DNA of 64,000 nt from Inquilinus sp. Marseille-Q2685 (GTDB lineage Bacteria > Pseudomonadota > Alphaproteobacteria > DSM-16000 > Inquilinaceae): assembly GCF_916619195.1 (NCBI RefSeq), contig NZ_CAKAKL010000011.1, positions 1 through 64,000 of the forward strand, read 5' to 3'. This document shows, piece by piece, positions 1-64,000 of the stretch. The notes below the pieces were generated by a model. It was not told where the DNA came from and ran no database searches. It saw nothing but the letters and a program-made list of their open reading frames with translations. Within the stretch, counting starts at the first letter, position 1. Every line of letters starts with the position of its first letter. Both the position numbers and the translations under genes were made by a program.

Positions 1-134
1 GCCTCGGTGCGGGTGGCTTCGGCGATCTCCATGCCCATCTCGACCAGCCGGTCGAGCACGCGCAGATCCGCCGTCCGCTCCCCTGCGGGAGCGGCCGCCG
101 GGTCCAGGTCCTGGTCGGTCTGCGTCGTGTCCAT
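1..134 (-). CDS. Hypothetical protein, N-terminal fragment (runs off the window)
   Basis: A minus-strand frame opens at an ATG (134-132) and stays open to the window edge, giving 44 complete residues. It begins with an acidic, Ala/Pro-rich linker followed by a short helical stretch (ADLRVLDRLVEMGMEIAEA) rich in Leu, Glu and Met. I do not recognise a family and the rest of the protein lies outside the window. The helical segment and codon use look like a genuine coding start, but no function can be given. Confidence 0.45.
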   Translation of the reverse strand, partial: MDTTQTDQDLDPAAAPAGERTADLRVLDRLVEMGMEIAEATRTE

Positions 135-369
135 GGAACATAGCATGAACACAGACGGCCGATAATACTACTGCGATCATACTCCTGCCGCGACGGCGGG
201 ATGGGCGGTCCCCGCGGCGGCCGGATCAGGGCTGGATCATCGCAGCCGGGCGCCGCCTCTTGGATATTGGGACACCGGTTCCGGACAGCGCATCAGCATC
301 AGCGGTTGGCATTTCGCCCAAACTCGTGCCGCTGGTGTTCGAATGCCACAGAGCATCGCGGAGCGAAGA

Positions 370-396
370 GGCTCGGGCGCACGAGGCACCCGAGCC
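370..396 (-). terminator. Hairpin 3' of the RTX gene
   Basis: An 8-bp perfect stem (GGCTCGGG / CCCGAGCC) with an 11-nt loop sits 9 bases past the RTX stop codon on the minus strand. Only a weak T-rich tail (TCTTCG) follows, so it may be a weak or Rho-assisted terminator. The rest of 135-404 shows no gene. Confidence 0.4.
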
Positions 397-404
397 GGTA
401 ACCG

Positions 405-2447
405 TCACAGCACGAAATCGCCCGCGACCAGCGAGACCGAGCCGACCAGGCGGATCTGCCCATCGGCATATCCGTCGCCGTTCGCGTCGATGTAGACGTT
501 GGTCTCCGAGGCTCCCGCCACGAAGCGGACCTCGCCGGCGGTGCCGCTGAACGCCGCCGAGCCGATGAAGCTGCCGGAGCCGCCGGTGATCCCCGACACA
601 TCGATCCGGTCGCCCCCGTCATGCGAGAAGTCGGTGATCAGGTCGAACGCGCCCTTGGCCCGGGAGTCGCTGACAGCGGCGAAGACGAAGGTGTCCGCGC
701 CGGCGCCGCCGACCAGGCGGTCCGCACCGCCCCCGCCGCGGAGCGTGTCGTCGCCGCCCCAGCCCATCAGGTAGTTGGCGGCGGCGTCGCCGGTCAGGCT
801 GTCGTCGAAGGCGCTGCCGAAGAGGCTCTCGATGCCGCTATAGGTGTCCCCGGCGGCGTCCCCGGTGTTGACGGGAGCGTCGGCCAGGCTCGCGGTCACG
901 CCGGCGGCCGCATTGTCGTACTGGGCGGTATCGGAGCCGGCACCGCCGGTCAGGACGTCGGCCCCTGCCCCCCCGATCAGCACATCATTGCCGGCGCCGC
1001 CGTTGAGCGTGTCGGTACCGGCCAGGCCGGAGAGACGATTGGCGCCGTCGTCGCCGGTCAGGATGTCGTTGAAGGCCGCCCCGCGCAGATTCTCTATGCC
1101 GATCAGAGTGTCGCCCGTGGCGTAGCCGCCATTGGCCGTGCCGGCACCGAGGTTGACCACCACCCTGGCGATCGAGGTGATGTAGTCCGCCATGTCCACG
1201 CCGTCGCCGCCGACCAGGGTGTCGACTCCCGCCGAGCCGCCCAGACCGTCGTCGCCCGCCCCGCCGTCCAGGACGTTGGCCCCCGCAGCGCCGGCGAGAT
1301 AGTCGTTGAACGCCGAGCCGCTGACATTCTCGATGCCGCTGAGGGTGTCCCCCTCGGCGTCGCCGCTGCTGCCGGTGCCGGCCAGGAGATCCACGACCAC
1401 ACGGGCGGTCGAGGCCGTATAGGTCGCCCGATCGATTCCGTCCCCGCCGACGAGCCGGTCCGCACCGCCGAAGCCGCCGAGGATGTCGTTTCCGGCGCCG
1501 CCCTCCAGCACGTTGTCGGTACCGTCGCCGATCACAGTGTCGTTGCCGGCCCCCATGCGGACGTTCTCGATCCCGGAGATGGCCTCGAACTGCCCCGAGC
1601 TGTCGAACGTCGCCTGGCCGGTGGAGAGGTTCACGCCGACATCGGCGCCATAGAAGGTGTAGTCGGCGGTGTCGACGCCGTCGCCGCCGTTCAAGGTGTC
1701 CCAGCCGTAGCCGCCGCTCAGGACGTCATTGCCGGCGCCGCCACTGAGCGAGTCGTCGCCGTCCCCGCCGTCAAGCACATCATTGCCGTCGCGGCCTTCC
1801 AGCACGTTCGCGAGCGAGTCGCCGATGAGGGTGTCGTCGAAGGCAGAGCCGCCGACGAACTCGATGCCTTCCATGGTGTCGCCTTCGGCATCACCGCCGC
1901 TGCCGGTCCCGGTCGCGAGGTTGACGGACACGCCGGCGGACGAGGCGGAATACCCCAGGCGGTCATATCCGGCGCCGCCGATGATGTGGTCCGCGCCGAG
2001 GCCGCTTTGGAGACCGTCGTCACCGTCCCCGCCGTCCAGGGTGTCGTTGCCTTCGCCGCCGATCAGCTCGTCGTTGCCGTTTCCACCGGCGAGAGCGTCG
2101 TTGCCCCCATGGCCGTAGATGACGTCATTGCCGTCCAGGCCCTGGAGGTAATTATCCGCAGCATTGCCGGCAAGAACGTCATTAAAGAAAGATCCGGTTA
2201 AATTCTCAACGTTGATCAATACATCTCCGGCAGCGTCGCCTCCGTTTCCAACGCCGGAAGAAAGATCAACATTGATCGCATCTGGCGAGCTCCAATAATT
2301 GACCAAATCAGAACCGTCCCCGCCATCGATCACATCGGCGCCCCCAAGGCCATCCAGGACATCGTCGCCAGCCAGGCCATTGATTGTGTCAGCATCGTCT
2401 GTGCCGACGAGATTATCAGCGCCTTCAGTTCCGTTGATAACGGCCAT
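405..2447 (-). CDS. RTX calcium-binding repeat protein, probable type I secretion substrate
   Basis: The 680-residue protein is built almost wholly of glycine/aspartate-rich nonapeptides of the GGxGxDxLx type, which form Ca2+-binding parallel beta-rolls. About six longer modules are visible, each opening with a VNL..GTGxGGDAxGDT segment and continuing GSAFNDxLxGD..AN.L before the nonapeptides. The last ~100 residues (DTFVFAA, FDLITDFS, DRIDVSGI, YIDANGDGYADG) match the C-terminal domain of serralysin-type exoproteins, which carries the uncleaved type I secretion signal. There is no N-terminal signal peptide, as expected for that route. No enzymatic domain and no secretion ABC/MFP genes are nearby. 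The start has a good SD (AGAAGGGG). The first ~300 bases are noticeably less GC-rich than the rest of the gene. Function may be surface, adhesin or matrix related, but this is not shown. Confidence 0.85.
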   Translation of the reverse strand: MAVINGTEGADNLVGTDDADTINGLAGDDVLDGLGGADVIDGGDGSDLVNYWSSPDAINVDLSSGVGNGGDAAGDVLINVENLTGSFFNDVLAGNAADNYLQGLDGNDVIYGHGGNDALAGGNGNDELIGGEGNDTLDGGDGDDGLQSGLGADHIIGGAGYDRLGYSASSAGVSVNLATGTGSGGDAEGDTMEGIEFVGGSAFDDTLIGDSLANVLEGRDGNDVLDGGDGDDSLSGGAGNDVLSGGYGWDTLNGGDGVDTADYTFYGADVGVNLSTGQATFDSSGQFEAISGIENVRMGAGNDTVIGDGTDNVLEGGAGNDILGGFGGADRLVGGDGIDRATYTASTARVVVDLLAGTGSSGDAEGDTLSGIENVSGSAFNDYLAGAAGANVLDGGAGDDGLGGSAGVDTLVGGDGVDMADYITSIARVVVNLGAGTANGGYATGDTLIGIENLRGAAFNDILTGDDGANRLSGLAGTDTLNGGAGNDVLIGGAGADVLTGGAGSDTAQYDNAAAGVTASLADAPVNTGDAAGDTYSGIESLFGSAFDDSLTGDAAANYLMGWGGDDTLRGGGGADRLVGGAGADTFVFAAVSDSRAKGAFDLITDFSHDGGDRIDVSGITGGSGSFIGSAAFSGTAGEVRFVAGASETNVYIDANGDGYADGQIRLVGSVSLVAGDFVL

Positions 2448-3051
2448 CGTCTTTTCCCCTTCTCATCTTGATGGCACCGCCAGTGCCGGTGCGTTGATCA
2501 CAAAACGGATCACAGCCGCCGCAATAGGGCTGGCTTCATATTTAGATACTAATATTGCTATGCCAGGATCACACAGCGTCCTACGAGGACGGCGCCACGA
2601 TCCGTCGCGCTCGACGTGTCCACGGGAGACAGCCGCTCGGCGTCAATGACCCAACTGTCTGTATTGTGACCGACATGCGAGTGGCCCCAATTCTCGTCAG
2701 CGCCGGCTCTCTATGAACGAAGTCCTGTCAGCTGGCAATAGGGAACCGCAGCAATTTACGTAATTTTCAATAAACGATCCGGGTATTTTGATGCGGCCGA
2801 AGGCGCCCGGCATAGACTGTTATGAACGACGGTTTCAATGTCGGCCCCATTCGGCACCCGCGGGCCGCCCCCACCCGGCTGGAGAAGCGGCGCCCCGCGG
2901 CGAATCCCGCTGCGGTCCAGCCCCGGCAGGCGCCCAACAGCCCCCGCCAGAATGGAAGCATCAAATCCCGTCAGGCCGGATCTGGTCCGGACCTGTCCGC
3001 TACCGCCTGGACCTGGCGCCGCGGCGCGATTCGGGGCGCATCGATATGCGG
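2448..3051. other. Gene-free stretch between the RTX gene and fcl
   Basis: About 600 bases without a convincing gene. The part next to the RTX start (about 2510-2570) is AT-rich for this genome and contains TATTAGTATCTAAATAT on the minus strand, a plausible promoter region for the RTX gene. The GC-rich remainder has open frames on both strands but no recognisable protein and no good start signal. Confidence 0.4.
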
Positions 3052-4050
3052 TCAGACCGCATCGCGAACGACGCCGGGCGCGACCGGCGGCGAACCGCCG
3101 CCCGTCGCGAGCCAATGCTGGTAAGTCGCCCGGATGCCTTCGGGCAGGCCGATTTCCGGCGCCCAGCCCAGCGACGCGATCTTGCTGACGTCGAGGAGCT
3201 TCCGGGGCGTGCCGTCGGGCCGGCTGGTGTCGAAGCTGAAGCTCCCCCGGTAACCGACGACCGCCGCAACCAAGGCGGCCAGATCGGCGATCGCAATGTC
3301 GGACCCGGCGCCGATATTGATCGGGGTCGGCTGATCATAGCGCCGCATCACCACCACGCACGCATCGGCGAGGTCATCGACATGCAGGAACTCGCGCCGG
3401 GGCCGGCCCGAGCCCCACAGCACGACCGTGGGCTGGCCCCGGACCTTCGCCTCGTGGATCCGCCGGATGAGCCCCGGCAGCACGTGGGATGTCTCCGGAT
3501 CGAACTTGTCGTTCGGGCCGTAGAGATTGGTCGGCATCGCCGAGACGAAGCGGCAGCCATATTGGCGGGCATAGGTCTCGACCAGCTTCACCCCGGCAAT
3601 CTTCGCGATCGCATAGGCCTCGTTGGTCTTCTCCAGCGGGCCGGTCAGCAGCTGGTCCTCGCGCATCGGCTGGGCGGCGTCGCGCGGATAGATGCTGCTC
3701 GACCCGAGATACAGCAGCTTCTCGACCCCGGTGCGGTACGCGCCGTGAAGCACGTTCGCCGTGATCATCAGGTTCTGATACAGGAAGTCGGCGGGATAGG
3801 TCGTGTTCGCGACGATGCCGCCGACCCGTGCCGCCGCGGCGAACACGATCTCCGGCCGTTCCCGCTCCATCCAGGCTTCGGTGGCGGCCTGGCAGGTCAG
3901 GTCGACCGCGGACCGGTCGGCCACCAGCAAGGTGCAGTTCTCCCGGGCGAGCCGCCGCACAAGCGCCGAACCGACCATGCCGTTGTGGCCGGTCACCCAG
4001 ACCCGTTTGCCTTGCAGTTCCAGCGGCCGGCCGGCAGATCCGTTCGACAT
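3052..4050 (-). CDS. fcl: GDP-L-fucose synthase
   Basis: This extended SDR enzyme (332 residues) converts GDP-4-keto-6-deoxymannose to GDP-L-fucose by epimerisation and NADPH reduction. The Rossmann motif TGHNGMVGSAL is near the N-terminus. SSSIYP, and further on the Tyr-x3-Lys pair within NEAYAIAKIAG, mark the active site. FVSAMPTNLYGPND and the C-terminal domain follow the family. I chose the ATG at 4050 because it has a GGAGAGG site; an in-frame ATG at 4092 adds 14 residues but has no SD. The usual partner gene gmd (GDP-mannose 4,6-dehydratase) and glycosyltransferases are absent from the window, so this copy is isolated. Role is presumably in surface polysaccharide or exopolysaccharide synthesis. 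Confidence 0.9.
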   Translation of the reverse strand: MSNGSAGRPLELQGKRVWVTGHNGMVGSALVRRLARENCTLLVADRSAVDLTCQAATEAWMERERPEIVFAAAARVGGIVANTTYPADFLYQNLMITANVLHGAYRTGVEKLLYLGSSSIYPRDAAQPMREDQLLTGPLEKTNEAYAIAKIAGVKLVETYARQYGCRFVSAMPTNLYGPNDKFDPETSHVLPGLIRRIHEAKVRGQPTVVLWGSGRPRREFLHVDDLADACVVVMRRYDQPTPINIGAGSDIAIADLAALVAAVVGYRGSFSFDTSRPDGTPRKLLDVSKIASLGWAPEIGLPEGIRATYQHWLATGGGSPPVAPGVVRDAV

Positions 4051-4525
4051 TCCTGGCCTCTCCGTCCAAGCCTTTTCATTCCGATGTCTCATTGACTTAT
4101 ATTTCTTTTGTCTGATTTAATTTAAGTTCTACTTAGGCGCCCTTAATCGACCTGAGCACTTCGACAACAGAGATAGCGCGAATACGGCCGGCGACCAGCA
4201 TCGTCTTCTGCCGAGGGCGCAGCCCCCTTGCGCCGGCATCGCCGCTCCTGCCGCTTTCGCCCGCCATCCCAGGACGTCCCGGATGCGGCCCCTATTCCGC
4301 CGGGACGCCGAGAGCGGCGCCCGCATCGTTGCCGCCGCGGCACTTCGATGCCCCGGACAGACGCGGGAGTCCGGGCCACCCTGCCATGGCGGCCTGCGCG
4401 GAGTCGCCGAAGGTGCCGACGCCGGCCCGCCTCGTTGCTTTCCGTCATCCCGGGGATACGCTTGAGACCAGCGCTGCCTCCCTGGGAATTGCAGGGTGCG
4501 GCGCTCTCCGATCGAGGAAGGCCGG
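4051..4525. other. Intergenic region between divergent fcl and the sensor kinase
   Basis: Positions about 4085-4135 are strongly AT-rich against the genome background and probably hold the fcl promoter. The remainder is GC-rich with overlapping open frames on both strands whose translations are Arg/Pro-rich and have no family signature, so I call no gene there. Confidence 0.35.
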
Positions 4526-5944
4526 ATGACAGGTCCGCATGGGTCGACCGATCCCGTGTCTCGGGCGACACCGTTCAAGCTCGGCCGGCTCGCGACCGAG
4601 CTGCAGTGGCAGTCTCTGCTGCGGACCCTTCCCGTCGCCGTCTACATGACCGACCCGGAGGGCTGGATCACCTTCCACAACGACGCCGCGGTCCGGCTCT
4701 GGGGCGTCCGGCCCGAGATCGGCAAGGCCAGATACAACGGCGCCTGGAAGCTGTTCCGGCCGGACGGGACGCCCCTGCCGCACAGCCAGACGGCCTTGGC
4801 GCAGACGCTTCGCGCGAAACGTCCGGTGCTCGGCCTCGACACCATCGCCGAGCGCCCGGACGGCAGCCGGGTGCATTTCATCCCCTACCCGGCGCCGCTG
4901 TTCAGCGCCGCCGGCGAGCTGACCGGGGCCGTCAACATCCTGATCGACATCACCGAGCGGCACCGGGCGGAGCTGACGGCGCAGCGCCTCGCGGCCATCG
5001 TGGAATCCTCCGACGACGCCATCCTGGCGAAGGACCTCGAAGGCACGATCACGAGCTGGAACGGCGGCGCGCAGCGCCTTTTCGGCTATGCCGCCGAGGA
5101 GATGATCGGCAAGCCGATCCTGATCCTGGTTCCCCTCGACCGCCGCGACGAGGAAGCCCTCATCCTCGCGCGCCTGAGGGCGGGCGAACGCATCGACCAT
5201 CTCGAGACGGTGCGGCGTCGCCGGGACGGCAGCCTGGTCGAGGTCTCGCTGTCGGTGTCGCCCGTGAGGGATGCCAATGGCCGCATCGTCGGGGCCTCGA
5301 CGATCGTGCGGGACATCACCGAGCAGCGCCGGGCGCAGGAGCGGCAGGAGATGCTGCTCCGCGAGATGAACCACCGGGTGAAGAACCTGTTCGCGCTGAC
5401 CGGCGCCGTGGTCAATCTGAGTGGGCGGTCCAGCAGCACCGTCGAGCAGCTGGTCGAGGCCGTCCAGGGGCGCCTCGGCGCCCTGTCCCGGGCGCATGAG
5501 CTCACCCTCGCAGACCTCGATCGCAGGAAAGCCTCCACGCCGACCACGCTGCATGCGCTGATCCGGACGATCGTATCGCCCTATGAGGATCTTGCGGGGC
5601 AGCGGGTTTCGGTCTCAGGACCGGATGTCCCGATCGAGGGTCATGCCGTCACCGGCCTTGCGCTGGTCTTCCACGAGCTGGCGACCAACGCCGCGAAATA
5701 CGGCGCCCTGTCGGTTCCGGGCGGACAGGTCGAGATCAACTCGGCCACGAATGCGGACCGGCTCGATCTCAGCTGGGTCGAGCGCGGCGGCCCGCCGGTC
5801 GCGTCGGCGCCAAAGACGGCCGGCTTCGGAACGCGGCTCCTGGACAGCACGATCAAGGGGCAACTGCAAGGCAGCCTCACGCGGCGCTGGCGCCGCAGCG
5901 GGCTGGGCATTCGTATCACGCTCCCCCTCTCAGCCCCGAGATAG
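4526..5944 (+). CDS. PAS-PAS HWE-family sensor histidine kinase
   Basis: A cytosolic sensor kinase of 472 residues. Two PAS domains occupy roughly residues 20-145 and 150-270; each ends in the PAC-type ITERHRAE / ITEQRRAQ signature. The phosphoacceptor region is LLREMNHRVKNLFALTG with His283. The ATPase half has the HWE-type N box (HELATNAAKYGALS) followed by the W-x-E segment (LSWVERGGPPV) and GFGTRLL. HWE kinases are mainly alphaproteobacterial and often act in light, stress or general stress-response signalling. No membrane segment or response regulator gene is nearby, so it is an orphan kinase. The ATG at 4526 is preceded by GAGGAAGG; an upstream in-frame GTG (4496) lacks that spacing. 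Confidence 0.9.
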   Translation: MTGPHGSTDPVSRATPFKLGRLATELQWQSLLRTLPVAVYMTDPEGWITFHNDAAVRLWGVRPEIGKARYNGAWKLFRPDGTPLPHSQTALAQTLRAKRPVLGLDTIAERPDGSRVHFIPYPAPLFSAAGELTGAVNILIDITERHRAELTAQRLAAIVESSDDAILAKDLEGTITSWNGGAQRLFGYAAEEMIGKPILILVPLDRRDEEALILARLRAGERIDHLETVRRRRDGSLVEVSLSVSPVRDANGRIVGASTIVRDITEQRRAQERQEMLLREMNHRVKNLFALTGAVVNLSGRSSSTVEQLVEAVQGRLGALSRAHELTLADLDRRKASTPTTLHALIRTIVSPYEDLAGQRVSVSGPDVPIEGHAVTGLALVFHELATNAAKYGALSVPGGQVEINSATNADRLDLSWVERGGPPVASAPKTAGFGTRLLDSTIKGQLQGSLTRRWRRSGLGIRITLPLSAPR

Positions 5945-5990
5945 GCCACCTGGATCGCGCACCCGCCCAACTTGTGTTCCCCATTTGTTC

Positions 5991-6020
5991 TTGACATGAT
6001 GCCGCATCGCGCGGCATAGT
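5991..6020 (+). promoter_or_regulatory. Probable promoter with palindromic operator
   Basis: TTGACA (5991-5996), an 18-bp spacer and CATAGT (6015-6020) resemble a sigma-70 promoter. The spacer and -10 contain a perfect dyad ATGCCGC-atcgc-GCGGCAT (5999-6017), a good place for a repressor to block transcription. It lies between the kinase and the terminase gene. Confidence 0.5.
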
Positions 6021-6042
6021 TCTGGCACAGTCAGACAGTTGC

Positions 6043-6073
6043 GCCCGCCCGGCCCCGCCGCGGCGGGCTTTTT
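6043..6073 (+). terminator. Intrinsic terminator ahead of the terminase gene
   Basis: A 7-bp stem GCCCGCC / GGCGGGC is followed directly by TTTTT. It lies about 25 bases after the predicted promoter and 15 bases before the terminase ATG, so it could attenuate terminase expression or end a very short RNA. Confidence 0.6.
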
Positions 6074-6087
6074 CATGCGAGGCCGAC

Positions 6088-7623
6088 ATGCGGAAGGGTA
6101 TGACGAGGCGCAATCCGGGCTGGGCCGGCTTCGCCGGGCAGCTTCGGGGCAGCGCCACGGCGGGCTTCGCCCGCCGGCGCCGCGGCAGCGCCGGGAGACG
6201 GGCCATGCCGACAAGGCCGCGGGTCCTGATCCTGTGCCTGGCGGCGGTGGCCGGGCGGCGGCGACGGGGCGAGCGCCTGCCGGAGCGGATCCGCCGGCTG
6301 ACCGGCGCGGCCGAGGCCCGGCTGGCCCCCGGCGCCGGCCAGGACGCGGCCGAGCTGCGGCGGCTGGAGCAGGCTTATCAGCACTTCCGCCGGGAGCTGG
6401 ACAAAGACGGAGAAGAAGACGCGCCCCCCGCCCTGCCCCTGCTCGAGCTGGCGCCCGCGTTCCGGCCGCTGCAGCGCCGGTGCCGCTACAAGGGCGCCTA
6501 TGGCGGGCGTGGCTCCGGCAAGTCGCATGTCTTCGCCGAGCTGCTGGTGCGGCGCTGCGTCGAGGGGGCGCCGGTGCGGGCGGTGTGCATCCGCGGGGTG
6601 CAGCGGTCGCTCGACCAGTCGGTCAAGCGGCTGATCGAGGACAAGATCCAGGCGCTCGGCCTGGGGTCCGCCTTCCGGGTGCAGGCCGACCGCATCCTCG
6701 GGCCCGGCGGCGGCCGGATCATCTTCCAGGGCATGCAGAACCACACGGCCGAGAGCATCAAGTCGCTGGAGGGCTACGACATCGCCTGGGTGGAGGAGGC
6801 GCAGGCCCTGTCGATCCGCAGCCTGGACCTGTTGCGCCCGACGATCCGCAAGCCGGGGTCGGAGCTGTGGTTCTCCTGGAACCCGGTGCGGCCGGACGAC
6901 CCGGTCGACGCGCTGTTCCGCGGCGGCCCGCTGCCGCCCGATTGCGAACTGGTGCCGGTGAACTGGTCCGACAACCCGCATTTCCCGGAGGTGCTGAAGG
7001 CCGAGATGGAATGGGACCGGCAGCGCGACCCGGAGAAGCACCAGCATGTCTGGCTGGGCGGGTATCGCCGGGTCAGCGAGGCGCGGGTGTTCACCAACTG
7101 GAAGGTGGAGGCGTTCGAGACGCCGGCCGGCGCCCGCTTCCTGTTCGGCGCCGACTGGGGCTTCGCCCGCGACCCGACCGTGCTGGTGCGCTGCTTCGTG
7201 CAGGGGCGGACGCTGTTCGTCGACCACGAGGCGTACCAGGTCGGCTGCGAGATCGACCGCACCCCGGCCCTGTTCGACACCGTGCCGGGGGCGCGGCGCG
7301 GCCCGATCATCGCCGACAGCGCCCGGCCGGAGACGATCAGCTACATGCAGCGCCAGGGCTTCGGCGCCATCAAGGGATCGGCCAAGGGGCCGGGGTCGGT
7401 CGAGGAGGGCGTCGAGTTCCTGAAGGCGCACGACATCCTGGTGCATCCGCGCTGCCGCCACCTGATCGATGAGCTGGCGCTGTACAGCTACCGCACCGAC
7501 CCGAAGACCGGCGTGATCCTGTCCGAGCTGGAGGACCGCGGGAACCACGCCGTCGACGCCCTGCGCTATGCCGTCGAAGGGCAGAGGCGCAGCACCTACG
7601 ACACCTCGATGAAATGGGTGTGA
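6088..7623 (+). CDS. Phage terminase large subunit (PBSX type), isolated
   Basis: This is the DNA-packaging motor of a tailed phage, an ATPase plus nuclease. Walker A is GGRGSGKS (residues 139-146), Walker B is IAWVEEAQ, and the RNase H-like nuclease begins with LFGADWGFARDPT. ELEDRGNHAVDALRYA near the C-terminus is also typical. The N-terminal ~110 residues are Arg/Ala-rich and unlike the usual family start, so the true start may lie further in (an ATG at 6204 is possible). No small terminase, portal, capsid, tail or integrase gene is present in the window. It may be a prophage remnant, or part of a gene transfer agent-like or domesticated locus. The coding frame is intact. Confidence 0.85.
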   Translation: MRKGMTRRNPGWAGFAGQLRGSATAGFARRRRGSAGRRAMPTRPRVLILCLAAVAGRRRRGERLPERIRRLTGAAEARLAPGAGQDAAELRRLEQAYQHFRRELDKDGEEDAPPALPLLELAPAFRPLQRRCRYKGAYGGRGSGKSHVFAELLVRRCVEGAPVRAVCIRGVQRSLDQSVKRLIEDKIQALGLGSAFRVQADRILGPGGGRIIFQGMQNHTAESIKSLEGYDIAWVEEAQALSIRSLDLLRPTIRKPGSELWFSWNPVRPDDPVDALFRGGPLPPDCELVPVNWSDNPHFPEVLKAEMEWDRQRDPEKHQHVWLGGYRRVSEARVFTNWKVEAFETPAGARFLFGADWGFARDPTVLVRCFVQGRTLFVDHEAYQVGCEIDRTPALFDTVPGARRGPIIADSARPETISYMQRQGFGAIKGSAKGPGSVEEGVEFLKAHDILVHPRCRHLIDELALYSYRTDPKTGVILSELEDRGNHAVDALRYAVEGQRRSTYDTSMKWV

Positions 7624-8114
7624 CAGGCATCGCCACCGACATCGGCACGTTCGGAAAATCCGGGTGGAACTGGCTTGTTGGGCATTCAGCCTCCGATCGG
7701 CCATGTCATCCTATTCTCGTATCTCACCAGCGGGGTCCACTCCAACCTATCTGGCCACCAGCCAATTTGTGCACTGTCACCGAAATTCCGTTGTCGCACT
7801 AGCCGAGCCGGCGCGATCGAGTTCCATGATGACTATCATGCCCGGGCTTGACCCACGGCTGTCCGGTTGAGGTTCAGCAGCAACCAAAGGCAGAACTTCA
7901 GATCATGATCTTCAATTTATAGCTGTCATGCCCAGGCTTGACCCGGGCATCCAGGAATGTCGATGCCGCTCTGGGCGGCCCCTGGATCGCCGGGTCAAGC
8001 CCGGCGATGACAATAAAGTTGAGATTCACCCCTCTTCCGCCTCCGTAACCCGGCGGCCGGCTTCGGCGAACCGGGTGTCGAGGCCCCTGCGGGCCCGAAC
8101 GGGAGATCCGGATC
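7624..8114. other. Intergenic region with REP elements
   Basis: No gene is evident. It contains one lone REP arm (about 7837-7863) and one complete two-arm REP element (7924-8012), described separately. The first ~200 bases are less GC-rich and carry nothing I recognise. Confidence 0.5.
7924..8012. repeat. Two-arm REP-like element (family A, copy 1)
   Basis: The element reads TGTCAT..(CCAGGCTTGACCCGGG)..ATCCAG, a short spacer, then CTGGAT..(CCGGGTCAAGCCCGG)..ATGACA. Each arm folds as its own hairpin and the whole element is a larger inverted repeat. A solitary left arm lies just upstream at about 7837. Other copies are at 18998, 23070, 46259, 56849 and 61488. Confidence 0.85.
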
Positions 8115-8831
8115 GTGACGTCCAAGCGCTTCCCTTCCCTGCCTGCCCTCGCCGGCGCCCTGTCGCTGCTCGCGGTCGCCGCCGGGCTGTCGGTGACCGG
8201 ATCCTCCGCCGAGGAGGCGCGGCTGGTGCCGCCGCCGGCGGTCGACGAAGCCCCCGGCGCCGAATCGGAGACCGCGGTGCTGGCCGGCGGCTGCTTCTGG
8301 GGCGTGCAGGGCGTGTTCCAGCACGTCAGGGGCGTGACCAGCGCCGTGTCCGGCTATGCCGGCGGCGACGCGGCGACGGCGCGGTACGAGACGGTCGGCG
8401 GCGGCGGCACCGGCCATGCGGAATCGGTGAAGATCACCTACGATCCGCGCCGGATCAGCTATGGCCGCATCCTGCAGATCTATTTCTCGGTGGCGCACGA
8501 CCCGACCCAGCGGAACCGCCAGGGGCCGGATGTCGGCCCCCAGTACCGCTCGGCGATCTTCCCGACGGATGCGGAGCAGGCGCGAATCGCCAAGGCCTAT
8601 ATCGAGCAGCTGGGCCGGGCCGGGGTGTTCGACGCGGAGATCGCCACCAGGATCGAGGCCGGCCATGCCTTCTATCCGGCCGAGGAGTATCACCAGGACT
8701 ACCTGACCCTGCACCCGACCAGCCCCTATATCGCGATCAACGACCTGCCGAAGGTCGAGGCCCTGCAGCGCCTGTTCCCGGAGGACTACCGGGCCGACCC
8801 GGTTCTGGTGGCGGGCCAGCCGACCAACTGA
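8115..8831 (+). CDS. msrA: Peptide-methionine (S)-S-oxide reductase MsrA, exported
   Basis: It reduces the S-epimer of methionine sulfoxide in damaged proteins. The catalytic Cys60 sits in the hallmark GCFWG motif. GYAGG, the GGTGHAESVKI segment and YHQDYL near the C-terminus complete the family pattern. A hydrophobic stretch (residues about 10-30, LAGALSLLAVAAGLSV) looks like a signal peptide, so this copy probably works in the periplasm. The start is a GTG. At 238 residues it is somewhat longer than cytosolic MsrA (~210) because of the leader. MsrB is encoded about 6 kb away on the other strand. Confidence 0.93.
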   Translation: MTSKRFPSLPALAGALSLLAVAAGLSVTGSSAEEARLVPPPAVDEAPGAESETAVLAGGCFWGVQGVFQHVRGVTSAVSGYAGGDAATARYETVGGGGTGHAESVKITYDPRRISYGRILQIYFSVAHDPTQRNRQGPDVGPQYRSAIFPTDAEQARIAKAYIEQLGRAGVFDAEIATRIEAGHAFYPAEEYHQDYLTLHPTSPYIAINDLPKVEALQRLFPEDYRADPVLVAGQPTN

Positions 8832-8957
8832 GGGCAGCGGAGCGGCGACAAATCGCCCCTGGCCAGGACGGCCGTCTTGTCCGACCCTCGCATAACCAGG
8901 AATGCACCGGCCGAAATCCCGCGAGAGGACCGGCCGGCGGGCAAGGGACGGGTCGCC

Positions 8958-10334
8958 ATGGGGCTGCTGAAGGCTGGCGGCATAGCGCTTGGGGTCGGGC
9001 TGCTGCTGATCGTGGGCGGCGCGGCGGGGCTTGCCGCCTATGCCTGGCGGCCGCCGATCGACCCGGTCGACCCGCCGGCGGCGGCCGGCTTCGACCCGGC
9101 GCTGGTCGAGAAGGGCGCCGAGCTGGCCTCGATCGGCAATTGCGGCACCTGCCACACCGCGCCGGGCGGCAGGCCCTTCGCCGGCGGACTGAGGCTGCCG
9201 ACGCCGTTCGGCACCATCGTCAGCACCAACATCACCCCCGACCCCGGGACCGGCATCGGCCGCTGGTCGGAGGCGGCGTTCGGCCGGGCGATGCGCGAGG
9301 GCGTCGACCGCGAGGGCCGGCACCTGTACCCGGCCTTCCCCTACGACCACTTCACCCTGGTGAGCGACGAGGACAACCGGGCGCTCTACGCCTTCCTGAT
9401 GACGCGCCGGCCGGTCGAGGCGCGGGCGCCGGCCAACGACCTGCCCTTCCCGCTGAACCAGCGCTTCGTGCTGGCCGGCTGGAAGCTGCTGTTCCTGCAG
9501 CCCGGCCCCTACAGGCCCGACCCGGCAAGGAACGCCCAGTGGAACCGCGGCGCCTATCTGGCCGAGGGGCTGGCGCATTGCGGCGCCTGCCACACGCCGC
9601 GCAACCTGTTCGGCGCGGAGGAGACCGACCGGCGCTTCGCCGGCGGCGACGCCGAGGGCTGGCACGCCGTGCCGATCGGCCGCGGGTCGCCGGCGCCGGT
9701 GCCCTGGACCGAGGAGTCGCTGTTCCAGTATCTGCGCGCCGGCTGGCACGGGCTGCACGGCACGGCGCAGGGGCCGATGGCGCCGGTGGCCGACAGCCTG
9801 GCCACGGTGCCGGAGGACGACGTGCGGGCGATCGCCGCCTATGTCGCCTCGGTGATCGGCTCCCCGGATGCGGAGGCCCGGAAGCGCGGCGACACCCTGG
9901 CGGAAGCCGCCGCGGTCCCGGCCGGCCCCGGCACCCGCCCGCAATCGGCGGGCAGCCAGACCGTCGCCGCGATTCCCGAGACGGAGAACATCGGGGTCAA
10001 GATCTATGCCAGCGCCTGCGCCGCATGCCACGAGAGCGGCCGCCCCGCCCCCTTCGGCGGCATCGACCTGCGGCTCAGCTCCGCCATCACGGCCGACAGC
10101 CCGGCCAACCTGATCCGCATCATCCGCGGCGGCGTCCCGCCGAGGAACGGCGCCCCCGCCCCGATCATGCCGGGCTTCGCCGCCGCCCTGTCGGACCGGC
10201 AGCTCGTGGCCCTGGCCGACCACCTGCGCGCCCGTTTCGGCGGCGGCCGGCCGGGCTGGGCCCGGTCGGAGCTGGAGGCCACGGTCCGGGCCGCCGGGGA
10301 CGGCGAGGCCGCCGCCGCAGCCGCAAGCCATTAG
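8958..10334 (+). CDS. Membrane-anchored triheme cytochrome c (electron-transfer subunit)
   Basis: Three CxxCH heme sites are visible: CGTCH (from residue 62), CGACH (208) and CAACH (354), giving three cytochrome c domains as in the AdhB-type subunit of membrane dehydrogenases. A hydrophobic N-terminal segment (GIALGVGLLLIVGGAAGLAAYAW) is a signal anchor to the periplasmic face. I chose the ATG at 8958 because it places the signal anchor at the N-terminus after AAGGGA; a TTG at 8877 would add 27 residues. It is followed 9 bases later by the [2Fe-2S] subunit and then the molybdopterin subunit. It most likely takes electrons from that hydroxylase and passes them to the respiratory chain. The exact substrate is unknown. 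Confidence 0.85.
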   Translation: MGLLKAGGIALGVGLLLIVGGAAGLAAYAWRPPIDPVDPPAAAGFDPALVEKGAELASIGNCGTCHTAPGGRPFAGGLRLPTPFGTIVSTNITPDPGTGIGRWSEAAFGRAMREGVDREGRHLYPAFPYDHFTLVSDEDNRALYAFLMTRRPVEARAPANDLPFPLNQRFVLAGWKLLFLQPGPYRPDPARNAQWNRGAYLAEGLAHCGACHTPRNLFGAEETDRRFAGGDAEGWHAVPIGRGSPAPVPWTEESLFQYLRAGWHGLHGTAQGPMAPVADSLATVPEDDVRAIAAYVASVIGSPDAEARKRGDTLAEAAAVPAGPGTRPQSAGSQTVAAIPETENIGVKIYASACAACHESGRPAPFGGIDLRLSSAITADSPANLIRIIRGGVPPRNGAPAPIMPGFAAALSDRQLVALADHLRARFGGGRPGWARSELEATVRAAGDGEAAAAAASH

Positions 10335-10343
10335 GGAGAGGTC

Positions 10344-10850
10344 ATGATCGAGCTCAAGGTCAACGGCCGCCGGCAGACCATCGCCGCCGATCCCGACACG
10401 CCGCTGCTGTACGTCCTGCGCGGGGAGCTGCAGCTGAACGCCGCCAAATACGGCTGCGGCCTGGGGCAGTGCGGCTCCTGCGCCGTGCTGGTCGACGGCG
10501 AGGTGGCGTTCTCCTGCGTCGTCCCGGTGCTGCTGGCGGAGAACAAGGAGGTGACGACGCTGGAGGGGCTGGGCACCGAGGACGAGCCCGGCCCGCTGCA
10601 GCGCGCCTTCATCGCCGAGCAGGCGGCGCAGTGCGGCTACTGCATCCCCGGCATGATGATGCGGGCCCATGCCCTGCTGCGGAAGACCCTGACCCCTTCG
10701 GACGCCGAGATCCGCCGCCAGCTGCAGGGGCATCTGTGCCGCTGCGGCACCCATATGCGGATCCTGCGCGCGATCCGCCGCGCCGCGGAGGAGATGCGGA
10801 GCGCCGACGTCACGCCGCGACGATCGGCGCCGCGGGAGACGGCGCTGTGA
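10344..10850 (+). CDS. [2Fe-2S] small subunit of a molybdenum hydroxylase (IorA/NicA-like)
   Basis: The 168-residue iron-sulfur subunit has a plant-type ferredoxin cluster (YGCGLGQCGSCAVLVDG) and a second, helical [2Fe-2S] domain (CGYCIPGMMM and CRCGTHMRI). This is the small subunit of the two-subunit, FAD-free xanthine-oxidase family (isoquinoline 1-oxidoreductase, nicotinate or aldehyde dehydrogenase). The start has GGGAGAGGTC ahead of the ATG. Its stop overlaps the GTG of the large subunit (GTGA), so the two are translationally coupled. Confidence 0.9.
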   Translation: MIELKVNGRRQTIAADPDTPLLYVLRGELQLNAAKYGCGLGQCGSCAVLVDGEVAFSCVVPVLLAENKEVTTLEGLGTEDEPGPLQRAFIAEQAAQCGYCIPGMMMRAHALLRKTLTPSDAEIRRQLQGHLCRCGTHMRILRAIRRAAEEMRSADVTPRRSAPRETAL

Positions 10851-13084
10851 GCGCCGGCCCCGCGCTGTCCCGCCGCGGCGTGCTGCAGGGCGCCGGGAGC
10901 CTCGTCGTCAGCTTCGCCCTGGCCCCCGCCGGCCTGGCGCAGCAGGCGGCCGAGACGCCGGAGCTGAGCGGCGCCCTGCCCGGCAGCCTGGAGGACGCCC
11001 CCTTCCTGGATTCCTGGATCCGGGTCGATGCCAAGGGCGCGGTCACCGTCTTCACCGGCAAGGCCGAGCTGGGCCAGGGTATCGCCACCGCCCTGCAGCA
11101 GATCGCGGCGGAGGAGCTGGGCCTGTCCTTCGCGACGCCGACCGTCATCACCGCCGACACCGGGCGGACCGCCAATGAAGGCTACACCGCCGGCAGCCAT
11201 TCGATGCAGGACAGCGGCACCGCCATCCGCCACGCCGCGGCCCAGGTCCGGGAGATCCTGCTGGGCGGGGCCGCGCGGCAGATGGGGGCCCCTGTCGACC
11301 GGCTGCGGATCGGGGGCGGCAACGTGGTGGCGCCGAACGGCAACCGCCGCTCCTACGGCACCCTGGCCGCCGCCCTGTCGCTGCACGTCCAGGCCAGGCC
11401 GGACTCGAAGCTGACCGACCCCGCCGCCTTCCGGGTCATGGGCCGGCCGCTGCCGCGGATCGACATCCCGGCCAAGGTGGCCGGCGGCGAGGCCTATGTG
11501 CAGGATCTGCGCCTGCCCGGGATGCTGCACGGCCGGATCGTGCGGCCGCCCGGCACCGGCGCCCGGCTGGCGGCGCTGGACAGCGGCGCGGTCGAAGCCC
11601 TGCCCGGCGTGGTCAAGGTGGTGCGCGACGGCAATTTCCTGGCGGTGGTGGCGGAGCAGGAGTTCCAGGCGATCAAGGCGATGCGGCTGCTGGCCGCCGC
11701 GGCGCAATGGGAAGAGGACGCCAAGCTGCCGGACCAGGCCCGGCTGACGGAGGCGCTGCTGGCGCTGCCGGCGCAGGACTTCCCGATCCTGGACCGGCGC
11801 GCCGCCGTCGTGCCGTCCGGCCGGACGCTGGAGGCCCGCTATTCCCGGCCCTATCTGCTGCACGGGTCGATCGGCCCGTCCTGCGCCGTGGCGCGGCAGG
11901 ATCCGGACGGGCTGCTGACCGTCTGGACCCACACCCAGGGCGTCTATCCCGACCGCAAGGCGATCGCCGAGATGCTGGGACGGCCGCCCGAGCAGGTGCG
12001 CTGCATCCATGTCCAGGGGTCCGGCTGCTACGGCCATAACGGCGCCGACGACGCTGCGGCCGACGCCGCCCTGCTGGCCGCGGCCCTGCCCGGCCGCCCG
12101 GTGCGGGTGCAGTGGATGCGCGAGCAGGAGCATGCCTGGGAGCCCTACGGCCCGGCGATGGTGGCCCAGGCCCGGGCGACGCTGGACGAGACCGGCCGCA
12201 TCGCCGACTGGGACTACGGGGTGTGGAGCAACACCCATTCGATGCGTCCCGGCCCGGCCGGCAGCCTGCTGGCCGCCCGGCACCTGGCCAGGCCCTTCCC
12301 GGTGCCCGCCCCCCGCCCGCTGCCGCAGCCGGAGGGCGGCGGCGACCGCAACGCCATCCCGCTCTACACCCTGGAGAGCGCCCGGGTGGTGCACCACTTC
12401 CTGCCGGACATGCCGCTGCGCATCTCGGCCCTGCGCTCGCTCGGCGCGCAGATGAACGTGTTCGCGATCGAGAGCTTCATGGACGAGCTGGCGCTGGCCG
12501 CCGGCGCCGATCCGGTCGAGTTCCGCCTGAAGCACCTGGACGATCCGCGCGCCCGGGACGTGATTGCCGCCGCGGCCGAGACCTTCGGCTGGAGCCGGGG
12601 CAAGCCGGCCGCGCCGGGGCACGGCCGCGGCTTCGCCTTCGCCCGCTACAAGAACCTGGCCGCCTATTGCGCCGTGGCGGTCGAGGTCGCGGTCGAGCGC
12701 GAGACCGGAGAGGTGCGCGTGCCGCGCGTGGTCGCCGCGGTCGACACCGGCCAGGTGGTCAACCCGGACGGCGTGCGCAACCAGATCGAGGGCGCGGTGC
12801 TGCAGTCGATGAGCTGGACGCTGTACGAAAGCGTCGGCTTCGACCGGGGCCGGATCACCTCGGTCGACTGGTCGACCTATCCGATCCTGCGCTTCGACGC
12901 GGTGCCGGACAGCGTCGAGGTCCGCATCATCGACCGGCCGGGCGCGCCCTTCCTGGGCTGCGGCGAGACCGGCCAGGGCCCGGCCAGCGCCGCCCTGGCC
13001 AACGGCATCGCCGACGCCGCCGGCCAAAGGCTGCGCGACCTGCCGCTGACCGCGGCCAGGATCAAGGCCGTGATCGGGGTGTGA
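10847..13084 (+). CDS. Molybdopterin-binding large subunit of a molybdenum hydroxylase (IorB/aldehyde dehydrogenase-like)
   Basis: The 745-residue catalytic subunit opens with a twin-arginine signal (SRRGVLQGAGSLVVSFALAP), so the folded cofactor-loaded complex is exported. Motifs expected of Mo-hydroxylases include GQGIATALQQIAAEE, QGSGCYGHNGADDAAADA and GCGETGQGPASAALANGI, where the Glu is the catalytic residue. The start is a GTG overlapping the preceding stop. With the triheme cytochrome and the [2Fe-2S] subunit it forms a three-part periplasmic dehydrogenase feeding the respiratory chain. Candidate substrates in the family are N-heterocycles (isoquinoline, nicotinate) and aldehydes; the sequence does not decide among them. 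Confidence 0.88.
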   Translation: MSAGPALSRRGVLQGAGSLVVSFALAPAGLAQQAAETPELSGALPGSLEDAPFLDSWIRVDAKGAVTVFTGKAELGQGIATALQQIAAEELGLSFATPTVITADTGRTANEGYTAGSHSMQDSGTAIRHAAAQVREILLGGAARQMGAPVDRLRIGGGNVVAPNGNRRSYGTLAAALSLHVQARPDSKLTDPAAFRVMGRPLPRIDIPAKVAGGEAYVQDLRLPGMLHGRIVRPPGTGARLAALDSGAVEALPGVVKVVRDGNFLAVVAEQEFQAIKAMRLLAAAAQWEEDAKLPDQARLTEALLALPAQDFPILDRRAAVVPSGRTLEARYSRPYLLHGSIGPSCAVARQDPDGLLTVWTHTQGVYPDRKAIAEMLGRPPEQVRCIHVQGSGCYGHNGADDAAADAALLAAALPGRPVRVQWMREQEHAWEPYGPAMVAQARATLDETGRIADWDYGVWSNTHSMRPGPAGSLLAARHLARPFPVPAPRPLPQPEGGGDRNAIPLYTLESARVVHHFLPDMPLRISALRSLGAQMNVFAIESFMDELALAAGADPVEFRLKHLDDPRARDVIAAAAETFGWSRGKPAAPGHGRGFAFARYKNLAAYCAVAVEVAVERETGEVRVPRVVAAVDTGQVVNPDGVRNQIEGAVLQSMSWTLYESVGFDRGRITSVDWSTYPILRFDAVPDSVEVRIIDRPGAPFLGCGETGQGPASAALANGIADAAGQRLRDLPLTAARIKAVIGV

Positions 13085-13225
13085 GAGACCGTTTGGAATG
13101 CACCTGGCGAGGCCGTCTGACGGCGGACTCGAAGCTTCCGGTGCTCACGCACCCAATGTGCGCTGCGCTCCGGTTCTCGAAACCACCGCCAGCCGACTCA
13201 CGCCAGCGCATTCCAAACGGTCTCT
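13084..13225. repeat. MITE-like palindromic repeat, copy 1
   Basis: A 142-bp element with 18-bp perfect terminal inverted repeats (AGAGACCGTTTGGAATGC and its complement). The interior has a ~55-base stretch shared almost exactly with the copy at 55094-55237. Its first base is the last base of the preceding stop codon. It encodes nothing. Confidence 0.8.
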
Positions 13226-13323
13226 GAGGCATTCATGCCACACTTCTTCCCGTCGCCGCCGCGGATGGGAACGATCTCGCGACCCGCATCGTTTCCAAGT
13301 CTGAAATGGTTACAGGCACGGAG

Positions 13324-13554
13324 ATGAGGATGCTGAAGCCCGCTATGCTTATCCTGGCGGCGGCGCTGTCCCTGGCGGCGTGCGGCCGCGACCCCGGCAC
13401 CCGGGCGCTTTCGGGTGGCGCGATCGGCGCGGGGCTTGGCGCCGGCACCGCCGCGGTCACCGGCGGCAATGTCGGGACCGGCGCGATCATCGGCGGTGTC
13501 GGCGGCGCTGCCGTCGGCGGCCTGACGAACTGCCACGCCGTCGGACGCTGCTGA
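13324..13554 (+). CDS. Small glycine-zipper lipoprotein
   Basis: A 76-residue envelope protein. A hydrophobic leader (MLILAAALSLAAC) ends in a lipobox LAAC, so it is probably lipidated. The rest is a glycine-zipper segment (GGAIGAGLGAGTAAVTGG, GTGAIIGGVGGAAVGG) able to form a membrane-associated helix hairpin. Two further Cys residues are near the C-terminus. ATG codons at 13324 and 13330 are both possible. It is followed by a very strong hairpin terminator. The function of this class (OsmB-like small lipoproteins) is poorly defined. Confidence 0.75.
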   Translation: MRMLKPAMLILAAALSLAACGRDPGTRALSGGAIGAGLGAGTAAVTGGNVGTGAIIGGVGGAAVGGLTNCHAVGRC

Positions 13555-13576
13555 TCCGGAGATCGGCGCATGAACG

Positions 13577-13621
13577 GATCGGGCCTGCGGAGAGCCATCT
13601 CCGCAGGCCCGATCCTGTTTT
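13577..13621. terminator. Strong terminator between convergent genes
   Basis: A 16-bp perfect stem (GATCGGGCCTGCGGAG and its complement) with a 6-nt loop, then CTGTTTT on the plus strand. It separates the plus-strand lipoprotein gene from the minus-strand interrupted gene and could serve both directions. Confidence 0.85.
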
Positions 13622-13638
13622 GACCATAGGGCAGTCCG

Positions 13639-14028
13639 TCAGCGCGTGCCGAGCAGCTGGCGCGCGGCCTCGACCTTCGCCATGCAGCCGGCCTCGTCGC
13701 CGTTCTGCGCCAGCTGGCGGGCGTCCTGCAGATGGGCGGCGAACTGTTCCTGCGGGGACTGCTGACCGGCGCCTTTGAGCGCCTCCCGCTGATGCTCGCT
13801 GGACGCGGCATCGGGCGCGCTTCCGGTGCTGGGCATGGCGCCGGCGGCCCCCTCCTGGCTGCCCTGCATCGTCTGGCTTTGATGAGGGGTGGCCGCGGGC
13901 TGCCCGCTCTGCGCCTCCGCCTACTTGAACTGCATCTCGACATGGTCGATGTCCTGGCGGCAATCGGCCAGGGCCGCGGGGCTCAGCGCCAGGGCCCCCG
14001 CCGCCGAGACGATCAAGGCCCACTTCAT
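13639..14028 (-). pseudogene. Small secreted protein split by an in-frame amber codon
   Basis: A minus-strand gene starts at 14028 with a perfect SD (AGGAGG) and a clear signal peptide (MKWALIVSAAGALALSPAALA), then DCRQDIDHVEMQFK. Codon 36 is TAG (13923-13921). The same frame continues open for another 93 codons, ending AAHLQDARQLAQNGDEAGCMAKVEAARQLLGTR at 13639. Those residues look like the natural continuation of a Gln/Ala-rich periplasmic protein with a conserved-looking Cys. Either the gene is broken by a recent point mutation, or the amber is read through, or the base is a sequencing error. An ATG after the stop (13869) could restart a leaderless 76-residue fragment. Confidence 0.7.
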
Positions 14029-14084
14029 GGTGGTTCCTCCTGTCACATTCATGATTGCCGGATCGACGGGGCCCGGCCGCGACG

Positions 14085-14267
14085 CTAGGACCGGACCTTC
14101 GCCGTCAATTCGGCGAGCCGATCAGCGGGAACCGCGGCGTCGAACGCCGCCATCCGCAGGGCTTCGGACTCATACGCCTCATCCGGCGCATCGCCGGCCA
14201 GGATGACGGTGTAGCTCGTCACCACGACGCCGTTCCCGTCGCAGAGATCGACGACCCGCTCCGGCAT
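14085..14267 (-). CDS. Small hypothetical protein
   Basis: A 60-residue protein (MPERVVDLCDGNGVV...LAELTAKVRS) with GGGAGG ahead of the ATG. It has a short beta-rich first half and an acidic helical second half, with no signal peptide or membrane segment. I do not recognise the family. Neighbours on the same strand are the PRC-barrel gene upstream and the split secreted protein downstream. Confidence 0.55.
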   Translation of the reverse strand: MPERVVDLCDGNGVVVTSYTVILAGDAPDEAYESEALRMAAFDAAVPADRLAELTAKVRS

Positions 14268-14292
14268 GGCGGCCTCCCGGCGCCGGCTTCCG

Positions 14293-14670
14293 TCAGCGCG
14301 GCAACGGTCCCGTCCAGTACGGGCTGATGCCGTAATAGTCGTGGATGTCCTGCTCGTATTCGCGGTTCCAGCGCGGCGGGGCATCGTCGGCATAGACCGG
14401 CGCCCCTTCCAGCTGCTCGCGCGACAGGTTCACGACATAGCCGCCCTGATTGGTGTCGTACTCCAGCGCCGACCACGGCAGCGGATGATACTTCTCGCCG
14501 ATGCCGAGGAAGCCGCCGAAGGACATCACGGCATAGGCGACGCGCCCGGACACCTTGTCGAGCATCACATCGTGGATCTCGCCCAGATGGTCGCCCGCGG
14601 TGTTGTAGACCGCCGTCCCGGCCACCTTGTCGCCGGAGATCAGCGTGGTCGTCTCCTCACGATGCTCCAT
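14293..14670 (-). CDS. PRC-barrel domain protein
   Basis: A 125-residue protein with one PRC-barrel: LISGDKVAGTAVYNTAGDHLGEI, then DVMLDKVSGRVAYAVMSFGGFLG and KYHPLPWSALEYD. This domain occurs in photosynthetic reaction-centre H subunits, RimM and many small stress-linked alphaproteobacterial proteins. The C-terminal tail (YEQDIHDYYGISPYWTG) is typical of the last group. The ATG at 14670 follows AGAGGAG. It is probably soluble and stress- or envelope-linked; the specific role is unknown. Confidence 0.85.
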   Translation of the reverse strand: MEHREETTTLISGDKVAGTAVYNTAGDHLGEIHDVMLDKVSGRVAYAVMSFGGFLGIGEKYHPLPWSALEYDTNQGGYVVNLSREQLEGAPVYADDAPPRWNREYEQDIHDYYGISPYWTGPLPR

Positions 14671-14791
14671 GACCGTCTCCTCTCGTCCCGAATACACGTA
14701 TAACGGGAGGAGACGGCTGCCTGGTTCCTTTCCAGATTGTGCGATTCCGGGGGCCTGCGGGGCTGTTTTCGAATGTAGCCCCGGCCCCGGC

Positions 14792-15193
14792 TCACTCCGG
14801 CTTGAAGTCCAGCGCCACGCCGTTGATGCAATAGCGCAGCCCGCTGGGCGGCGGCCCGTCCTCGAAGACATGGCCGAGATGGCTGCCGCAGGTGGCGCAA
14901 TGGACCTCGATCCGGGTCATGCCGAAGCTGCGGTCGACCGTGGTCTCGACCGAATCCGGCACCGGGTCGTTGAAGCTGGGCCAGCCGGTGCCGCTCTCGA
15001 ACTTCCACTTCGATTCGAACAGTTTGCTGCCGCAGCCGGCGCAGCAGAAGGCGCCGGGCCGGTGCTCGCTCAGCAGGCCGCAGCTGCCCGGCCGCTCGGT
15101 GCCGTGCTGCCGCATCACCCGGTACTGGTCCGGCGTCAGGATGCGGCGCCATTCCTCGTCGCTGCGGGTCACGGGATAGGGTTCGGGCATCAT
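14792..15193 (-). CDS. msrB: Peptide-methionine (R)-S-oxide reductase MsrB
   Basis: It reduces the R-epimer of methionine sulfoxide. The 133-residue protein has the zinc-binding pairs CAGC and CATCG, GTGWPSFNDP, and the catalytic cysteine in LRYCINGVAL. There is no signal peptide, so it is cytosolic, unlike the exported MsrA at 8115. AGGAGATCG precedes the tandem ATGATG start at 15193. Confidence 0.95.
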   Translation of the reverse strand: MMPEPYPVTRSDEEWRRILTPDQYRVMRQHGTERPGSCGLLSEHRPGAFCCAGCGSKLFESKWKFESGTGWPSFNDPVPDSVETTVDRSFGMTRIEVHCATCGSHLGHVFEDGPPPSGLRYCINGVALDFKPE

Positions 15194-15280
15194 CGATCTC
15201 CTGGGCCGGCCCCGGGGGAGGCGGCGGCGTCCCGACCCTGATATAGGGTGGCGACGGCACAGATGGATAGGGAGGACGAT

Positions 15281-16015
15281 GTGGACAGGCAGGATTTCGC
15301 CGGGCGGCGGGTGCTGGTGACCGGCGCCGGCAAGGGCATCGGCCGGGCCACGGCGGTGCTGCTGCACCGGCGCGGCGCCGAGGTGATCGCCGCCACCCGC
15401 AGCCCCGAGGACCTGGCGAGCCTGGAACAGGAGACCGGCTGCCGCGGCATCGCGGTCGATCTGGCCGATGCCGAGGCGACGTGCCGGGCGGCGACCGAGG
15501 CGCTGCCGGTCGATGCCCTGGTCAACTGCGCCGGCACGACGACGCTGGAATCCTTCCTCGACACCTCGGTCGAGACTTTCGACCGGATCATGGCGGTGAA
15601 CGCCCGGGCGCCGATGATCGCGGCCCCGGTGGTGGCGCGCGACCTGATCCGGCGCGGGCAGAAAGGCGCCATCGTCAACGTGTCGAGCGTGTCCTCGATG
15701 ATCGGCCTGCCGGACCACACCGCCTATTGCGCGTCGAAGGGGGCGCTGGACGAGATCACCCGGGTGATGGCGGTGGAGCTGGGGCCGCACGGCATCCGCA
15801 CCAACAGCGTCAACCCGGTGGTGACGCTGACGCCGATGGCGGTGAAGGCGTGGAGCGACCCGGCCAAGTCCGGCCCGATGCTGGGCCGCATCCCGCTGGG
15901 CCGCTTCGCCCAGCCGGAGGAGGTGGCGGAGGTGATCCTCTACCTGCTCGGCGACGCCTCGGCGATGATGAACGGCGCCATCGTGCCGGTCGACGGCGGC
16001 TTCCTCGCCACCTGA
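15281..16015 (+). CDS. SDR oxidoreductase, L-xylulose reductase (DCXR)-like
   Basis: A 244-residue classical SDR. It has the cofactor loop TGAGKGIGRAT, NCAG, the catalytic Ser in NVSSVSS and the YCASKGAL Tyr-Lys pair. The C-terminal part NSVNPVVTLTPM...WSDPAKSGPMLGRIPLGRF closely follows the dicarbonyl/L-xylulose reductase subfamily, which reduces L-xylulose to xylitol with NADPH. I chose the GTG at 15281 because it follows GGGAGGACGAT and gives the family's usual length; an upstream GTG (15248) would add 11 residues. It stands alone; no pentose pathway genes are adjacent. Confidence 0.82.
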   Translation: MDRQDFAGRRVLVTGAGKGIGRATAVLLHRRGAEVIAATRSPEDLASLEQETGCRGIAVDLADAEATCRAATEALPVDALVNCAGTTTLESFLDTSVETFDRIMAVNARAPMIAAPVVARDLIRRGQKGAIVNVSSVSSMIGLPDHTAYCASKGALDEITRVMAVELGPHGIRTNSVNPVVTLTPMAVKAWSDPAKSGPMLGRIPLGRFAQPEEVAEVILYLLGDASAMMNGAIVPVDGGFLAT

Positions 16016-16019
16016 CCGG

Positions 16020-16388
16020 TCAGGACGCCTCGCGGCACACCGCCTCGACATTGTGGCCGTCGGGGTCGAGCAGGAAGGCGCCGTAATAGTCCGGATGGTA
16101 GTGCGGCCGCAGCCCGGGCGCGCCGTGGTCGCAGCCGCCGGCCACGAGGCCCGCCGCATGGAAGCGGTCGACGGTCGCCCGGTCCGGCGCGGCGAAGGCG
16201 ACATGGGTGCCGGTGACGGGACCGTCGTGCAGGCCGATCCAGAAGAAGGCCCGGCGGCCCACGCCATAGCCGGCGAAGGTCTCGCCGTCAGCATAGAGGC
16301 GGGCGATGCCGAGCGGCGCCAGCAGCGCGTCGTAGAAGGCCTTCGACCGCTCGAGATCGCCGACCCGGATGGTGACATGGTCCAGCAT
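16020..16388 (-). CDS. VOC (glyoxalase/bleomycin resistance) family protein
   Basis: A 122-residue protein of the vicinal oxygen chelate fold: MLDHVTIRVGDLERSKAFYDALLAPLG with the metal-ligand His, then THVAFAAPDRATVDRFHAAG, and DPDGHNVEAVCRE at the end carrying the second His/Glu set. The YHPDYYGAFLLDPDGHN signature is common in lactoylglutathione lyase-like proteins of unknown substrate. It converges with the SDR gene 5 bases away and is downstream of another SDR on its own strand. Confidence 0.88.
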   Translation of the reverse strand: MLDHVTIRVGDLERSKAFYDALLAPLGIARLYADGETFAGYGVGRRAFFWIGLHDGPVTGTHVAFAAPDRATVDRFHAAGLVAGGCDHGAPGLRPHYHPDYYGAFLLDPDGHNVEAVCREAS

Positions 16389-16447
16389 TCGCCCCTCCCC
16401 TGCCGTCGCCCGATCATCGCCGATCAGGCGTCCGGCGAGTAGCCCGC

Positions 16448-17200
16448 TCAGGAGGTGAAGCCGCCGTCGACGATCAGCTCGGCGCCGGTGACGAAGGCGG
16501 CCTCCGGGCCGGCGAGATAGGCGACGGCGCCGGCGATCTCCTCGGCCCGGCCGTAGCGGCCGACGGCGATGCCGGGGCCGACGACCTTCGACACCGGGCC
16601 GCCATCCGGATTCATGTCCGTGTCGGTCGGGCCCGGAAGCACGGTGTTGACGGTGATGCCGCGCGGCCCCAGGTCGCGCACCAGGCTGCGGTTGAAACCG
16701 GCCACCGCCGCCTTGGTCAGGCTGTAGACGGAGGCGCCGCCGAATCCCGCATAGCGCGACATCGAGCTGCCGATATGGATGACGCGGCCGCCCGCCGTCA
16801 TGTGCCGCACCGCCTCCTGCGTCGCCACGAACACGCCGGTGACGTTGACCGCGATCATGCGCTGGTAGTCGGCGAAGGACACCTCGTCGATCGGGCCGAC
16901 CAGCGCGATGCCGGCGTTGTTGACCAGGATGTCGAGGCCGCCGAGGGCTTCGGCGGTGCGGGCCACGGCGGCGCGCACCGCCTCGGGGTCGCCGGCATCG
17001 GCCTGGATCGCCACCGCCCGCCCCCCGGCCGCCTGGATGGCGCGGACGACGCCCTCGGCCTTGTCCGGCGAGGCGCTGTAGGTGATGGCGACGGCGGCGC
17101 CGTCCGCCGCCAGCCGCCTGGCGATGGCGGCGCCGATCGAGCGCGAGCCGCCGGTGACAAGGGCGACCTTGCCGGAGAGCGGGGAATGGGTGGCAGGCAT
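16448..17200 (-). CDS. SDR family oxidoreductase (FabG-like)
   Basis: A 250-residue classical SDR: TGGSRSIGAAIARRL cofactor loop, NNAGIALVGPIDEV, catalytic Ser in HIGSSMSRY and YSLTKAAV for the Tyr-Lys pair. It is FabG-like, but PGPTDTDMNPDGG places it among generic 3-oxoacyl-ACP reductase-like enzymes often controlled by a divergent LysR gene. That is the arrangement here. I chose the ATG at 17200 as the family-length start; an in-frame ATG at 17245 adds 15 residues. Substrate unknown. Confidence 0.85.
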   Translation of the reverse strand: MPATHSPLSGKVALVTGGSRSIGAAIARRLAADGAAVAITYSASPDKAEGVVRAIQAAGGRAVAIQADAGDPEAVRAAVARTAEALGGLDILVNNAGIALVGPIDEVSFADYQRMIAVNVTGVFVATQEAVRHMTAGGRVIHIGSSMSRYAGFGGASVYSLTKAAVAGFNRSLVRDLGPRGITVNTVLPGPTDTDMNPDGGPVSKVVGPGIAVGRYGRAEEIAGAVAYLAGPEAAFVTGAELIVDGGFTS

Positions 17201-17266
17201 CTGAGGACACTCCAATGATTGATGGAGTGGATGTCGCATCGGCATTGCCGCATGATTAGCGAGGAA

Positions 17267-17282
17267 TGACTGGAATCAGTCA
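17267..17282. promoter_or_regulatory. Probable LysR operator in the divergent promoter
   Basis: TGACTG-gaat-CAGTCA is a 16-bp interrupted palindrome midway between the divergent SDR and LysR genes, the standard location for a LysR recognition site that also autoregulates. Confidence 0.55.
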
Positions 17283-17308
17283 CAAGCATCCATTGAAGAT
17301 GTGACGCC

Positions 17309-18238
17309 ATGGAGACCCTCGCCAACCTGGAATCCTTCGCCCGCAGCGCCGAGACCGGCAGCTTCTCCGCCGCGGCGCGCCGGCTGGCGCTGACCCCGGC
17401 CGCAGTCAGCCGCAATGTGGCGATGCTGGAGCGGAACCTGGGCGTCCGGCTGTTCCACCGCAGCACCCGGAAGCTCACCCTGACCGAAGCCGGCGAGGGC
17501 TTCCTGGCGGCGATCGGGAGCAGCCTGGACAGCCTGCAGGCGGCGATCGCCGCGGTGTCGGCCGACCGCGGCGAGCCCGCGGGCGTGCTGAAGGTCAGCA
17601 TGGCCGTGACCGTCGGCGTCGACCACATCCTGCCGCTGCTGCCCGCCTTCCTGGAGCGGTATCCCCGCATCCGCCCGGACTGGCGGTTCGAGAACCGGCA
17701 GGTCGACCTTGTGGCCGAGGGCTTCGACGCGGCGATCGGCGCCGGCTTCGAGCTGACGCCGGGCATGGTGTCCCGCATCCTGGCCCCGGCGCATGTGGTC
17801 GCGGTGGCGGCGCCGTCCTGGCTGCAGGGCCGGACGCCGCCGGCCGATCCCGCGGGGCTGGTCAGGCTGGACGGCATCGTCATGCGCTCGCCCCTCACCG
17901 GGCGGGTGAGGCACTGGATGATGCGCAACGCCGCCGGGCTGGAGATGGCGGCGACGCCGGCCGAGACCGTGGTGCTGAACGATCCCGCGGCGATGTGCCG
18001 GGCAGCGGTTCTGGGCCTCGGCGTCGCCCTGGTGACGGTGATGGACGCGTCAGCGCATCTGGACCGCGGCGCCCTGGTCCGCCTGCTGCCCGATTGGCAC
18101 GCCGATGCCGGGCCGATCTCGATCTACTACGCCAGCCGCACCCTGCTGCCGGCCAAGACCCGCGCCTTCGTCGACTTCGTCACCGAGGCCTTCCGCCGCG
18201 AGCGCCTGGCCGAGCGCTTCGCCGGCGACCGGGGATAG
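17309..18238 (+). CDS. LysR-type transcriptional regulator
   Basis: A 309-residue LTTR. The winged HTH is at residues 1-60 (FARSAETGSFSAAARRLALT, SRNVAMLERNLGVRLFHRSTR) and the remainder is the periplasmic-binding-like effector domain. It belongs to the broad group that acts on a divergent oxidoreductase gene; here the SDR gene starts 108 bases away on the other strand, with a dyad between them. It ends 6 bases from the convergent phosphopantetheinyl transferase gene. Confidence 0.92.
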   Translation: METLANLESFARSAETGSFSAAARRLALTPAAVSRNVAMLERNLGVRLFHRSTRKLTLTEAGEGFLAAIGSSLDSLQAAIAAVSADRGEPAGVLKVSMAVTVGVDHILPLLPAFLERYPRIRPDWRFENRQVDLVAEGFDAAIGAGFELTPGMVSRILAPAHVVAVAAPSWLQGRTPPADPAGLVRLDGIVMRSPLTGRVRHWMMRNAAGLEMAATPAETVVLNDPAAMCRAAVLGLGVALVTVMDASAHLDRGALVRLLPDWHADAGPISIYYASRTLLPAKTRAFVDFVTEAFRRERLAERFAGDRG

Positions 18239-18244
18239 CGCCGG

Positions 18245-18973
18245 CTACAGCCCCCACAGCCCCGGCTCGAAGCGCCAGGCGGCGATGCCGATTCCAGCGG
18301 TCGGGACGGCGACGGCCGCCGCCGCGTCCTCGAGCGGCGGCAGGTCGTGCAGGTGCCAGTCGGCGCCGGCGAGGTCCGGCGGCAGCACCGGGCGGCTGGT
18401 CCGCTCGGCCGGATCGGCGCTGACGGTGAAGCCGGTGAAGTCGAAGGAGAAGCCGCGGCCGATGCCCTTGGACAGCGCCTCCTTGCGGGTCCAGACCGCG
18501 AAGAAGGCGGCGGTCAGGGCCTCGCCGGACAGGCCAGCCAGGGCCGCCCGCTCCGCCGCCGAATAGGCGATGCCCGCGACCTCCATCGGCGGCGGGTGCC
18601 GCGCCACCTCGACATCGACCCCGACCTCAATGCCGCGGGCCAGCGCCACCACGGCCCAGGAGCCGCTGTGCGAGAGGTTGAAGCGCAGGTCGCCCTCCGC
18701 CAGCTCGGGCTTGCCCCAGGAATTCTGGCGGAAGCGCAGACGGTCCGCCGGTGCGTCGAGCACGCGGCCGAGCAGCAGCCGCAGCGCCGCATGGGCGGCG
18801 ACGTAGCGGGCGCGCAGCAGGCCGGTGCGGAACCGGTCGGCGCGCTGCCGCTCCTCCGCCGACAGCAGGGCGAGGGCGGCCGCCGGGTCGCGGTCGGTCC
18901 GGAGGCGCCAGACATGCACCTGTCCCGGCGGCAGGTCGGGGACGCCCGACGGCAGGACCCAGGTGTCCGACAT
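18245..18973 (-). CDS. 4'-phosphopantetheinyl transferase (Sfp type)
   Basis: It transfers 4'-phosphopantetheine from CoA to a carrier-protein serine. The 242-residue length and the two Mg2+/CoA motifs (GVDVEVARHP and FFAVWTRKEALSKGIGRG) are those of the Sfp/EntD class used for NRPS/PKS or broad-range carrier proteins. FNLSHSGSWAVVAL is the third conserved motif. GAGGAGGGG precedes the ATG at 18973. No NRPS/PKS genes are in the window. Confidence 0.92.
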   Translation of the reverse strand: MSDTWVLPSGVPDLPPGQVHVWRLRTDRDPAAALALLSAEERQRADRFRTGLLRARYVAAHAALRLLLGRVLDAPADRLRFRQNSWGKPELAEGDLRFNLSHSGSWAVVALARGIEVGVDVEVARHPPPMEVAGIAYSAAERAALAGLSGEALTAAFFAVWTRKEALSKGIGRGFSFDFTGFTVSADPAERTSRPVLPPDLAGADWHLHDLPPLEDAAAAVAVPTAGIGIAAWRFEPGLWGL

Positions 18974-18997
18974 CACCCCTCCTCGCCCGCCCCCTGC

Positions 18998-19076
18998 TGT
19001 CATGCCCAGGCTTGCCCTGGGTATCCAGAAGGTCTCGATGTTCTCTGGATTGCCGGGTCAAGTCCGGCAATGACAA
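18998..19076. repeat. Two-arm REP-like element (family A, copy 2)
   Basis: Left arm CATGCCCAGGCTTGCCCTGG, right arm TTGCCGGGTCAAGTCCGGCAA (imperfect), with ATCCAG/CTGGAT inner boxes. It lies between the phosphopantetheinyl transferase start and the 3' end of the aldehyde dehydrogenase gene. Confidence 0.8.
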
Positions 19077-19095
19077 TAAGAAAGAGTGGCCGGCC

Positions 19096-21489
19096 CTACT
19101 CCCCGTAAGGCAGCCAGATGTTCTTCACCTGGGTGGCCCGGCGCAGATATTCCCGGCCCTGCCCTTCGGCGTCGGACAGCCAGTCGCGGCGGCGGCCCTG
19201 GTTGGTCCAGGTCGCCTTGAGGTTGCCGGCGCTGGCCTTCTCCACCGCCGCGCCGCCTTCGGCCGGGCCGACATACCAGAGGGCGGCGACGTCGTCGTGC
19301 TCGGCCAGGGTCTTCGCCAGCGCATCGCGCTCGCCGGTGACGATGTTGACCACCCCGTCCGGCACGTCGGAGGTGTCGAGCACCTGGTAGAGGTCGGTCG
19401 CGGCCAGCGGGTGGCGCGGCGAGGGCACGGCGACGACGCGGTTGCCCATGGCGATCGCCGGCGCCACCAGCGAGACGAAGCCGAGCAGCGGCGCCTCGTC
19501 CGGGCACAGGATGCCCATCACGCCCCAGGGCTCGTTCATCGCTAGCGTCACCTGGCGGGCGCGGGCATCGTGCACCTGGCCGTCATATTTGTCGGCGAAG
19601 CCGGCATAGAAGAAGATCCGCCGCACCGCGGCCTCGACCTCCGCCGCCGCGGCCTTGGCCGAGGCGTTGGTCATGGCGGCGATCCGGCGGGCGAACTCCT
19701 CGGACCGCGCCGCCAGGTTCTCGGCCAGGTAGTACAGCACCTGGGCGCGATTGTGCCCGGCCAGGCCGCTCCAGCCGCTGGCCTTGTGCGCCGCCTCGAC
19801 CGCGTTGCGGATGTCCTTGCGGTTGCCGAGCCCCACATGACCCAGCGACCGCCCCTTCGGGTCCAGCACGCTGTAGCTGTAGCCGCCGTCCGGCCGCGCC
19901 TGCTTGCCGCCGACATAGAGCTTGGCGGTGCGGTCGATCGAGGGCAGGTCGCGGTCGCCGCCCAGCGGCACCGCCGCCAGCGGCGCCGTGGCCACGGGCT
20001 TCAGCGCCGGCGCGTCCTTCTCCCAGCCCGGCACCAGGTATTCGAACAGGCCCTCGCGCCCGCCTTCGCGGCCGAAACCGCTTTCGCGATAGCCGCCGAA
20101 GCCTACCGCGGCGTCGAAGCTGTTGGCGCAGTTGATCCAGACCACGCCGGCCTTCAGCCGGGCCGCGACGTGCAGCGCCTGGTTCACCGTCTCCGACCAC
20201 ACTGAGGCGGCCAAGCCATAGCGCGAGTTGTTGGCCAGGGCCACCGCCTCGTCCGGGGTGCGGAAGGTCGAAGCCGACAGCACCGGGCCGAAGATCTCCT
20301 CCTGCGCGATGGTCGAGGCCGGCTCCGCCCCGGTGAACAGGGTCGGCGGGAAGTACAGGCCGCCCTTGGGCAGCGACGCCGAATCCTGCCAGCAGGCGGC
20401 ACCCTCCTTCTTGCCCAGTTCGACGTAATGCTTGATCCGGTCGAGCTGCACCTGGGCCACGATCGGGCCCATGTCGGTCGACTTGTCGAGCGGGTCGCCG
20501 ACCCGGAGCGTCGCCATCCGGCGCTTCAGCTTGTCGTACATCCGGTCGGCCACGCTCTCCTGCACCAGCAGGCGCGAGCCGGCGCAGCAGACCTGGCCCT
20601 GGTTGAACCAGATCGAATCCACCACGCCCTCGACCGCGGCGTCGAGGTCGGCGTCGTCGAAGACGATGAAGGGCGACTTGCCGCCCAGCTCCAGCGACAG
20701 CTTCTTGCCGCTGCCGGCGGTCGCCTCGCGGATCTTCCGCCCGACCTCGGTCGAGCCGGTGAAGGCGATCTTGTCGACATCGGCATGCTCGACGATCAGG
20801 GCGCCGGTGGCGCCGTCGCCGGTGACGATGTTCAGGACCCCCGGCGGCAGCCCGGCCTCCTGCGCGATCTCGGCGAAGAGCAGCGCGGTCAGCGGCGTGA
20901 ACTCGGCCGGCTTCAGCACCACCGTATTCCCGGCCGCCAGCGCCGGCGCCACCTTCCAGGCCAGCATCAGCAGCGGGAAGTTCCACGGGATGATCTGGCC
21001 GCAGACCCCGACCGGGCGATAGCCGGGGAACTCGGTCTCGACCAGAGAGGCCCAGCCGGCGTGGTGGTAGAAGTGCCGGGCGACCAGCGGGATGTCGATG
21101 TCCCGGCTCTCGCGGATCGGCTTGCCGTTGTCCATGGTCTCGACCACGGAGAGCAGCCGCTCGCGGCGCTGGACGTGGCGGGCCAGGGCGTAGAGGTGGC
21201 GGGCGCGCTCAGGACCCGGCAGCGCCGCCCAGCCCTTCTGCGCCCGGCGCGCGGCCTTGACCGCGGCGTCGATATCCTTCGCGGTGCCCTGCGCCACCTG
21301 CGCCAGCGGCTTGCCGGTGGCCGGGTTCAGCACCTCGAAGCGGCCGCCCTCGGCCGGGGCGACGAACTTTCCGTCGATGAAATGGCCGAAGCCCGCCTCG
21401 TGCCGCGCCAGCCAGTCGCGGGCGATGCCGCTGTCCTCGGGCGCCGGGCCGTACTCCATGGTGTCGAGAATCTCCGCGATCCGGGGCAT
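19096..21489 (-). CDS. Duplicated aldehyde dehydrogenase (two fused ALDH domains)
   Basis: A 797-residue protein of two ALDH domains in tandem. The first (about residues 1-490) is complete: GQIIPWNFPLLMLAWK, the FTGSTEVGRKI NAD motif, LELGGKSPFIVFDDADLD with the catalytic Glu, and catalytic Cys in NQGQVCCAGSR. The second (about 520-797) keeps the cofactor-like segment (WGVMGILCPDEAPLL) but is shorter and has no recognisable catalytic-Cys motif, so it is probably structural. It lies 12 bases downstream of deoC. The pair is likely a deoxyribose catabolic operon, with the ALDH oxidising acetaldehyde released by DeoC. Confidence 0.9.
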   Translation of the reverse strand: MPRIAEILDTMEYGPAPEDSGIARDWLARHEAGFGHFIDGKFVAPAEGGRFEVLNPATGKPLAQVAQGTAKDIDAAVKAARRAQKGWAALPGPERARHLYALARHVQRRERLLSVVETMDNGKPIRESRDIDIPLVARHFYHHAGWASLVETEFPGYRPVGVCGQIIPWNFPLLMLAWKVAPALAAGNTVVLKPAEFTPLTALLFAEIAQEAGLPPGVLNIVTGDGATGALIVEHADVDKIAFTGSTEVGRKIREATAGSGKKLSLELGGKSPFIVFDDADLDAAVEGVVDSIWFNQGQVCCAGSRLLVQESVADRMYDKLKRRMATLRVGDPLDKSTDMGPIVAQVQLDRIKHYVELGKKEGAACWQDSASLPKGGLYFPPTLFTGAEPASTIAQEEIFGPVLSASTFRTPDEAVALANNSRYGLAASVWSETVNQALHVAARLKAGVVWINCANSFDAAVGFGGYRESGFGREGGREGLFEYLVPGWEKDAPALKPVATAPLAAVPLGGDRDLPSIDRTAKLYVGGKQARPDGGYSYSVLDPKGRSLGHVGLGNRKDIRNAVEAAHKASGWSGLAGHNRAQVLYYLAENLAARSEEFARRIAAMTNASAKAAAAEVEAAVRRIFFYAGFADKYDGQVHDARARQVTLAMNEPWGVMGILCPDEAPLLGFVSLVAPAIAMGNRVVAVPSPRHPLAATDLYQVLDTSDVPDGVVNIVTGERDALAKTLAEHDDVAALWYVGPAEGGAAVEKASAGNLKATWTNQGRRRDWLSDAEGQGREYLRRATQVKNIWLPYGE

Positions 21490-21501
21490 GGCTGAGGCTC
21501 C

Positions 21502-22512
21502 TCAGGCGGAAGCGTGGCGGAAGCCGGCCGAGTAGCGGCCGGTGACGAAATGCTCGATCTGGCGCTCGACATCGGCGAGCAGCGAGGAGGCGCCGATGCG
21601 GAACAGCTCCGGCTCCAGCCAGGGCCGGCCCAGCTCCTCCTTCATCAGGATCAGCCAGGCGATCGCGTCCTTGGCGGTGCGCAGCCCCCCGGCCGGCTTG
21701 AAGCCGACCCGCTCGCCGGTGCGGGCCTGGTAGTCGCGGATGGCGCGGACCATCACCAGGCTGACCGGCAGGGTGGCGTTGACATCCTCCTTGCCGGTCG
21801 AGGTCTTGATGAAGTCGGCGCCGGCCATCATGCAGACCAGGCTGGCGGCCTCGACATTGCGCAGGGTCCTGAGGTCGCCGGTGGCCAGGATGGTCTTCAG
21901 ATGCGCGTCGCCGCAGGCTTCGCGCATCGCCCGGACCTCGTCATAGAGGGCGGACCATTCGCGGTTCAGCACCTGGGCGCGGTGGATGACGATGTCGATC
22001 TCGGCCGCTCCCTCCTCCACCGCATAGCGGATCTCGGCCAGGCGCTGCGGCAGCGGCGTCAGCCCCGCCGGGAAGCCGGTGGCGACCGAGGCGACCGGGA
22101 TGCCGCTGCCGGCCAGCGCCTTCACCGCGGCGCCGACCATGGTCGGGTAGACGCAGACGGCGCCGACGGTCGGCGGCCGGTCGGTGAGGCCCAGCGCCTC
22201 GACCAGGTCGTCGCGCAGCGGGTGGCGGGCCTTGGCGCAGAGGCGCTGCACCCGGCCCGGCGTGTCGTCGCCGGCGAGCGTGGTCAGATCCATGCAGGTG
22301 ATCGCCTTCACCAGCCAGGCGGCCTGCCACTCCTTCTTCACCGTGCGGCGGGCGGTCAGGGTGGCGGCCCGGCGCTCGGCAGCGCTGAGATTGACCCGCG
22401 CGGCCTCGACCCAGTCCAGCTCCAGCGCCATGCCCGGGTTGCGGTGGGTGTTGGCGGCCGGCACGATGCGGGCCACCGCCTCACCGGTGCCGTCTCGACG
22501 ATGGTCGGGCAT
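21502..22512 (-). CDS. deoC: Deoxyribose-phosphate aldolase
   Basis: It cleaves 2-deoxyribose-5-phosphate to glyceraldehyde-3-phosphate and acetaldehyde by a Schiff base. The Schiff-base Lys is in MMAGADFIKTSTGKE and the second active-site Lys in VGFKPAGGLRTAKDA. At 336 residues it is longer than the short bacterial form (~220-260), with an N-terminal helical extension, as in the long class found in many proteobacteria and animals. It is first gene of the deoC-ALDH operon. Divergent from the GFA gene, with ~105 bases between. Confidence 0.94.
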   Translation of the reverse strand: MPDHRRDGTGEAVARIVPAANTHRNPGMALELDWVEAARVNLSAAERRAATLTARRTVKKEWQAAWLVKAITCMDLTTLAGDDTPGRVQRLCAKARHPLRDDLVEALGLTDRPPTVGAVCVYPTMVGAAVKALAGSGIPVASVATGFPAGLTPLPQRLAEIRYAVEEGAAEIDIVIHRAQVLNREWSALYDEVRAMREACGDAHLKTILATGDLRTLRNVEAASLVCMMAGADFIKTSTGKEDVNATLPVSLVMVRAIRDYQARTGERVGFKPAGGLRTAKDAIAWLILMKEELGRPWLEPELFRIGASSLLADVERQIEHFVTGRYSAGFRHASA

Positions 22513-22617
22513 GGACGTCTCCCTCGAAATCTGCCGGAACAGAGCGCCGCCGGCACCGGGCTGTCAAGGCGCAGCGCGGAGCGGTACGCTGGCCGAAACA
22601 ATGTCGGAGGGAGCCCT

Positions 22618-23040
22618 ATGACCGAGAGCGCGCGCATGCTGACCGGCCGATGCTATTGCGGCGCCGTCCACTACGAGGTGGCGGACCAGTTCCTCTACGC
22701 CGCCAACTGCCACTGCTCGAACTGCCGGAGGACAACGGGGTCGGCGTTCAAGCCCTTCGCCGGGATCGAGCGCGCCAAGCTGGCGGTGACCCAGGGCCAG
22801 GACGGGCTGATGATCTATGGCGGGGAGGACCTCAACAACACGCATTGCCGGGCCTGCGGGTCGCTGCTGTTCTCGGTCGTCCGCGACGGCGCCTATGTCC
22901 ATGTCGCCATGGGCACGCTGGTCGACGACCCGACCATCCGGCCGACCGAGCACATCTTCGTCGGCTCCAAGGCGCCCTGGTACACCATCACCGACGACCT
23001 GCCGCAGCATGAGGAATTTGCAGGCCAAGGAGATGCTTAA
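22618..23040 (+). CDS. GFA/CENP-V family protein
   Basis: A 140-residue zinc protein of the glutathione-dependent formaldehyde-activating enzyme family. Zinc ligands are in GRCYCGAVHYEV, NCHCSNCRRTTGSAF and HCRACGSLLFS. Most members other than true Gfa have unknown function. GGAGGGAGCCCT precedes the ATG. The C-terminal APWYTITDDLPQHEEF matches the common subgroup. The second GFA protein of the window (54682) belongs to a different subgroup. Confidence 0.88.
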   Translation: MTESARMLTGRCYCGAVHYEVADQFLYAANCHCSNCRRTTGSAFKPFAGIERAKLAVTQGQDGLMIYGGEDLNNTHCRACGSLLFSVVRDGAYVHVAMGTLVDDPTIRPTEHIFVGSKAPWYTITDDLPQHEEFAGQGDA

Positions 23041-23069
23041 GAATAAGCGCTCCAAATAACCCCTCTATT

Positions 23070-23147
23070 TGTCATTGCCGGGCTTGACCCGGCAATCCAG
23101 AGGGTCTCGACAGCTTCTGGATGCCCGGGTCAAGCCCGGGCATGACA
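23070..23147. repeat. Two-arm REP-like element (family A, copy 3)
   Basis: Left arm TTGCCGGGCTTGACCCGGCAA and right arm TGCCCGGGTCAAGCCCGGGCA are both perfect hairpins, but of two different arm types. It lies between the convergent GFA and NmrA-like genes and may help terminate both. Confidence 0.85.
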
Positions 23148-23158
23148 ATATTGTTGAT

Positions 23159-24049
23159 TCAGTTATTGTTCGAAATGCCCGAAGAGGCCATCCGGCGCAC
23201 CAGCGCCGCCAGCACCTCGGCCAGGGGCGTGGTGCCGCGCCGGACCTCGCCGCCCTCGGCCTCGATCCGCCCGGCATTGTGGGCGTCGTAGAGCTCGGTG
23301 ATCAGCCGGACATAGCCTTCGCTCAGCCCGCCGGCCGCCAGCGCCTGGTCCCACTGGCCGCGCGGCAGGGCGACCGCCTGGACCGGCCGGCCGAGCGGCC
23401 CGGCCAGGGCGGCGGCGACGTCCAGCGCGGTGTAGCGCTGCGGTCCCTCGGCATGGAGGATAGGCGGCGGCGCCTCGGCCGACTCCAGGAGATCGGCCGC
23501 GATCAGCCCGATATCGGGGGCGGAGACGGTGGGGAAGCGCTTGTCCAGCGGGTGGTGCAGGCTGGCCAGGACGCCGGTGGCCATGACGGTACGCAGCGAC
23601 CGCGCCCAGTTCTCCATATGCTCGGCCGAGCGCAGGAAGGCGATGCCCGGCAGGCCGCCGAGCCGCTGCTCCAGCTGGTGGAACAGCAGGGTGATGCCGG
23701 TGCCGGCCGCATGCTGGGCGCCGTAGTCCGAGATCGCGACGGTGCGCGGCGGCCGCGCCGCCTGCAGCGACCGGGCCAGGCTGCCGACCAGGCCGCGGAC
23801 CTCGGCCGCGGCGTCGCCGCGCGACGGGGGCAGCGGCACGATCGCCAGCACGCCCTCGGCGCCGCGCAGCGCCGCCGTCAGCGCCGGCGCGTCGGCGATG
23901 TCGGCGACGGCGACCTCACAGCCGGCCTCGGCCAGCGCGCCGGCCCGGCCGGGGTCGCGGACCACGGCCCGCACCGCCCTGCCCCGCCGCCGCAGCTCCC
24001 GCGCCGCGGCCCCGCCGACCCGGCCCGTGGCCCCGATGATGGCGAACAT
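23159..24049 (-). CDS. NmrA-like NAD(P)-binding protein
   Basis: A 296-residue atypical SDR. The Rossmann motif is MFAIIGATGRVGGAAARELRRRG; no Tyr-x3-Lys catalytic pair is in the usual place, which is typical of the NmrA/HSCARG group that senses redox or acts as a quinone-type reductase. Other segments (AISDYGAQHAAGTG, GIAFLRSAEHMENW) fit this group. I chose the ATG at 24049 because it opens directly on the Rossmann strand. Function not predictable more closely. Confidence 0.85.
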   Translation of the reverse strand: MFAIIGATGRVGGAAARELRRRGRAVRAVVRDPGRAGALAEAGCEVAVADIADAPALTAALRGAEGVLAIVPLPPSRGDAAAEVRGLVGSLARSLQAARPPRTVAISDYGAQHAAGTGITLLFHQLEQRLGGLPGIAFLRSAEHMENWARSLRTVMATGVLASLHHPLDKRFPTVSAPDIGLIAADLLESAEAPPPILHAEGPQRYTALDVAAALAGPLGRPVQAVALPRGQWDQALAAGGLSEGYVRLITELYDAHNAGRIEAEGGEVRRGTTPLAEVLAALVRRMASSGISNNN

Positions 24050-24096
24050 GGTCTCTCTCCCGGTATGCGAGACCTTTTCAAAACCCCCATTCCTCA

Positions 24097-24184
24097 CCGT
24101 CATTGCGAGGAGGCGAAGCCGACGAAGCAATCCAGGGGCCACGGCGAGCGGCCCTGGATTGCTTCGCTGCGCTCGCAATGACGG
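24097..24184. repeat. Inverted-repeat element (family B)
   Basis: CCGTCATTGCGAG...GAAGCAATCCAGGGGCC is followed by its imperfect complement GGCCCTGGATTGCTTCG...CTCGCAATGACGG. It is a different sequence family from the CCGGGCTTGACCCGG REP elements but has the same two-arm design. Single copy in this window. Confidence 0.8.
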
Positions 24185-24310
24185 CGTTGGGAGATTCTAA
24201 AAAGTGTCGCTACGCCCCTGAGCGGGGCCAAGTCGGGGCGGACTCTGCCGCGCTAGCCGGGCCGGGTCGCGCCGGAACGGACGGGCGGGAGCAGGTTCGG
24301 ACGGCGGCGT

Positions 24311-25171
24311 TCAGCCCCGCTCGCGCCGCAGCGCGCCGGGGGTGATGCCGAGGACCCGGCGCATCGCCCGGGCCATGTGGCTCTGATGCGCGAAGCCGGC
24401 GTCGAGCGCCACCTGGGCCATCGGCAGGCTTCCGTCCAGCAGCAGCGCCCGTGCCCGCTCGACCCGGCGGCGGATCACGAACTGGTGCGGCGCCAGCCCG
24501 GTCGAGGCCTTGAACAGCGGCTTGAAATGCGACGGGCTGAGCCCGGCGGCGGCCGCCAGCTCGGCCAGGGCCAGGCGCTGGTCCAGCCGCGACTCGATCA
24601 GCTCCAGCACCCGGGCCAGCTGCCGCCGCGACAGCGCCTGGCCCGCCGCGGCCGCCGGCACCGGCGCCGCGTAGCGCCGCAGCAGATGGGCCGCCAGCGC
24701 CAGGCCGATGCTGTCGGCATAGAGCGGATCCGATTCCGCCCCCGCCTCCAGCTCGGCCTTCAGGGCCCAGCCGAGATGCTCGATCCGTGGGTCGCGCAGC
24801 TGCAGCCGCGGCGCGATCTCCAGCCGGCCGGAGGCCAGCCCCAGCCCCTCCGCCGCGCTGCGCATCAGCGCCGGGGCCAGGCGCAGCAGCAGGAAGCGGG
24901 CCGGCCCCTCATCCTCCCAGGCGCCCGACGCGCCGGCCGGCAGCAGGTCGATGTCGCCCTCGCGCTGCAGCCGATCCTGCACCAGCCCCTCGGCCCGGCA
25001 ATGGGCCATGACCGGCGGCCCGACATGCAGGCTGAGCCGCAGGTCGGCCGAGGGCACGGCCTCGACCGCATGGCCGGTGGCGGCGAACAGCCCGGCGGCG
25101 AGGCCGGACCATTGCCCGGCCTTCTCCGGCACGATCGCGCCGGACCGGATCACCGGTTCATGTGTATCCAT
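24311..25171 (-). CDS. AraC family transcriptional regulator
   Basis: A 286-residue regulator. The C-terminal ~100 residues hold two HTH motifs (LALAELAAAAGLSPSHFKPLFKAS and MAQVALDAGFAHQSHMARAMRRV) and end LGITPGALRRERG. The N-terminal ~170 residues are a variable sensing domain with no cupin signature that I can identify. The ATG at 25171 is divergent from the TerC gene, with 237 bases between. The target is unknown; the neighbouring NmrA-like or TerC gene are candidates by position. Confidence 0.9.
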   Translation of the reverse strand: MDTHEPVIRSGAIVPEKAGQWSGLAAGLFAATGHAVEAVPSADLRLSLHVGPPVMAHCRAEGLVQDRLQREGDIDLLPAGASGAWEDEGPARFLLLRLAPALMRSAAEGLGLASGRLEIAPRLQLRDPRIEHLGWALKAELEAGAESDPLYADSIGLALAAHLLRRYAAPVPAAAAGQALSRRQLARVLELIESRLDQRLALAELAAAAGLSPSHFKPLFKASTGLAPHQFVIRRRVERARALLLDGSLPMAQVALDAGFAHQSHMARAMRRVLGITPGALRRERG

Positions 25172-25283
25172 TTCGCCACACCTCCGGGCCGACCTGCGGC
25201 GTCCGCGCCGCAGTCTACGACCCGGCGCTTGAGCCGGCGAGGCCTCCCCGCTATATGGGCGGCGACCAGGCCGGGCCCCTCTG

Positions 25284-25303
25284 GCAGATCCTCCGGGATC
25301 TGC
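25284..25303 (+). other. UNCG-loop hairpin in the TerC leader
   Basis: An 8-bp perfect stem GCAGATCC / GGATCTGC closes a UCCG tetraloop, one of the most stable RNA hairpins. It lies 106 bases upstream of the TerC-family start codon. It has no T-run, so it looks like a structured leader element rather than a terminator. Confidence 0.4.
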
Positions 25304-25408
25304 GATGTCGGACTGGAGACTCCATCGAGTGGCCCGCCTGCCGACCCTGACACGCTCCCCCGGGATGGCATGCAGGCCGCTCCTCGCGACGAAGAGGACG
25401 GTTTTCGC

Positions 25409-26053
25409 ATGGAACATCTGCTGACAGGCGAAGCGCTGGCGGCCCTGGCCCAGGTCATCATGATCGACCTGGTTCTGGCCGGCGACAACGCCATCGTCAT
25501 CGGCCTGGCCGCGGCCGGGCTGCCCAAGGAACAGCGCGGCAAGGCGATCCTGATCGGCATCGGCGCCGCCACCCTGCTGCGCATCGGCTTCGCCCTGATC
25601 ACGACGCAGCTGCTGGCCATCGTCGGCCTGCTGCTGGCCGGCGGCGTGCTGCTGCTGTGGGTGTGCTGGAAGATGTGGCGCGAGCTGCGCCATACCGCCA
25701 AGGAGGAGCACCAGGCCGAGGAGGCGCTGGAAGGTCACGAGGTGAACGGCAACGGCGCGCCGCGCAAGACCTTCGCCCAGGCCGCCTGGCAGATCGTGAT
25801 CGCCGACGTGTCGATGTCGCTCGACAACGTGCTGGCCGTGGCCGGTGCTGCGCGCGAGCACCCGGTGATCCTGATCTTCGGCCTGGCGCTGTCGATCGCG
25901 CTGATGGGCTTCGCCGCCTCCTTCATCGCCAAGCTGCTGAACCGCCACCGCTGGATCGCCTATGTCGGCCTGGCCGTGATCCTCTACGTGTCGATCGACA
26001 TGATCTGGCGCGGCGCCATCGAGGTCTGGCCGCATCTCCAGGGCATGATGTAA
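25409..26053 (+). CDS. TerC/YjbE family integral membrane protein
   Basis: A 214-residue inner-membrane protein with about six or seven hydrophobic segments. The two conserved acidic motifs lie in membrane helices: VIMIDLVLAGDNAIVIGLAA in the first and IADVSMSLDNVLAVAGAA in the central one. This family includes metal-ion exporters linked to Mn2+ homeostasis and to tellurite resistance. A charged loop of ~30 residues (KEEHQAEEALEGHE) separates the two halves. A strong terminator follows directly. Confidence 0.9.
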   Translation: MEHLLTGEALAALAQVIMIDLVLAGDNAIVIGLAAAGLPKEQRGKAILIGIGAATLLRIGFALITTQLLAIVGLLLAGGVLLLWVCWKMWRELRHTAKEEHQAEEALEGHEVNGNGAPRKTFAQAAWQIVIADVSMSLDNVLAVAGAAREHPVILIFGLALSIALMGFAASFIAKLLNRHRWIAYVGLAVILYVSIDMIWRGAIEVWPHLQGMM

Positions 26054-26060
26054 GGCACAA

Positions 26061-26090
26061 GGGCCGGGCGATTGCCCGGCCCTTTCGTTT
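26061..26090 (+). terminator. Terminator after the TerC-family gene
   Basis: A 9-bp stem GGGCCGGGC / GCCCGGCCC with a 4-nt loop followed by TTTCGTTT, 8 bases after the stop codon. Confidence 0.85.
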
Positions 26091-26095
26091 CGTAG

Positions 26096-26167
26096 GTTGG
26101 GTTCGCGCATGCGAACCCAACAGTTGTTCCGTCGGCACGATGTTGGGTTCGCCAGAGCGAACCCAAC
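26096..26167. repeat. Tandem GTTGGGTTCGC hairpins
   Basis: Two copies of the perfect hairpin GTTGGGTTCGC-N4-GCGAACCCAAC (26096-26121 and 26142-26167), 46 bases apart, with different loops (GCAT, CAGA). A degenerate remnant (GTAACCCAACCC) is near 26257. Short palindromes of this kind are scattered in many proteobacterial genomes. Confidence 0.8.
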
Positions 26168-26274
26168 CTTGTATTGGCGCGATGGGTTAGATTGGCCTCG
26201 TTCCGTGAGGAATGGCCCGGCCGGGTGGCCACCCGGTCGAGCCGCCGATCGTCGGATCGTAACCCAACCCAGCG

Positions 26275-27504
26275 CTACGCCAGAAGGTCCCGCACCGCCA
26301 AAGCGACGATCTCGGTCGCCTTGTAAAGGTCGTCCAGCTTCAGCCGCTCGTCGGCGCGGTGGGCGTTGGCGTCCTCGATGGTGCGGGGGCCGGCGCCGTA
26401 GAGGGCGATCGGCACCCCGGCGGCGGCATAGTGCCGGGCGTCGGTGTAGAGCGGCACGCCCTTGACCGGGATCTCCTCGCCCAGCACCGGCGCGGCGCGG
26501 CGGCGGATCGCCTCGGCCAGCCGGTCGGTGCCCGGCAGCGGCGACAGCGGCTCGGCCAGCAGGATGCGGCGGACCGTGACGGTCGCCTTCGGGAAGGCCT
26601 TGGCCGCGTCCTCGATCACGCCGCGCAGCTCAGCCTCCACCGCCGCGCCGTTCTCCTCCGGGATCAGGCGGCGGTCGAGGCGGAAGGCCACCCGGTCGGG
26701 CACGACGTTGGTGTTGATGCCGCCCTCGATCAGCCCGATGGTCAGCTGCGGCGAGCCGATGCCGGTCACCTTCGACACCGTGGTCGGATACAGGCGCCGG
26801 TGCTCGTACAGCCGCGCCAGGATCGGCGTCGCCGCCTCCAGCGCGTCGATGCCGGTCGAAGGCAGCGCGGCATGGGCCGACTTGCCGCGCACTTCGACCT
26901 CGAGATGCAGGCAGCCATTATGCGCCGTCACCACCGCATAGCTGAAGGCGGCAGCGATGGCGAAGTCCGGCTTCGACAGCCCCTGCTCCAGGATCAGCTT
27001 CGGCCCGATCTCGCCGCCCGATTCCTCGTCATAGGTCACGTGCAGCTCGACCGTGCCGCGGGTCAGCTGCCCCGCCTGCTCCAGCGCCTTCAGGGCGAAG
27101 GCGTAGGTGGCGATGTCGGATTTCGAGACGGCGGCGCCGCGGCCATACATCCAGCCATCGACCACCTCGGCGCCGTAGGGATCGTGGGTCCAGCCCTCGC
27201 CCGGCGCGACCACGTCGCCATGCGCGTTCAGCGCGATCACCGGCCCGTCGCCGAAGCGGCGGCGGACGATCAGGTTGCTGGCGCTGATCATGCCATGCGC
27301 CTTCGCCAGCTCCGCCGGCACCGGATGGACCTCGACCTCGAAGCCCAGCTCGCGCAGCAGCTCCGTCGTCCGCCTGGCATGCGGCTCGCAGTCGCCCGGC
27401 GGGTTGTCGGACGGGACCTTGACCAGCTCCGCCAGGAACCGGGCCTGCTGCTCGCGCGCGCCGTGGAGCCAGGCGCGGATGGCGGTGTCGATGCTGTCGG
27501 TCAT
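26275..27504 (-). CDS. M20 family metallopeptidase/deacylase (ArgE/DapE-like)
   Basis: A 409-residue dinuclear zinc amidohydrolase. Zinc motifs are ALNAHGDVVAPG (His, Asp) and VTYDEESGGEIGPK (catalytic Glu-Glu); VRGKSAHAALP marks the dimerisation domain. It is last gene of the minus-strand set puuE-uraD-allantoate amidohydrolase-this gene, 16 bases downstream of the allantoate enzyme. Position suggests a role in allantoin or ureide breakdown, or hydrolysis of a related N-acyl/N-carbamoyl compound. It is of the ArgE/DapE branch, not the hydantoinase/carbamoylase branch, so the substrate cannot be named. Confidence 0.82.
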   Translation of the reverse strand: MTDSIDTAIRAWLHGAREQQARFLAELVKVPSDNPPGDCEPHARRTTELLRELGFEVEVHPVPAELAKAHGMISASNLIVRRRFGDGPVIALNAHGDVVAPGEGWTHDPYGAEVVDGWMYGRGAAVSKSDIATYAFALKALEQAGQLTRGTVELHVTYDEESGGEIGPKLILEQGLSKPDFAIAAAFSYAVVTAHNGCLHLEVEVRGKSAHAALPSTGIDALEAATPILARLYEHRRLYPTTVSKVTGIGSPQLTIGLIEGGINTNVVPDRVAFRLDRRLIPEENGAAVEAELRGVIEDAAKAFPKATVTVRRILLAEPLSPLPGTDRLAEAIRRRAAPVLGEEIPVKGVPLYTDARHYAAAGVPIALYGAGPRTIEDANAHRADERLKLDDLYKATEIVALAVRDLLA

Positions 27505-27520
27505 CAGGAGAGCTTTCGTC

Positions 27521-28777
27521 TTAGGCAGGGTCGTACTGGCGGAGGAGGTCGAGCAGGACGCGGACGGCGAGGTCCGCATCCTCCACGGTGATGGATTCGG
27601 CCGGGTTGTGGCTGATGCCGCCGCGGCAGCGCAGGAACAGCATGCCGACCGGGGTCAGCGCCGCCATCGCCATGGCGTCGTGGCCGGCGCCGCTGGGCAG
27701 GCGCCGCGCCGGCAGGCCGTGGCGGCGGATCGCTGTCTCCAAACGCTCCATCAGCGCCGGGTCGCAGCGCACCGCGCCGCCGTCATGGTAGCGGTCGAGC
27801 GTCAGCTCGACGCCGCGGCCGCGGGCGATGCCCTCCAGCGCCGCGGTCAGCTCGGCCATCGCGGCCAGGCGGTCGGCGTCGTCCGGCGCGCGGATGTCGA
27901 TGGTGAAGCGCACGGCTCCGGGGATGACGTTGACGGCGCCGGGCTGCACGTCGAGCTGCCCGACCGTCGCCACCACGTCGCGCCGGGCCTGGGCGCAGCG
28001 CTCGACCGCCAGGACCATCGAGGCGGCGGCGGCCAGCGCATCATGGCGCAGATCCATCGGCACGGTGCCGGCGTGGCCGGCCATGCCGCGGACCGTGGCA
28101 TTGTAGCGCGCAGCGCCGTTGATCGCCGTGACCACGCCGAGCGGCAGGTCCTCGGCCTCCAGCACCGGTCCCTGCTCGATATGCAGCTCGACATAGCCGA
28201 GCACGTCCTCGCGCCGCCGGGCTTCGGCCTGCAGCCCGTCCGGGTCGCCGCCGAACTCGCGCAGCAGGTCGCCCAGGCGCAGGCCGCTGTCGTCCCGCGC
28301 GTCGGCCACCGCCGGGTCGACCGTGCCGGCGACGGTCTGGCTGCCGGTCAGGGTGACCGGGAAGCGCACGCCCTCCTCGTCGCCGAAGGCCAGGACCTCG
28401 ACGGCGAAGGGCAGCCGCTCGCCGCGCCGGTGCAGCTCCGCCACCACGGCGATGGCGGCCAGAACGCCGAGATTGCCGTCATATTTTCCGGCGTCGCGCA
28501 CCGTGTCGATGTGGGAGCCGAGCAGCAGAGCGGGCAGGCCCGGCCGGTCGCCCTCGTAGCGGCCGACGACGTTGCCGGCGGCGTCGGTCCGCGCCGACAT
28601 GCCGGCCTCGCGCATCCAGGCCAGCACCTGGTCGGCCGCTTGGCGGTGCGCCGGCGACAGGAAGGTGCGGGTCAGCCGGTCGGGGTCCTCGCTGAAGCGG
28701 GCCAGTTCGTCCAGCCGCTGCATCAGCGCCGGGCCGTAGGCGAGGGTGTTCTGCATGGGCGCGGTCCCGAGGCTCAC
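27521..28777 (-). CDS. Allantoate amidohydrolase (M20 hydantoinase/carbamoylase type)
   Basis: The enzyme hydrolyses allantoate to ureidoglycine or ureidoglycolate with release of ammonia and CO2. Metal-site motifs GSHIDTVRDAGKYDGNLG, FGDEEGVRFPVTLTGSQ and ELHIEQGPVLEAED are those of the Zn/Mn-dependent allantoate amidohydrolase/N-carbamoyl-amino-acid hydrolase family, and PSGAGHDAMAMA is near the C-terminus. The GTG at 28777 overlaps the uraD stop (GTGA), so I prefer it for translational coupling; an ATG at 28756 is seven residues in. Context with uraD and puuE supports allantoate as the substrate. Confidence 0.88.
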   Translation of the reverse strand: MSLGTAPMQNTLAYGPALMQRLDELARFSEDPDRLTRTFLSPAHRQAADQVLAWMREAGMSARTDAAGNVVGRYEGDRPGLPALLLGSHIDTVRDAGKYDGNLGVLAAIAVVAELHRRGERLPFAVEVLAFGDEEGVRFPVTLTGSQTVAGTVDPAVADARDDSGLRLGDLLREFGGDPDGLQAEARRREDVLGYVELHIEQGPVLEAEDLPLGVVTAINGAARYNATVRGMAGHAGTVPMDLRHDALAAAASMVLAVERCAQARRDVVATVGQLDVQPGAVNVIPGAVRFTIDIRAPDDADRLAAMAELTAALEGIARGRGVELTLDRYHDGGAVRCDPALMERLETAIRRHGLPARRLPSGAGHDAMAMAALTPVGMLFLRCRGGISHNPAESITVEDADLAVRVLLDLLRQYDPA

Positions 28778-29286
28778 GGCAGCAAATCCTTCAGTCGCAG
28801 GAGGGCGATCTTTTCCACCTCGGCCAGGGCCGTGGCGAATTCGGCGTCGCGCGGGTTGTCGACCCGGCGCTCGAAGGCGGCCAGGATCTCGGCCCGGCTG
28901 CGGCCCTTCACCGCCATGATGAAGGGGAAGCCGAAGCGCTCGACATAGGCGGCATTGAGCTCCTGGAACCGGGCGAACTCCTCCGGCGTGCAACGGTCGA
29001 GCCCGGCGCTGGCCTGCTCGGCGCTGGAGCTGGCGGTCAGCTCCCCCGCCACCGCCAGCCGGCCGGCCAGGTCGGGATGGGCGCAGAGCACGGCGAGCTG
29101 GCGGTCATGGTCGGCGGCGCGGAACACGGCGCAGAGCGCGGCGTGCAGCCCCTCGGCCGTATCCTGCTCATGGCCCAGCCCGGCCTCCCAGGCCGCCTCG
29201 GCGATCCAGGGCGAATGCTCGAACACGCCGCCGAAGCGGACGACGAACAGGTCGCGGTCCATGGTGCTGGGATGCGGGAGGGTCAT
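28774..29286 (-). CDS. uraD: OHCU decarboxylase
   Basis: 2-oxo-4-hydroxy-4-carboxy-5-ureidoimidazoline decarboxylase, third step of urate to S-allantoin. The 170-residue helical protein carries the active-site His in CAHPDLAG and the FQELNAAYVERFGFPFIMAVKG signature of the family. It overlaps the allantoate amidohydrolase start. A GC-rich repeat (29329-29455) lies between it and puuE. Confidence 0.93.
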   Translation of the reverse strand: MTLPHPSTMDRDLFVVRFGGVFEHSPWIAEAAWEAGLGHEQDTAEGLHAALCAVFRAADHDRQLAVLCAHPDLAGRLAVAGELTASSSAEQASAGLDRCTPEEFARFQELNAAYVERFGFPFIMAVKGRSRAEILAAFERRVDNPRDAEFATALAEVEKIALLRLKDLLP

Positions 29287-29328
29287 CGGATGGCTCCAGT
29301 CGACTCGCATGGGAGGGGCCGGAGCCAC

Positions 29329-29455
29329 CCCCTCACCCGAAATCGCTGCGCGATTTCGACCTCTCCCCAAGGAGAGGTAAGGGAGCGCGGCTCTTGCTCC
29401 CCTCTCCTTGGGGAGAGGGAGGGGCCCGTCGCGTTGGCGACGGGAGGGTGAGGGG
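29329..29455. repeat. GC-rich inverted repeat (family D, copy 1)
   Basis: CCCCTCACCCGAAATCGCTG...GCGATTTCGACCTCTCC is paired with GGGAGAGGGAGGGGCCC and GGAGGGTGAGGGGG further on. Copies at 48300 and 49268 carry the same outer CCCCTCACCC / GGGTGAGGGGG ends with different inner hairpins. Confidence 0.75.
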
Positions 29456-29484
29456 GTTCGCGCCGCCAGATCGGTCCCTGCATC

Positions 29485-30393
29485 TCAGCCCCCATACGGA
29501 TGCTTCTCGCGCCAGTGGCGGGCGATCTCGATGCGGCGGCAGAACCAGACGCCGTCATGCTGCTTCGCGTAGTCCAGGAACCGCTCCAGCGCCATGATCC
29601 GGCCGGGGCGGCCGACGATGCGGCAATGCAGCCCGATCGACATCATCCGCGGCGTCTCCGCCCCCTCCTGGTACAGCGCGTCGAAGCTGTCCTTGAGATA
29701 GGCGTAGAACTGGTCGCCGGAGTTGAAGCCCTGGACCGCGGCGAAGCGCATGTCGTTGGCGTCCAGCGTGTAGGGCACGATCAGCTGCGGCTTGCCCTCG
29801 ACCAGCTCCCAGTAGGGCAGGTCGTCGTCATAGGCGTCGGCGTCGTAGAGGAAGCCGCCATGCTCCGCCACCAGCCGCCGCGTGTTCGGGCTGGTGCGGC
29901 CGGTGTACCAGCCGAGCGGCTTCTGGCCCGACACCTGCTCCAGGATCTCGACCGCCTTGCGGATATGCTCGCGCTCGGTGTCCTCGCCGACATATTGGTA
30001 GTTGATCCAGCGATAGCCGTGGCTGGCGATCTCGTGCCCGGCCTCGACCATGGCGCGGATCACCTGCGGGTGCCGCTCCGCCGCCATGGCGACGGCGTAG
30101 ATGGTCAGCGGGATCTGCTTGCGCTCGAACAGCCGAAGGATCCGCCAGACGCCGACCCGGGCGCCGTAGTCGTAGAGGGATTCCATCGAGATGTGGCGCA
30201 CGCCCGGCAGCGGCTGGGCGCTGACGATCTCGGACAGGAAGCTCTCGGACGCCGCGTCGCCGTGCAGGATCGAGTTCTCGCCGCCCTCCTCGTAGTTGAG
30301 GACGAACTGCAGCGCCAGCCGGGCGGCGCCCGGCCAGTCGGCCTTCGGCGGGTTCGGGCCGTAGCCGACCAGGTTTCTCGGATAGACGGACAC
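29485..30393 (-). CDS. puuE: Allantoinase PuuE (polysaccharide deacetylase fold)
   Basis: It hydrolyses S-allantoin to allantoate without a metal cofactor requirement typical of classical allantoinase. The 302-residue length and the motifs NPPKADWPGAARLALQFVLN, GWYTGRTSPNTRRLV, DADAYDDDLPYW and SIGLHCRIVGRPGR are characteristic of PuuE. I chose the GTG at 30393, which follows GGGAGGGCCA. It heads the minus-strand set and is divergent from uraH. Confidence 0.92.
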   Translation of the reverse strand: MSVYPRNLVGYGPNPPKADWPGAARLALQFVLNYEEGGENSILHGDAASESFLSEIVSAQPLPGVRHISMESLYDYGARVGVWRILRLFERKQIPLTIYAVAMAAERHPQVIRAMVEAGHEIASHGYRWINYQYVGEDTEREHIRKAVEILEQVSGQKPLGWYTGRTSPNTRRLVAEHGGFLYDADAYDDDLPYWELVEGKPQLIVPYTLDANDMRFAAVQGFNSGDQFYAYLKDSFDALYQEGAETPRMMSIGLHCRIVGRPGRIMALERFLDYAKQHDGVWFCRRIEIARHWREKHPYGG

Positions 30394-30465
30394 TGGCCCT
30401 CCCTGCGCACGCGTGATCCCGGACATAGGATAACGGGCTCGCCCGCATCCACTTTTGCGATTGCG

Positions 30466-30479
30466 TTGAAAGTCTTTCC
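30466..30479. promoter_or_regulatory. Candidate purine-regulon operator, site 1
   Basis: TTGAAAGTCTTTCC contains the palindrome GAAAG-T-CTTTC. It lies in the divergent puuE/uraH promoter region. Related sites (TTTGAAAGTGCT) occur ahead of puuD (42683-42694) and 8-oxoguanine deaminase (50525-50536, reverse). Confidence 0.4.
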
Positions 30480-30624
30480 GCCGAACAGCCGTTGAGCAAC
30501 GGGCAGGCGGGGTGAAACATGACAAGCGCAAGAAAACAACAAGCGCGCCACCACCGGAACAGGGCGATAATGCCCGGTGGCGCACCGGACCGCCAGCGAC
30601 CGGCGGCAGACACGGAGAGGCAGG

Positions 30625-31002
30625 ATGGCCGAGACACAGGCATCCCACCGGGGGCGACTGACCACCCATGTGCTGGACACCGCGCATGGCCGGCCGGGCA
30701 TGGGCATCGCCGTGGCGCTGTACCGCCTCGACGGCGACCGTCACACCCTGATCGCCGAGACCCGGACCAATGCCGACGGCCGCTGCGACGCGCCGCTCTT
30801 GGCCGGCGACGACTTCCGCCCCGGCAGCTACGAGCTGGTCTTCGCCGTCGGCGCCTATTTCCGCACCGCCGGCGTGGCGTTGGCCGACCCGCCCTTCCTG
30901 GACCAGGTGCCGATCCGCTTCGGCATCGCCCATGCCGACCAGCACTACCATGTGCCGCTGCTGATCTCGCCCTGGTCCTACTCCACCTATCGCGGCAGCT
31001 GA
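30625..31002 (+). CDS. uraH: 5-hydroxyisourate hydrolase
   Basis: The transthyretin-like enzyme that opens 5-hydroxyisourate to OHCU, second step after urate oxidation. The 125-residue protein has the N-terminal [14 protein letters not shown] signature with the catalytic His, the Arg-containing [10 protein letters not shown] strand, and the diagnostic C-terminal YRGS tetrapeptide. GGAGAGGCAGG precedes the ATG. First gene of a long plus-strand set with xdhABC starting 3 bases after its stop. Confidence 0.96.
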
Positions 31003-31005
31003 ACC

Positions 31006-32478
31006 ATGCGAGACACCGTCCGTTTCCTCCTGGGCGACGAGCTGCGCGAGATCCGCACGGTCGATCCGACCCTGACCGTGCTGGACTGGCTGCGGATCGA
31101 GGAGCGCAGGACCGGCACCAAGGAAGGCTGCGCCGAGGGCGATTGCGGCGCCTGCACCGTGGTGGTCGGCCGGCGCGACGGCGACCGGGTGCGCTACGAG
31201 CCCGTGAACGCCTGCATCCGCTTCCTGGCGACGCTGGACGGCTGCCAGCTGCTGACGGTCGAGCACCTGAAGGCGGCCAACGGTTCGCTGCACCCGGTAC
31301 AGCAGGCGATGGTCGATTGCCACGGGTCGCAATGCGGCTTCTGCACCCCCGGCTTCGTCATGGCGCTGTTCGCGCTGTACCGCAACGACGCGGCGCCAGG
31401 CGAAGGCCGGATCGACGACGCCCTGGCCGGCAATCTGTGCCGCTGCACCGGCTATGCCCCGATCGTCGCCGCCGGCCGGAAGATGTACGAGCTGGGCGCG
31501 CCGGAGGCCGACCGCTTCGCCGCGGCCGAGGCGGAGACGGTGAAGCGGCTCGAGGCACTGGAGGACGGGGAGACGGTCGCGGTCGGCGATGGCGCCCGGC
31601 GCTTCTATGCCCCGGCCACAGCCGACGCGATGGCGGCGCTGCTGCTGGAGCATCCGGACGCCACCATCGTCTCCGGCGCCACCGATGTCGGGCTGTGGGT
31701 CACCAAGCAGATGCGGGTGCTACCCGCGGTGATCTATACCGGCCGGGTGCGCGACCTGTGCGGCATCCGCGAGACCGCGGACGGCTTCGAGATCGGCGCC
31801 GCCACCACCTATGCCGAGGCGATCGGACCGCTGGGCCGGGCCTATCCCGACCTGGGCGAACTGATCCGCCGCATCGGGGCGGAACAGGTGCGCGCCGTCG
31901 GCACCATCGGCGGCAACATCGCCAACGGGTCGCCGATCGGCGACACGCCGCCTGCCCTGATCGCCGCCGGCGCGACGCTGGTTCTGCGCCGCGGGGATGA
32001 GCGCCGGTCGCTGCCGCTGGAGGATTTCTTCATCGCCTATGGCCAGCAGGACCGGCGGCCCGGCGAGTTCGTCGAGAGCGTCTTCCTGCCGAAGCTGCGG
32101 CCCGGCGACCGCTTCCGCGCCTACAAGATCAGCAAGCGCTTCGACCAGGACATCTCCGCCGTCTGCGCCGCCTTCCGGCTGCGGGTCGAGGACGGCCGCG
32201 TCGCCGAGATCCGCATCGCCTATGGCGGCATGGCCGGCACGCCAAAGCGGGCGGCTGCGACCGAGGCGGCGCTGCTGGGGCGGCCCTGGACCGAGGACGT
32301 CGTCCGCGCCGCCCTGCCCGCTCTGGCCCGGGATTTCACGCCGCTGACCGACTGGCGCGCCAGCGCCGGCTATCGCGCCCGGGTCGCCGCCAACCTGCTG
32401 CTGAAGCTGCACGCCGAAACCGCCGATCCCGCCGCCGAGACGCGGCTGGTCGGCGAGCGGAGCCTGGCCCATGCCTGA
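31006..32478 (+). CDS. xdhA: Xanthine dehydrogenase small subunit (FeS/FAD)
   Basis: It carries electrons from the molybdenum site to NAD+. Residues ~1-165 hold two [2Fe-2S] clusters (EGCAEGDCGACTVVVG; CGFCTPGFVM and CRCTGYAPI). Residues ~185-480 are the FAD domain (GATDVGLWVTKQ, GTIGGNIANGSPIGDTPP) with the CO-dehydrogenase-flavoprotein C-terminal domain. The 490-residue length is standard for two-subunit bacterial XDH. Its end overlaps xdhB by 8 bases. Confidence 0.96.
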   Translation: MRDTVRFLLGDELREIRTVDPTLTVLDWLRIEERRTGTKEGCAEGDCGACTVVVGRRDGDRVRYEPVNACIRFLATLDGCQLLTVEHLKAANGSLHPVQQAMVDCHGSQCGFCTPGFVMALFALYRNDAAPGEGRIDDALAGNLCRCTGYAPIVAAGRKMYELGAPEADRFAAAEAETVKRLEALEDGETVAVGDGARRFYAPATADAMAALLLEHPDATIVSGATDVGLWVTKQMRVLPAVIYTGRVRDLCGIRETADGFEIGAATTYAEAIGPLGRAYPDLGELIRRIGAEQVRAVGTIGGNIANGSPIGDTPPALIAAGATLVLRRGDERRSLPLEDFFIAYGQQDRRPGEFVESVFLPKLRPGDRFRAYKISKRFDQDISAVCAAFRLRVEDGRVAEIRIAYGGMAGTPKRAAATEAALLGRPWTEDVVRAALPALARDFTPLTDWRASAGYRARVAANLLLKLHAETADPAAETRLVGERSLAHA

Positions 32479-34816
32479 CACCACCCTCTCCCAGGCCAAA
32501 GCCGACCGCATCGACGGCGCGGTGCACGACCCGCGCCGGCACGACAGCGCCCACAAGCATGTCAGCGGCGAGGCCGTCTATATCGACGACATCCCGGAGC
32601 CGGCGGGGCTGCTGCATGTCTGCCTGGGGCTGAGCGAGAGGGCGCATGCCCGGATCCGGTCGATCGACCTGGACAAAGTGCGCGCTGCGCCGGGTGTCGT
32701 GCGCGTCTTCACCGCCGCGGATGTGCCCGGTGAGAACGACATCGGCTGCAACCATCTGGGCGACGAGCCGCTGTTCGCCGCCGAGCTGGTGCAGCATGTC
32801 GGCCAGCCGGTCTTCGCCGTGGCCGCCGAGACCCGCGACCAGGCCCGCCGCGCCGCCCGCCTGGCCGTGATCGACTATGAGGAGCTGACGCCGGTCCTGG
32901 ACTACGACGCGGCGAAGGCCGCCGGCACGCTGGTGACCAAGCCGATGACGCTGAAGCGCGGCGACGCCAAGGCGGCGATCGCGGCCGCGCCGCGCAGGGT
33001 CGAGGGCCGGATGCGGATCGGCGGGCAGGAGCATTTCTATCTGGAGAGCCAGGTGGCCCTGGCCCTGCCGGGCGAGGACGGCGACGTCACCGTCCACTCC
33101 TCGACCCAGCACCCGAGCGAGGTGCAGCACATCGTGGCATCCGTACTGGGCGTGCCGGACGGGGCGGTGACGGTCGAGATCCGGCGCATGGGCGGCGGCT
33201 TCGGCGGCAAGGAGACCCAGGCCAACCTGTTCGCCGCCGCGGCCGCGCTGGTGGCCAAGGCGACCGGCCGCGCCGCCAAGCTGCGGCCGGACCGCGACGA
33301 CGACATGGCGATCACCGGCAAGCGCCACGATTTCGAGGTCGACTATGCGGTCGGCTTCGACGAGGAGGGCCGGATCGAGGGCGTGGAGATGCTGCTGGCC
33401 GCGCGCTGCGGCTGGTCGGCCGACCTGTCCGGCCCGGTCACCGACCGCGCCCTGTTCCACGCCGACAACGCCTATTTCTACCCGGCGGTGCACCTGTCCT
33501 CCCTGCCGCTGAAGACCAACACCCAGTCGGCCACCGCCTTCCGCGGCTTCGGCGGGCCGCAGGGGCTGGTGGCGGGAGAGCGGCTGATCGAGGAGATCGC
33601 CTTCGCGGTCGGCCGCGACCCGCTCGAGATCCGCAAGCTGAACTTCTACGGCACCGCCGACCGCAACGTGACGCCCTACCACCAGACGGTGGAGGACAAC
33701 ATCGCGCCGCAGCTGGTGGCGGAGCTGGAGCGCGACAGCGACTACTGGGCCCGGCGCGCCGAGATCCGCGCCTGGAACCGGACCAGCCGCTTCCTCAAGC
33801 GCGGCCTGGCGCTGACGCCGGTGAAGTTCGGCATCTCCTTCACCATGACCGCCTACAACCAGGCCGGCGCTCTGGTGCATGTCTACAAGGACGGGTCGAT
33901 CCACCTGAACCACGGCGGCACCGAGATGGGCCAGGGCCTGTACACCAAGGTCGCCCAGGTCGTGGCCGAGGAGTTCCAGGTCGATATCGGCCGCGTCCAC
34001 ATCACCGCCACCACCACCGGCAAGGTGCCGAACACCTCGGCCACCGCCGCCTCCTCCGGCGCCGACCTGAACGGCATGGCGGCCCGGGCCGGGGCGCGGA
34101 TGATCAAGGACCGGCTGATCGCCTTCGCCGCCGAGCGCTGGCAGGTGAAGCCCGACCAGGTGGTGTTCCGCCGCAATACGGTGCAGGTCGGCGACCAGGA
34201 GGTGCCGTTCGCGGAGCTGGTGCGCGCCGCCTATTTCGGCCGGGTGCAGCTGTCCGCCGCCGGCTTCTACAAGACGCCGAAGATCCACTGGGACCGCGCC
34301 GCCGGCCGCGGCCGCCCCTTCTACTACTTCGCCTATGGCGCCGCGGTCAGCGAGGTCACGGTCGACACCCTGACCGGCGAGTACCGGCTGGACCGGACCG
34401 ACATCCTGCATGATGCCGGCCGTTCCCTGAACCCCGCGATTGACCGCGGCCAGGTCGAGGGCGGCTTCGTCCAGGGCGCCGGCTGGCTGACCATGGAGGA
34501 GCTGTGGTGGGACGCCAAGGGCCGGCTGCGGACCCATGCGCCCTCCACCTACAAGATCCCGGTGGCCAGCGACCGGCCGAAGATCTTCAACGTCCGGCTG
34601 GCCGACACGCGGAACCATGAGGAGACGATCTACCGCTCCAAGGCGGTGGGCGAGCCGCCCTTCATGCTCGGCGTCTCGGTGCTGCACGCGATCTCGGACG
34701 CCGTCGCCAGCGTCGCCGACCACAAGATCTGCCCCCGCCTCGACCCGCCGGCGACGCCGGAGAAGGTGCTGGACGCGGTGGAACGGCTGCGGGCAGCGGC
34801 GGGAGAGGCGGAATGA
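32471..34816 (+). CDS. xdhB: Xanthine dehydrogenase molybdopterin subunit
   Basis: Catalytic subunit oxidising hypoxanthine and xanthine to urate. The 781-residue protein contains the substrate/Mo-cofactor motifs RMGGGFGGKETQ, TAFRGFGGPQG, HGGTEMGQGLYTK and the base Glu in AVGEPPFMLG. There is no signal peptide, so it is cytosolic. Translationally coupled to xdhA at the 5' end and to xdhC at the 3' end (ATGA). Confidence 0.96.
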   Translation: MPDTTLSQAKADRIDGAVHDPRRHDSAHKHVSGEAVYIDDIPEPAGLLHVCLGLSERAHARIRSIDLDKVRAAPGVVRVFTAADVPGENDIGCNHLGDEPLFAAELVQHVGQPVFAVAAETRDQARRAARLAVIDYEELTPVLDYDAAKAAGTLVTKPMTLKRGDAKAAIAAAPRRVEGRMRIGGQEHFYLESQVALALPGEDGDVTVHSSTQHPSEVQHIVASVLGVPDGAVTVEIRRMGGGFGGKETQANLFAAAAALVAKATGRAAKLRPDRDDDMAITGKRHDFEVDYAVGFDEEGRIEGVEMLLAARCGWSADLSGPVTDRALFHADNAYFYPAVHLSSLPLKTNTQSATAFRGFGGPQGLVAGERLIEEIAFAVGRDPLEIRKLNFYGTADRNVTPYHQTVEDNIAPQLVAELERDSDYWARRAEIRAWNRTSRFLKRGLALTPVKFGISFTMTAYNQAGALVHVYKDGSIHLNHGGTEMGQGLYTKVAQVVAEEFQVDIGRVHITATTTGKVPNTSATAASSGADLNGMAARAGARMIKDRLIAFAAERWQVKPDQVVFRRNTVQVGDQEVPFAELVRAAYFGRVQLSAAGFYKTPKIHWDRAAGRGRPFYYFAYGAAVSEVTVDTLTGEYRLDRTDILHDAGRSLNPAIDRGQVEGGFVQGAGWLTMEELWWDAKGRLRTHAPSTYKIPVASDRPKIFNVRLADTRNHEETIYRSKAVGEPPFMLGVSVLHAISDAVASVADHKICPRLDPPATPEKVLDAVERLRAAAGEAE

Positions 34817-35772
34817 CCCCCCTCGCCCCCACCCTGCGGCTGTGGCTCGGCGACGGCGAGCCGACGGTGCTGGTGACGCTAGCGGAGGCCCGCGGCTCGA
34901 CCCCACGGGAGGCCGGGGTGCACATGCTGGTCACCGGCAGCACCAGCCGCGGCACCATCGGCGGCGGGCGGATGGAGTGGGACGCGATCGCCGCCGCCCG
35001 CGGCCTGATCGCGGCCAAGGAGCGGTCGCAGCGGGTCGAGATCCCGCTGGGCCCCGCCATCGGCCAGTGCTGCGGCGGCTATGTCGTGATCGAGCTGGAG
35101 CTGGCCGACGGCGCCACCCTGGCCCGGATCGAGGCCGAGGAGGCGGACGAGGCCGCGACCCGCCCCAGCGTCCTGGTGTTCGGCGCCGGCCATGTCGGCA
35201 AGGCGCTGGCCCGCGCCCTGGCGCCGCTGCCCGTCAAGATCCAGTGGGTCGATGGCCGCGCCGACGAGTTCCCGGCCGAGATCCCGGAGGGCATCACCCG
35301 GCGGCTGACGCCGACCCCGACCGACGTGATCGCCGAGGCGCCGCCCGGCGCCGCCTACCTGGTCATGACCCACAGCCACGCCATGGATTTCGAGGTCACC
35401 GAGGCGGCGCTGCGCCGCGGCGACGCCGCCTATGTCGGACTGATCGGATCGGCCACCAAGCGCGAGCGCTTCGAGCGCTGGTTCCGGGCCCGGGGCAACG
35501 ACCCGCGGCGCGCCGGAGACCTGACCTGCCCGATCGGGGCGGGCCTCGGGCGCGACAAGCGCCCGTCCGTCATCGCCGCCATGGTCGCGGCGGAATTGCT
35601 CATCGCCTTCGCCAAGGCTAAGGACGTGTCCGCCACCGCCGACAAACCGGCGGCGGGGGCGGCTCCAGAACAGGAGGCTGCATGGACCGCAACCCGGGGG
35701 CCGGCCCCGCGCGGATCGAACTCCGCGGCATCACCAAGAGCTTCGCGAGCCTCGTCGCGAACGACGGCGTAA
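34813..35772 (+). CDS. xdhC: Xanthine dehydrogenase accessory protein XdhC
   Basis: XdhC binds the molybdenum cofactor, protects its sulfurated form and inserts it into XdhB. Motifs: VTLAEARGSTPREAGVHMLV, GTIGGGRMEW, CCGGYVVIELE, the Rossmann VFGAGHVGKALARAL and YVGLIGSATKRERF. The coding frame runs 91 bases into the next gene, giving a ~45-residue Ala/Pro/Ser-rich tail (after AFAKAKDVSA) with no resemblance to the family. The real functional protein probably ends near residue 270. Confidence 0.93.
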   Translation: MTPLAPTLRLWLGDGEPTVLVTLAEARGSTPREAGVHMLVTGSTSRGTIGGGRMEWDAIAAARGLIAAKERSQRVEIPLGPAIGQCCGGYVVIELELADGATLARIEAEEADEAATRPSVLVFGAGHVGKALARALAPLPVKIQWVDGRADEFPAEIPEGITRRLTPTPTDVIAEAPPGAAYLVMTHSHAMDFEVTEAALRRGDAAYVGLIGSATKRERFERWFRARGNDPRRAGDLTCPIGAGLGRDKRPSVIAAMVAAELLIAFAKAKDVSATADKPAAGAAPEQEAAWTATRGPAPRGSNSAASPRASRASSRTTA

Positions 35773-37253
35773 GCTTTTCCGTCCAGCCCGGCGAGATCCA
35801 CGCGCTGCTCGGCGAGAACGGCGCCGGCAAGTCGACGCTGGTCAAATCCATCTACGGGCTGCTGCAGCCCGATGCCGGCGAGATCCTGTGGAACGGACAG
35901 CCGGTCCGTCCCTCCAGCCCGCACGAGGCCCGCCGCCTCGGCATCGGCATGGTGTTCCAGCACTTCTCGCTGTTCGAGGCCCTGACCGTGGCCGAGAACA
36001 TCGCGCTAGGCCTGGAGAGCCCGCCCGACCGGCGCGTCCTGGCCAAGCGCATCCGCGAGGTGTCCGAGGCCTACGGCCTGCCGCTGGACCCGCATCGCGA
36101 GATCCACACCCTGTCGGTCGGCGAGCGCCAGCGGGTCGAGATCGTGCGCTGCCTGCTGCAGGATCCGAAGCTGCTGATCATGGACGAGCCGACCTCGGTC
36201 CTGACCCCGCAGGAGGTGGAGCGGCTGTTCGAGACGCTGCGCCGCCTGGCGTCGGAAGGCTGCTCGATCCTCTACATCAGCCACAAGCTGCACGAGATCA
36301 AGGCGCTGTGCGGCCGGGCCACGATCATGCGCGCCGGCAAGGTCGTCGGCTCCTGCGACCCGGCGGTCGAGACCGCGCGCAGCATGGCGCAGATGATGAT
36401 CGGGGCCGAGCTGCGAACCTTGTCCCGCCGCGGCGCCCGTGGCGCGTCCGACCCGAAGCTGGTGGTGGAGGGCCTGAGCCTGCCCGCCGACGGGCCCTTT
36501 GGCACCGCGCTGAAGGAGATCGGCTTCACCGTCGGCGCCGGCGAGATCCTGGGCATCGCCGGCATCGCCGGCAACGGCCAGAACGAGCTGCTGCAGGCGC
36601 TGTCGGGCGAGCGGCGGGTGCGGCCCGCCGGCGCCATCCGCATCGCCGGCAAGCCGGCCGGGCAGATGAGCGCGGAGCAGCGCCGCCTGCTGGGCCTGTG
36701 CAGCGTGCCGGAGGAGCGCAACGGCCACGCCGCGGTGCCGGAGATGAGCCTGGCGGCCAACACGCTGCTGAGCGCCCGCAACCGCATGAAGCTGGCGCCC
36801 GGCGGGCTGATCCGCGCCGGCCTGGCCCGCCGCTATGCCGAGCGGGTGATCCACGAATTCGGCGTCAAGGCCCGCGGCGCCGAGGCGGCGGCCGGCAGCC
36901 TGTCCGGCGGCAACCTGCAGAAATACGTGGTCGGGCGCGAGGTGCTGCAGACACCCGAGGTCTTCATCGTGTCGCAGCCGACCTGGGGCGTCGACGCCGG
37001 CGCCGCCACCGCGATCCACCAGGCGCTGATGACCCTGGCCCAGAACGGCGCCGCGGTGGTGGTGATCTCGCAGGATCTCGACGAGCTGCTGCAGATCACC
37101 GACCGCCTTGCGGTGATCAATCTCGGCCGCCTGTCCGAGGCGCGGCCGACCGCCGAGATCTCGGTCGCCGAGATCGGCCTGCTGATGGGCGGGCTGCACG
37201 GGACCGAGCCGGCCGCGGCCGACCAGAAGGAGCCTGCCGTCCATGTCGCTTAG
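35682..37253 (+). CDS. ABC transporter ATP-binding protein, BmpA-type purine/nucleoside importer
   Basis: A 523-residue ATPase with two ABC domains, as in ribose- and nucleoside-type importers (NupO/YufO). The N-terminal half is complete: GENGAGKSTLVKSIYG, LSVGERQRVEIVRCLL, MDEPTSVL. The second half has a degenerate P-loop (GIAGNGQNELLQ) and signature LSGGNLQKYVVGRE. The ATG follows CAGGAGGCTGC inside the xdhC coding region. With the following two permeases and binding protein it makes a complete importer. Position in the purine operon points to purine bases or nucleosides. Confidence 0.92.
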   Translation: MDRNPGAGPARIELRGITKSFASLVANDGVSFSVQPGEIHALLGENGAGKSTLVKSIYGLLQPDAGEILWNGQPVRPSSPHEARRLGIGMVFQHFSLFEALTVAENIALGLESPPDRRVLAKRIREVSEAYGLPLDPHREIHTLSVGERQRVEIVRCLLQDPKLLIMDEPTSVLTPQEVERLFETLRRLASEGCSILYISHKLHEIKALCGRATIMRAGKVVGSCDPAVETARSMAQMMIGAELRTLSRRGARGASDPKLVVEGLSLPADGPFGTALKEIGFTVGAGEILGIAGIAGNGQNELLQALSGERRVRPAGAIRIAGKPAGQMSAEQRRLLGLCSVPEERNGHAAVPEMSLAANTLLSARNRMKLAPGGLIRAGLARRYAERVIHEFGVKARGAEAAAGSLSGGNLQKYVVGREVLQTPEVFIVSQPTWGVDAGAATAIHQALMTLAQNGAAVVVISQDLDELLQITDRLAVINLGRLSEARPTAEISVAEIGLLMGGLHGTEPAAADQKEPAVHVA

Positions 37254-38334
37254 GATCGAACCGCGCCGCGAGCCGTCGCGCGCCATGGTGTGGCTGACGC
37301 CGCTGATCGCCATCGCCCTGACCATCGCCAGCGGCTGGCTGCTGTTCCTGGCGCTGGGCCTGGACCCGGCCGAGACGCTGTACCAGTTTCTGATCGCGCC
37401 GGTCGAGACCTTCTACGGCTGGACCGAGCTGGGGGTGAAGGCAGCGCCGCTGATCCTGATCGCCACCGGCCTGGCCATCGGCTTCCGCGCCAATGTCTGG
37501 AACATCGGCGCCGAGGGCCAGCTGGTGATAGGCGCCATCGCCGCCGCCGCCGTGGCGCTGGGCTTCTGGGGCGAGGAGGGCTGGTGGATCCTGCCCGCCA
37601 TGTGCATCGCCGGCGCCCTGGGCGGCATGGCCTATGCCGCGATCCCGGCCTTCCTGAAGACCCGCTTCGACGTCAGCGAGATCCTGACCAGCCTGATGCT
37701 GACCTATGTCGCCTCGCTGGTGCTGGGCATCCTGGTGTTCGGTCCGTGGAAGGACCCGGACGGCTACAACTTCCCGCAGACCCGGATGTTCACCGACGCC
37801 GCCGTGCTGCCGATCCTGGTCGAAGGCACCCGGCTGCATCTCGGCGTGCTGGTGGCGGGGCTGGTCGCGGTCGGCGCCTGGTTCCTGATGGGCCGCACCG
37901 TGTTCGGCTTCCAGATCCAGGTGGTGGGCCAGGCCCCGGCCGCCGCCCGCTTCGCCGGCTTCAGCCGCAAGCGCGTGACCTGGTTCGCCCTGCTGCTGTC
38001 CGGCGCCCTGGCCGGGCTTGCCGGCACCTTCGAGGCGGCGGGCCCGATCGGCCAGCTGATCCCGCAGCTGACGCCGGGCTATGGCTTCACCGCCATCATC
38101 GTCGCCTTCCTGGGCCGGCTGCACCCGATCGGCATCGTCGCCGCCGGGCTGGTCATGGCCCTGTCCTATATCGGCGGCGAGAACGCCCAGGTCTCCGCCG
38201 GGCTGCCGACCGCAGCGACCGGCGTGTTCCAGGGCATGCTGCTGTTCTACCTGCTGGCCGCCGACGTGCTGGTCCGCTACCGCCTGCGCTGGGCCTCGGC
38301 CAAGCCCGTGCCCGAACCCATGACGGTGTCGTGA
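37243..38334 (+). CDS. ABC transporter permease 1 (BmpA-type)
   Basis: A 363-residue inner-membrane permease of the branched-chain/ribose BPD-transport family, with about ten hydrophobic helices. NVWNIGAEGQLVIGAIAAA is the signature loop of NupP-type permeases. It starts 11 bases before the ATPase gene ends, and its TGA overlaps the ATG of permease 2, so all three are translationally coupled. Confidence 0.92.
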   Translation: MSLRIEPRREPSRAMVWLTPLIAIALTIASGWLLFLALGLDPAETLYQFLIAPVETFYGWTELGVKAAPLILIATGLAIGFRANVWNIGAEGQLVIGAIAAAAVALGFWGEEGWWILPAMCIAGALGGMAYAAIPAFLKTRFDVSEILTSLMLTYVASLVLGILVFGPWKDPDGYNFPQTRMFTDAAVLPILVEGTRLHLGVLVAGLVAVGAWFLMGRTVFGFQIQVVGQAPAAARFAGFSRKRVTWFALLLSGALAGLAGTFEAAGPIGQLIPQLTPGYGFTAIIVAFLGRLHPIGIVAAGLVMALSYIGGENAQVSAGLPTAATGVFQGMLLFYLLAADVLVRYRLRWASAKPVPEPMTVS

Positions 38335-39257
38335 TGGATATCCTGGTTCTGATCGCCGCGACGGTGATCACCGCGGCCACCCCTCTGCTCCTCGCCGCAC
38401 TGGGCGAGCTGGTGGTCGAGCGCTCCGGCGTCCTCAACCTCGGCGTCGAGGGCATGATGCTGATCGGCGCGGTCACCGGCTTCGCCGTGACCTTCACCAC
38501 CGGCCAGCCGGCGCTGGGCATCCTGGCCGCGGCCCTGGCCGGCACGGCGATGGCGCTGATCTTCGCCGTGCTGACCCTGACGCTGATGGCCAACCAGGTC
38601 GCCACCGGCCTGGCCCTGACCATCTTCGGCGTGGGCTTGAGCGCCCTGCTCGGCGCCGGCTTCGTCGGGCACCCGATCGCGCCGCTGCCGAAGCTGTCGC
38701 TGCCGGTGCTGACCGACCTTCCGGTCGTCGGGCCGCTGCTGTTCGGCCAGGACGCGCTGGTCTACCTGTCGGTCGCGATGACCATCGGCGTGGCCTGGTT
38801 CCTGAAGCGCAGCCGCGCCGGGCTGGTGCTGCGTGCGGTCGGGGAATCGGCGGAATCGGCGCATTCGATTGGCCATCCGGTGCTGCTGGTGCGATACCTG
38901 GCCTGCCTGTTCGGCGGCGCCATGGCCGGGCTGGCCGGGGCCTTCCTGTCGCTGTCCTACACGCCGCTGTGGATCGAGGGCATGACCGCCGGCCGCGGCT
39001 GGATCGCGCTGGCGCTGGTGGTGTTCGGGTCCTGGCGGCCCTGGCGCGTGCTGCTGGGCGCCTATCTGTTCGGCGGCGTCACCATCCTGCAGCTGCACGC
39101 CCAGGGCATCGGCGGCATCGAGGTGCCGCCGCAGGTCTTCACCATGCTGCCCTATCTCGCCACCATCGCGGTGCTGGTGATCATCGCCGCGGGCCCATGG
39201 CGCGGCCGGCTGCAGGCGCCGGCGGCGCTGGGCAAGCCGTTCCGCCCTTCCGTCTGA
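38334..39257 (+). CDS. ABC transporter permease 2 (BmpA-type)
   Basis: A 307-residue permease pairing with the preceding one, as NupQ does with NupP. The signature GVLNLGVEGMMLIGAV is near the N-terminus and RAVGESAESAHSIGHPVLLVRY is the cytoplasmic coupling loop. About eight to nine hydrophobic helices. Start overlaps the previous stop (TGATG). Confidence 0.92.
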   Translation: MDILVLIAATVITAATPLLLAALGELVVERSGVLNLGVEGMMLIGAVTGFAVTFTTGQPALGILAAALAGTAMALIFAVLTLTLMANQVATGLALTIFGVGLSALLGAGFVGHPIAPLPKLSLPVLTDLPVVGPLLFGQDALVYLSVAMTIGVAWFLKRSRAGLVLRAVGESAESAHSIGHPVLLVRYLACLFGGAMAGLAGAFLSLSYTPLWIEGMTAGRGWIALALVVFGSWRPWRVLLGAYLFGGVTILQLHAQGIGGIEVPPQVFTMLPYLATIAVLVIIAAGPWRGRLQAPAALGKPFRPSV

Positions 39258-39302
39258 GCGGCGGATCGCTATCATCGGATGAATCACAACAAGGAGGTCT
39301 TC

Positions 39303-40382
39303 ATGTCGATGCGCTTCTCCCGCCGGTCGGTTCTGGCGGGCTCCGCGGCCACCCTGGCGACGACGATCCTGCCCGGCCGGGTCTGGTCGGCCGAGCCGCT
39401 GAAGGTCGGCTTCATCTATATCGGGCCGATCGGCGACTATGGCTGGACCCACGGGCACGACCTCGCCCGCCGCGAGATCGAGGCGCATTTCGGCGACAAG
39501 GTGAAGACCAGCTATGTCGAGAGCGTGCCGGAAGGCCCGGACGCCGAGCGCGTGCTGCGCCAGCTGGCCCAGGCCGGCAACGAGCTGATCTTCACCACCT
39601 CCTTCGGCTACATGAACCCGACGATCCGGGCGGCCAAGCAGTTCCCGAAGGTGAAGTTCGAGCACGCCACCGGCTATCAGACCGCGCCGAATGTCAGCAC
39701 CTACAACGCCCGCTTCCACGAGGGGCGCGCGGTGTGCGGCACCATCGCCGGCCACATGACCAAGTCCGGCATCACCGGCTATATCGGCTCGGTCCCCATC
39801 CCCGAGGTGGTGATGGGCATCAACGCCTACACCCTGGCGGCCCGGAAGATCCGCCCGGACATGAAGGTGAAGGTGATCTGGGTCAACAGCTGGTACGACC
39901 CGGGCAAGGAGAGCGACGGCGCCAAGGCGCTGATCGACGGCGGCGCCGACATCCTGTGCCAGCACACCGACAGCCCGGCCGCGATCCAGGTGGCGGAGGC
40001 GCGCGGCGTCCACGGCTTCGGCCAGGCGTCGGACATGCGCAACTTCGCGCCCAAGGCGCAGCTGACCGCGATCATCGACGAATGGGGGCCGTACTATATC
40101 GAGCGGGTGCAGGCCGTGCTCGACGGCACCTGGAAGTCCTCCAGCGTCTGGTGGGGCTTCAAGCACGGCATGGTCAAGCTGGCGCCGTACAACGAGGCGA
40201 TCCCGGCCGAGGTCGTGGCCGCGGCGGAGAAGACCAAGGCCGACATCATCGCCGGGACGCTCAACCCCTTCGCCGGCCCGATCAAGAACCAGAAGGGCGA
40301 GCTGGTCGTGCCCGAGGGCAAGGCCCTGAGCGACGACGAGATCGCCAAGATGGACTGGTATGTCGAGGGAGTCGAAGCGTAA
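39303..40382 (+). CDS. BMP-family substrate-binding protein
   Basis: The periplasmic binding protein of the importer, 359 residues. The leader RFSRRSVLAGSAATLATTI has a twin-arginine pattern and cleavage near VWSA. The mature protein follows the BmpA fold (VGFIYIGPIGDYGWTHGHD, HTDSPAAIQVAEARGVHGFG). I chose the ATG at 39303 for its perfect AAGGAGGT site. This subgroup (basic membrane protein, purine-cluster type) is commonly linked with xanthine dehydrogenase operons. Confidence 0.92.
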   Translation: MSMRFSRRSVLAGSAATLATTILPGRVWSAEPLKVGFIYIGPIGDYGWTHGHDLARREIEAHFGDKVKTSYVESVPEGPDAERVLRQLAQAGNELIFTTSFGYMNPTIRAAKQFPKVKFEHATGYQTAPNVSTYNARFHEGRAVCGTIAGHMTKSGITGYIGSVPIPEVVMGINAYTLAARKIRPDMKVKVIWVNSWYDPGKESDGAKALIDGGADILCQHTDSPAAIQVAEARGVHGFGQASDMRNFAPKAQLTAIIDEWGPYYIERVQAVLDGTWKSSSVWWGFKHGMVKLAPYNEAIPAEVVAAAEKTKADIIAGTLNPFAGPIKNQKGELVVPEGKALSDDEIAKMDWYVEGVEA

Positions 40383-40427
40383 CGCGCAGATCGGATGCTG
40401 ATGCTCGCGATCGCCATCCCTCATATC

Positions 40428-40557
40428 CTCCCCCTCCCCTTGCGGGAGGGGCAGGGGGAGGGGGTTGTCGGTGGCGGGCTCAGACATCTTTCTTCGCTGA
40501 CAGTTCTGGCGGTGCCAGCCCCTCCCCCTGCCCCCCTCCCGCAAGGGGAGGGGGAGA
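40428..40557. repeat. GC-rich inverted repeat (family E, copy 1)
   Basis: CTCCCCCTCCCCTTGCGGGAGGGG opens the element and CCCCTCCCGCAAGGGGAGGGGGAG closes it as the inverse, with a unique ~70-base middle. Copies at 50344 and at the window end (63866). It falls between the binding-protein gene and the cysteine desulfurase, splitting the otherwise tight operon. Confidence 0.75.
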
Positions 40558-40595
40558 GTTTCTTTTCTTGCCGAATGCGCTCCGGCGGCTTCGTC

Positions 40596-41729
40596 ATGAC
40601 CGCCCCCCTCTATCTCGATCACCTCGCCTCCACCCCGCTGGATCCGGAGGTGCTGGACGCGATGCGGCCGTGGCTGGACCCGGCCGCGGTCGGCAATCCG
40701 CATGCGGCGCGGCACCGGCCGGGCTGGCGGGCGGCGGAGGCGATCGATGCCGCGCGGGCCGAGGTGGCGGCGCTGATAGGCGCCCGGCCGGGCGAGATCC
40801 TGTTCACCGGCGGCGCCACCGAGGCCAACAACCTGGCCCTGCTGGGCGGCACGCCCGAAGGCTGGCCCGTGATCGCCTCGGCGATCGAGCATCCCAGCGT
40901 CCTGGCCTGCCTGCCGGAGCTGGCGGCCCGCGGCCATCGCACCGCCACCCTGCCGATCGGGCCGGACGGCACTGCCGACCTCGACGCGCTGAAGTCGCTG
41001 CTGGGCGGGCGCCCGGCCCTGGTCTCGCTGATGGCGGCGAACAACGAGATCGGCACGGTCCAGCCGCTGGCGGAGGCGGCCCGGATCTGCGCCGAGACCG
41101 GCGCGCTGCTGCACACGGATGCGGTGCAGATCCTGTCGACCGGCGCCATCGACGTCCGCGTCCTCGACCTCGCCTTCCTCAGCCTGTCCGGGCACAAGCT
41201 GTACGGTCCGATGGGGATCGGCGCCCTGTTCGTGCGCGAGGGCACGGCGCTGCGCCCCCTCCTCCATGGCGGCGGCCAGCAGGAGGGGCGCCGGGCCGGC
41301 ACCCTGCCGACCGCGCTCTGCGTCGGGCTCGGCACTGCCTGCCGCATCGCCCGGCAGCGCCGGACGGCCGATGCGCGGCGCCTGACCGCGCTGCGCGAGC
41401 GGCTGTTCGGGGCGGAGCAACAAGCCCTGCCCGGCCTGCGCCGCAACGGCTCCAAGGATCACGGCTTGCCCCGCTGCCTGAATGTCAGCCTGGCCGGCCC
41501 GGACGCGGCCGACCTGCTGCTCGACCTGCCCGACCCGGCGCTGTCCACCGGCTCCGCCTGCTCCACCGGCAGCCCGGAGCCGTCGCATGTGCTGCGCGCC
41601 ATCGGCCTGTCGCCGGAGGAGGCTTACGGCAGCCTGCGCTTCGGCCTCGGCCGTGGCACCAGCGAGGCCGATGTCGACCGGGCGGCGGCGCGGCTGGCAG
41701 AGGCGGTCAGAGCGCGAGGTCGGGGCTGA
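40596..41729 (+). CDS. Cysteine desulfurase (NifS/IscS class V aminotransferase)
   Basis: A 377-residue PLP enzyme releasing sulfur from cysteine as persulfide. Motifs: LYLDHLASTPLDPEVLDAM, GATEANNLAL, AANNEIGTVQPLAE, the PLP Lys in LSLSGHKLYGPMG, and the persulfide Cys in STGSACSTGSPEPSH. In Rhodobacter capsulatus a dedicated desulfurase (Nfs4) works with XdhC to add the essential sulfido ligand to the XDH cofactor. The position behind xdhABC suggests the same job here (inference). No isc or suf scaffold genes are adjacent. The start is not firm; an ATG at 40575 is in frame. Confidence 0.88.
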   Translation: MTAPLYLDHLASTPLDPEVLDAMRPWLDPAAVGNPHAARHRPGWRAAEAIDAARAEVAALIGARPGEILFTGGATEANNLALLGGTPEGWPVIASAIEHPSVLACLPELAARGHRTATLPIGPDGTADLDALKSLLGGRPALVSLMAANNEIGTVQPLAEAARICAETGALLHTDAVQILSTGAIDVRVLDLAFLSLSGHKLYGPMGIGALFVREGTALRPLLHGGGQQEGRRAGTLPTALCVGLGTACRIARQRRTADARRLTALRERLFGAEQQALPGLRRNGSKDHGLPRCLNVSLAGPDAADLLLDLPDPALSTGSACSTGSPEPSHVLRAIGLSPEEAYGSLRFGLGRGTSEADVDRAAARLAEAVRARGRG

Positions 41730-42618
41730 GCCGCGCCCGCGTGTGCTCCACCAGATAGTCCGAGAACACCCGCACCTTGGCCGGCAGGAAGCTGCGATGC
41801 GGGTACAGCCCCGCCAGCACCACCGGCTCCGGCGGATGGTCGGGCAGCACCACCTGCAGCGCGCCGCTGCGCAGATGCGCCGCCACCTCCCACACCGGCT
41901 TCATGACGATGCCGCGGCCGGCCAGCGCCCATTCCGTCAGCACGTCGCCGTCATCGGCGTCGAAGCTGCCGCGCACCGGCACCTTGGACGGGCCGCCCTT
42001 CCCCTCCAGCGTCCACTGGTACTGCCGCGATCCCGGGAAGCGCAGCAGCAGGCAGTTGTGGCCCACCAGCTCCTCGGGCGTCTTCGGATTACCCTGGGCC
42101 TCGAGATAGGACGGCGCCGCGCACAGCACCCGCCGACAATCGGCGATCTTGCGCAGCACGAAGCTGGAATCCCGCAGCTCCGCCATGCGGATCGCCAGGT
42201 CGACCGCCTCGCCCAGCAGGTCGAGCAGGTGGTCGGACAGGCGCAGCCGGACCTCGACCCGGGGATAGAGCTCGTGGAACTGCGGCACAAGCGGCGCCAG
42301 GATGCGGCGGCCGAAGCCGAGCGGCGCGGTCACCCGCAGGCTGCCCGAGGGCACGCCGCTGGTGGTGGCGACGCTGGTCTCCGCCCGCTCCACCGCGTCC
42401 AGCACCACCAGGCAGTGGCGGTAGAAGGTCTGGCCGTGCTCGGTGGTCTGCACCTGGCGCGTGGTGCGGTTCAGCAGGCGGACGCCGAGATGCTGCTCCA
42501 GCTGCTGGATGCGGTGGCTGACCACGGCCGGCGACATGCGCACCTGCCGGCCGGCCGCCGACAGGCTGCCGAGCTCGACCACGCGCACGAAGACCCGCAT
42601 GTTCTCCAGCAGCGCCAA
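41707..42618 (-). CDS. LysR-type transcriptional regulator
   Basis: A 303-residue LTTR of the CrgA/aaeR-like group. The TTG at 42618 follows GGGAGCACGGA and gives the usual family N-terminus ahead of MRVFVRVVELGSLSAAGRQVRMS. HTH continues VSHRIQQLEQHLGVRLLNRTTR. It overlaps the end of the convergent cysteine desulfurase by 23 bases and is divergent from puuD with ~160 bases between. Likely controls puuD or the urate/purine genes. Confidence 0.92.
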   Translation of the reverse strand: MALLENMRVFVRVVELGSLSAAGRQVRMSPAVVSHRIQQLEQHLGVRLLNRTTRQVQTTEHGQTFYRHCLVVLDAVERAETSVATTSGVPSGSLRVTAPLGFGRRILAPLVPQFHELYPRVEVRLRLSDHLLDLLGEAVDLAIRMAELRDSSFVLRKIADCRRVLCAAPSYLEAQGNPKTPEELVGHNCLLLRFPGSRQYQWTLEGKGGPSKVPVRGSFDADDGDVLTEWALAGRGIVMKPVWEVAAHLRSGALQVVLPDHPPEPVVLAGLYPHRSFLPAKVRVFSDYLVEHTRARLSPDLAL

Positions 42619-42676
42619 TCCGTGCTCCCTGTTCCTCGAGGCGATTCTGGGCGCATCCGCCGGATGGGATTATAGC

Positions 42677-42694
42677 CTTTCTTTTGAAAGTGCT
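42677..42694. promoter_or_regulatory. Candidate purine-regulon operator, site 2
   Basis: CTTTC-TTTT-GAAAG is a perfect interrupted palindrome in the divergent LysR/puuD region. The overlapping TTTGAAAGTGCT (42683-42694) is identical to a site ahead of 8-oxoguanine deaminase. Confidence 0.45.
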
Positions 42695-42780
42695 GTGGTC
42701 CGCCCGCGCTTCCCCCGCCACGGCGATGGCCATTAGGCTGGCTGGAACGGATAATCAGCCAGGACGGCGGAGGCGGCGGC

Positions 42781-44058
42781 ATGGAGCCGATCATCTGGGA
42801 ATGGATCAACTTCGTGGCCCGCTGGGTGCACGTGATCACCGCCATCGCCTGGATCGGCTCGTCCTTCTACTTCGTCGCCCTCGACCTCAGCCTGAAGAAG
42901 CGCGAGGACCTGCCGGCCGGTGCCGGCGGCGAGGCCTGGCAGATCCATGGCGGCGGCTTCTACAACATGGTCAAGTACCTGGTGGCGCCGGACCGGCTGC
43001 CGAAGGAGCTGACCTGGTTCAAATGGGAGGCCTACTCCACCTGGATCAGCGGCTTCTTCCTGCTCTGCGTCCTGTACTACCGCGGCGCCGATCTGTTCCT
43101 GATCGACCCGCAGGTGTCGCTGGTCTCGCCGAAGGAGGCGATCGCGATCAGCGTGGTCAGCCTGGCCCTGGGCTGGCTGGCCTATGACCTGTTATGCAAG
43201 TCGCCGCTGGGCGAGAGCGACGTCAAGCTGGCGGCCGCCGGCTTCGTGGTGCTGGTCGCGGCGGCCTACGGCTTTTCCCAGGTGTTCAGCGGCCGCGGCG
43301 CCATGCTGCAGATGGGCGCGCTGATCGGCACCATGATGGTGGCCAACGTCTTCTTCCTGATCATCCCGAACCAGCGCAAGGTGGTGGATGCCCTGCTGGC
43401 CGGCCAGTCGCCGGACCCGAAGCTGGGCCGGCAGGCCAAGCAGCGCTCGCTGCACAACAACTACCTGACCCTGCCGGTGCTGTTCCTGATGCTGAGCAAC
43501 CACTACCCGCTGGCCTTCGGGTCGCACTACGCCTGGGTGATGACGGCGCTGGTGCTGGTGATGGGCGGCGTGATCCGGCACTTCTTCAACTCGCGCCACG
43601 CCGGCAAGGCGACGCCGTGGTGGACCTGGGGCGCGGCCGCGGCCTGCATGGCGGCGATCGTCTGGCTGTCCACCCTGCCGCCGCCGCGCGAGCACGAGGT
43701 GGCGACCGCGACCAAACCCTGGATCGCGACGCAGCCCGCGGCGCCCGCGCAGGCCGCTGCGGCGGCGGACCCGAAGCTGGTGTCCTTCACCCCCGTCTCC
43801 TTCGCCCAGGTCACCGACATCGTCGTCTCCCGCTGCAGCATGTGCCATTCCACCATGCCCGGCTGGGAGGGCATCCACGAGGCGCCGCGCGGCGTGCTGC
43901 TGGACTCGCCGGAGGAGATCCGGCGCCATGCCGGCCTGATCCGCTTGCAGGCGGTGCTGACCCATGCCATGCCGCCGGCCAATGTCAGCCAGATCACCCC
44001 GGAGGAGCGCGAGCTCCTGGGGCGCTGGACGGCCGATCCCGACATGGCCGTGCAGTAG
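42781..44058 (+). CDS. puuD: Membrane urate hydroxylase with C-terminal cytochrome c
   Basis: PuuD oxidises urate to 5-hydroxyisourate, delivering electrons to the respiratory chain rather than making H2O2 as soluble uricase does. The N-terminal ~300 residues hold about eight transmembrane helices (starting EWINFVARWVHVITAIAWIGSSFYFVA). The C-terminal cytochrome c domain has one heme site C352-SM-C355-H356 and a later Met ligand candidate (HAMPPANVS). At 425 residues it is full length. guaD follows 14 bases after. Confidence 0.94.
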   Translation: MEPIIWEWINFVARWVHVITAIAWIGSSFYFVALDLSLKKREDLPAGAGGEAWQIHGGGFYNMVKYLVAPDRLPKELTWFKWEAYSTWISGFFLLCVLYYRGADLFLIDPQVSLVSPKEAIAISVVSLALGWLAYDLLCKSPLGESDVKLAAAGFVVLVAAAYGFSQVFSGRGAMLQMGALIGTMMVANVFFLIIPNQRKVVDALLAGQSPDPKLGRQAKQRSLHNNYLTLPVLFLMLSNHYPLAFGSHYAWVMTALVLVMGGVIRHFFNSRHAGKATPWWTWGAAAACMAAIVWLSTLPPPREHEVATATKPWIATQPAAPAQAAAAADPKLVSFTPVSFAQVTDIVVSRCSMCHSTMPGWEGIHEAPRGVLLDSPEEIRRHAGLIRLQAVLTHAMPPANVSQITPEERELLGRWTADPDMAVQ

Positions 44059-44072
44059 CAAGGATTGATGCG

Positions 44073-45416
44073 ATGATCCCACCCGCCCTCGCCGCCATCC
44101 GTGGCCGGATCCTGAGCTTCCTCGCCACCCCGAAGGGCGCCGGCGACGCCGCCAGCTATCGCTACATCCCGGACGGGGTGGTGGTCGTCGAGGCCGGCAG
44201 GATCGCCCGGGTCGGCCCGGCCGCCGAGATGCTGCCGACGCTGCCGCCCGGCACCGCGGTGGACCATTATCCGGACGAGCTGATCCTGCCCGGCTTCATC
44301 GACGCGCATCTGCACTTCCCGCAGACCCAGGTGATCGCCTCCTACGGCGCGCAGCTGCTGGACTGGCTGCAGAAATACACCTTCGTGGCCGAGCAGCGTT
44401 ACGCCGACCAGGCCTATGCCGAGCGCCAGGCGGAATGGTTCCTGCACGAGCTGCTGGCCAACGGCACCACCACCGCCGCGGTGTACGGGTCGGTCCACCC
44501 GGAATCGGCGGAAGCGATCTTCTCCGCATCGGAGATGCTGGGCACCGGCATGATCGCCGGCAAGGTGATGATGGACCGCAACGCCCCGCCCGGCCTGCTG
44601 GACACCGCCCAGTCCTCCTATGACGACAGCAAACGGCTGCTGAAGACCTGGCACGGCAACGACCGCCAGCGCTATGCCATCACCCCGCGTTTCGCCATCA
44701 CCTCGACCGAGGCGCAGCTGGAGGCGGCGGGTGCCTTGGCCCGCGAGTTCCCGGACGCCTATGTCCAGACCCACATCGCCGAGAACCTGAAGGAGATCGA
44801 GGCGGTGAAGCAGCTGTTCCCGGACAGCCGCGACTATCTCGACGTCTACGACCGCTACGGCCTGTTAGGCCCCAGGACCCTGTTCGGCCATTGCATCCAT
44901 CTCAAGGAGCGCGAGCGGGCGCGCATGGCCGAGACCGGCTCGGTCGCCGTGTTCTGCCCGACCTCGAACCTGTTCATCGGCAGCGGCCTGTTCCCGATGC
45001 GGGAGCTGGCGCGGCGCGACCCGCCGGTGCGGATCGCGGCCGCCACCGATGTCGGCGGCGGCACCAGCTATTCGATGCTGCGCACGCTGGGCGAGAGCTA
45101 CAAGGTGCAGCAGCTGCAGGGCACCAACCTGTCGGCGCTGGAGGCCTTCCACCTGGTTACCGCCGGCAACGCCGAGGCTTTGGGCCTGCAGGACGAGATC
45201 GGCACTGTCGCCCCCGGCCGCTTTGCCGACCTGGTGGTGCTGGACGCCCGCGCCACCGCCGCCATGGCGCACCGGATGGAGGCGGTCGAGGCCGATCTCG
45301 AGGAAGAACTGTTCATCCTCATGACTTTGGGGGATGATCGGTCGGTGAAGGCGACCTATGTCCAGGGCCGCCGCGTGCACGAACGGGAGGGAACGCGCAG
45401 CCGGTCACCGGCCTGA
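44073..45416 (+). CDS. guaD: Guanine deaminase
   Basis: A zinc amidohydrolase converting guanine to xanthine. The 447-residue protein has the metal-binding HxH in PGFIDAHLHFPQT, QTHIAENLKEIEAV, FGHCIHL and the ATDVGGGTSYSML motif with the metal-site Asp. The YGAQLLDWLQKYTFVAE segment is specific to guanine deaminases. AAGGATTGATGCG precedes the ATG. Placed directly after puuD. Confidence 0.95.
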   Translation: MIPPALAAIRGRILSFLATPKGAGDAASYRYIPDGVVVVEAGRIARVGPAAEMLPTLPPGTAVDHYPDELILPGFIDAHLHFPQTQVIASYGAQLLDWLQKYTFVAEQRYADQAYAERQAEWFLHELLANGTTTAAVYGSVHPESAEAIFSASEMLGTGMIAGKVMMDRNAPPGLLDTAQSSYDDSKRLLKTWHGNDRQRYAITPRFAITSTEAQLEAAGALAREFPDAYVQTHIAENLKEIEAVKQLFPDSRDYLDVYDRYGLLGPRTLFGHCIHLKERERARMAETGSVAVFCPTSNLFIGSGLFPMRELARRDPPVRIAAATDVGGGTSYSMLRTLGESYKVQQLQGTNLSALEAFHLVTAGNAEALGLQDEIGTVAPGRFADLVVLDARATAAMAHRMEAVEADLEEELFILMTLGDDRSVKATYVQGRRVHEREGTRSRSPA

Positions 45417-45435
45417 GCGTCCAGTCAGGAGCGCC

Positions 45436-46233
45436 ATGGCCGAGATCGATCGCGACGAGTCCTCCATCGACGAGCCGAAGACCGGGCAGGTCCGGTCCCT
45501 GCTCCGCGCCCTGCGGCTGCTCGACACCGTGGCCGCCCGGGCCGAGGGCATGAGCCTGACCGAGCTGGCCCGCGCCACCGACCTCTCCGCCCCCACCGTC
45601 CACCGGCTGCTGACCACGCTGGAGGAGGCGCATTACGTGCGCTTCGACCCGGCGACGCGGCGCTGGATGGTCGGGGTCCAGGCCTTCCTCTCCGGCCTCG
45701 CCTATGCCGACGGCAGGGGGCTGCGCCGGCTGGCCGACCCGCCGATGCGCACCCTGTTCGGCCTGTGCCACGAGACCGTGAACCTGGCGGTGGAGGAGCG
45801 CGGCACCATCCTCTACCTGCACCAGCTGGGCGACCCGGGCGCCAGCCTGCCGGGATCGATGCCGCTGCCGGTGCACGGCTCCGGCGTCGGCAAGGCGCTG
45901 CTCGCGGCCAAGCCGGACCCGGTGCTGTCGCGCACCCTGCCCGCCTTGGCCCTGACCCGGCTGACCGAGAAGACGGTGGCCGATCTGCCGAGCCTGCGCG
46001 ACCAGATCACCCGCGCCCGCCGCTCCGGCTACGCCATCGACGACGAGGAGCACCTGTCCGGCGTGCGCTGCGTCGCCGCCCCGATCCTCGACCGCGGCGG
46101 CCGCCCGGTGGCGGCGCTGTCGATCTCCGCCCCGCGCGAGCGCATGGGCGACGACCGCATCACCCAGATCGGCATGCTGGTGCGCCAGGCCGCGGAGAAG
46201 GTCACGCTGCAGCTCGGCGGCCGGCCGCACTGA
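45436..46233 (+). CDS. IclR family transcriptional regulator
   Basis: A 265-residue regulator: winged HTH at residues ~20-85 (SLLRALRLLDTVAARAEGMSLTELARATDLS) and IclR effector domain behind it, ending near TLQLGGRPH. It lies between guaD and gcl. IclR proteins such as AllR repress allantoin and glyoxylate genes in enterobacteria in response to glyoxylate and allantoin, so an AllR-like role over gcl-hyi-glxR is plausible but not shown. Confidence 0.92.
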   Translation: MAEIDRDESSIDEPKTGQVRSLLRALRLLDTVAARAEGMSLTELARATDLSAPTVHRLLTTLEEAHYVRFDPATRRWMVGVQAFLSGLAYADGRGLRRLADPPMRTLFGLCHETVNLAVEERGTILYLHQLGDPGASLPGSMPLPVHGSGVGKALLAAKPDPVLSRTLPALALTRLTEKTVADLPSLRDQITRARRSGYAIDDEEHLSGVRCVAAPILDRGGRPVAALSISAPRERMGDDRITQIGMLVRQAAEKVTLQLGGRPH

Positions 46234-46258
46234 GAGGTCTTTGAGGCCTCCCCTCCCT

Positions 46259-46335
46259 TGTCATTGCCGGGCTTGACCCGGCAATCCAGAAGGTGTCGAC
46301 GCTCTCTGGATGCCCGGGTCACGCCCGGGCATGAC
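46259..46335. repeat. Two-arm REP-like element (family A, copy 4)
   Basis: Left arm TTGCCGGGCTTGACCCGGCAA, right arm TGCCCGGGTCACGCCCGGGCA with ATCCAG/CTGGAT boxes between. It lies between the IclR gene and gcl. Confidence 0.85.
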
Positions 46336-46412
46336 GGAAAAGGGATGGGCACAACCTGCTCCAAACCTTCCACCAGGTGAAAAAAGTCGCCCCGCCCCGC
46401 CGATTTTCGCGC

Positions 46413-46428
46413 CCCGAAATGTTTCGGG
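46413..46428. promoter_or_regulatory. Palindrome upstream of gcl
   Basis: CCCGAAA-TG-TTTCGGG is a perfect 7-bp-arm palindrome 64 bases upstream of the gcl start. The GAAA-N2-TTTC core is the kind of site IclR/AllR proteins bind, and an IclR gene is adjacent. Confidence 0.45.
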
Positions 46429-46491
46429 CCTGCGCTGGCCCGTCCCGCCCCGCCCGCCACCATCCTCCCGAGAACCTTCGAACGGGAGGGC

Positions 46492-48255
46492 ATGATGCCC
46501 AAGATGACGGCGATGGAAGCGGCGGTGCATGTGCTGCGCAGCGAGGGGGTGGAGGTGGCGTTCGGCGTGCCGGGCGCGGCGATCCTGCCCTTCTACGAGG
46601 CGCTGAAGGACAGCGGCATCCGCCATGTGCTGGTGCGGCACGAGGAGGGCGGCACCCATGCCGCCGAGGGCTACACCCGCGCCCGCGCCGGGGCGATCGG
46701 CGTCTGCATCGGCACCTCCGGCCCGGCCGGCACCAACATGATCACCGGCCTGTACTCCGCCATCGCGGATTCGATCCCGATCCTGTGCATCACCGGCCAG
46801 GCGCCGCGCGCCAAGCTGCACAAGGAGGATTTCCAGGCCGTCGACATCGCCGCCATCGCCCGGCCGGTGACCAAATGGTCGGTCACGGTGATGGAGGGCG
46901 CCCAGGTGCCCTGGGTGTTCCGCCGCGCCTTCCAGATCATGCGCTCCGACCGGCCCGGCCCGGTGCATATCGACCTGCCGATCGACGTGCAGAAGGAGAT
47001 CATCGACTACGACCCCGAGGCGGACGCGCCGCTGCCGGTGTCGCGGCCGGCGCCGAGCCCGGCCGCCATCGCCCGCGCCGTCGACATGCTGCTGGCGGCG
47101 GAGAGGCCGCTGATCGTCGCCGGCGGCGGCATCATCAACGCCGAGGCCTCCGACCTGCTGGTCGAGTTCGCCGAGCTGGTGAACGTGCCGGTGGTGCCGA
47201 CGCTGATGGGCTGGGGCACGATCCCGGACGACCACCCGCTGAACGCCGGCATGGTCGGGCTGCAGACCCAGCACCGCTACGGCAACGCCACCTTCCTGCA
47301 GAGCGATCTGGTGCTGGGCATCGGCAATCGCTGGGCCAACCGTCACACCGGGTCGACCGACGTCTACACCAAGGGCCGCAGGTTCATCCATGTCGATATC
47401 GAGCCGACCCAGATCGGCCGGGTGTTCTGCCCGGATCTCGGCATCGTGTCCGACGCCCGGCTGGCCCTGCAGGCGCTGATCGCCGAGGCCCGCGGCCGCC
47501 GCCTGCCGAAGCGTGAGGCCTGGGTCGCCGCGATGCAGGAGCGCAAGCGCACCATGCTGCGCCGGACCGATTTCGACAACACCCCGATCAAGCCGCAGCG
47601 CGCCTTCCAGGAGATCAACGCCGCCTTCGGCCGCGACACCCGCTTCGTCACCGCCATCGGCCTGTACCAGATCGCCTCCGGCCAGTTCCAGAAGGTGTAC
47701 AAGCCGCGCAACTACATCGTCTGCGGCCAGGCCGGGCCGCTGGGCTGGGAGGTTTCGGCCTGCACCGGCGCCAAGCTGGCCGACCCGTCGGCCGAGGTGG
47801 TCGGCATCGTCGGCGACTATTCCCTGCAGTTCCTGATCGAGGAGCTGGCGGTGGCGGCGCAGTACCGCATCCCCTTCGTGCTGGTGGTGCTGAACAACGC
47901 CTATCTCGGCCTGATCCGCCAGGCCGAGCGCGGCTACAATATGGATTACGAGGTCCAGCTCTCGTTCCAGAACATCAACGCGCCGGAGATCGGCGATTAC
48001 GGCGTCGACCACATCAAGGCGGCGGAGGCCTTCGGCTGCATCGCCCGCCGGGTGTTCGACCCGGAGGAGATCGGCCCGGCGCTGCAATGGGCCCGCACCC
48101 GCGCCACCCAGGCCAGCCTGCCGGTGCTGGTCGAGATCATCACCGAGCGGGTGACCAACATCGCCATGGGGCCGGAGATCGACAAGGTCACCGAGTTCGA
48201 GGAGATCATCGACCTCGCCCCCGCCGCCGCGGCCCGCGAGCCGGAGACGGTGTAG
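46492..48255 (+). CDS. gcl: Glyoxylate carboligase (tartronate-semialdehyde synthase)
   Basis: A thiamine-diphosphate enzyme joining two glyoxylates into tartronate semialdehyde and CO2. The 587-residue protein follows the family exactly: [21 protein letters not shown] at the N-terminus (Val where other ThDP enzymes have the catalytic Glu), [21 protein letters not shown], and the ThDP motif [23 protein letters not shown] with [10 protein letters not shown]. Start at a tandem ATGATG after GGGAGGGC. Gene order gcl-hyi-glxR as in the E. coli allantoin locus. Confidence 0.96.
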
Positions 48256-48299
48256 CGACAGCGCCGCGCCCATCGCAGACAAAACGGCCGGGCCGGTGC

Positions 48300-48419
48300 C
48301 ACCCCCTCACCCGGAACCGCTGGCGCGGTTCCGACCTCTCCCCTGGGGGGAGGTGAACAAACCCTCTCCTTGGGGAGAGGGAGGGGCCCGGCCCGCTTGG
48401 GTCGGGAGGGTGAGGGGGC
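48300..48419. repeat. GC-rich inverted repeat (family D, copy 2)
   Basis: CCCCTCACCCGGAACCGCTG...GCGGTTCCGACCTCTCC through to GGGAGGGTGAGGGGG, same layout as 29329-29455 but with changed hairpin sequence. It lies between gcl and hyi. Confidence 0.75.
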
Positions 48420-48463
48420 GGCCGGGAACGGTCGATCCATCAACGGGAACCTGTGAGATCGCC

Positions 48464-49261
48464 ATGCCGCGCTTCGCCGCCAACCTCACCATGCTGTTCA
48501 ACGAGCATCCGTTCCTCGACCGTTTCGGCCGCGCCGCCGAGGCCGGCTTCGCCGAGGTCGAATACCTGTTCCCCTACCCCTATCCGAAGGAGGAGCTGGC
48601 CGAGCGGCTGCAGCGCCATGGCCTGACCCAGGTGCTGCACAACCTGCCGGCCGGCGACTGGGCCAAGGGCGAGCGCGGCATCGCCTGCCTGCCCGACCGC
48701 AAGGGCGAGTTCCAGGACGGCGTCGGCCTGGCCATCGACTACGCCGCCGCCCTGGGCTGCCGGCAGGTCAACTGCCTCGTCGGCAAGCGGCCGCCGGGCG
48801 TGGCCGAGACCGTGCTGGGCGACACGCTGGTGGACAATCTGCGCTTCGCCGCCAAGGCGCTGGGCGAGGTCGGCATCGACCTGCTGGTCGAGCCGATCAA
48901 CACCCGCGACATCCCGGGCTTCTTCCTCAGCGGATCGCAGCAGACGCTCGACCTGCTCGACGCGGTCGAGGCGCCGAACACCCGGCTGCAATACGACATC
49001 TACCACATGCAGATCATGGAAGGAGACCTGGGGCCGACGCTGCAGGCGCTGATGTCCCGCATCGGCCACATCCAGGTCGCCGACAATCCCGGCCGGCACG
49101 AGCCGGGCACCGGCGAGATCCACTACCCCTTCCTGTTCCGCCTGCTCGACGCGCTCGGCTATGCCGGCTGGGTCGGCGCCGAATACGTGCCGCAGGCCGG
49201 CACCGAGGCCGGCCTCGGGTGGTTCGCGCCGTACCGGGCCCGGGCCACCGTCGCGGCCTGA
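48464..49261 (+). CDS. hyi: Hydroxypyruvate isomerase
   Basis: A TIM-barrel enzyme interconverting hydroxypyruvate and tartronate semialdehyde. The 265-residue protein has the family N-terminus MPRFAANLTMLFNEHPFLDRF, GRQVNCL-type strand (CRQVNCLVGKRP), EPINTRDIPGFFLS with the metal-site Glu, YDIYHMQIMEGDL and QVADNPGRHEPGTGEI. It lies between gcl and glxR with repeat elements on both sides. Confidence 0.95.
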   Translation: MPRFAANLTMLFNEHPFLDRFGRAAEAGFAEVEYLFPYPYPKEELAERLQRHGLTQVLHNLPAGDWAKGERGIACLPDRKGEFQDGVGLAIDYAAALGCRQVNCLVGKRPPGVAETVLGDTLVDNLRFAAKALGEVGIDLLVEPINTRDIPGFFLSGSQQTLDLLDAVEAPNTRLQYDIYHMQIMEGDLGPTLQALMSRIGHIQVADNPGRHEPGTGEIHYPFLFRLLDALGYAGWVGAEYVPQAGTEAGLGWFAPYRARATVAA

Positions 49262-49267
49262 GCCGTT

Positions 49268-49399
49268 CCCCCTCACCCTCCCGCCGCCAACGCGGCGGGC
49301 CCCTCCCTCTCCCCGAGGAGAGGGGAACAGGAGCCTCGGCCCCTTCACCTCTCCTTGGGGAGAGGTCGAAATCGCGCAGCGATTTCGGGTGAGGGGGCG
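49268..49399. repeat. GC-rich inverted repeat (family D, copy 3)
   Basis: The element is inverted relative to copy 1: CCCCTCACCCTCCCGCCGCC...GGGCCCCTCCCTCTCC, then CACCTCTCC...GAAATCGCGCAGCGATTTCGGGTGAGGGGG. It shares the GAAATCGC hairpin with copy 1. Confidence 0.75.
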
Positions 49400-49432
49400 A
49401 GAGCTGCCCTCCGTCTTCCACAGGAGTTCGTC

Positions 49433-50335
49433 ATGAACGTCGCCTTCATCGGCCTCGGCATCATGGGCCGCCCCATGGCCGGCCATCTGATTGCCGCCGG
49501 GCACAGCCTGTTTCTCCACGACATCACCGGCGTGCCGGAGGAGCTGGCGGCCAAGGCCACGGCCGTGTCCTCCGCCGTCGAGGCCGCCCACCGGGCCGAG
49601 ATCGTCATCACCATGGTGCCCGACACGCCGCATGTGGAGGCGGCGCTGTTCGGCCCCGGCGGCGTCGCCGAGGGGCTGTCGCCGGGCAAGGTCGTGGTCG
49701 ATATGAGCTCGATCTCGCCGATCGCCACCAAGGGCTTCGCCGGGAAGGTCAACGCGCTGGGCTGCGACTATCTCGACGCCCCGGTCTCGGGCGGGGAGGT
49801 CGGAGCCAAGGCCGCCAGCCTGACCATCATGGTCGGCGGGCCGCAGGCCGCCTTCGACCGCGTCAAGCCCCTGTTCGAGGCGATGGGCAGGAACGTCACC
49901 CTGGTCGGCGGCAATGGCGACGGCCAGACCACCAAGGTCGCCAACCAGATCATCGTCGCCCTGACCATCGAGGCGGTGGCCGAGGCCCTGCTGTTCGCCG
50001 CCAAGGCTGGCGCCGACCCGGCGCGGGTGCGCCAGGCGCTGATGGGCGGCTTCGCGGCGTCGCGCATCCTCGAGGTGCATGGCGAGCGCATGATCCAGCG
50101 CAACTTCGCCCCCGGCTTCCGCATCGCCCTGCACCAGAAGGACCTGGCCCTGGCGCTGGACGGCGCCCGGTCGCTGGGCGTGCCGCTGCCGAACACGGCG
50201 GCGACGCAGCAGCTGCTGCACGCCGCGATCGCCCAGGGCGGCGCCGCCTGGGACCATTCCGCCATCCTCAAGGTGCTGGAACGCCAGGCCGATTTCGAAA
50301 TCGCCGGCCCGGCGGTGCGGCAGGACGCGGCATGA
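49433..50335 (+). CDS. glxR: 2-hydroxy-3-oxopropionate (tartronate semialdehyde) reductase
   Basis: It reduces tartronate semialdehyde to D-glycerate with NAD(P)H. The 300-residue beta-hydroxyacid dehydrogenase has the Rossmann start MNVAFIGLGIMGRPMAGHL, the substrate motif DAPVSGGEVGAKAASLTIMVGG, the catalytic Lys in GDGQTTKVANQIIV, and KDLALALDGARSLGVPLP. CAGGAGTTCGTC precedes the ATG at 49433. A glycerate kinase to finish the pathway is not in the window. Confidence 0.95.
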   Translation: MNVAFIGLGIMGRPMAGHLIAAGHSLFLHDITGVPEELAAKATAVSSAVEAAHRAEIVITMVPDTPHVEAALFGPGGVAEGLSPGKVVVDMSSISPIATKGFAGKVNALGCDYLDAPVSGGEVGAKAASLTIMVGGPQAAFDRVKPLFEAMGRNVTLVGGNGDGQTTKVANQIIVALTIEAVAEALLFAAKAGADPARVRQALMGGFAASRILEVHGERMIQRNFAPGFRIALHQKDLALALDGARSLGVPLPNTAATQQLLHAAIAQGGAAWDHSAILKVLERQADFEIAGPAVRQDAA

Positions 50336-50343
50336 CCAGATGG

Positions 50344-50490
50344 TCTCCCCCTCCCCTTGCGGGAGGGGGGCAGGGGGAGGGGTCTGCGCGCGTCTGCGCG
50401 CGAATGCTCAGGCTTCTTCCGTAGTCCTGCGCCGCCGGTCTCTTCGATCGAGACCCCCTCCCCCTACCCCCTCCCGCAAGGGGAGGGGAG
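50344..50490. repeat. GC-rich inverted repeat (family E, copy 2)
   Basis: CTCCCCCTCCCCTTGCGGGAGGGGG at the start and CCCCCTCCCGCAAGGGGAGGGGAG at the end with a unique middle. Same termini as 40428-40557. Confidence 0.75.
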
Positions 50491-50524
50491 AGTAGAAAGG
50501 CCATTCGCCGGAAATCTCGTCTGA

Positions 50525-50536
50525 AGCACTTTCAAA
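50525..50536 (-). promoter_or_regulatory. Candidate purine-regulon operator, site 3
   Basis: AGCACTTTCAAA on the plus strand is the exact complement of TTTGAAAGTGCT found ahead of puuD. It is 68 bases upstream of the 8-oxoguanine deaminase start. Confidence 0.45.
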
Positions 50537-50603
50537 TCGGCCTACCCCTCCCCTCCCGCCCGCTGGCTGCTAGGCTGACCCCGGATGGGACGGGAGGCGC
50601 GTG

Positions 50604-51944
50604 ATGCGGCTGTGGATCAAGGACCCGCTGGCGATCCTGGCGGACGGCGCCGAACGCGGCGTGGTGGTCGAGGACGGGCGGATCGCCGAGCTGGTGTCGG
50701 CCGGACGGGAACCCGCGGCGCCGGCCGACAGCGTGTTCGACGCCGGCAGCCACGTCGTGCTGCCCGGGCTGATCAACACCCACCACCATTTCTACCAGAC
50801 CCTCACCCGCGCTTTGCCGGCGGCGCTGGACCGCGAGCTGTTCCCCTGGCTGCAGGCGCTGTACCCGGTCTGGGCCCGGCTGGACCCGGAAGCGCTGCGC
50901 AGCGCCGTCACCGTGGCGATGGCGGAGCTGCTGCTGTCCGGCTGCACCGCCACATCGGACCACCACTACGTCTTCCCGGAGGGGCTGGAGCACGCCATCG
51001 ACATCGAGGTCGAGGTGGCGCGGTCGCTCGGCATCCGCGCCGTGCTGACCCGCGGCTCGATGAACCTGTCGGTGCGCGACGGCGGCCTGCCGCCGGACAG
51101 CGTGGTGCAGGACGAGGACGAGATCCTGGCCGACAGCGAGCGTCTGATCGCGGCGCATCACCAGCCCGGCGACGGCGCCATGGTGCAGATCGCCCTGGCC
51201 CCTTGCTCGCCCTTCTCGGTCACCGGGTCGCTGATGCGGCGGACGGCGGAGCTGGCCGAGCGGCACGATGTGCGGCTGCACACCCATTTGGCCGAGACCG
51301 AGGACGAGAACCGCTTCTGCGTCGAGACCTTCGGCTGCCGGCCGCTGGACTATCTGGAGCAGTGCGGCTGGCTGGGCCCCCGCACCTGGCTGGCGCACGG
51401 CATCCATTTCGACCAGGCCGAGATCGGCCGGCTGGCCCGGGCCGGCACGGCGGTGACGCATTGCCCCTGCTCGAACCAGGTGCTGGCCTCCGGCCACTGC
51501 CCGGTGCACGGGATGGAGCAGGCGGGGATGAGCGTCGGGCTCGGCGTCGACGGCTCCGCCTCGAATGACGGGTCGAACCTGATGCAGGAGGTGCGCGCAG
51601 CCTTCCTGCTGCAGCGGCACCACTACGGCGTCACCCGGATCAGCCACCGCGACGCGCTGCGCTGGGCCACCGCCGGCTCCGCCGCCTGCCTCGGCCGGCC
51701 GGATCTCGGCGTGATCGCGCCGGGCAGGCAGGCCGACCTGGCCCTGTTCGCGCTGGACGAGCTGCGCTTCGCCGGCCATGGCGACCCGCTGGCGGCGCTG
51801 GTGCTGTGCGGCGCGCACCGGGCCGATTTCGTCATGGTCGGCGGCGCCTGGCGGGTGCGGAACGGCGCCATTCCCGGCCTCGACCTGCCCCGGCTGATCC
51901 GCAGCCACCAGGCCCTGTCCGCCAGGATGCAGAACGGCCTTTGA
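50604..51944 (+). CDS. 8-oxoguanine deaminase
   Basis: An amidohydrolase deaminating 8-oxoguanine to urate, the direct entry of oxidised guanine into this pathway. The 446-residue protein has HxH metal ligands in LINTHHHFYQTLTRALP, LFPWLQALYPVWARLD (specific to this group rather than to atrazine chlorohydrolases), LHTHLAETEDENRFC, LAHGIHFDQAEI and GVDGSASNDGSNLMQE. Start ATG at 50604 after GGGAGGCGC. Urate is the substrate of PuuD, so this gene closes the pathway. Confidence 0.88.
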   Translation: MRLWIKDPLAILADGAERGVVVEDGRIAELVSAGREPAAPADSVFDAGSHVVLPGLINTHHHFYQTLTRALPAALDRELFPWLQALYPVWARLDPEALRSAVTVAMAELLLSGCTATSDHHYVFPEGLEHAIDIEVEVARSLGIRAVLTRGSMNLSVRDGGLPPDSVVQDEDEILADSERLIAAHHQPGDGAMVQIALAPCSPFSVTGSLMRRTAELAERHDVRLHTHLAETEDENRFCVETFGCRPLDYLEQCGWLGPRTWLAHGIHFDQAEIGRLARAGTAVTHCPCSNQVLASGHCPVHGMEQAGMSVGLGVDGSASNDGSNLMQEVRAAFLLQRHHYGVTRISHRDALRWATAGSAACLGRPDLGVIAPGRQADLALFALDELRFAGHGDPLAALVLCGAHRADFVMVGGAWRVRNGAIPGLDLPRLIRSHQALSARMQNGL

Positions 51945-51955
51945 GCCCGAGCCCC

Positions 51956-52007
51956 TTGCCGAACAGTCGTTCGATTCACTAAAATCTCCATTCGATAGAG
52001 TCGAACG
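51956..52007 (+). promoter_or_regulatory. Promoter and operator-like dyad of the TetR-Rieske gene
   Basis: TTGCCG (51956-51961), an 18-bp spacer and TAAAAT (51980-51985) form a likely promoter. An imperfect inverted repeat brackets it: CGTTCGATTC (51968-51977) and GAGTCGAACG (51998-52007), 9 of 10 positions matching. The right half also makes TTCGA-N5-TCGAA (51991-52005). The site would let the TetR domain of the downstream protein repress its own gene. Confidence 0.5.
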
Positions 52008-52025
52008 GCCGATCGGGAGGTTGGC

Positions 52026-53801
52026 ATGGACGACGGGATGGAGAGCCGGACGCGGGCGCGGCTGCCGCAGGATGCGCGGCGCGAGCAGCTGATCGACGCG
52101 GCGATCACCGCAATCGCCGAGCACGGCCTGTCGAACGTGACGCTGAGCAAGGTGGCCAGCCTGGCCGGGCTGACCGCCGGCATGGTCAATTTCCACTTCA
52201 AGTCGAAGCAGGACCTGCTGCAGGCCACGCTGGCCCGCATGGCCGAGACCTATCGCGGCCTGTGCGAGAGCGCCGTGGCCGCCGCCGGACGGGCGCCGGA
52301 GGAGGCGCTGATGGCGCTGGTCCGCGCCAGCTTCGACCCGCAGGTGGCGAGCCTGGAGCGGCTGGCGGTCTGGTACGCCTTCTGGGGCGAGAGCCGGGCC
52401 CGCGACGACTACATGGCGCTGGTCGCCTCCTCCGACCGCGCCTTCTATGAGGCCGTCCACGCGCTGATGGCGGAGCTGGCGGAGCGCGCCGACGCCCGGA
52501 TCGAGCTGCGCGCCGCGGCGCTGGGCCTGTGCGGCCTGGTCGACGCGCTGTCGCAGGAGGCGCTGGTGCAGCGCGAGGCCTTCGACTGGGACGACGCGGT
52601 CGACACCTGCCGCCGCTACCTGGCCAACCTGTTCCCGGCGGCGTTCGCCGCCCCGGCCCGGCTGCGCCTGGTGGCCGAGGCCGAGCCGGACGCGCCGGCC
52701 CTGCCGCCGACCCTGCCCGGCTGGACCTATGCCGATCCCGGCATCCACGCCGCCGAGGTCGCGCGCATCCACCGGCCGGCCTGGCACCTGGTGGCGCATG
52801 TCTCGGAGCTGCCCAACCCCGGCGACTACGTCACCTTCGAGGCGCTGGGCGAGCGCGCCTTCGTCATTCGTGGCGAAGACGGCGGAATCCGCGCCTTCCA
52901 CAATGTCTGCCGGCACCGCGCCCATGCCGTGCTGCAGGGCCGCGACGGACACTGCAGCGGGCTGATCCGCTGCCCCTACCACGCCTGGTGCTATGCCTGG
53001 GACGGGCGGCTGCGCGCGGTGGCGGCGGCGAAGACCTTCCCGGAGATCGACACCGCGGGCCTGGGCCTGCTGCCGCTGGACTGCGAGGTGTTCGCGGGAT
53101 TCGTCTTCCTGCGCTTCGAGGGCGGCGGCCCGTCGGTGGCCGAGCGCATGGCCCCCTACGCGGCGGAGCTGGCGGCGCACCGGATCGAGGAGATGGTGCC
53201 GCTTACCGATTACTGGATCGGCGAGATCGACGCCGACTGGAAGACCATCTGGGACAACTACCTCGAGGACTATCATTTCCCGACCGGCCATCCCGGCCTG
53301 TTCGGGCTGATGTCCGCCGCCTATGACCGCGAGCCGGACGACGACACCCGCACCATCCGCCTGAGCCACGCGCTGCGGCAGGATCCCGGCGGCTGGTCGA
53401 CCCGCGCCTATGCCCGGCTGCTGCCGGACGTGCCGCACCTGCCCGAGGCGCTGAAGCGGCGCTGGACCTATCTGTTCCTGTATCCGGGCGTGTCGCTGGA
53501 GCTGTATCCGGACCTGCTGGACTATTTCCACATCCTTCCGGCCGGGCCCGGCCGATCGATCCTGCGCTGGCGCGCCTATGCCCGGCCGGACGACCGCCGC
53601 GCCATGCGGCTGACCCGACGGCTGAACCTGCGGGTGAACAACCGGGTGCATGACGAGGACGCAGCGCTGATCCGCTCGGTCCAGCAGGGCCTGTCCGGCT
53701 CCGCCTACCGGGTCGGCGTGCTGGGCGAGAAGGAAGTAAACCTCCGCGCCTTCCAGGGCTGGATCCGGCGCGACGTGCCGGAGGCCGGGCAGCTGCGATA
53801 G
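52026..53801 (+). CDS. TetR(BetI-like)-Rieske oxygenase alpha subunit fusion
   Basis: A single 591-residue frame joining a regulator and an enzyme. Residues ~10-210 are a TetR protein of the BetI kind: HTH in LSNVTLSKVASLAGLTAGMV and NFHFKSKQDLL, then the BetI-type ligand domain (WYAFWGESRARDDYM, GLCGLVDALSQEAL). Residues ~225-591 are a Rieske non-heme iron oxygenase alpha subunit with [2Fe-2S] ligands C295-x-H297 and C316-x2-H319, and the mononuclear iron site NYLEDYHFPTGH (H417, H422) with an acidic ligand in VHDEDAAL (about 544-545). Start ATG follows GGGAGG. There is no stop or frameshift at the junction. No reductase gene is adjacent. Related oxygenases act on quaternary amines (glycine betaine, carnitine, choline-like); substrate here is unknown. 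Confidence 0.88.
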   Translation: MDDGMESRTRARLPQDARREQLIDAAITAIAEHGLSNVTLSKVASLAGLTAGMVNFHFKSKQDLLQATLARMAETYRGLCESAVAAAGRAPEEALMALVRASFDPQVASLERLAVWYAFWGESRARDDYMALVASSDRAFYEAVHALMAELAERADARIELRAAALGLCGLVDALSQEALVQREAFDWDDAVDTCRRYLANLFPAAFAAPARLRLVAEAEPDAPALPPTLPGWTYADPGIHAAEVARIHRPAWHLVAHVSELPNPGDYVTFEALGERAFVIRGEDGGIRAFHNVCRHRAHAVLQGRDGHCSGLIRCPYHAWCYAWDGRLRAVAAAKTFPEIDTAGLGLLPLDCEVFAGFVFLRFEGGGPSVAERMAPYAAELAAHRIEEMVPLTDYWIGEIDADWKTIWDNYLEDYHFPTGHPGLFGLMSAAYDREPDDDTRTIRLSHALRQDPGGWSTRAYARLLPDVPHLPEALKRRWTYLFLYPGVSLELYPDLLDYFHILPAGPGRSILRWRAYARPDDRRAMRLTRRLNLRVNNRVHDEDAALIRSVQQGLSGSAYRVGVLGEKEVNLRAFQGWIRRDVPEAGQLR

Positions 53802-53814
53802 ATCCATCGTCACC

Positions 53815-53877
53815 TTGACAGCTGCAGGCCAATGGCCGTATTGAACCGTCTGGTTGATCAACTTATCGGTTCAATAC
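53815..53877 (+). promoter_or_regulatory. Promoter with 40-bp nested dyad for the ArsR/AHSA1 pair
   Basis: TTGACA (53815-53820) and, 18 bases on, TATTGA (53839-53844) form a promoter. The -10 lies inside GTATTGAACCG (53838-53848), whose exact complement CGGTTCAATAC is at 53867-53877. The perfect palindrome GTTGATCAAC (53853-53862) sits at exactly the same centre (53857.5). The block ends one base before the GTG start of the ArsR gene, a textbook autorepression layout. Confidence 0.75.
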
Positions 53878-54228
53878 GTGTCGACGGATCCCCTCAGCCT
53901 CACCCTGGCGGCGCTCGCCGACCCCACCCGCCGGGCCATCCTGGCGCGGCTGGCCCAGGGCGAGGCTTCGGTCACCGAGCTCGGCGCGCCCTTCGCCATG
54001 AGCCTCACCGCCGTGTCCAAGCACCTCAAGGTGCTGGAGCGGGCCGGGCTGGTGACTCGCGGCCGCTCGGCCCAGTGGCGGCCCTGCCGGCTGCAGGCCG
54101 GGCCGCTGAAGGAGATCGCCGACTGGATCGAGCGCTACCGCCCGTTCTGGGACGCCGGCTTCGACCGGCTGGACGATTATCTGCGCCAACTGCAGGGCAA
54201 GGATTCCGATGACGACCGCATCCAATGA
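53878..54228 (+). CDS. ArsR family transcriptional regulator
   Basis: A 116-residue winged-helix repressor: LTLAALADPTRRAILARLAQGEASVTELG with the recognition helix in MSLTAVSKHLKVLERAGLV. It has no Cys/His metal site in helix 3, so it is not a classic metal sensor; this subgroup is normally co-transcribed with an AHSA1/SRPBCC gene, as here (20-bp overlap). I chose the GTG at 53878, just past the operator; a TTG at 53854 lies inside the dyad. The mRNA leader would be under 40 bases with no clear SD. Confidence 0.88.
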   Translation: MSTDPLSLTLAALADPTRRAILARLAQGEASVTELGAPFAMSLTAVSKHLKVLERAGLVTRGRSAQWRPCRLQAGPLKEIADWIERYRPFWDAGFDRLDDYLRQLQGKDSDDDRIQ

Positions 54229-54661
54229 CAGCCCGGAGACGGAGCTGGTCATCACCCGCGTCTTCGACGCGCCGCGCAGCCTGGTGTTCAAGGCCTGGAC
54301 CGAGCCCGAGCATCTGGCGCGCTGGCTGGGGCCGAAGGACTTCGGCGCCTCCGCGGTGCGGATCGACCTGCGGCCGGGCGGCGCCTGGAGCGCCGTGATC
54401 ACCTCGCCCGAGGGCAAGAGCTACGGCATGGCCGGAGTCTATCGCGAGATCGCGCCGCCGGAGCGGCTGGTCTTCACCTTCGCCTGGGACGAGGAGGAGG
54501 CGGAGCGGATGCTGATCGCCCTCACCTTCCGCGAGCGCGACGGCAGGACCGAGATGACCTTCCGCCAGACCGGCTTCCGGTCGGTGGAGAGCCGCGACAG
54601 CCATCGCGACGGCTGGAGCGAGTGCTTCGACAAGCTGCCGGCCGCTCTGGCGCAGATCTGA
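54209..54661 (+). CDS. SRPBCC (AHSA1-like) domain protein
   Basis: A 150-residue helix-grip protein of the AHSA1/CalC group, which binds small hydrophobic ligands. Family marks are ELVITRVFDAPRSLVFKAWTEPEHLARWLGP, DLRPGGAWSAVI and the C-terminal GWSECFDKLPAAL. Always found with an ArsR repressor in this arrangement; the ArsR gene overlaps it by 20 bases. AAGGATTCCG precedes the ATG. Biochemical role not known. Confidence 0.9.
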   Translation: MTTASNDSPETELVITRVFDAPRSLVFKAWTEPEHLARWLGPKDFGASAVRIDLRPGGAWSAVITSPEGKSYGMAGVYREIAPPERLVFTFAWDEEEAERMLIALTFRERDGRTEMTFRQTGFRSVESRDSHRDGWSECFDKLPAALAQI

Positions 54662-54681
54662 AGGATCGGGGAGGGAACGCG

Positions 54682-55095
54682 ATGAAACGCACCTATCGCG
54701 GCAGCTGCCATTGCGGCGCCGTGCGCTTCGAATGCGAGGCCGACCTGGCGGCCGGGACCAGCCGCTGCAACTGCTCGATCTGCGGCAAGGGGCGGTTCTG
54801 GAAGGCGATCGTGAAAGCGCCGGACTTCCACCTGCTGCAGGGCGAGGAGGCTCTGTCGGACTACCGGTTCGACGGCGCCGCGGGCGGCACCATCCACCAC
54901 CTGTTCTGCCGCCGCTGCGGCGTCAAGCCGTTCGGCCGCGGCCACATGGACGCGCTGGGCGGCACCTTCTACGCCATCAACATCGCCTGCCTGGACGATT
55001 TGACGCCCGAGGAACTGGCCGGGCTGCCGGTCCAGTACGAGGACGGCCGCACCGACCATTGGGAGCGGGCGCCGGCGGAGACGCGCCACCTGTAG
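54682..55095 (+). CDS. GFA/CENP-V family protein
   Basis: A 137-residue zinc protein: GSCHCGAVRFECEADL, RCNCSICGKGRFWKA and HHLFCRRCGVKPFGRG carry the zinc ligands. It is of the group whose C-terminus reads LDDLTPEELAGLPVQYEDGR. GGGGAGGGAACGCG precedes the ATG. Probably third gene of the ArsR/AHSA1 unit (20-base gap). Function unknown; glutathione-formaldehyde activity should not be assumed. Confidence 0.88.
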   Translation: MKRTYRGSCHCGAVRFECEADLAAGTSRCNCSICGKGRFWKAIVKAPDFHLLQGEEALSDYRFDGAAGGTIHHLFCRRCGVKPFGRGHMDALGGTFYAINIACLDDLTPEELAGLPVQYEDGRTDHWERAPAETRHL

Positions 55096-55237
55096 AGCCC
55101 GTCTGTAAATGCATCTGGCGCGGCCGCCTGGCGGCGGTTTCTGCGCTTCCGGTGCTCACACACCAAACGTGCGCTGCGCTCCGGTTCTCGAAACCACCGC
55201 CAGCCGACTCACGCCAGCGCATTTCCAAACGGGCTCT
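55094..55237. repeat. MITE-like palindromic repeat, copy 2
   Basis: A 144-bp copy of the element at 13084-13225. Terminal repeats are AGAGCCCGTCTG.AAATGC and GCATTTCCAAACGGGCTCT, less perfect than in copy 1, with a nearly identical ~55-base interior. Its first two bases are the AG of the preceding TAG stop. It separates the GFA gene from a convergent lipoprotein gene. Confidence 0.8.
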
Positions 55238-55267
55238 GAGGCCGCGCGCCTTCGCCGCGGCCGGTCG

Positions 55268-55438
55268 TCAGTAGGACGGCGTCACCACGGTGGTGCGCGG
55301 CGGCGGCGTCACCACGGTCGCCGAAGGCTGTGGCTGGGTCACCACGGTGGTGTCCGGCTTGTCCGGCGTGTTGTTCACGGTGCAGGCGGCCAGGAACGGC
55401 AGCCCGACCAGCGTGATGGCAAGAATGGTGGAGCGCAT
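55268..55438 (-). CDS. Small Thr/Pro/Val-rich lipoprotein
   Basis: A 56-residue protein. Leader MRSTILAITLVGLPFLAAC ends in a lipobox, then TVNNTPDKPDTTVVTQPQPS and PPPRTTVVTPSY. GGAGGATTGGAC precedes the ATG. It is a close paralogue of the next gene (55645), with the same start, lipobox and C-terminal TTVVTP-x-Y. Probably an outer-membrane or periplasmic anchored peptide of unknown function. Confidence 0.7.
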   Translation of the reverse strand: MRSTILAITLVGLPFLAACTVNNTPDKPDTTVVTQPQPSATVVTPPPRTTVVTPSY

Positions 55439-55644
55439 GTCCAATCCTCCAGTTCGGTGGAAGCGGCTTGAATCGACACCGCGCTCAGTCAGCAACAGGA
55501 CGATGCGGCACCCCGTTCCCGGGAGGAGCGGATCGCGGAGGCTCGGGCCGGCACGGCGAGCCCGGGAAGCGAGCGCCCGATCGGGCGCCCCGGCGGCCGA
55601 AGCCGCAGGGCTGCCGTGCCGGCGCCGGCCTCAGCGGGCCGGCA

Positions 55645-55860
55645 TCAGTAGGCCGGCGTCACCACCGTCGTGCGCGGCGGCGTGACATAGGTCGTGCTCG
55701 GGGTGGTGACCACGGCGGCCGGGGCCGGCTGTGTGACCACGGCAGCCGGCGCCGGCTGGGTCACGACGGTGGTCGGCCGGTCCGGGGTGGTGTTCACCGT
55801 GCAGGCCGCCGCCAGCAGCGACAGGCCCGCCAGGGCGAAAGCCGTGGAAATCGAACGCAT
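55645..55860 (-). CDS. Small Thr/Pro/Val-rich lipoprotein, paralogue
   Basis: A 71-residue protein: leader MRSISTAFALAGLSLLAAAC with lipobox, then TVNTTPDRPTTVV and an internal tandem duplication (TQPAPAAVV twice), ending PPRTTVVTPAY. GGAGGACGTGAG precedes the ATG. The shared layout with the gene at 55268 indicates a tandem duplication. Function unknown. Confidence 0.72.
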   Translation of the reverse strand: MRSISTAFALAGLSLLAAACTVNTTPDRPTTVVTQPAPAAVVTQPAPAAVVTTPSTTYVTPPRTTVVTPAY

Positions 55861-55977
55861 CTCACGTCCTCCAGTGCAGTGAAGCGACCCGAGTCCAGGC
55901 CGCAACGCAAACACCCAACGGGACGAAGCGAGAATGGGTTCCTTTGGCCGGATTTACGCAAAAATCGATGGTGATCT

Positions 55978-56823
55978 TTATGCCGAACCGCTGTCGGCCG
56001 CGGCGCGGCGGCTGTCGCGGGCCCTGCGGGCGTCGCGGCGGTTCAGGATCACGGCGCTGGCGATGACGAAGCAGGCCACCACCAGGATGATGATCGTCGC
56101 CAGGGCGTTGATGTCCGGCGTCAGCCCCAGCCGGACCTTGGAGAAGATCAGCATCGGCAGGGTGTTGGCGCCGGGGCCGGAGGTGAAGGTGGCGATCACC
56201 AGGTCGTCCAGCGACAGGGTGAAGGACAGGAGCCAGCCCGACACCATGGCCGGCGCCAGAAGCGGCAGGGTGATGTCGATCATCACCTGCCAGGGCCGGC
56301 TGCCGAGATCGGCCGCCGCCTCCTCGATCGACGCATCCATGTCGGCCAGGCGCGACTGCACCACCACGGCGACATAGGCCATGCAGAAGGTGACATGGGC
56401 GATGGTGATGGTCAGCGCGCCGCGCCCGGACGGCCAGCCGAACGCATCCTCCAGCGCCACGAACAGCAGCAGCAGCGACAGGCCGGTGATCACCTCCGGC
56501 ATCACCAGCGGCGCCGTGACCATGCCGGCCAGCAGCAGCCGGCCGCGGAACCGGCCGAACCGGGCCAGGGCGATGCCGGCCATGGTGCCGAGCGCGGTGG
56601 CGATGGTGGCGGAGACCGCGGCGATCTGCAGGCTGAGCAGCGCCGCGTCCATCACCTGCCGGTTGCCCCACAGCGCCGCGTACCACTTGGTCGAGAAGCC
56701 GCCCCAGACCGTCGCCAGCCGCGACTGGTTGAAGGAGAACACGATCATCGAGGCGATCGGCCCGTAGAAGAACACGAAGCCGGCCACCAGCCAGAGGGTG
56801 AGGAAGCGGGAGCGGCCTTTCAC
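55978..56823 (-). CDS. Polyamine-type ABC transporter permease (PotC/PotI-like)
   Basis: A 281-residue inner-membrane permease with six hydrophobic helices. The EAA loop is EEAAADLGSRPWQVMIDITLPLLAPA, and the C-terminal part LSLDDLVIATFTSGPGANTLPM is diagnostic of PotC/PotI (spermidine/putrescine) permeases. Start is a GTG. A REP element separates it from the upstream permease, which is unusual within such an operon. Last gene of the minus-strand binding protein-ATPase-permease-permease set. Confidence 0.92.
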   Translation of the reverse strand: MKGRSRFLTLWLVAGFVFFYGPIASMIVFSFNQSRLATVWGGFSTKWYAALWGNRQVMDAALLSLQIAAVSATIATALGTMAGIALARFGRFRGRLLLAGMVTAPLVMPEVITGLSLLLLFVALEDAFGWPSGRGALTITIAHVTFCMAYVAVVVQSRLADMDASIEEAAADLGSRPWQVMIDITLPLLAPAMVSGWLLSFTLSLDDLVIATFTSGPGANTLPMLIFSKVRLGLTPDINALATIIILVVACFVIASAVILNRRDARRARDSRRAAADSGSA

Positions 56824-56848
56824 GGCGCCGACTCCTCGCTTCCTTCAC

Positions 56849-56938
56849 TGTCATCCTCGGGCTTGACCCGAGGATCCAGAGGCTGCCGACGCCAGCGCCG
56901 GCGGCCCCTGGATTGCCGGGTCAAGCCCGGCAATGACA
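56849..56938. repeat. Two-arm REP-like element (family A, copy 5)
   Basis: Left arm CCTCGGGCTTGACCCGAGG, right arm TTGCCGGGTCAAGCCCGGCAA, both perfect but of different arm type. It lies inside the polyamine-transport operon between the two permease genes. Confidence 0.88.
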
Positions 56939-56977
56939 ATAAGGGGAAAGCGTTGATATCCCGAAGGCAGGGCCCCC

Positions 56978-57891
56978 TCATGCCTCCCCTCCCCGCGCCT
57001 GGCGGTTCTGGAACCACAGGATCGGCAGCACCAGGACCAGCAGCAGCACCACCGCCACGGCCGAGGCCACCGGCCAGTCGCGGTTCGAGTAGAACTCGGC
57101 GAACAGCACCTGGCCGATCATCGGGCTGGACGGGTTGCCCAGCAGCGCCGGGATCACGTATTCGCCGGTCGCCGGGATGAACACCAGCAGCGATCCGGCG
57201 ACGATGCCGGGCAGCGACAGTGGCAGGGTGACGTCGAGGAACACCCGCCAGGGCCGCGAGCCCAGGTCCATCGCCGCCTCGACCAGGCTCTGGTCCAGCT
57301 TCTCCAGCGTCACGTAGAGCGGCAGGATCATGAAGGGCAGGTAGGAGTAGACGATGCCGAGATAGACCGCGAACTCGGTGTTCATCATCTCGACCGGCCG
57401 GTCGAGGATGCCGCTCCAGACCAGGACGCCGTTGAGGATGCCCTGCTTGTTGAGGATCCCCATCCAGGCATAGATGCGCAGCAGGAACGAGGTCCAGAAC
57501 GGCAGGATCACGAACAGCAGCAGGATGTTGCGTGCGCCGGGCGAGGACCGGGCGATGCCGTAGGCGATCGGATAGCCGCAGAGCAGGCACAGCGCGGTCG
57601 AGATCAGTGCGATCTTGACCGAGTTCAGGTAGCCGGCGAGGTAGAGCCAGTCCTGGGTCAGGAACACGTAGTTGCGCAGCGAGGCGGTGATGGCAGGCCA
57701 TGAGCCCTCGCCCCATTCCAGCAGCGCCGAATAGGGCGGCCGCCCGACGATGCTCTGGGCCAGGCTGATCTTCAGCACGATCAGGAACGGCACCAGGAAG
57801 AACAGCACCAGCCAGGCCGTGGGCACGCCGATGATCAGGCCGCGCCAGGCATCGCCGACCCGGCGCAGGGCCCGGAGCCAGAGCGGCGCGG

Positions 57892-57895
<4 letters not shown>
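56978..57895 (-). CDS. Polyamine-type ABC transporter permease (PotB/PotH-like)
   Basis: A 305-residue permease with six helices. The EAA loop reads EAAMDLGSRPWRVFLDVTLPLSLPG, and FIPATGEYVIPALLGNPSSPMIGQ is characteristic of PotB/PotH. Its ATG overlaps the ATPase stop (ATGA). Confidence 0.92.
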
Positions 57896-59040
<1,145 letters not shown>

Positions 59041-59056
59041 CTACGCCGGTGCCGCG

Positions 59057-60160
59057 CTACTGCCCGGCCTTGATCTGGCTCCAGGCCCGGGTGCGCAGCC
59101 GCAGCGCGTCCTGCGGCAGGTCGGCCGGCACGTAGAGCTTCGCCCGCGTCGCCGCGTCCGGGTAGATCGCCGGGTTCTCCAGGACCTCCTTGTTCACGTA
59201 CTGCGCGGCGGCCTTGTTGGCGTTGGCGTAGTTGGTGAAGTTCGAGGCGGCGGCGATCACCTGGGGCCGCAGCATGTAGTTGATGAAGATCAGCGCGTTC
59301 TCGGGATGCGGCGCGTCGGCCGGGATCAGCCAGCCGTCGAACCAGGCCGGGCCGCCGGTGTCCGGCACCGAATAGGCCAGGTCGATCTTCACCCCCGCCT
59401 CCTCCGCCCGGCTGGCGGCGGTGGCGTAGTCGCCGGACCAGGAGAAGGCCAGGCACAGCTCCTGGTTCGGCAGCTGGTTCAGGTAGTTGGCGGAATCGAC
59501 CGCCTTGATGTACTGGCGCACCGGCTTGAACAGCGCCGCCGCGGCCTCGTAATCCTCGGCCTTCTGCGAATTGGGGTCGCGGCCCAGATAGGACAGCGCC
59601 ATCGGGATCATGTCGGTCGGCGATTCCAGGATCGAGATGCCGCAATCCGCCCATTTCGCCGCCAGATCGGGCTTGAACAGCATGTCGAGCGAGGTGACCG
59701 GCGCGTCGGGCATGCGCTGCCTGATCATATCGACATTGTAGGCGAAGCCGACCGTGCCCCACATATAGGGCACGAAGTACTCGTTGCCGGGGTCGTGGCC
59801 GGCGACGACCTTCAGGATCTCGGGGTCGAGATTGCCGTAGCCGCTCAGCTTCGACTTGTCGATCTTCCGGAACACCCCGGCCTTGACCAGAGGCGGGATC
59901 AGGTGCGAGCCGTGCAGCACCACGTCGTAGCCGGAATGGCCGGCCATCATCTTGGCATCGACGGTCTCGGACGCGTCATAGGTGTCGTAGACCACCTTGA
60001 TGCCGGTCTCGGCCTCGAAATCCTGGATCGTGGTCTCGCCGATATAGTCGACCCAGTTGTAGACGTTGACGACCTTCTCCTCCTGGGCCTGCGCCGCAGC
60101 GGCGCCGAGGAGGATGGCGGCCGCGGCCAGCAGCCGGATGGATCGGGGGGAACGCGTCAT
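59057..60160 (-). CDS. Polyamine-type ABC transporter substrate-binding protein (PotF-like)
   Basis: A 367-residue periplasmic protein. Signal peptide MTRSPRSIRLLAAAAILLGAAAAQAQ, then VVNVYNWVDYIGETTIQDFEAETGIKVVYDTYD, the PotF/PotD signature. YMWGTVGFAYNVD and INYMLRPQVIAAASNFTNYANAN also match PotF. First gene of the operon, with GAGGGAGCCAGGCG ahead of the ATG. Ligand probably putrescine, spermidine or another amine; some members bind other compounds. Confidence 0.92.
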   Translation of the reverse strand: MTRSPRSIRLLAAAAILLGAAAAQAQEEKVVNVYNWVDYIGETTIQDFEAETGIKVVYDTYDASETVDAKMMAGHSGYDVVLHGSHLIPPLVKAGVFRKIDKSKLSGYGNLDPEILKVVAGHDPGNEYFVPYMWGTVGFAYNVDMIRQRMPDAPVTSLDMLFKPDLAAKWADCGISILESPTDMIPMALSYLGRDPNSQKAEDYEAAAALFKPVRQYIKAVDSANYLNQLPNQELCLAFSWSGDYATAASRAEEAGVKIDLAYSVPDTGGPAWFDGWLIPADAPHPENALIFINYMLRPQVIAAASNFTNYANANKAAAQYVNKEVLENPAIYPDAATRAKLYVPADLPQDALRLRTRAWSQIKAGQ

Positions 60161-60280
60161 CGCCTGGCTCCCTCTGTCGCCTCACCTGCCGGCCGGTTGT
60201 CCTGTTCGCCGCGGCCGTCGGCACCTCTTATTCAGAGCCCGGTTCGCCGGGATTCTCCAGCGGATTCTTCACCTGAATTC

Positions 60281-61444
60281 CTACAGCCCGATCGTGCCCT
60301 TCAGCCCGCGCTTCAAGAGGCTGCCGGCGATGATCAGGCGCTGGATCTCACTGGTGCCCTCCCAGATCCGGTCGACCCGCAGCTCGCGGTTGAAGCGCTC
60401 GGCCACGTTCTCGCGCATGTAGCCGCGGCCGCCAAAGATCTGCACCGCCCGGTCGGCGACGCGGCCAGCCATCTCTGACGCCAGCAGCTTGGCCACCGAG
60501 CAGCGGGCATGCAGCGCCTTGACGTCCAGGCCGCGGTCATGCGCGGCCGCCGCCTCGTAGGTCACCAGCCGCGCGGCGTGCAGCTCGGCCACGCTGTCGG
60601 CCAGCATCGCCTGGACCAGTTGGAACCGCGCCATCGGCCCGCCGCCGATTGTCCGCTCCGCCGCGAACTCGGCGGCCGCCTCGATCAGCCGGTCGGCCGC
60701 GCCGCAGCAGCGCGCCGCGATCATCAGCCGCTCGCGCCGGAACCAGGCGTGGATGAAGCCCATTCCCTGGCCCTCGGCGCCGATCCGGTTGGAAGCATGC
60801 ACCCGCACCCCGTCGAAGCGCAGCACCGGGTGGTGGTGGCGGTAGCTGTGGGTGTAGGCCGGGCTGCGAACGGTGCTGAGCCCCGCGGCCGGCATCTCGA
60901 CGAAGAACAGGGCGTGGCCGCCATCGGTCCTGGCCTGGACGATCACCGTGTCGGCCAGGTTGGCGCTGGTGACGTGCCATTTCTCGCCGTCGATGACGTA
61001 GTCGTCGCCGTCCTGCCGCGCCGTGGTGGCGATGTCGTCGACATCGGAGCCGGCGCCCTCCTCCGTCACCGCGGTGCAGACATGCCGCTCGCCCCGCATC
61101 AGCGGCAGGACGAAGCGCTCGATCTGGTCCGGCGAGCAGGCCTCGAACATCCAGGACTGCGCCTCGCCGCAGCACCAGGCCAGGGCGTTGGTGACGCGGC
61201 CGGTCTGCTCCGCGATCGCCGCCTGGTCGAGCAGCGGCAGCTGCAGCCCGCCATGGCGCTGCGGCGCGTCGATCCGCGACAGGCCGAGCTCGAGCGCCAG
61301 CCGCTCGTGCCGGGCCGCGACCTCGGCCGGGATCTCGCCGCCGGCCAGCTCGGCCTCCACCTCCCACGGGATCAGCTCGGCCTCGACGAAGCGGCGGACC
61401 CTGTCCTGCCAGCCGCGGGCGCTGTCAGGGAGCGTGAAGCTCAT
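60281..61444 (-). CDS. Acyl-CoA dehydrogenase family protein
   Basis: A 387-residue FAD flavoprotein: AVTEEGAGSDVDDIATTARQ, DGEKWHVTSANLADTVIV, and the C-terminal catalytic-base segment RVDRIWEGTSEIQRLIIAG. It would introduce an alpha-beta double bond into an acyl-CoA or a related substrate. It lies between the polyamine-type importer and the TetR gene on the same strand, so it is probably part of the same catabolic module. Substrate unknown. Confidence 0.9.
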   Translation of the reverse strand: MSFTLPDSARGWQDRVRRFVEAELIPWEVEAELAGGEIPAEVAARHERLALELGLSRIDAPQRHGGLQLPLLDQAAIAEQTGRVTNALAWCCGEAQSWMFEACSPDQIERFVLPLMRGERHVCTAVTEEGAGSDVDDIATTARQDGDDYVIDGEKWHVTSANLADTVIVQARTDGGHALFFVEMPAAGLSTVRSPAYTHSYRHHHPVLRFDGVRVHASNRIGAEGQGMGFIHAWFRRERLMIAARCCGAADRLIEAAAEFAAERTIGGGPMARFQLVQAMLADSVAELHAARLVTYEAAAAHDRGLDVKALHARCSVAKLLASEMAGRVADRAVQIFGGRGYMRENVAERFNRELRVDRIWEGTSEIQRLIIAGSLLKRGLKGTIGL

Positions 61445-61487
61445 GGCACGGTGCCTCCTCGTCCTCGCAGCGACCCACTCCCTTTCC

Positions 61488-61577
61488 TGTCATTGCCGGG
61501 CTTGACCCGGCAATCCAGGGGCGGCCAGCACCGCTCTCGGTGGCCCCTGGATCCTCGGGTCAAGCCCGAGGATGACA
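61488..61577. repeat. Two-arm REP-like element (family A, copy 6)
   Basis: Left arm TTGCCGGGCTTGACCCGGCAA, right arm CCTCGGGTCAAGCCCGAGG, i.e. the same two arm types as copy 5 in the opposite order. It lies between the acyl-CoA dehydrogenase start and the TetR gene. Confidence 0.88.
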
Positions 61578-61589
61578 GTGAGGAGAGGA

Positions 61590-62258
61590 TCACCCCCTCT
61601 CCTCCTCGCCATCACTCAGGACCGGGCCGTCCCGGGTGAAGTGCCGGGGGAAGACCGAGACCAGCATCTCGACCGCGCAGGCCCGGGCGTCCTCGCGGCC
61701 GAACTCCTTCGGCCCCATCATCACATGCAGCCACAGCCCTTCCAGCAGCCCGTTCAGGCTGCGGGCCAGCAGGTCCGGCGACTGCCCCGGCGCCGCCAGC
61801 TCGCGGCACAGGGTCAGCAGAGTCAGGTGGTAGTCCTGGTCGTTGGCGCTGCACAAGGCACGGTAATGCGGCCTGGTCTTGGCCTCGCCCCAGAAGGCGC
61901 ACCAGGCGGCGATCTTGCGCGGGTTGCAGATGCGGCGGTCGAAATCGGCCAGGACCAGCGCCCACAGCTTCTCCGCCGCGGTCGGCCCGGCCTCGTGCAA
62001 GGCGCGGCGCCAATGGGCGCGGTACTCGTCGGACATGTAGCGCAGCGTCTCGACGAGCAGCTTCTCCTTGCTCTCGAAATGGAAGTTGACGATGCCGCGC
62101 GACAGGCCGGCGCCGTCGGCGACCACGGCCATCGTCGTCTCCTCGTAGCCGCGCCTGGCGATGGCGTCGATCGTCGCCTCGATCAGCTCCTGCCGCCGCA
62201 GCTCCTTCGACTGCCGCCGGCCTCCGTTCACCTTCCGCGCGGCCTGGCCTTCGGCCAT
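61590..62258 (-). CDS. BetI-like TetR family regulator
   Basis: A 222-residue regulator: ELRRQELIEATIDAIARRGYEETTM, HTH in VVADGAGLSRGIVNFHFESKEKLL, and BetI-type effector domain (KIAAWCAFWGEAKTRPHYRAL, SLNGLLEGLWLHV). BetI proteins respond to choline-like amines. I chose the ATG at 62258, at family length; the frame extends upstream into the operator region. Divergent from the aminotransferase, with two palindromes between them. Confidence 0.9.
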   Translation of the reverse strand: MAEGQAARKVNGGRRQSKELRRQELIEATIDAIARRGYEETTMAVVADGAGLSRGIVNFHFESKEKLLVETLRYMSDEYRAHWRRALHEAGPTAAEKLWALVLADFDRRICNPRKIAAWCAFWGEAKTRPHYRALCSANDQDYHLTLLTLCRELAAPGQSPDLLARSLNGLLEGLWLHVMMGPKEFGREDARACAVEMLVSVFPRHFTRDGPVLSDGEEERG

Positions 62259-62317
62259 CGGCACCCCCGTCAAATCGCCACAAAAGCCTAGCATCGGCGG
62301 AGGTCTCTGGGAAGATG

Positions 62318-62360
62318 TTGAATGGACGTCCAGCAAGTTTCTAATTGAACGTTCATTCAA
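62318..62360. promoter_or_regulatory. Two BetI/TetR-type operators
   Basis: Perfect palindromes TGGACGTCCA (62323-62332) and TGAACGTTCA (62346-62355) share a TGrACGTyCA core and wider TTGAA..TTCAA-type flanks (62318-62336 and 62344-62360). Their centres are 23 bp apart. They lie between the divergent TetR and aminotransferase genes and so should control both. Confidence 0.7.
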
Positions 62361-62451
62361 CAAGATGGACAGGATGGGCCCTGCCGTGCCATTCTGGGCC
62401 TCGACATCGCGGCATCAGAACCGCCGGACCAACGACACAAGGACCGCTGCC

Positions 62452-63795
62452 ATGACCCGCAGCCTGGCGCGCAGCAACGCGCAGTTCCGTCGGGCGTCGA
62501 CCCGCCTGCCGCTCGGCGTCGCCTCCAACTTCCGCTACTGGGGCGACGACCGGACCATCTATGTGAAGCGCGGCCGCGGCGGCCGGATCTGGGACCTCGA
62601 CGACAACCCCTATGTCGACTACCGGCTGGGCTACGGCCCGGCGATCCTGGGCTATGCCGACCCGCGGGTGGACGAGGCGGCGCGGCAGGGCATGGAGGTC
62701 GGCGGCGTCTTCGCCCTGTCGACCGAGCGCGAATTCACCGTCGCCGAGCGCATCGCCAGGATGATGCCGGCGGCGGAGCTGGTGCGCTTCTCCAACTCCG
62801 GCACCGAGGCGGTGATGGCGGCGCTGCGCCTGGCCCGGGCGTATACCGGCAAGGAGTCCTACGTGCTGGTCGAGGGCAGCTATCACGGGCTGTTCGACGC
62901 GGCGATGTGGATGGTGGCGCTGGACCAGTGGGACCCGCAGCGCACCGACCAGGATCCGCCGGTCCGCCCCTATTCCCAGGGCGTGCCGGAGGCGGGGCGG
63001 CCGCTGGTGCACCTGACCCCGATGAACGACGCCGACCGGCTGGAGGACCTGCTGCGCCGCCGCTCGCACGAGATCGCGGCGATGCTGATCGAGCCGATCA
63101 TGGGCAATTGCTGCGGCATCACCGCCGACATCGACTTCGTCCGCGCCGTGCGCGAGCTGTGCGACCGCTACGGCGTGCTGCTGATCGTGGACGAGGTGAA
63201 GACCGGCTTCCGCGTCGCCCGCGGCGGGGTGCAGGAGCTGATGGGCGTCAAGGCCGACATCACCACCATGGCCAAGGCGATGGCCAACGGCTATCCGATC
63301 GCCGCGATCGGCGGGCGCGAGGACATCATGCGCCGCTATGGCCGCGGCGTCGCCCATGGCGGCACCTACACCGCCCATTCCGTGGCGCTGGCCGCGGCCG
63401 AGAAGACGCTGCAGATCCTGGACGAGACCCCGGCGCTGGAGACCATCGCGGCCTATGGCCGCCGGCTGCAGACGGGGATCAAGCGGATCCTCGACGCCCG
63501 CGGCGTGGTGCATTGCTTCGCCGGCCACCCGTCGATGGGCGGGCTGTTCTTCGCCCCGGCGCCGCCGCGCGACTACCGCGACTGGAAGCGCTCCGACTAC
63601 AGCTTCTACGACGCTCTGGCCCGCGAGCTGCATGAGGAGGGGGTGCTGTGCGAACCGGATTCGCGCGAGCCCTGGTTCGTCTGCGAGGCGCATGACGACG
63701 GCTGCCTGGCCGACACCCTGGCCGGCTTCGAGCGCGCCGTCGATCGCACCCTGGACAAGGGCGGCGACGCGGCAAAGCGAGCCGTGGCACACTGA
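62452..63795 (+). CDS. Class III PLP aminotransferase (glutamate-1-semialdehyde aminomutase-like)
   Basis: A 447-residue fold-type I PLP enzyme: YRLGYGPAILGYADPRVDEA, FSNSGTEAVMAALRLARAYTG, GSYHGLFDAAMW, LIVDEVKTGFRVARGG with the PLP Asp, and the Schiff-base Lys in TTMAKAMANGYPIAAIGG. It resembles HemL but is longer than usual and lies with a BetI-like regulator and an amine importer, so a role in amine or amino acid breakdown is more likely than heme synthesis. AAGGACCGCTGCC precedes the ATG. Confidence 0.88.
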   Translation: MTRSLARSNAQFRRASTRLPLGVASNFRYWGDDRTIYVKRGRGGRIWDLDDNPYVDYRLGYGPAILGYADPRVDEAARQGMEVGGVFALSTEREFTVAERIARMMPAAELVRFSNSGTEAVMAALRLARAYTGKESYVLVEGSYHGLFDAAMWMVALDQWDPQRTDQDPPVRPYSQGVPEAGRPLVHLTPMNDADRLEDLLRRRSHEIAAMLIEPIMGNCCGITADIDFVRAVRELCDRYGVLLIVDEVKTGFRVARGGVQELMGVKADITTMAKAMANGYPIAAIGGREDIMRRYGRGVAHGGTYTAHSVALAAAEKTLQILDETPALETIAAYGRRLQTGIKRILDARGVVHCFAGHPSMGGLFFAPAPPRDYRDWKRSDYSFYDALARELHEEGVLCEPDSREPWFVCEAHDDGCLADTLAGFERAVDRTLDKGGDAAKRAVAH

Positions 63796-63865
63796 GCGGC
63801 AGACCGGGCGGAGACAAAGCCCATGGGGAAGCGAGCCAGGCAATCCATCCTTGTCCCCCCTCCCC

Positions 63866-64000
63866 TCGCGGGAGGGGGCTAGGGGGGGGTTGCCGATCGG
63901 AGGGCGCAGGCGTTCTGTCGGCAAGGCCCGGCGCATCAGGCCCGATCACCTGATCTTGCGGCGCGAACCCCTCTCCCCCCCTCCCGCAAGGGGAGGGGGG
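63866..64000. repeat. GC-rich inverted repeat (family E, copy 3, reaches window end)
   Basis: CCCCTCCCCTCGCGGGAGGGGGCTAGGGGG at the left and CCCCCTCCCGCAAGGGGAGGGGGG at the window edge. Same termini as at 40428 and 50344. No gene is seen after the aminotransferase. Confidence 0.7.

Follow-up and report, generated by a model that had tools for sequence, protein, structure and literature searches.

Why should a transcriptional regulator and an oxygenase be made as one protein, and does each half still have a job there? This question is raised by a gene in a stretch of 64,000 nucleotides (hereafter, the window; positions 1 to 64,000 of contig NZ_CAKAKL010000011.1) from Inquilinus sp. Marseille-Q2685. 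We compared the gene and its upstream region with those of other genomes of the genus, and with fused, split and damaged relatives elsewhere.

A TetR regulator and a Rieske oxygenase in one frame

The gene is a single frame of 591 codons plus stop, without an internal stop codon. The initial annotation had read it as a complete TetR regulator continuing into a complete Rieske oxygenase alpha subunit, and both the translation and the Pfam scores, all above their cut-offs, bear this out (Table 1); the TetR_N score places the N-terminal part in the TetR family. The Rieske cluster ligands C295, H297, C316 and H319 and the iron histidines H417 and H422 had been identified correctly. With D545, which we take to be the third iron ligand, these residues make up the Cys2His2 and 2-His-1-Asp motifs of a Rieske oxygenase alpha subunit, and E414 stands at the bridge position. 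The TetR part has a third-position GC content of 0.971, the linker 1.000 and the enzyme 0.908.

Table 1 Features of the fused gene and its upstream region, with positions given in the window
Feature	Position	Residues	Strand	Evidence or remark
Block absent from one genus genome (G003): promoter, operator and fused gene	51945..53812 (ends approximate)		+	comparison with G003
Sigma-70-like promoter TTGCCG-18-TAAAAT	51956..51985		+	one match; shuffled sequences average 0.1
Candidate repressor half-site CGTTCGA, between -35 and -10	51968..51974		+	half-site scan
Palindromic candidate operator CATTCGA-N5-TCGAACG, just past -10, 19 bases	51989..52007		+	pattern scan
Ribosome binding site GGGAGG	52015..52020		+	read from sequence
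Fused TetR-Rieske oxygenase gene	52026..53801		+	open frame, Pfam
TetR_N helix-turn-helix (HTH)	52089..52226	22-67	+	Pfam 42.1 bits, cut-off 24
TetR_C_6 BetI-type ligand domain	52296..52634	91-203	+	Pfam 54.1, cut-off 27
Linker	52638..52724	205-233	+	pN/pS 0.363; model pLDDT <50 at 212-214
Rieske [2Fe-2S] domain	52782..53039	253-338	+	Pfam 66.1, cut-off 20.3
Ring_hydroxyl_A catalytic domain	53223..53777	400-584	+	Pfam 122.4, cut-off 24.9

The AlphaFold2 model of the protein had a mean pLDDT of 92.6 and a pTM of 0.67, with a break in confidence within the linker. The best 50 of 1489 PDB fold matches were Rieske oxygenases, led by the carnitine monooxygenase oxygenase subunit CntA, and covered the enzyme half only (TMq ~0.5); a sequence search also matched TetR structures, the best being 3e7q. 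Across five genus members (L033 counted from residue 22 on), both halves are maintained by purifying selection, as judged from pN/pS values of 0.119 in the TetR part and 0.183 in the enzyme, and the linker has the highest value of the parts.

Other fusions, split pairs and damaged enzymes

The TetR-Rieske architecture is not unique to the window and recurs at other loci. Among 109 loci examined, 37 frames carried both halves, including nine from the genus (five genomes, four of them represented twice), six other intact fusions (L034, L035, L036, L059, L074 and L083) and 22 with damaged metal sites. A sample of the class, in which two of 385 genomes, the window's own included, had a full-length intact match (E up to 1e-80, at most three candidates scored per genome), added L114 as a seventh intact fusion beyond the genus. 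The seven are 35-63% identical to the window protein. At L114 (positions 1405-4577) a separate Rieske oxygenase gene comes immediately after the fused gene, perhaps as a tandem duplicate (support only 64).

The two families were also found as separate genes at L037, L038, L039 and L075, TetR first and Rieske second on one strand. In three of these pairs (L037, L039 and L075, Rhodospirillales), the TetR stop and the start of the second gene are at most some tens of bases apart. They share families, order and strand with the window fusion, and their enzymes and TetR proteins are 46-50% and 40-43% identical to the respective window halves, but they differ from it in having a stop and a new start between two genes. 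The window linker connects a TetR end like that of the split pairs to the enzyme start TLPGWTY.

Intact fusions were defined by their ligands ahead of the phylogenetic analyses, and L114 was added afterwards. In the first enzyme tree, the genus, L059 and L034 (and L035, support 91) grouped with the split genes (support 95), L036, L083 and L074 formed a second group, also well supported, and a third consisted of the damaged-enzyme proteins; in the second enzyme tree, L035 fell outside the window clade. A single clade of all ten intact fused rows was rejected (p-AU 5.5e-9), and in the TetR tree, too, the intact fusions did not come together. Fusion, or fusion followed by fission, therefore seems to have occurred more than once, with the number of events left unfixed by these quick trees and their long branches.

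The 22 damaged-enzyme fusions (L040-L043, L045-L047, L049, L054, L055, L061-L070, L072 and L107) have kept the TetR half. Among the 19 aligned members, both cluster cysteines are retained throughout (C295 and C316, 19 each), as is H319 in 18 and H297 in five, while H417 remains in one and H422 in none; 14 have Trp at position 412. The model of L042 (mean pLDDT 86.3) gave stachydrine demethylase (Stc2) and CntA as its best PDB matches. At least one free-standing Rieske frame lies in the fetched stretch at 15 of the 22 loci, tail-to-tail with the fused gene at 14 and head-to-head at L046, and the gap is <100 bases in ten cases and 1.5-3.4 kb in five; none was seen in the fetched stretch of the other seven loci. 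In our interpretation, these proteins derive from oxygenases that have become sensors. No member of this class was found in 397 other genomes sampled across the phylum (E up to 1e-40, at most three candidates scored per genome), the one match being the window protein.

Two damaged-enzyme fusion genes (L066:6972-8819 and L108:4866-6601) are apparently split by a stop or a frameshift. A protein of ~190-220 residues, HD-domain-like by eye, recurs near L043, L045, L054, L062, L070, L099 and L103, and the one member tested (L062:961-1614) had no NCBIfam match.

By analogy, the oxygenase half of the window protein could itself be a second ligand- or redox-sensing domain for TetR, with its enzymatic role lost in vivo. 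Such a course would fit a clade that has shed its iron histidines and kept its cysteines, its fold (in the one member modelled) and its TetR half, frequently beside a free-standing Rieske frame. Against it, every ligand is present in the window protein and in the other intact fusions, the enzyme half is under the constraint given above, and the fused gene gave the sole Rieske match on its contig in a whole-genome search. We regard the sensor-only reading as unlikely for the window protein. A wider and still doubtful proposal is that the fusions form a recurrent class, in which DNA binding by TetR would depend on the enzyme half, on whether substrate is bound there or on its iron or oxygen state, and the clade with the dead iron site would be its end point, a pure sensor.

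Constraint, promoter and presence as one unit

It had also been suggested that the TetR half merely serves oligomerisation or substrate presentation, and along the same line it could be a relic or an oligomerisation tag on an ordinary oxygenase, many relatives of the enzyme half being free-standing. Residues 18-70, which include the HTH, had 0 nonsynonymous against 60 synonymous pooled pairwise differences (pN/pS 0.000) among the five genus members, and this is a poor fit with either role. The half-sites in the promoter and the recurrence of this domain order across clades also speak against a relic, which we consider improbable.

Just upstream of the gene, 65 of the 72 columns from -72 to -1 before the ATG were invariant in an ungapped comparison of four genus members. 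Only 11 of 88 were invariant from -160 to -73, because two genus members carry different DNA there, between the gene for 8-oxoguanine deaminase and the promoter of the fused gene. The conserved part, within which the initial annotation had pointed to 51956-52007, includes a sigma-70-like promoter with a candidate half-site inside it and a candidate palindromic operator at its end (Table 1).

The half-site, generalised as CRTTYRA, presumably resembles the BetI site; a citable consensus for the BetI operator was not found in the literature searched. It was detected upstream of all eight intact fused loci, with 16 sites against 1.55 expected from shuffles (110 bases upstream, the genus counted once, overlapping sites included and start codons picked by rule). 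Sequences upstream of two split pairs and of five of the eight fused genes had been viewed before the motif was defined; the three loci that had not been viewed (L035, L036 and L114) account for seven of the 16 sites. The half-site occurs in two of six split pairs (0.89 expected) and in one of 20 upstream regions of damaged-enzyme loci (1.34 expected), and the operator argument is therefore limited to the intact fusions. For comparison, the regions upstream of the remaining predicted genes at seven of the intact fused loci, as delimited by crude gene calls, contained it in 11 of 86 cases.

The full palindrome CRTTCGA-N5-TCGAAYG has two perfect places in the 7.29 Mb genome, one being the window site and the other at G000:C2:903048-903066 (L130), where the open frames pointed to no clear target. 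With up to one mismatch there were seven places in the genome versus four for the reversed control. With up to two mismatches the window had three matches (mean of 1.13 in shuffles, at least three in 10 of 100), none of them by its Pot-like operon. A regulon under the palindrome was rejected on these counts.

The fused protein was detected in five of six genus genomes, identical in its own and 95-96% identical in the others. The frames are full-length or nearly so in G001, G002 and G005, and that in G004 is truncated where its contig ends; the order's remaining 11 genomes had no match at 1e-70. In the sixth genus genome, G003, no full-length match was found anywhere. The upstream deaminase is kept there (93% identical) and the downstream DNA resembles window 53832-55095, and only ~25 bases separate the deaminase stop from a TTGACA that precedes an ArsR gene. 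This comparison indicates that promoter, operator and fused gene are gained or lost as one piece in the genus. Presence or absence as a unit, together with candidate half-sites at the gene's own promoter, lends support to self-repression, a possibility that the initial annotation had raised.

A functional link to the upstream 8-oxoguanine deaminase was rejected, as this gene is not adjacent to the listed fused relatives outside the genus and is separated from the promoter by different DNA in two genus members. The deaminase ends a run of genes (window 46492-51944, + strand) for a thiamine-diphosphate enzyme, a xylose-isomerase-like protein and a hydroxyacid dehydrogenase, which look like a glyoxylate and purine breakdown cluster. 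A record named Mycobacterium sp. KBS0706 (L030, NZ_VCCH02000001.1) also encodes a fused protein, 96% identical, and its name looks wrong. In a search for plasmid-borne copies, none of 992 matching records had one place covering 80% of the query.

The one frame might still give rise to two products, a repressor and an enzyme, through an internal start or through cleavage in the linker region, which is the least constrained part of the gene and includes the poorly ordered stretch of the model. No supporting codon with a ribosome-binding site was identified for such a start: codons 185-300 of the window gene include no ATG, the conserved GTG at 216 lacks a purine-rich ribosome-binding stretch 5' of it, and a second conserved GTG, at codon 256, lies within the Rieske domain. 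A second product from internal initiation is therefore unlikely, and we give little credence to two products in general. A single polypeptide, as initially proposed, is supported by the junction being kept in five of the six genus genomes. An assembly or sequencing error joining two genes, or homologues that are always split, is effectively ruled out, as the same frame occurs in those genus genomes (incomplete at a contig end in one) and at seven more distant intact loci.

A possible self-repressing oxygenase and its known counterparts

The reading that we favor, at a probability of roughly 55%, is that the window protein is a self-repressing oxygenase whose substrate resembles a quaternary amine. 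Two TetR halves, paired as a dimer, would occupy the palindrome and the half-site within their own promoter and hold the gene down. The substrate or a close analogue would enter the BetI-type pocket, the protein would leave the DNA and more of it would be made. The same polypeptide would then oxidise the substrate via its Rieske and mononuclear iron centres, served by a reductase encoded elsewhere, and once the substrate was exhausted the TetR halves would switch the gene off again. TetR regulators work as dimers. The nearest oxygenase of solved structure, CntA, is an alpha-3 trimer (PMC7948474), and by analogy the two together lead us to expect a hexamer-like assembly.

No gene for a reductase was recognised next to the fused gene. 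Elsewhere in the genome there are six FAD_binding_6 places, one of them (C9:236035) near another Rieske match, at C9:234763. Pot-like ABC gene clusters were found at 40 examined loci, including the window, where the cluster lies ~2-6.4 kb from the fused gene on the opposite strand (55981-60160). It belongs to a longer run on that strand (55981-62363), which also takes in a gene of acyl-CoA dehydrogenase type and another TetR gene, whose product shares ~35% identity with the TetR half of the fusion. Neighbors in the wider set also include aminotransferases, FAD oxidoreductases, FadH/OYE-like flavoproteins and acyl-CoA dehydrogenases, with MttB-like proteins near three loci; these labels come from reading and from ten representatives, all of which stayed below the curated cut-offs of NCBIfam. 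As the neighboring genes differ outside the genus, any particular substrate is a guess.

On sequence grounds, a quaternary ammonium compound or an N-methylated amine is the likeliest substrate. The best PDB folds for the window model are CntA and stachydrine demethylase, and by this structure and sequence search these group V enzymes, which act on quaternary ammonium compounds, are the nearest solved relatives of the protein. The resemblance to CntA (PDB 6y8j and 6zgp) extends over the fold (TMt 0.84-0.86 for CntA chains), the Rieske ligands, the Glu at the bridge position and a Tyr, Y412, at the position of CntA Y203, an aromatic residue there being the mark of clade Va. Unlike CntA, to which it is 24-26% identical in structural alignments, the window protein has a TetR regulator attached at its N-terminus. 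Y203 of CntA is described as the pi-cation residue and E205 the bridge (PMC7948474, PMC10952381), and a Cys-X-X-Cys pair is noted beside the iron in some group V enzymes (PMC10952381). This pair is absent from the window protein, which has D415 and F418 at those positions in the alignment with CntA. The alignment of Y412 with Y203 and of E414 with E205 points to a quaternary amine for the window protein and to nothing beyond that; the argument does not extend to L036, L074 and L083, which have Asp at the Y203 position. The score for the GbcA glycine betaine monooxygenase equivalog of NCBIfam was 107.3, the cut-off being 670.

Among the literature matches listed, from a collection with few subscription journals and no bioRxiv preprints, none described a TetR-Rieske fusion. 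With a functional oxygenase attached to a repressor that has a ligand pocket of its own, the sensing, expression and turnover of one substrate would be united in one molecule, which could move as a single gene. Split pairs, intact fusions and damaged-enzyme fusions side by side provide a series for studying the passage from enzyme to sensor, and with the candidate operators a first test would be simple.

The two halves and their union each have known counterparts. The TetR half resembles BetI-type repressors in having TetR_N and TetR_C_6 above their cut-offs, but it falls short of the BetI equivalogs (105.8 of 118 bits for PRK00767 and 99.2 of 201.3 for TIGR03384) and has an enzyme attached. 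Enzymes that control their own expression are known: PutA, in which an enzyme is joined to a DNA-binding domain, represses its own gene. Enzyme folds used as sensors are known as well, from the MocR/GabR regulators, which likewise join an enzyme fold to a DNA-binding domain. PutA uses a ribbon-helix-helix and MocR/GabR a GntR winged helix, each with another enzyme, whereas the window protein joins a TetR repressor to a Rieske oxygenase.
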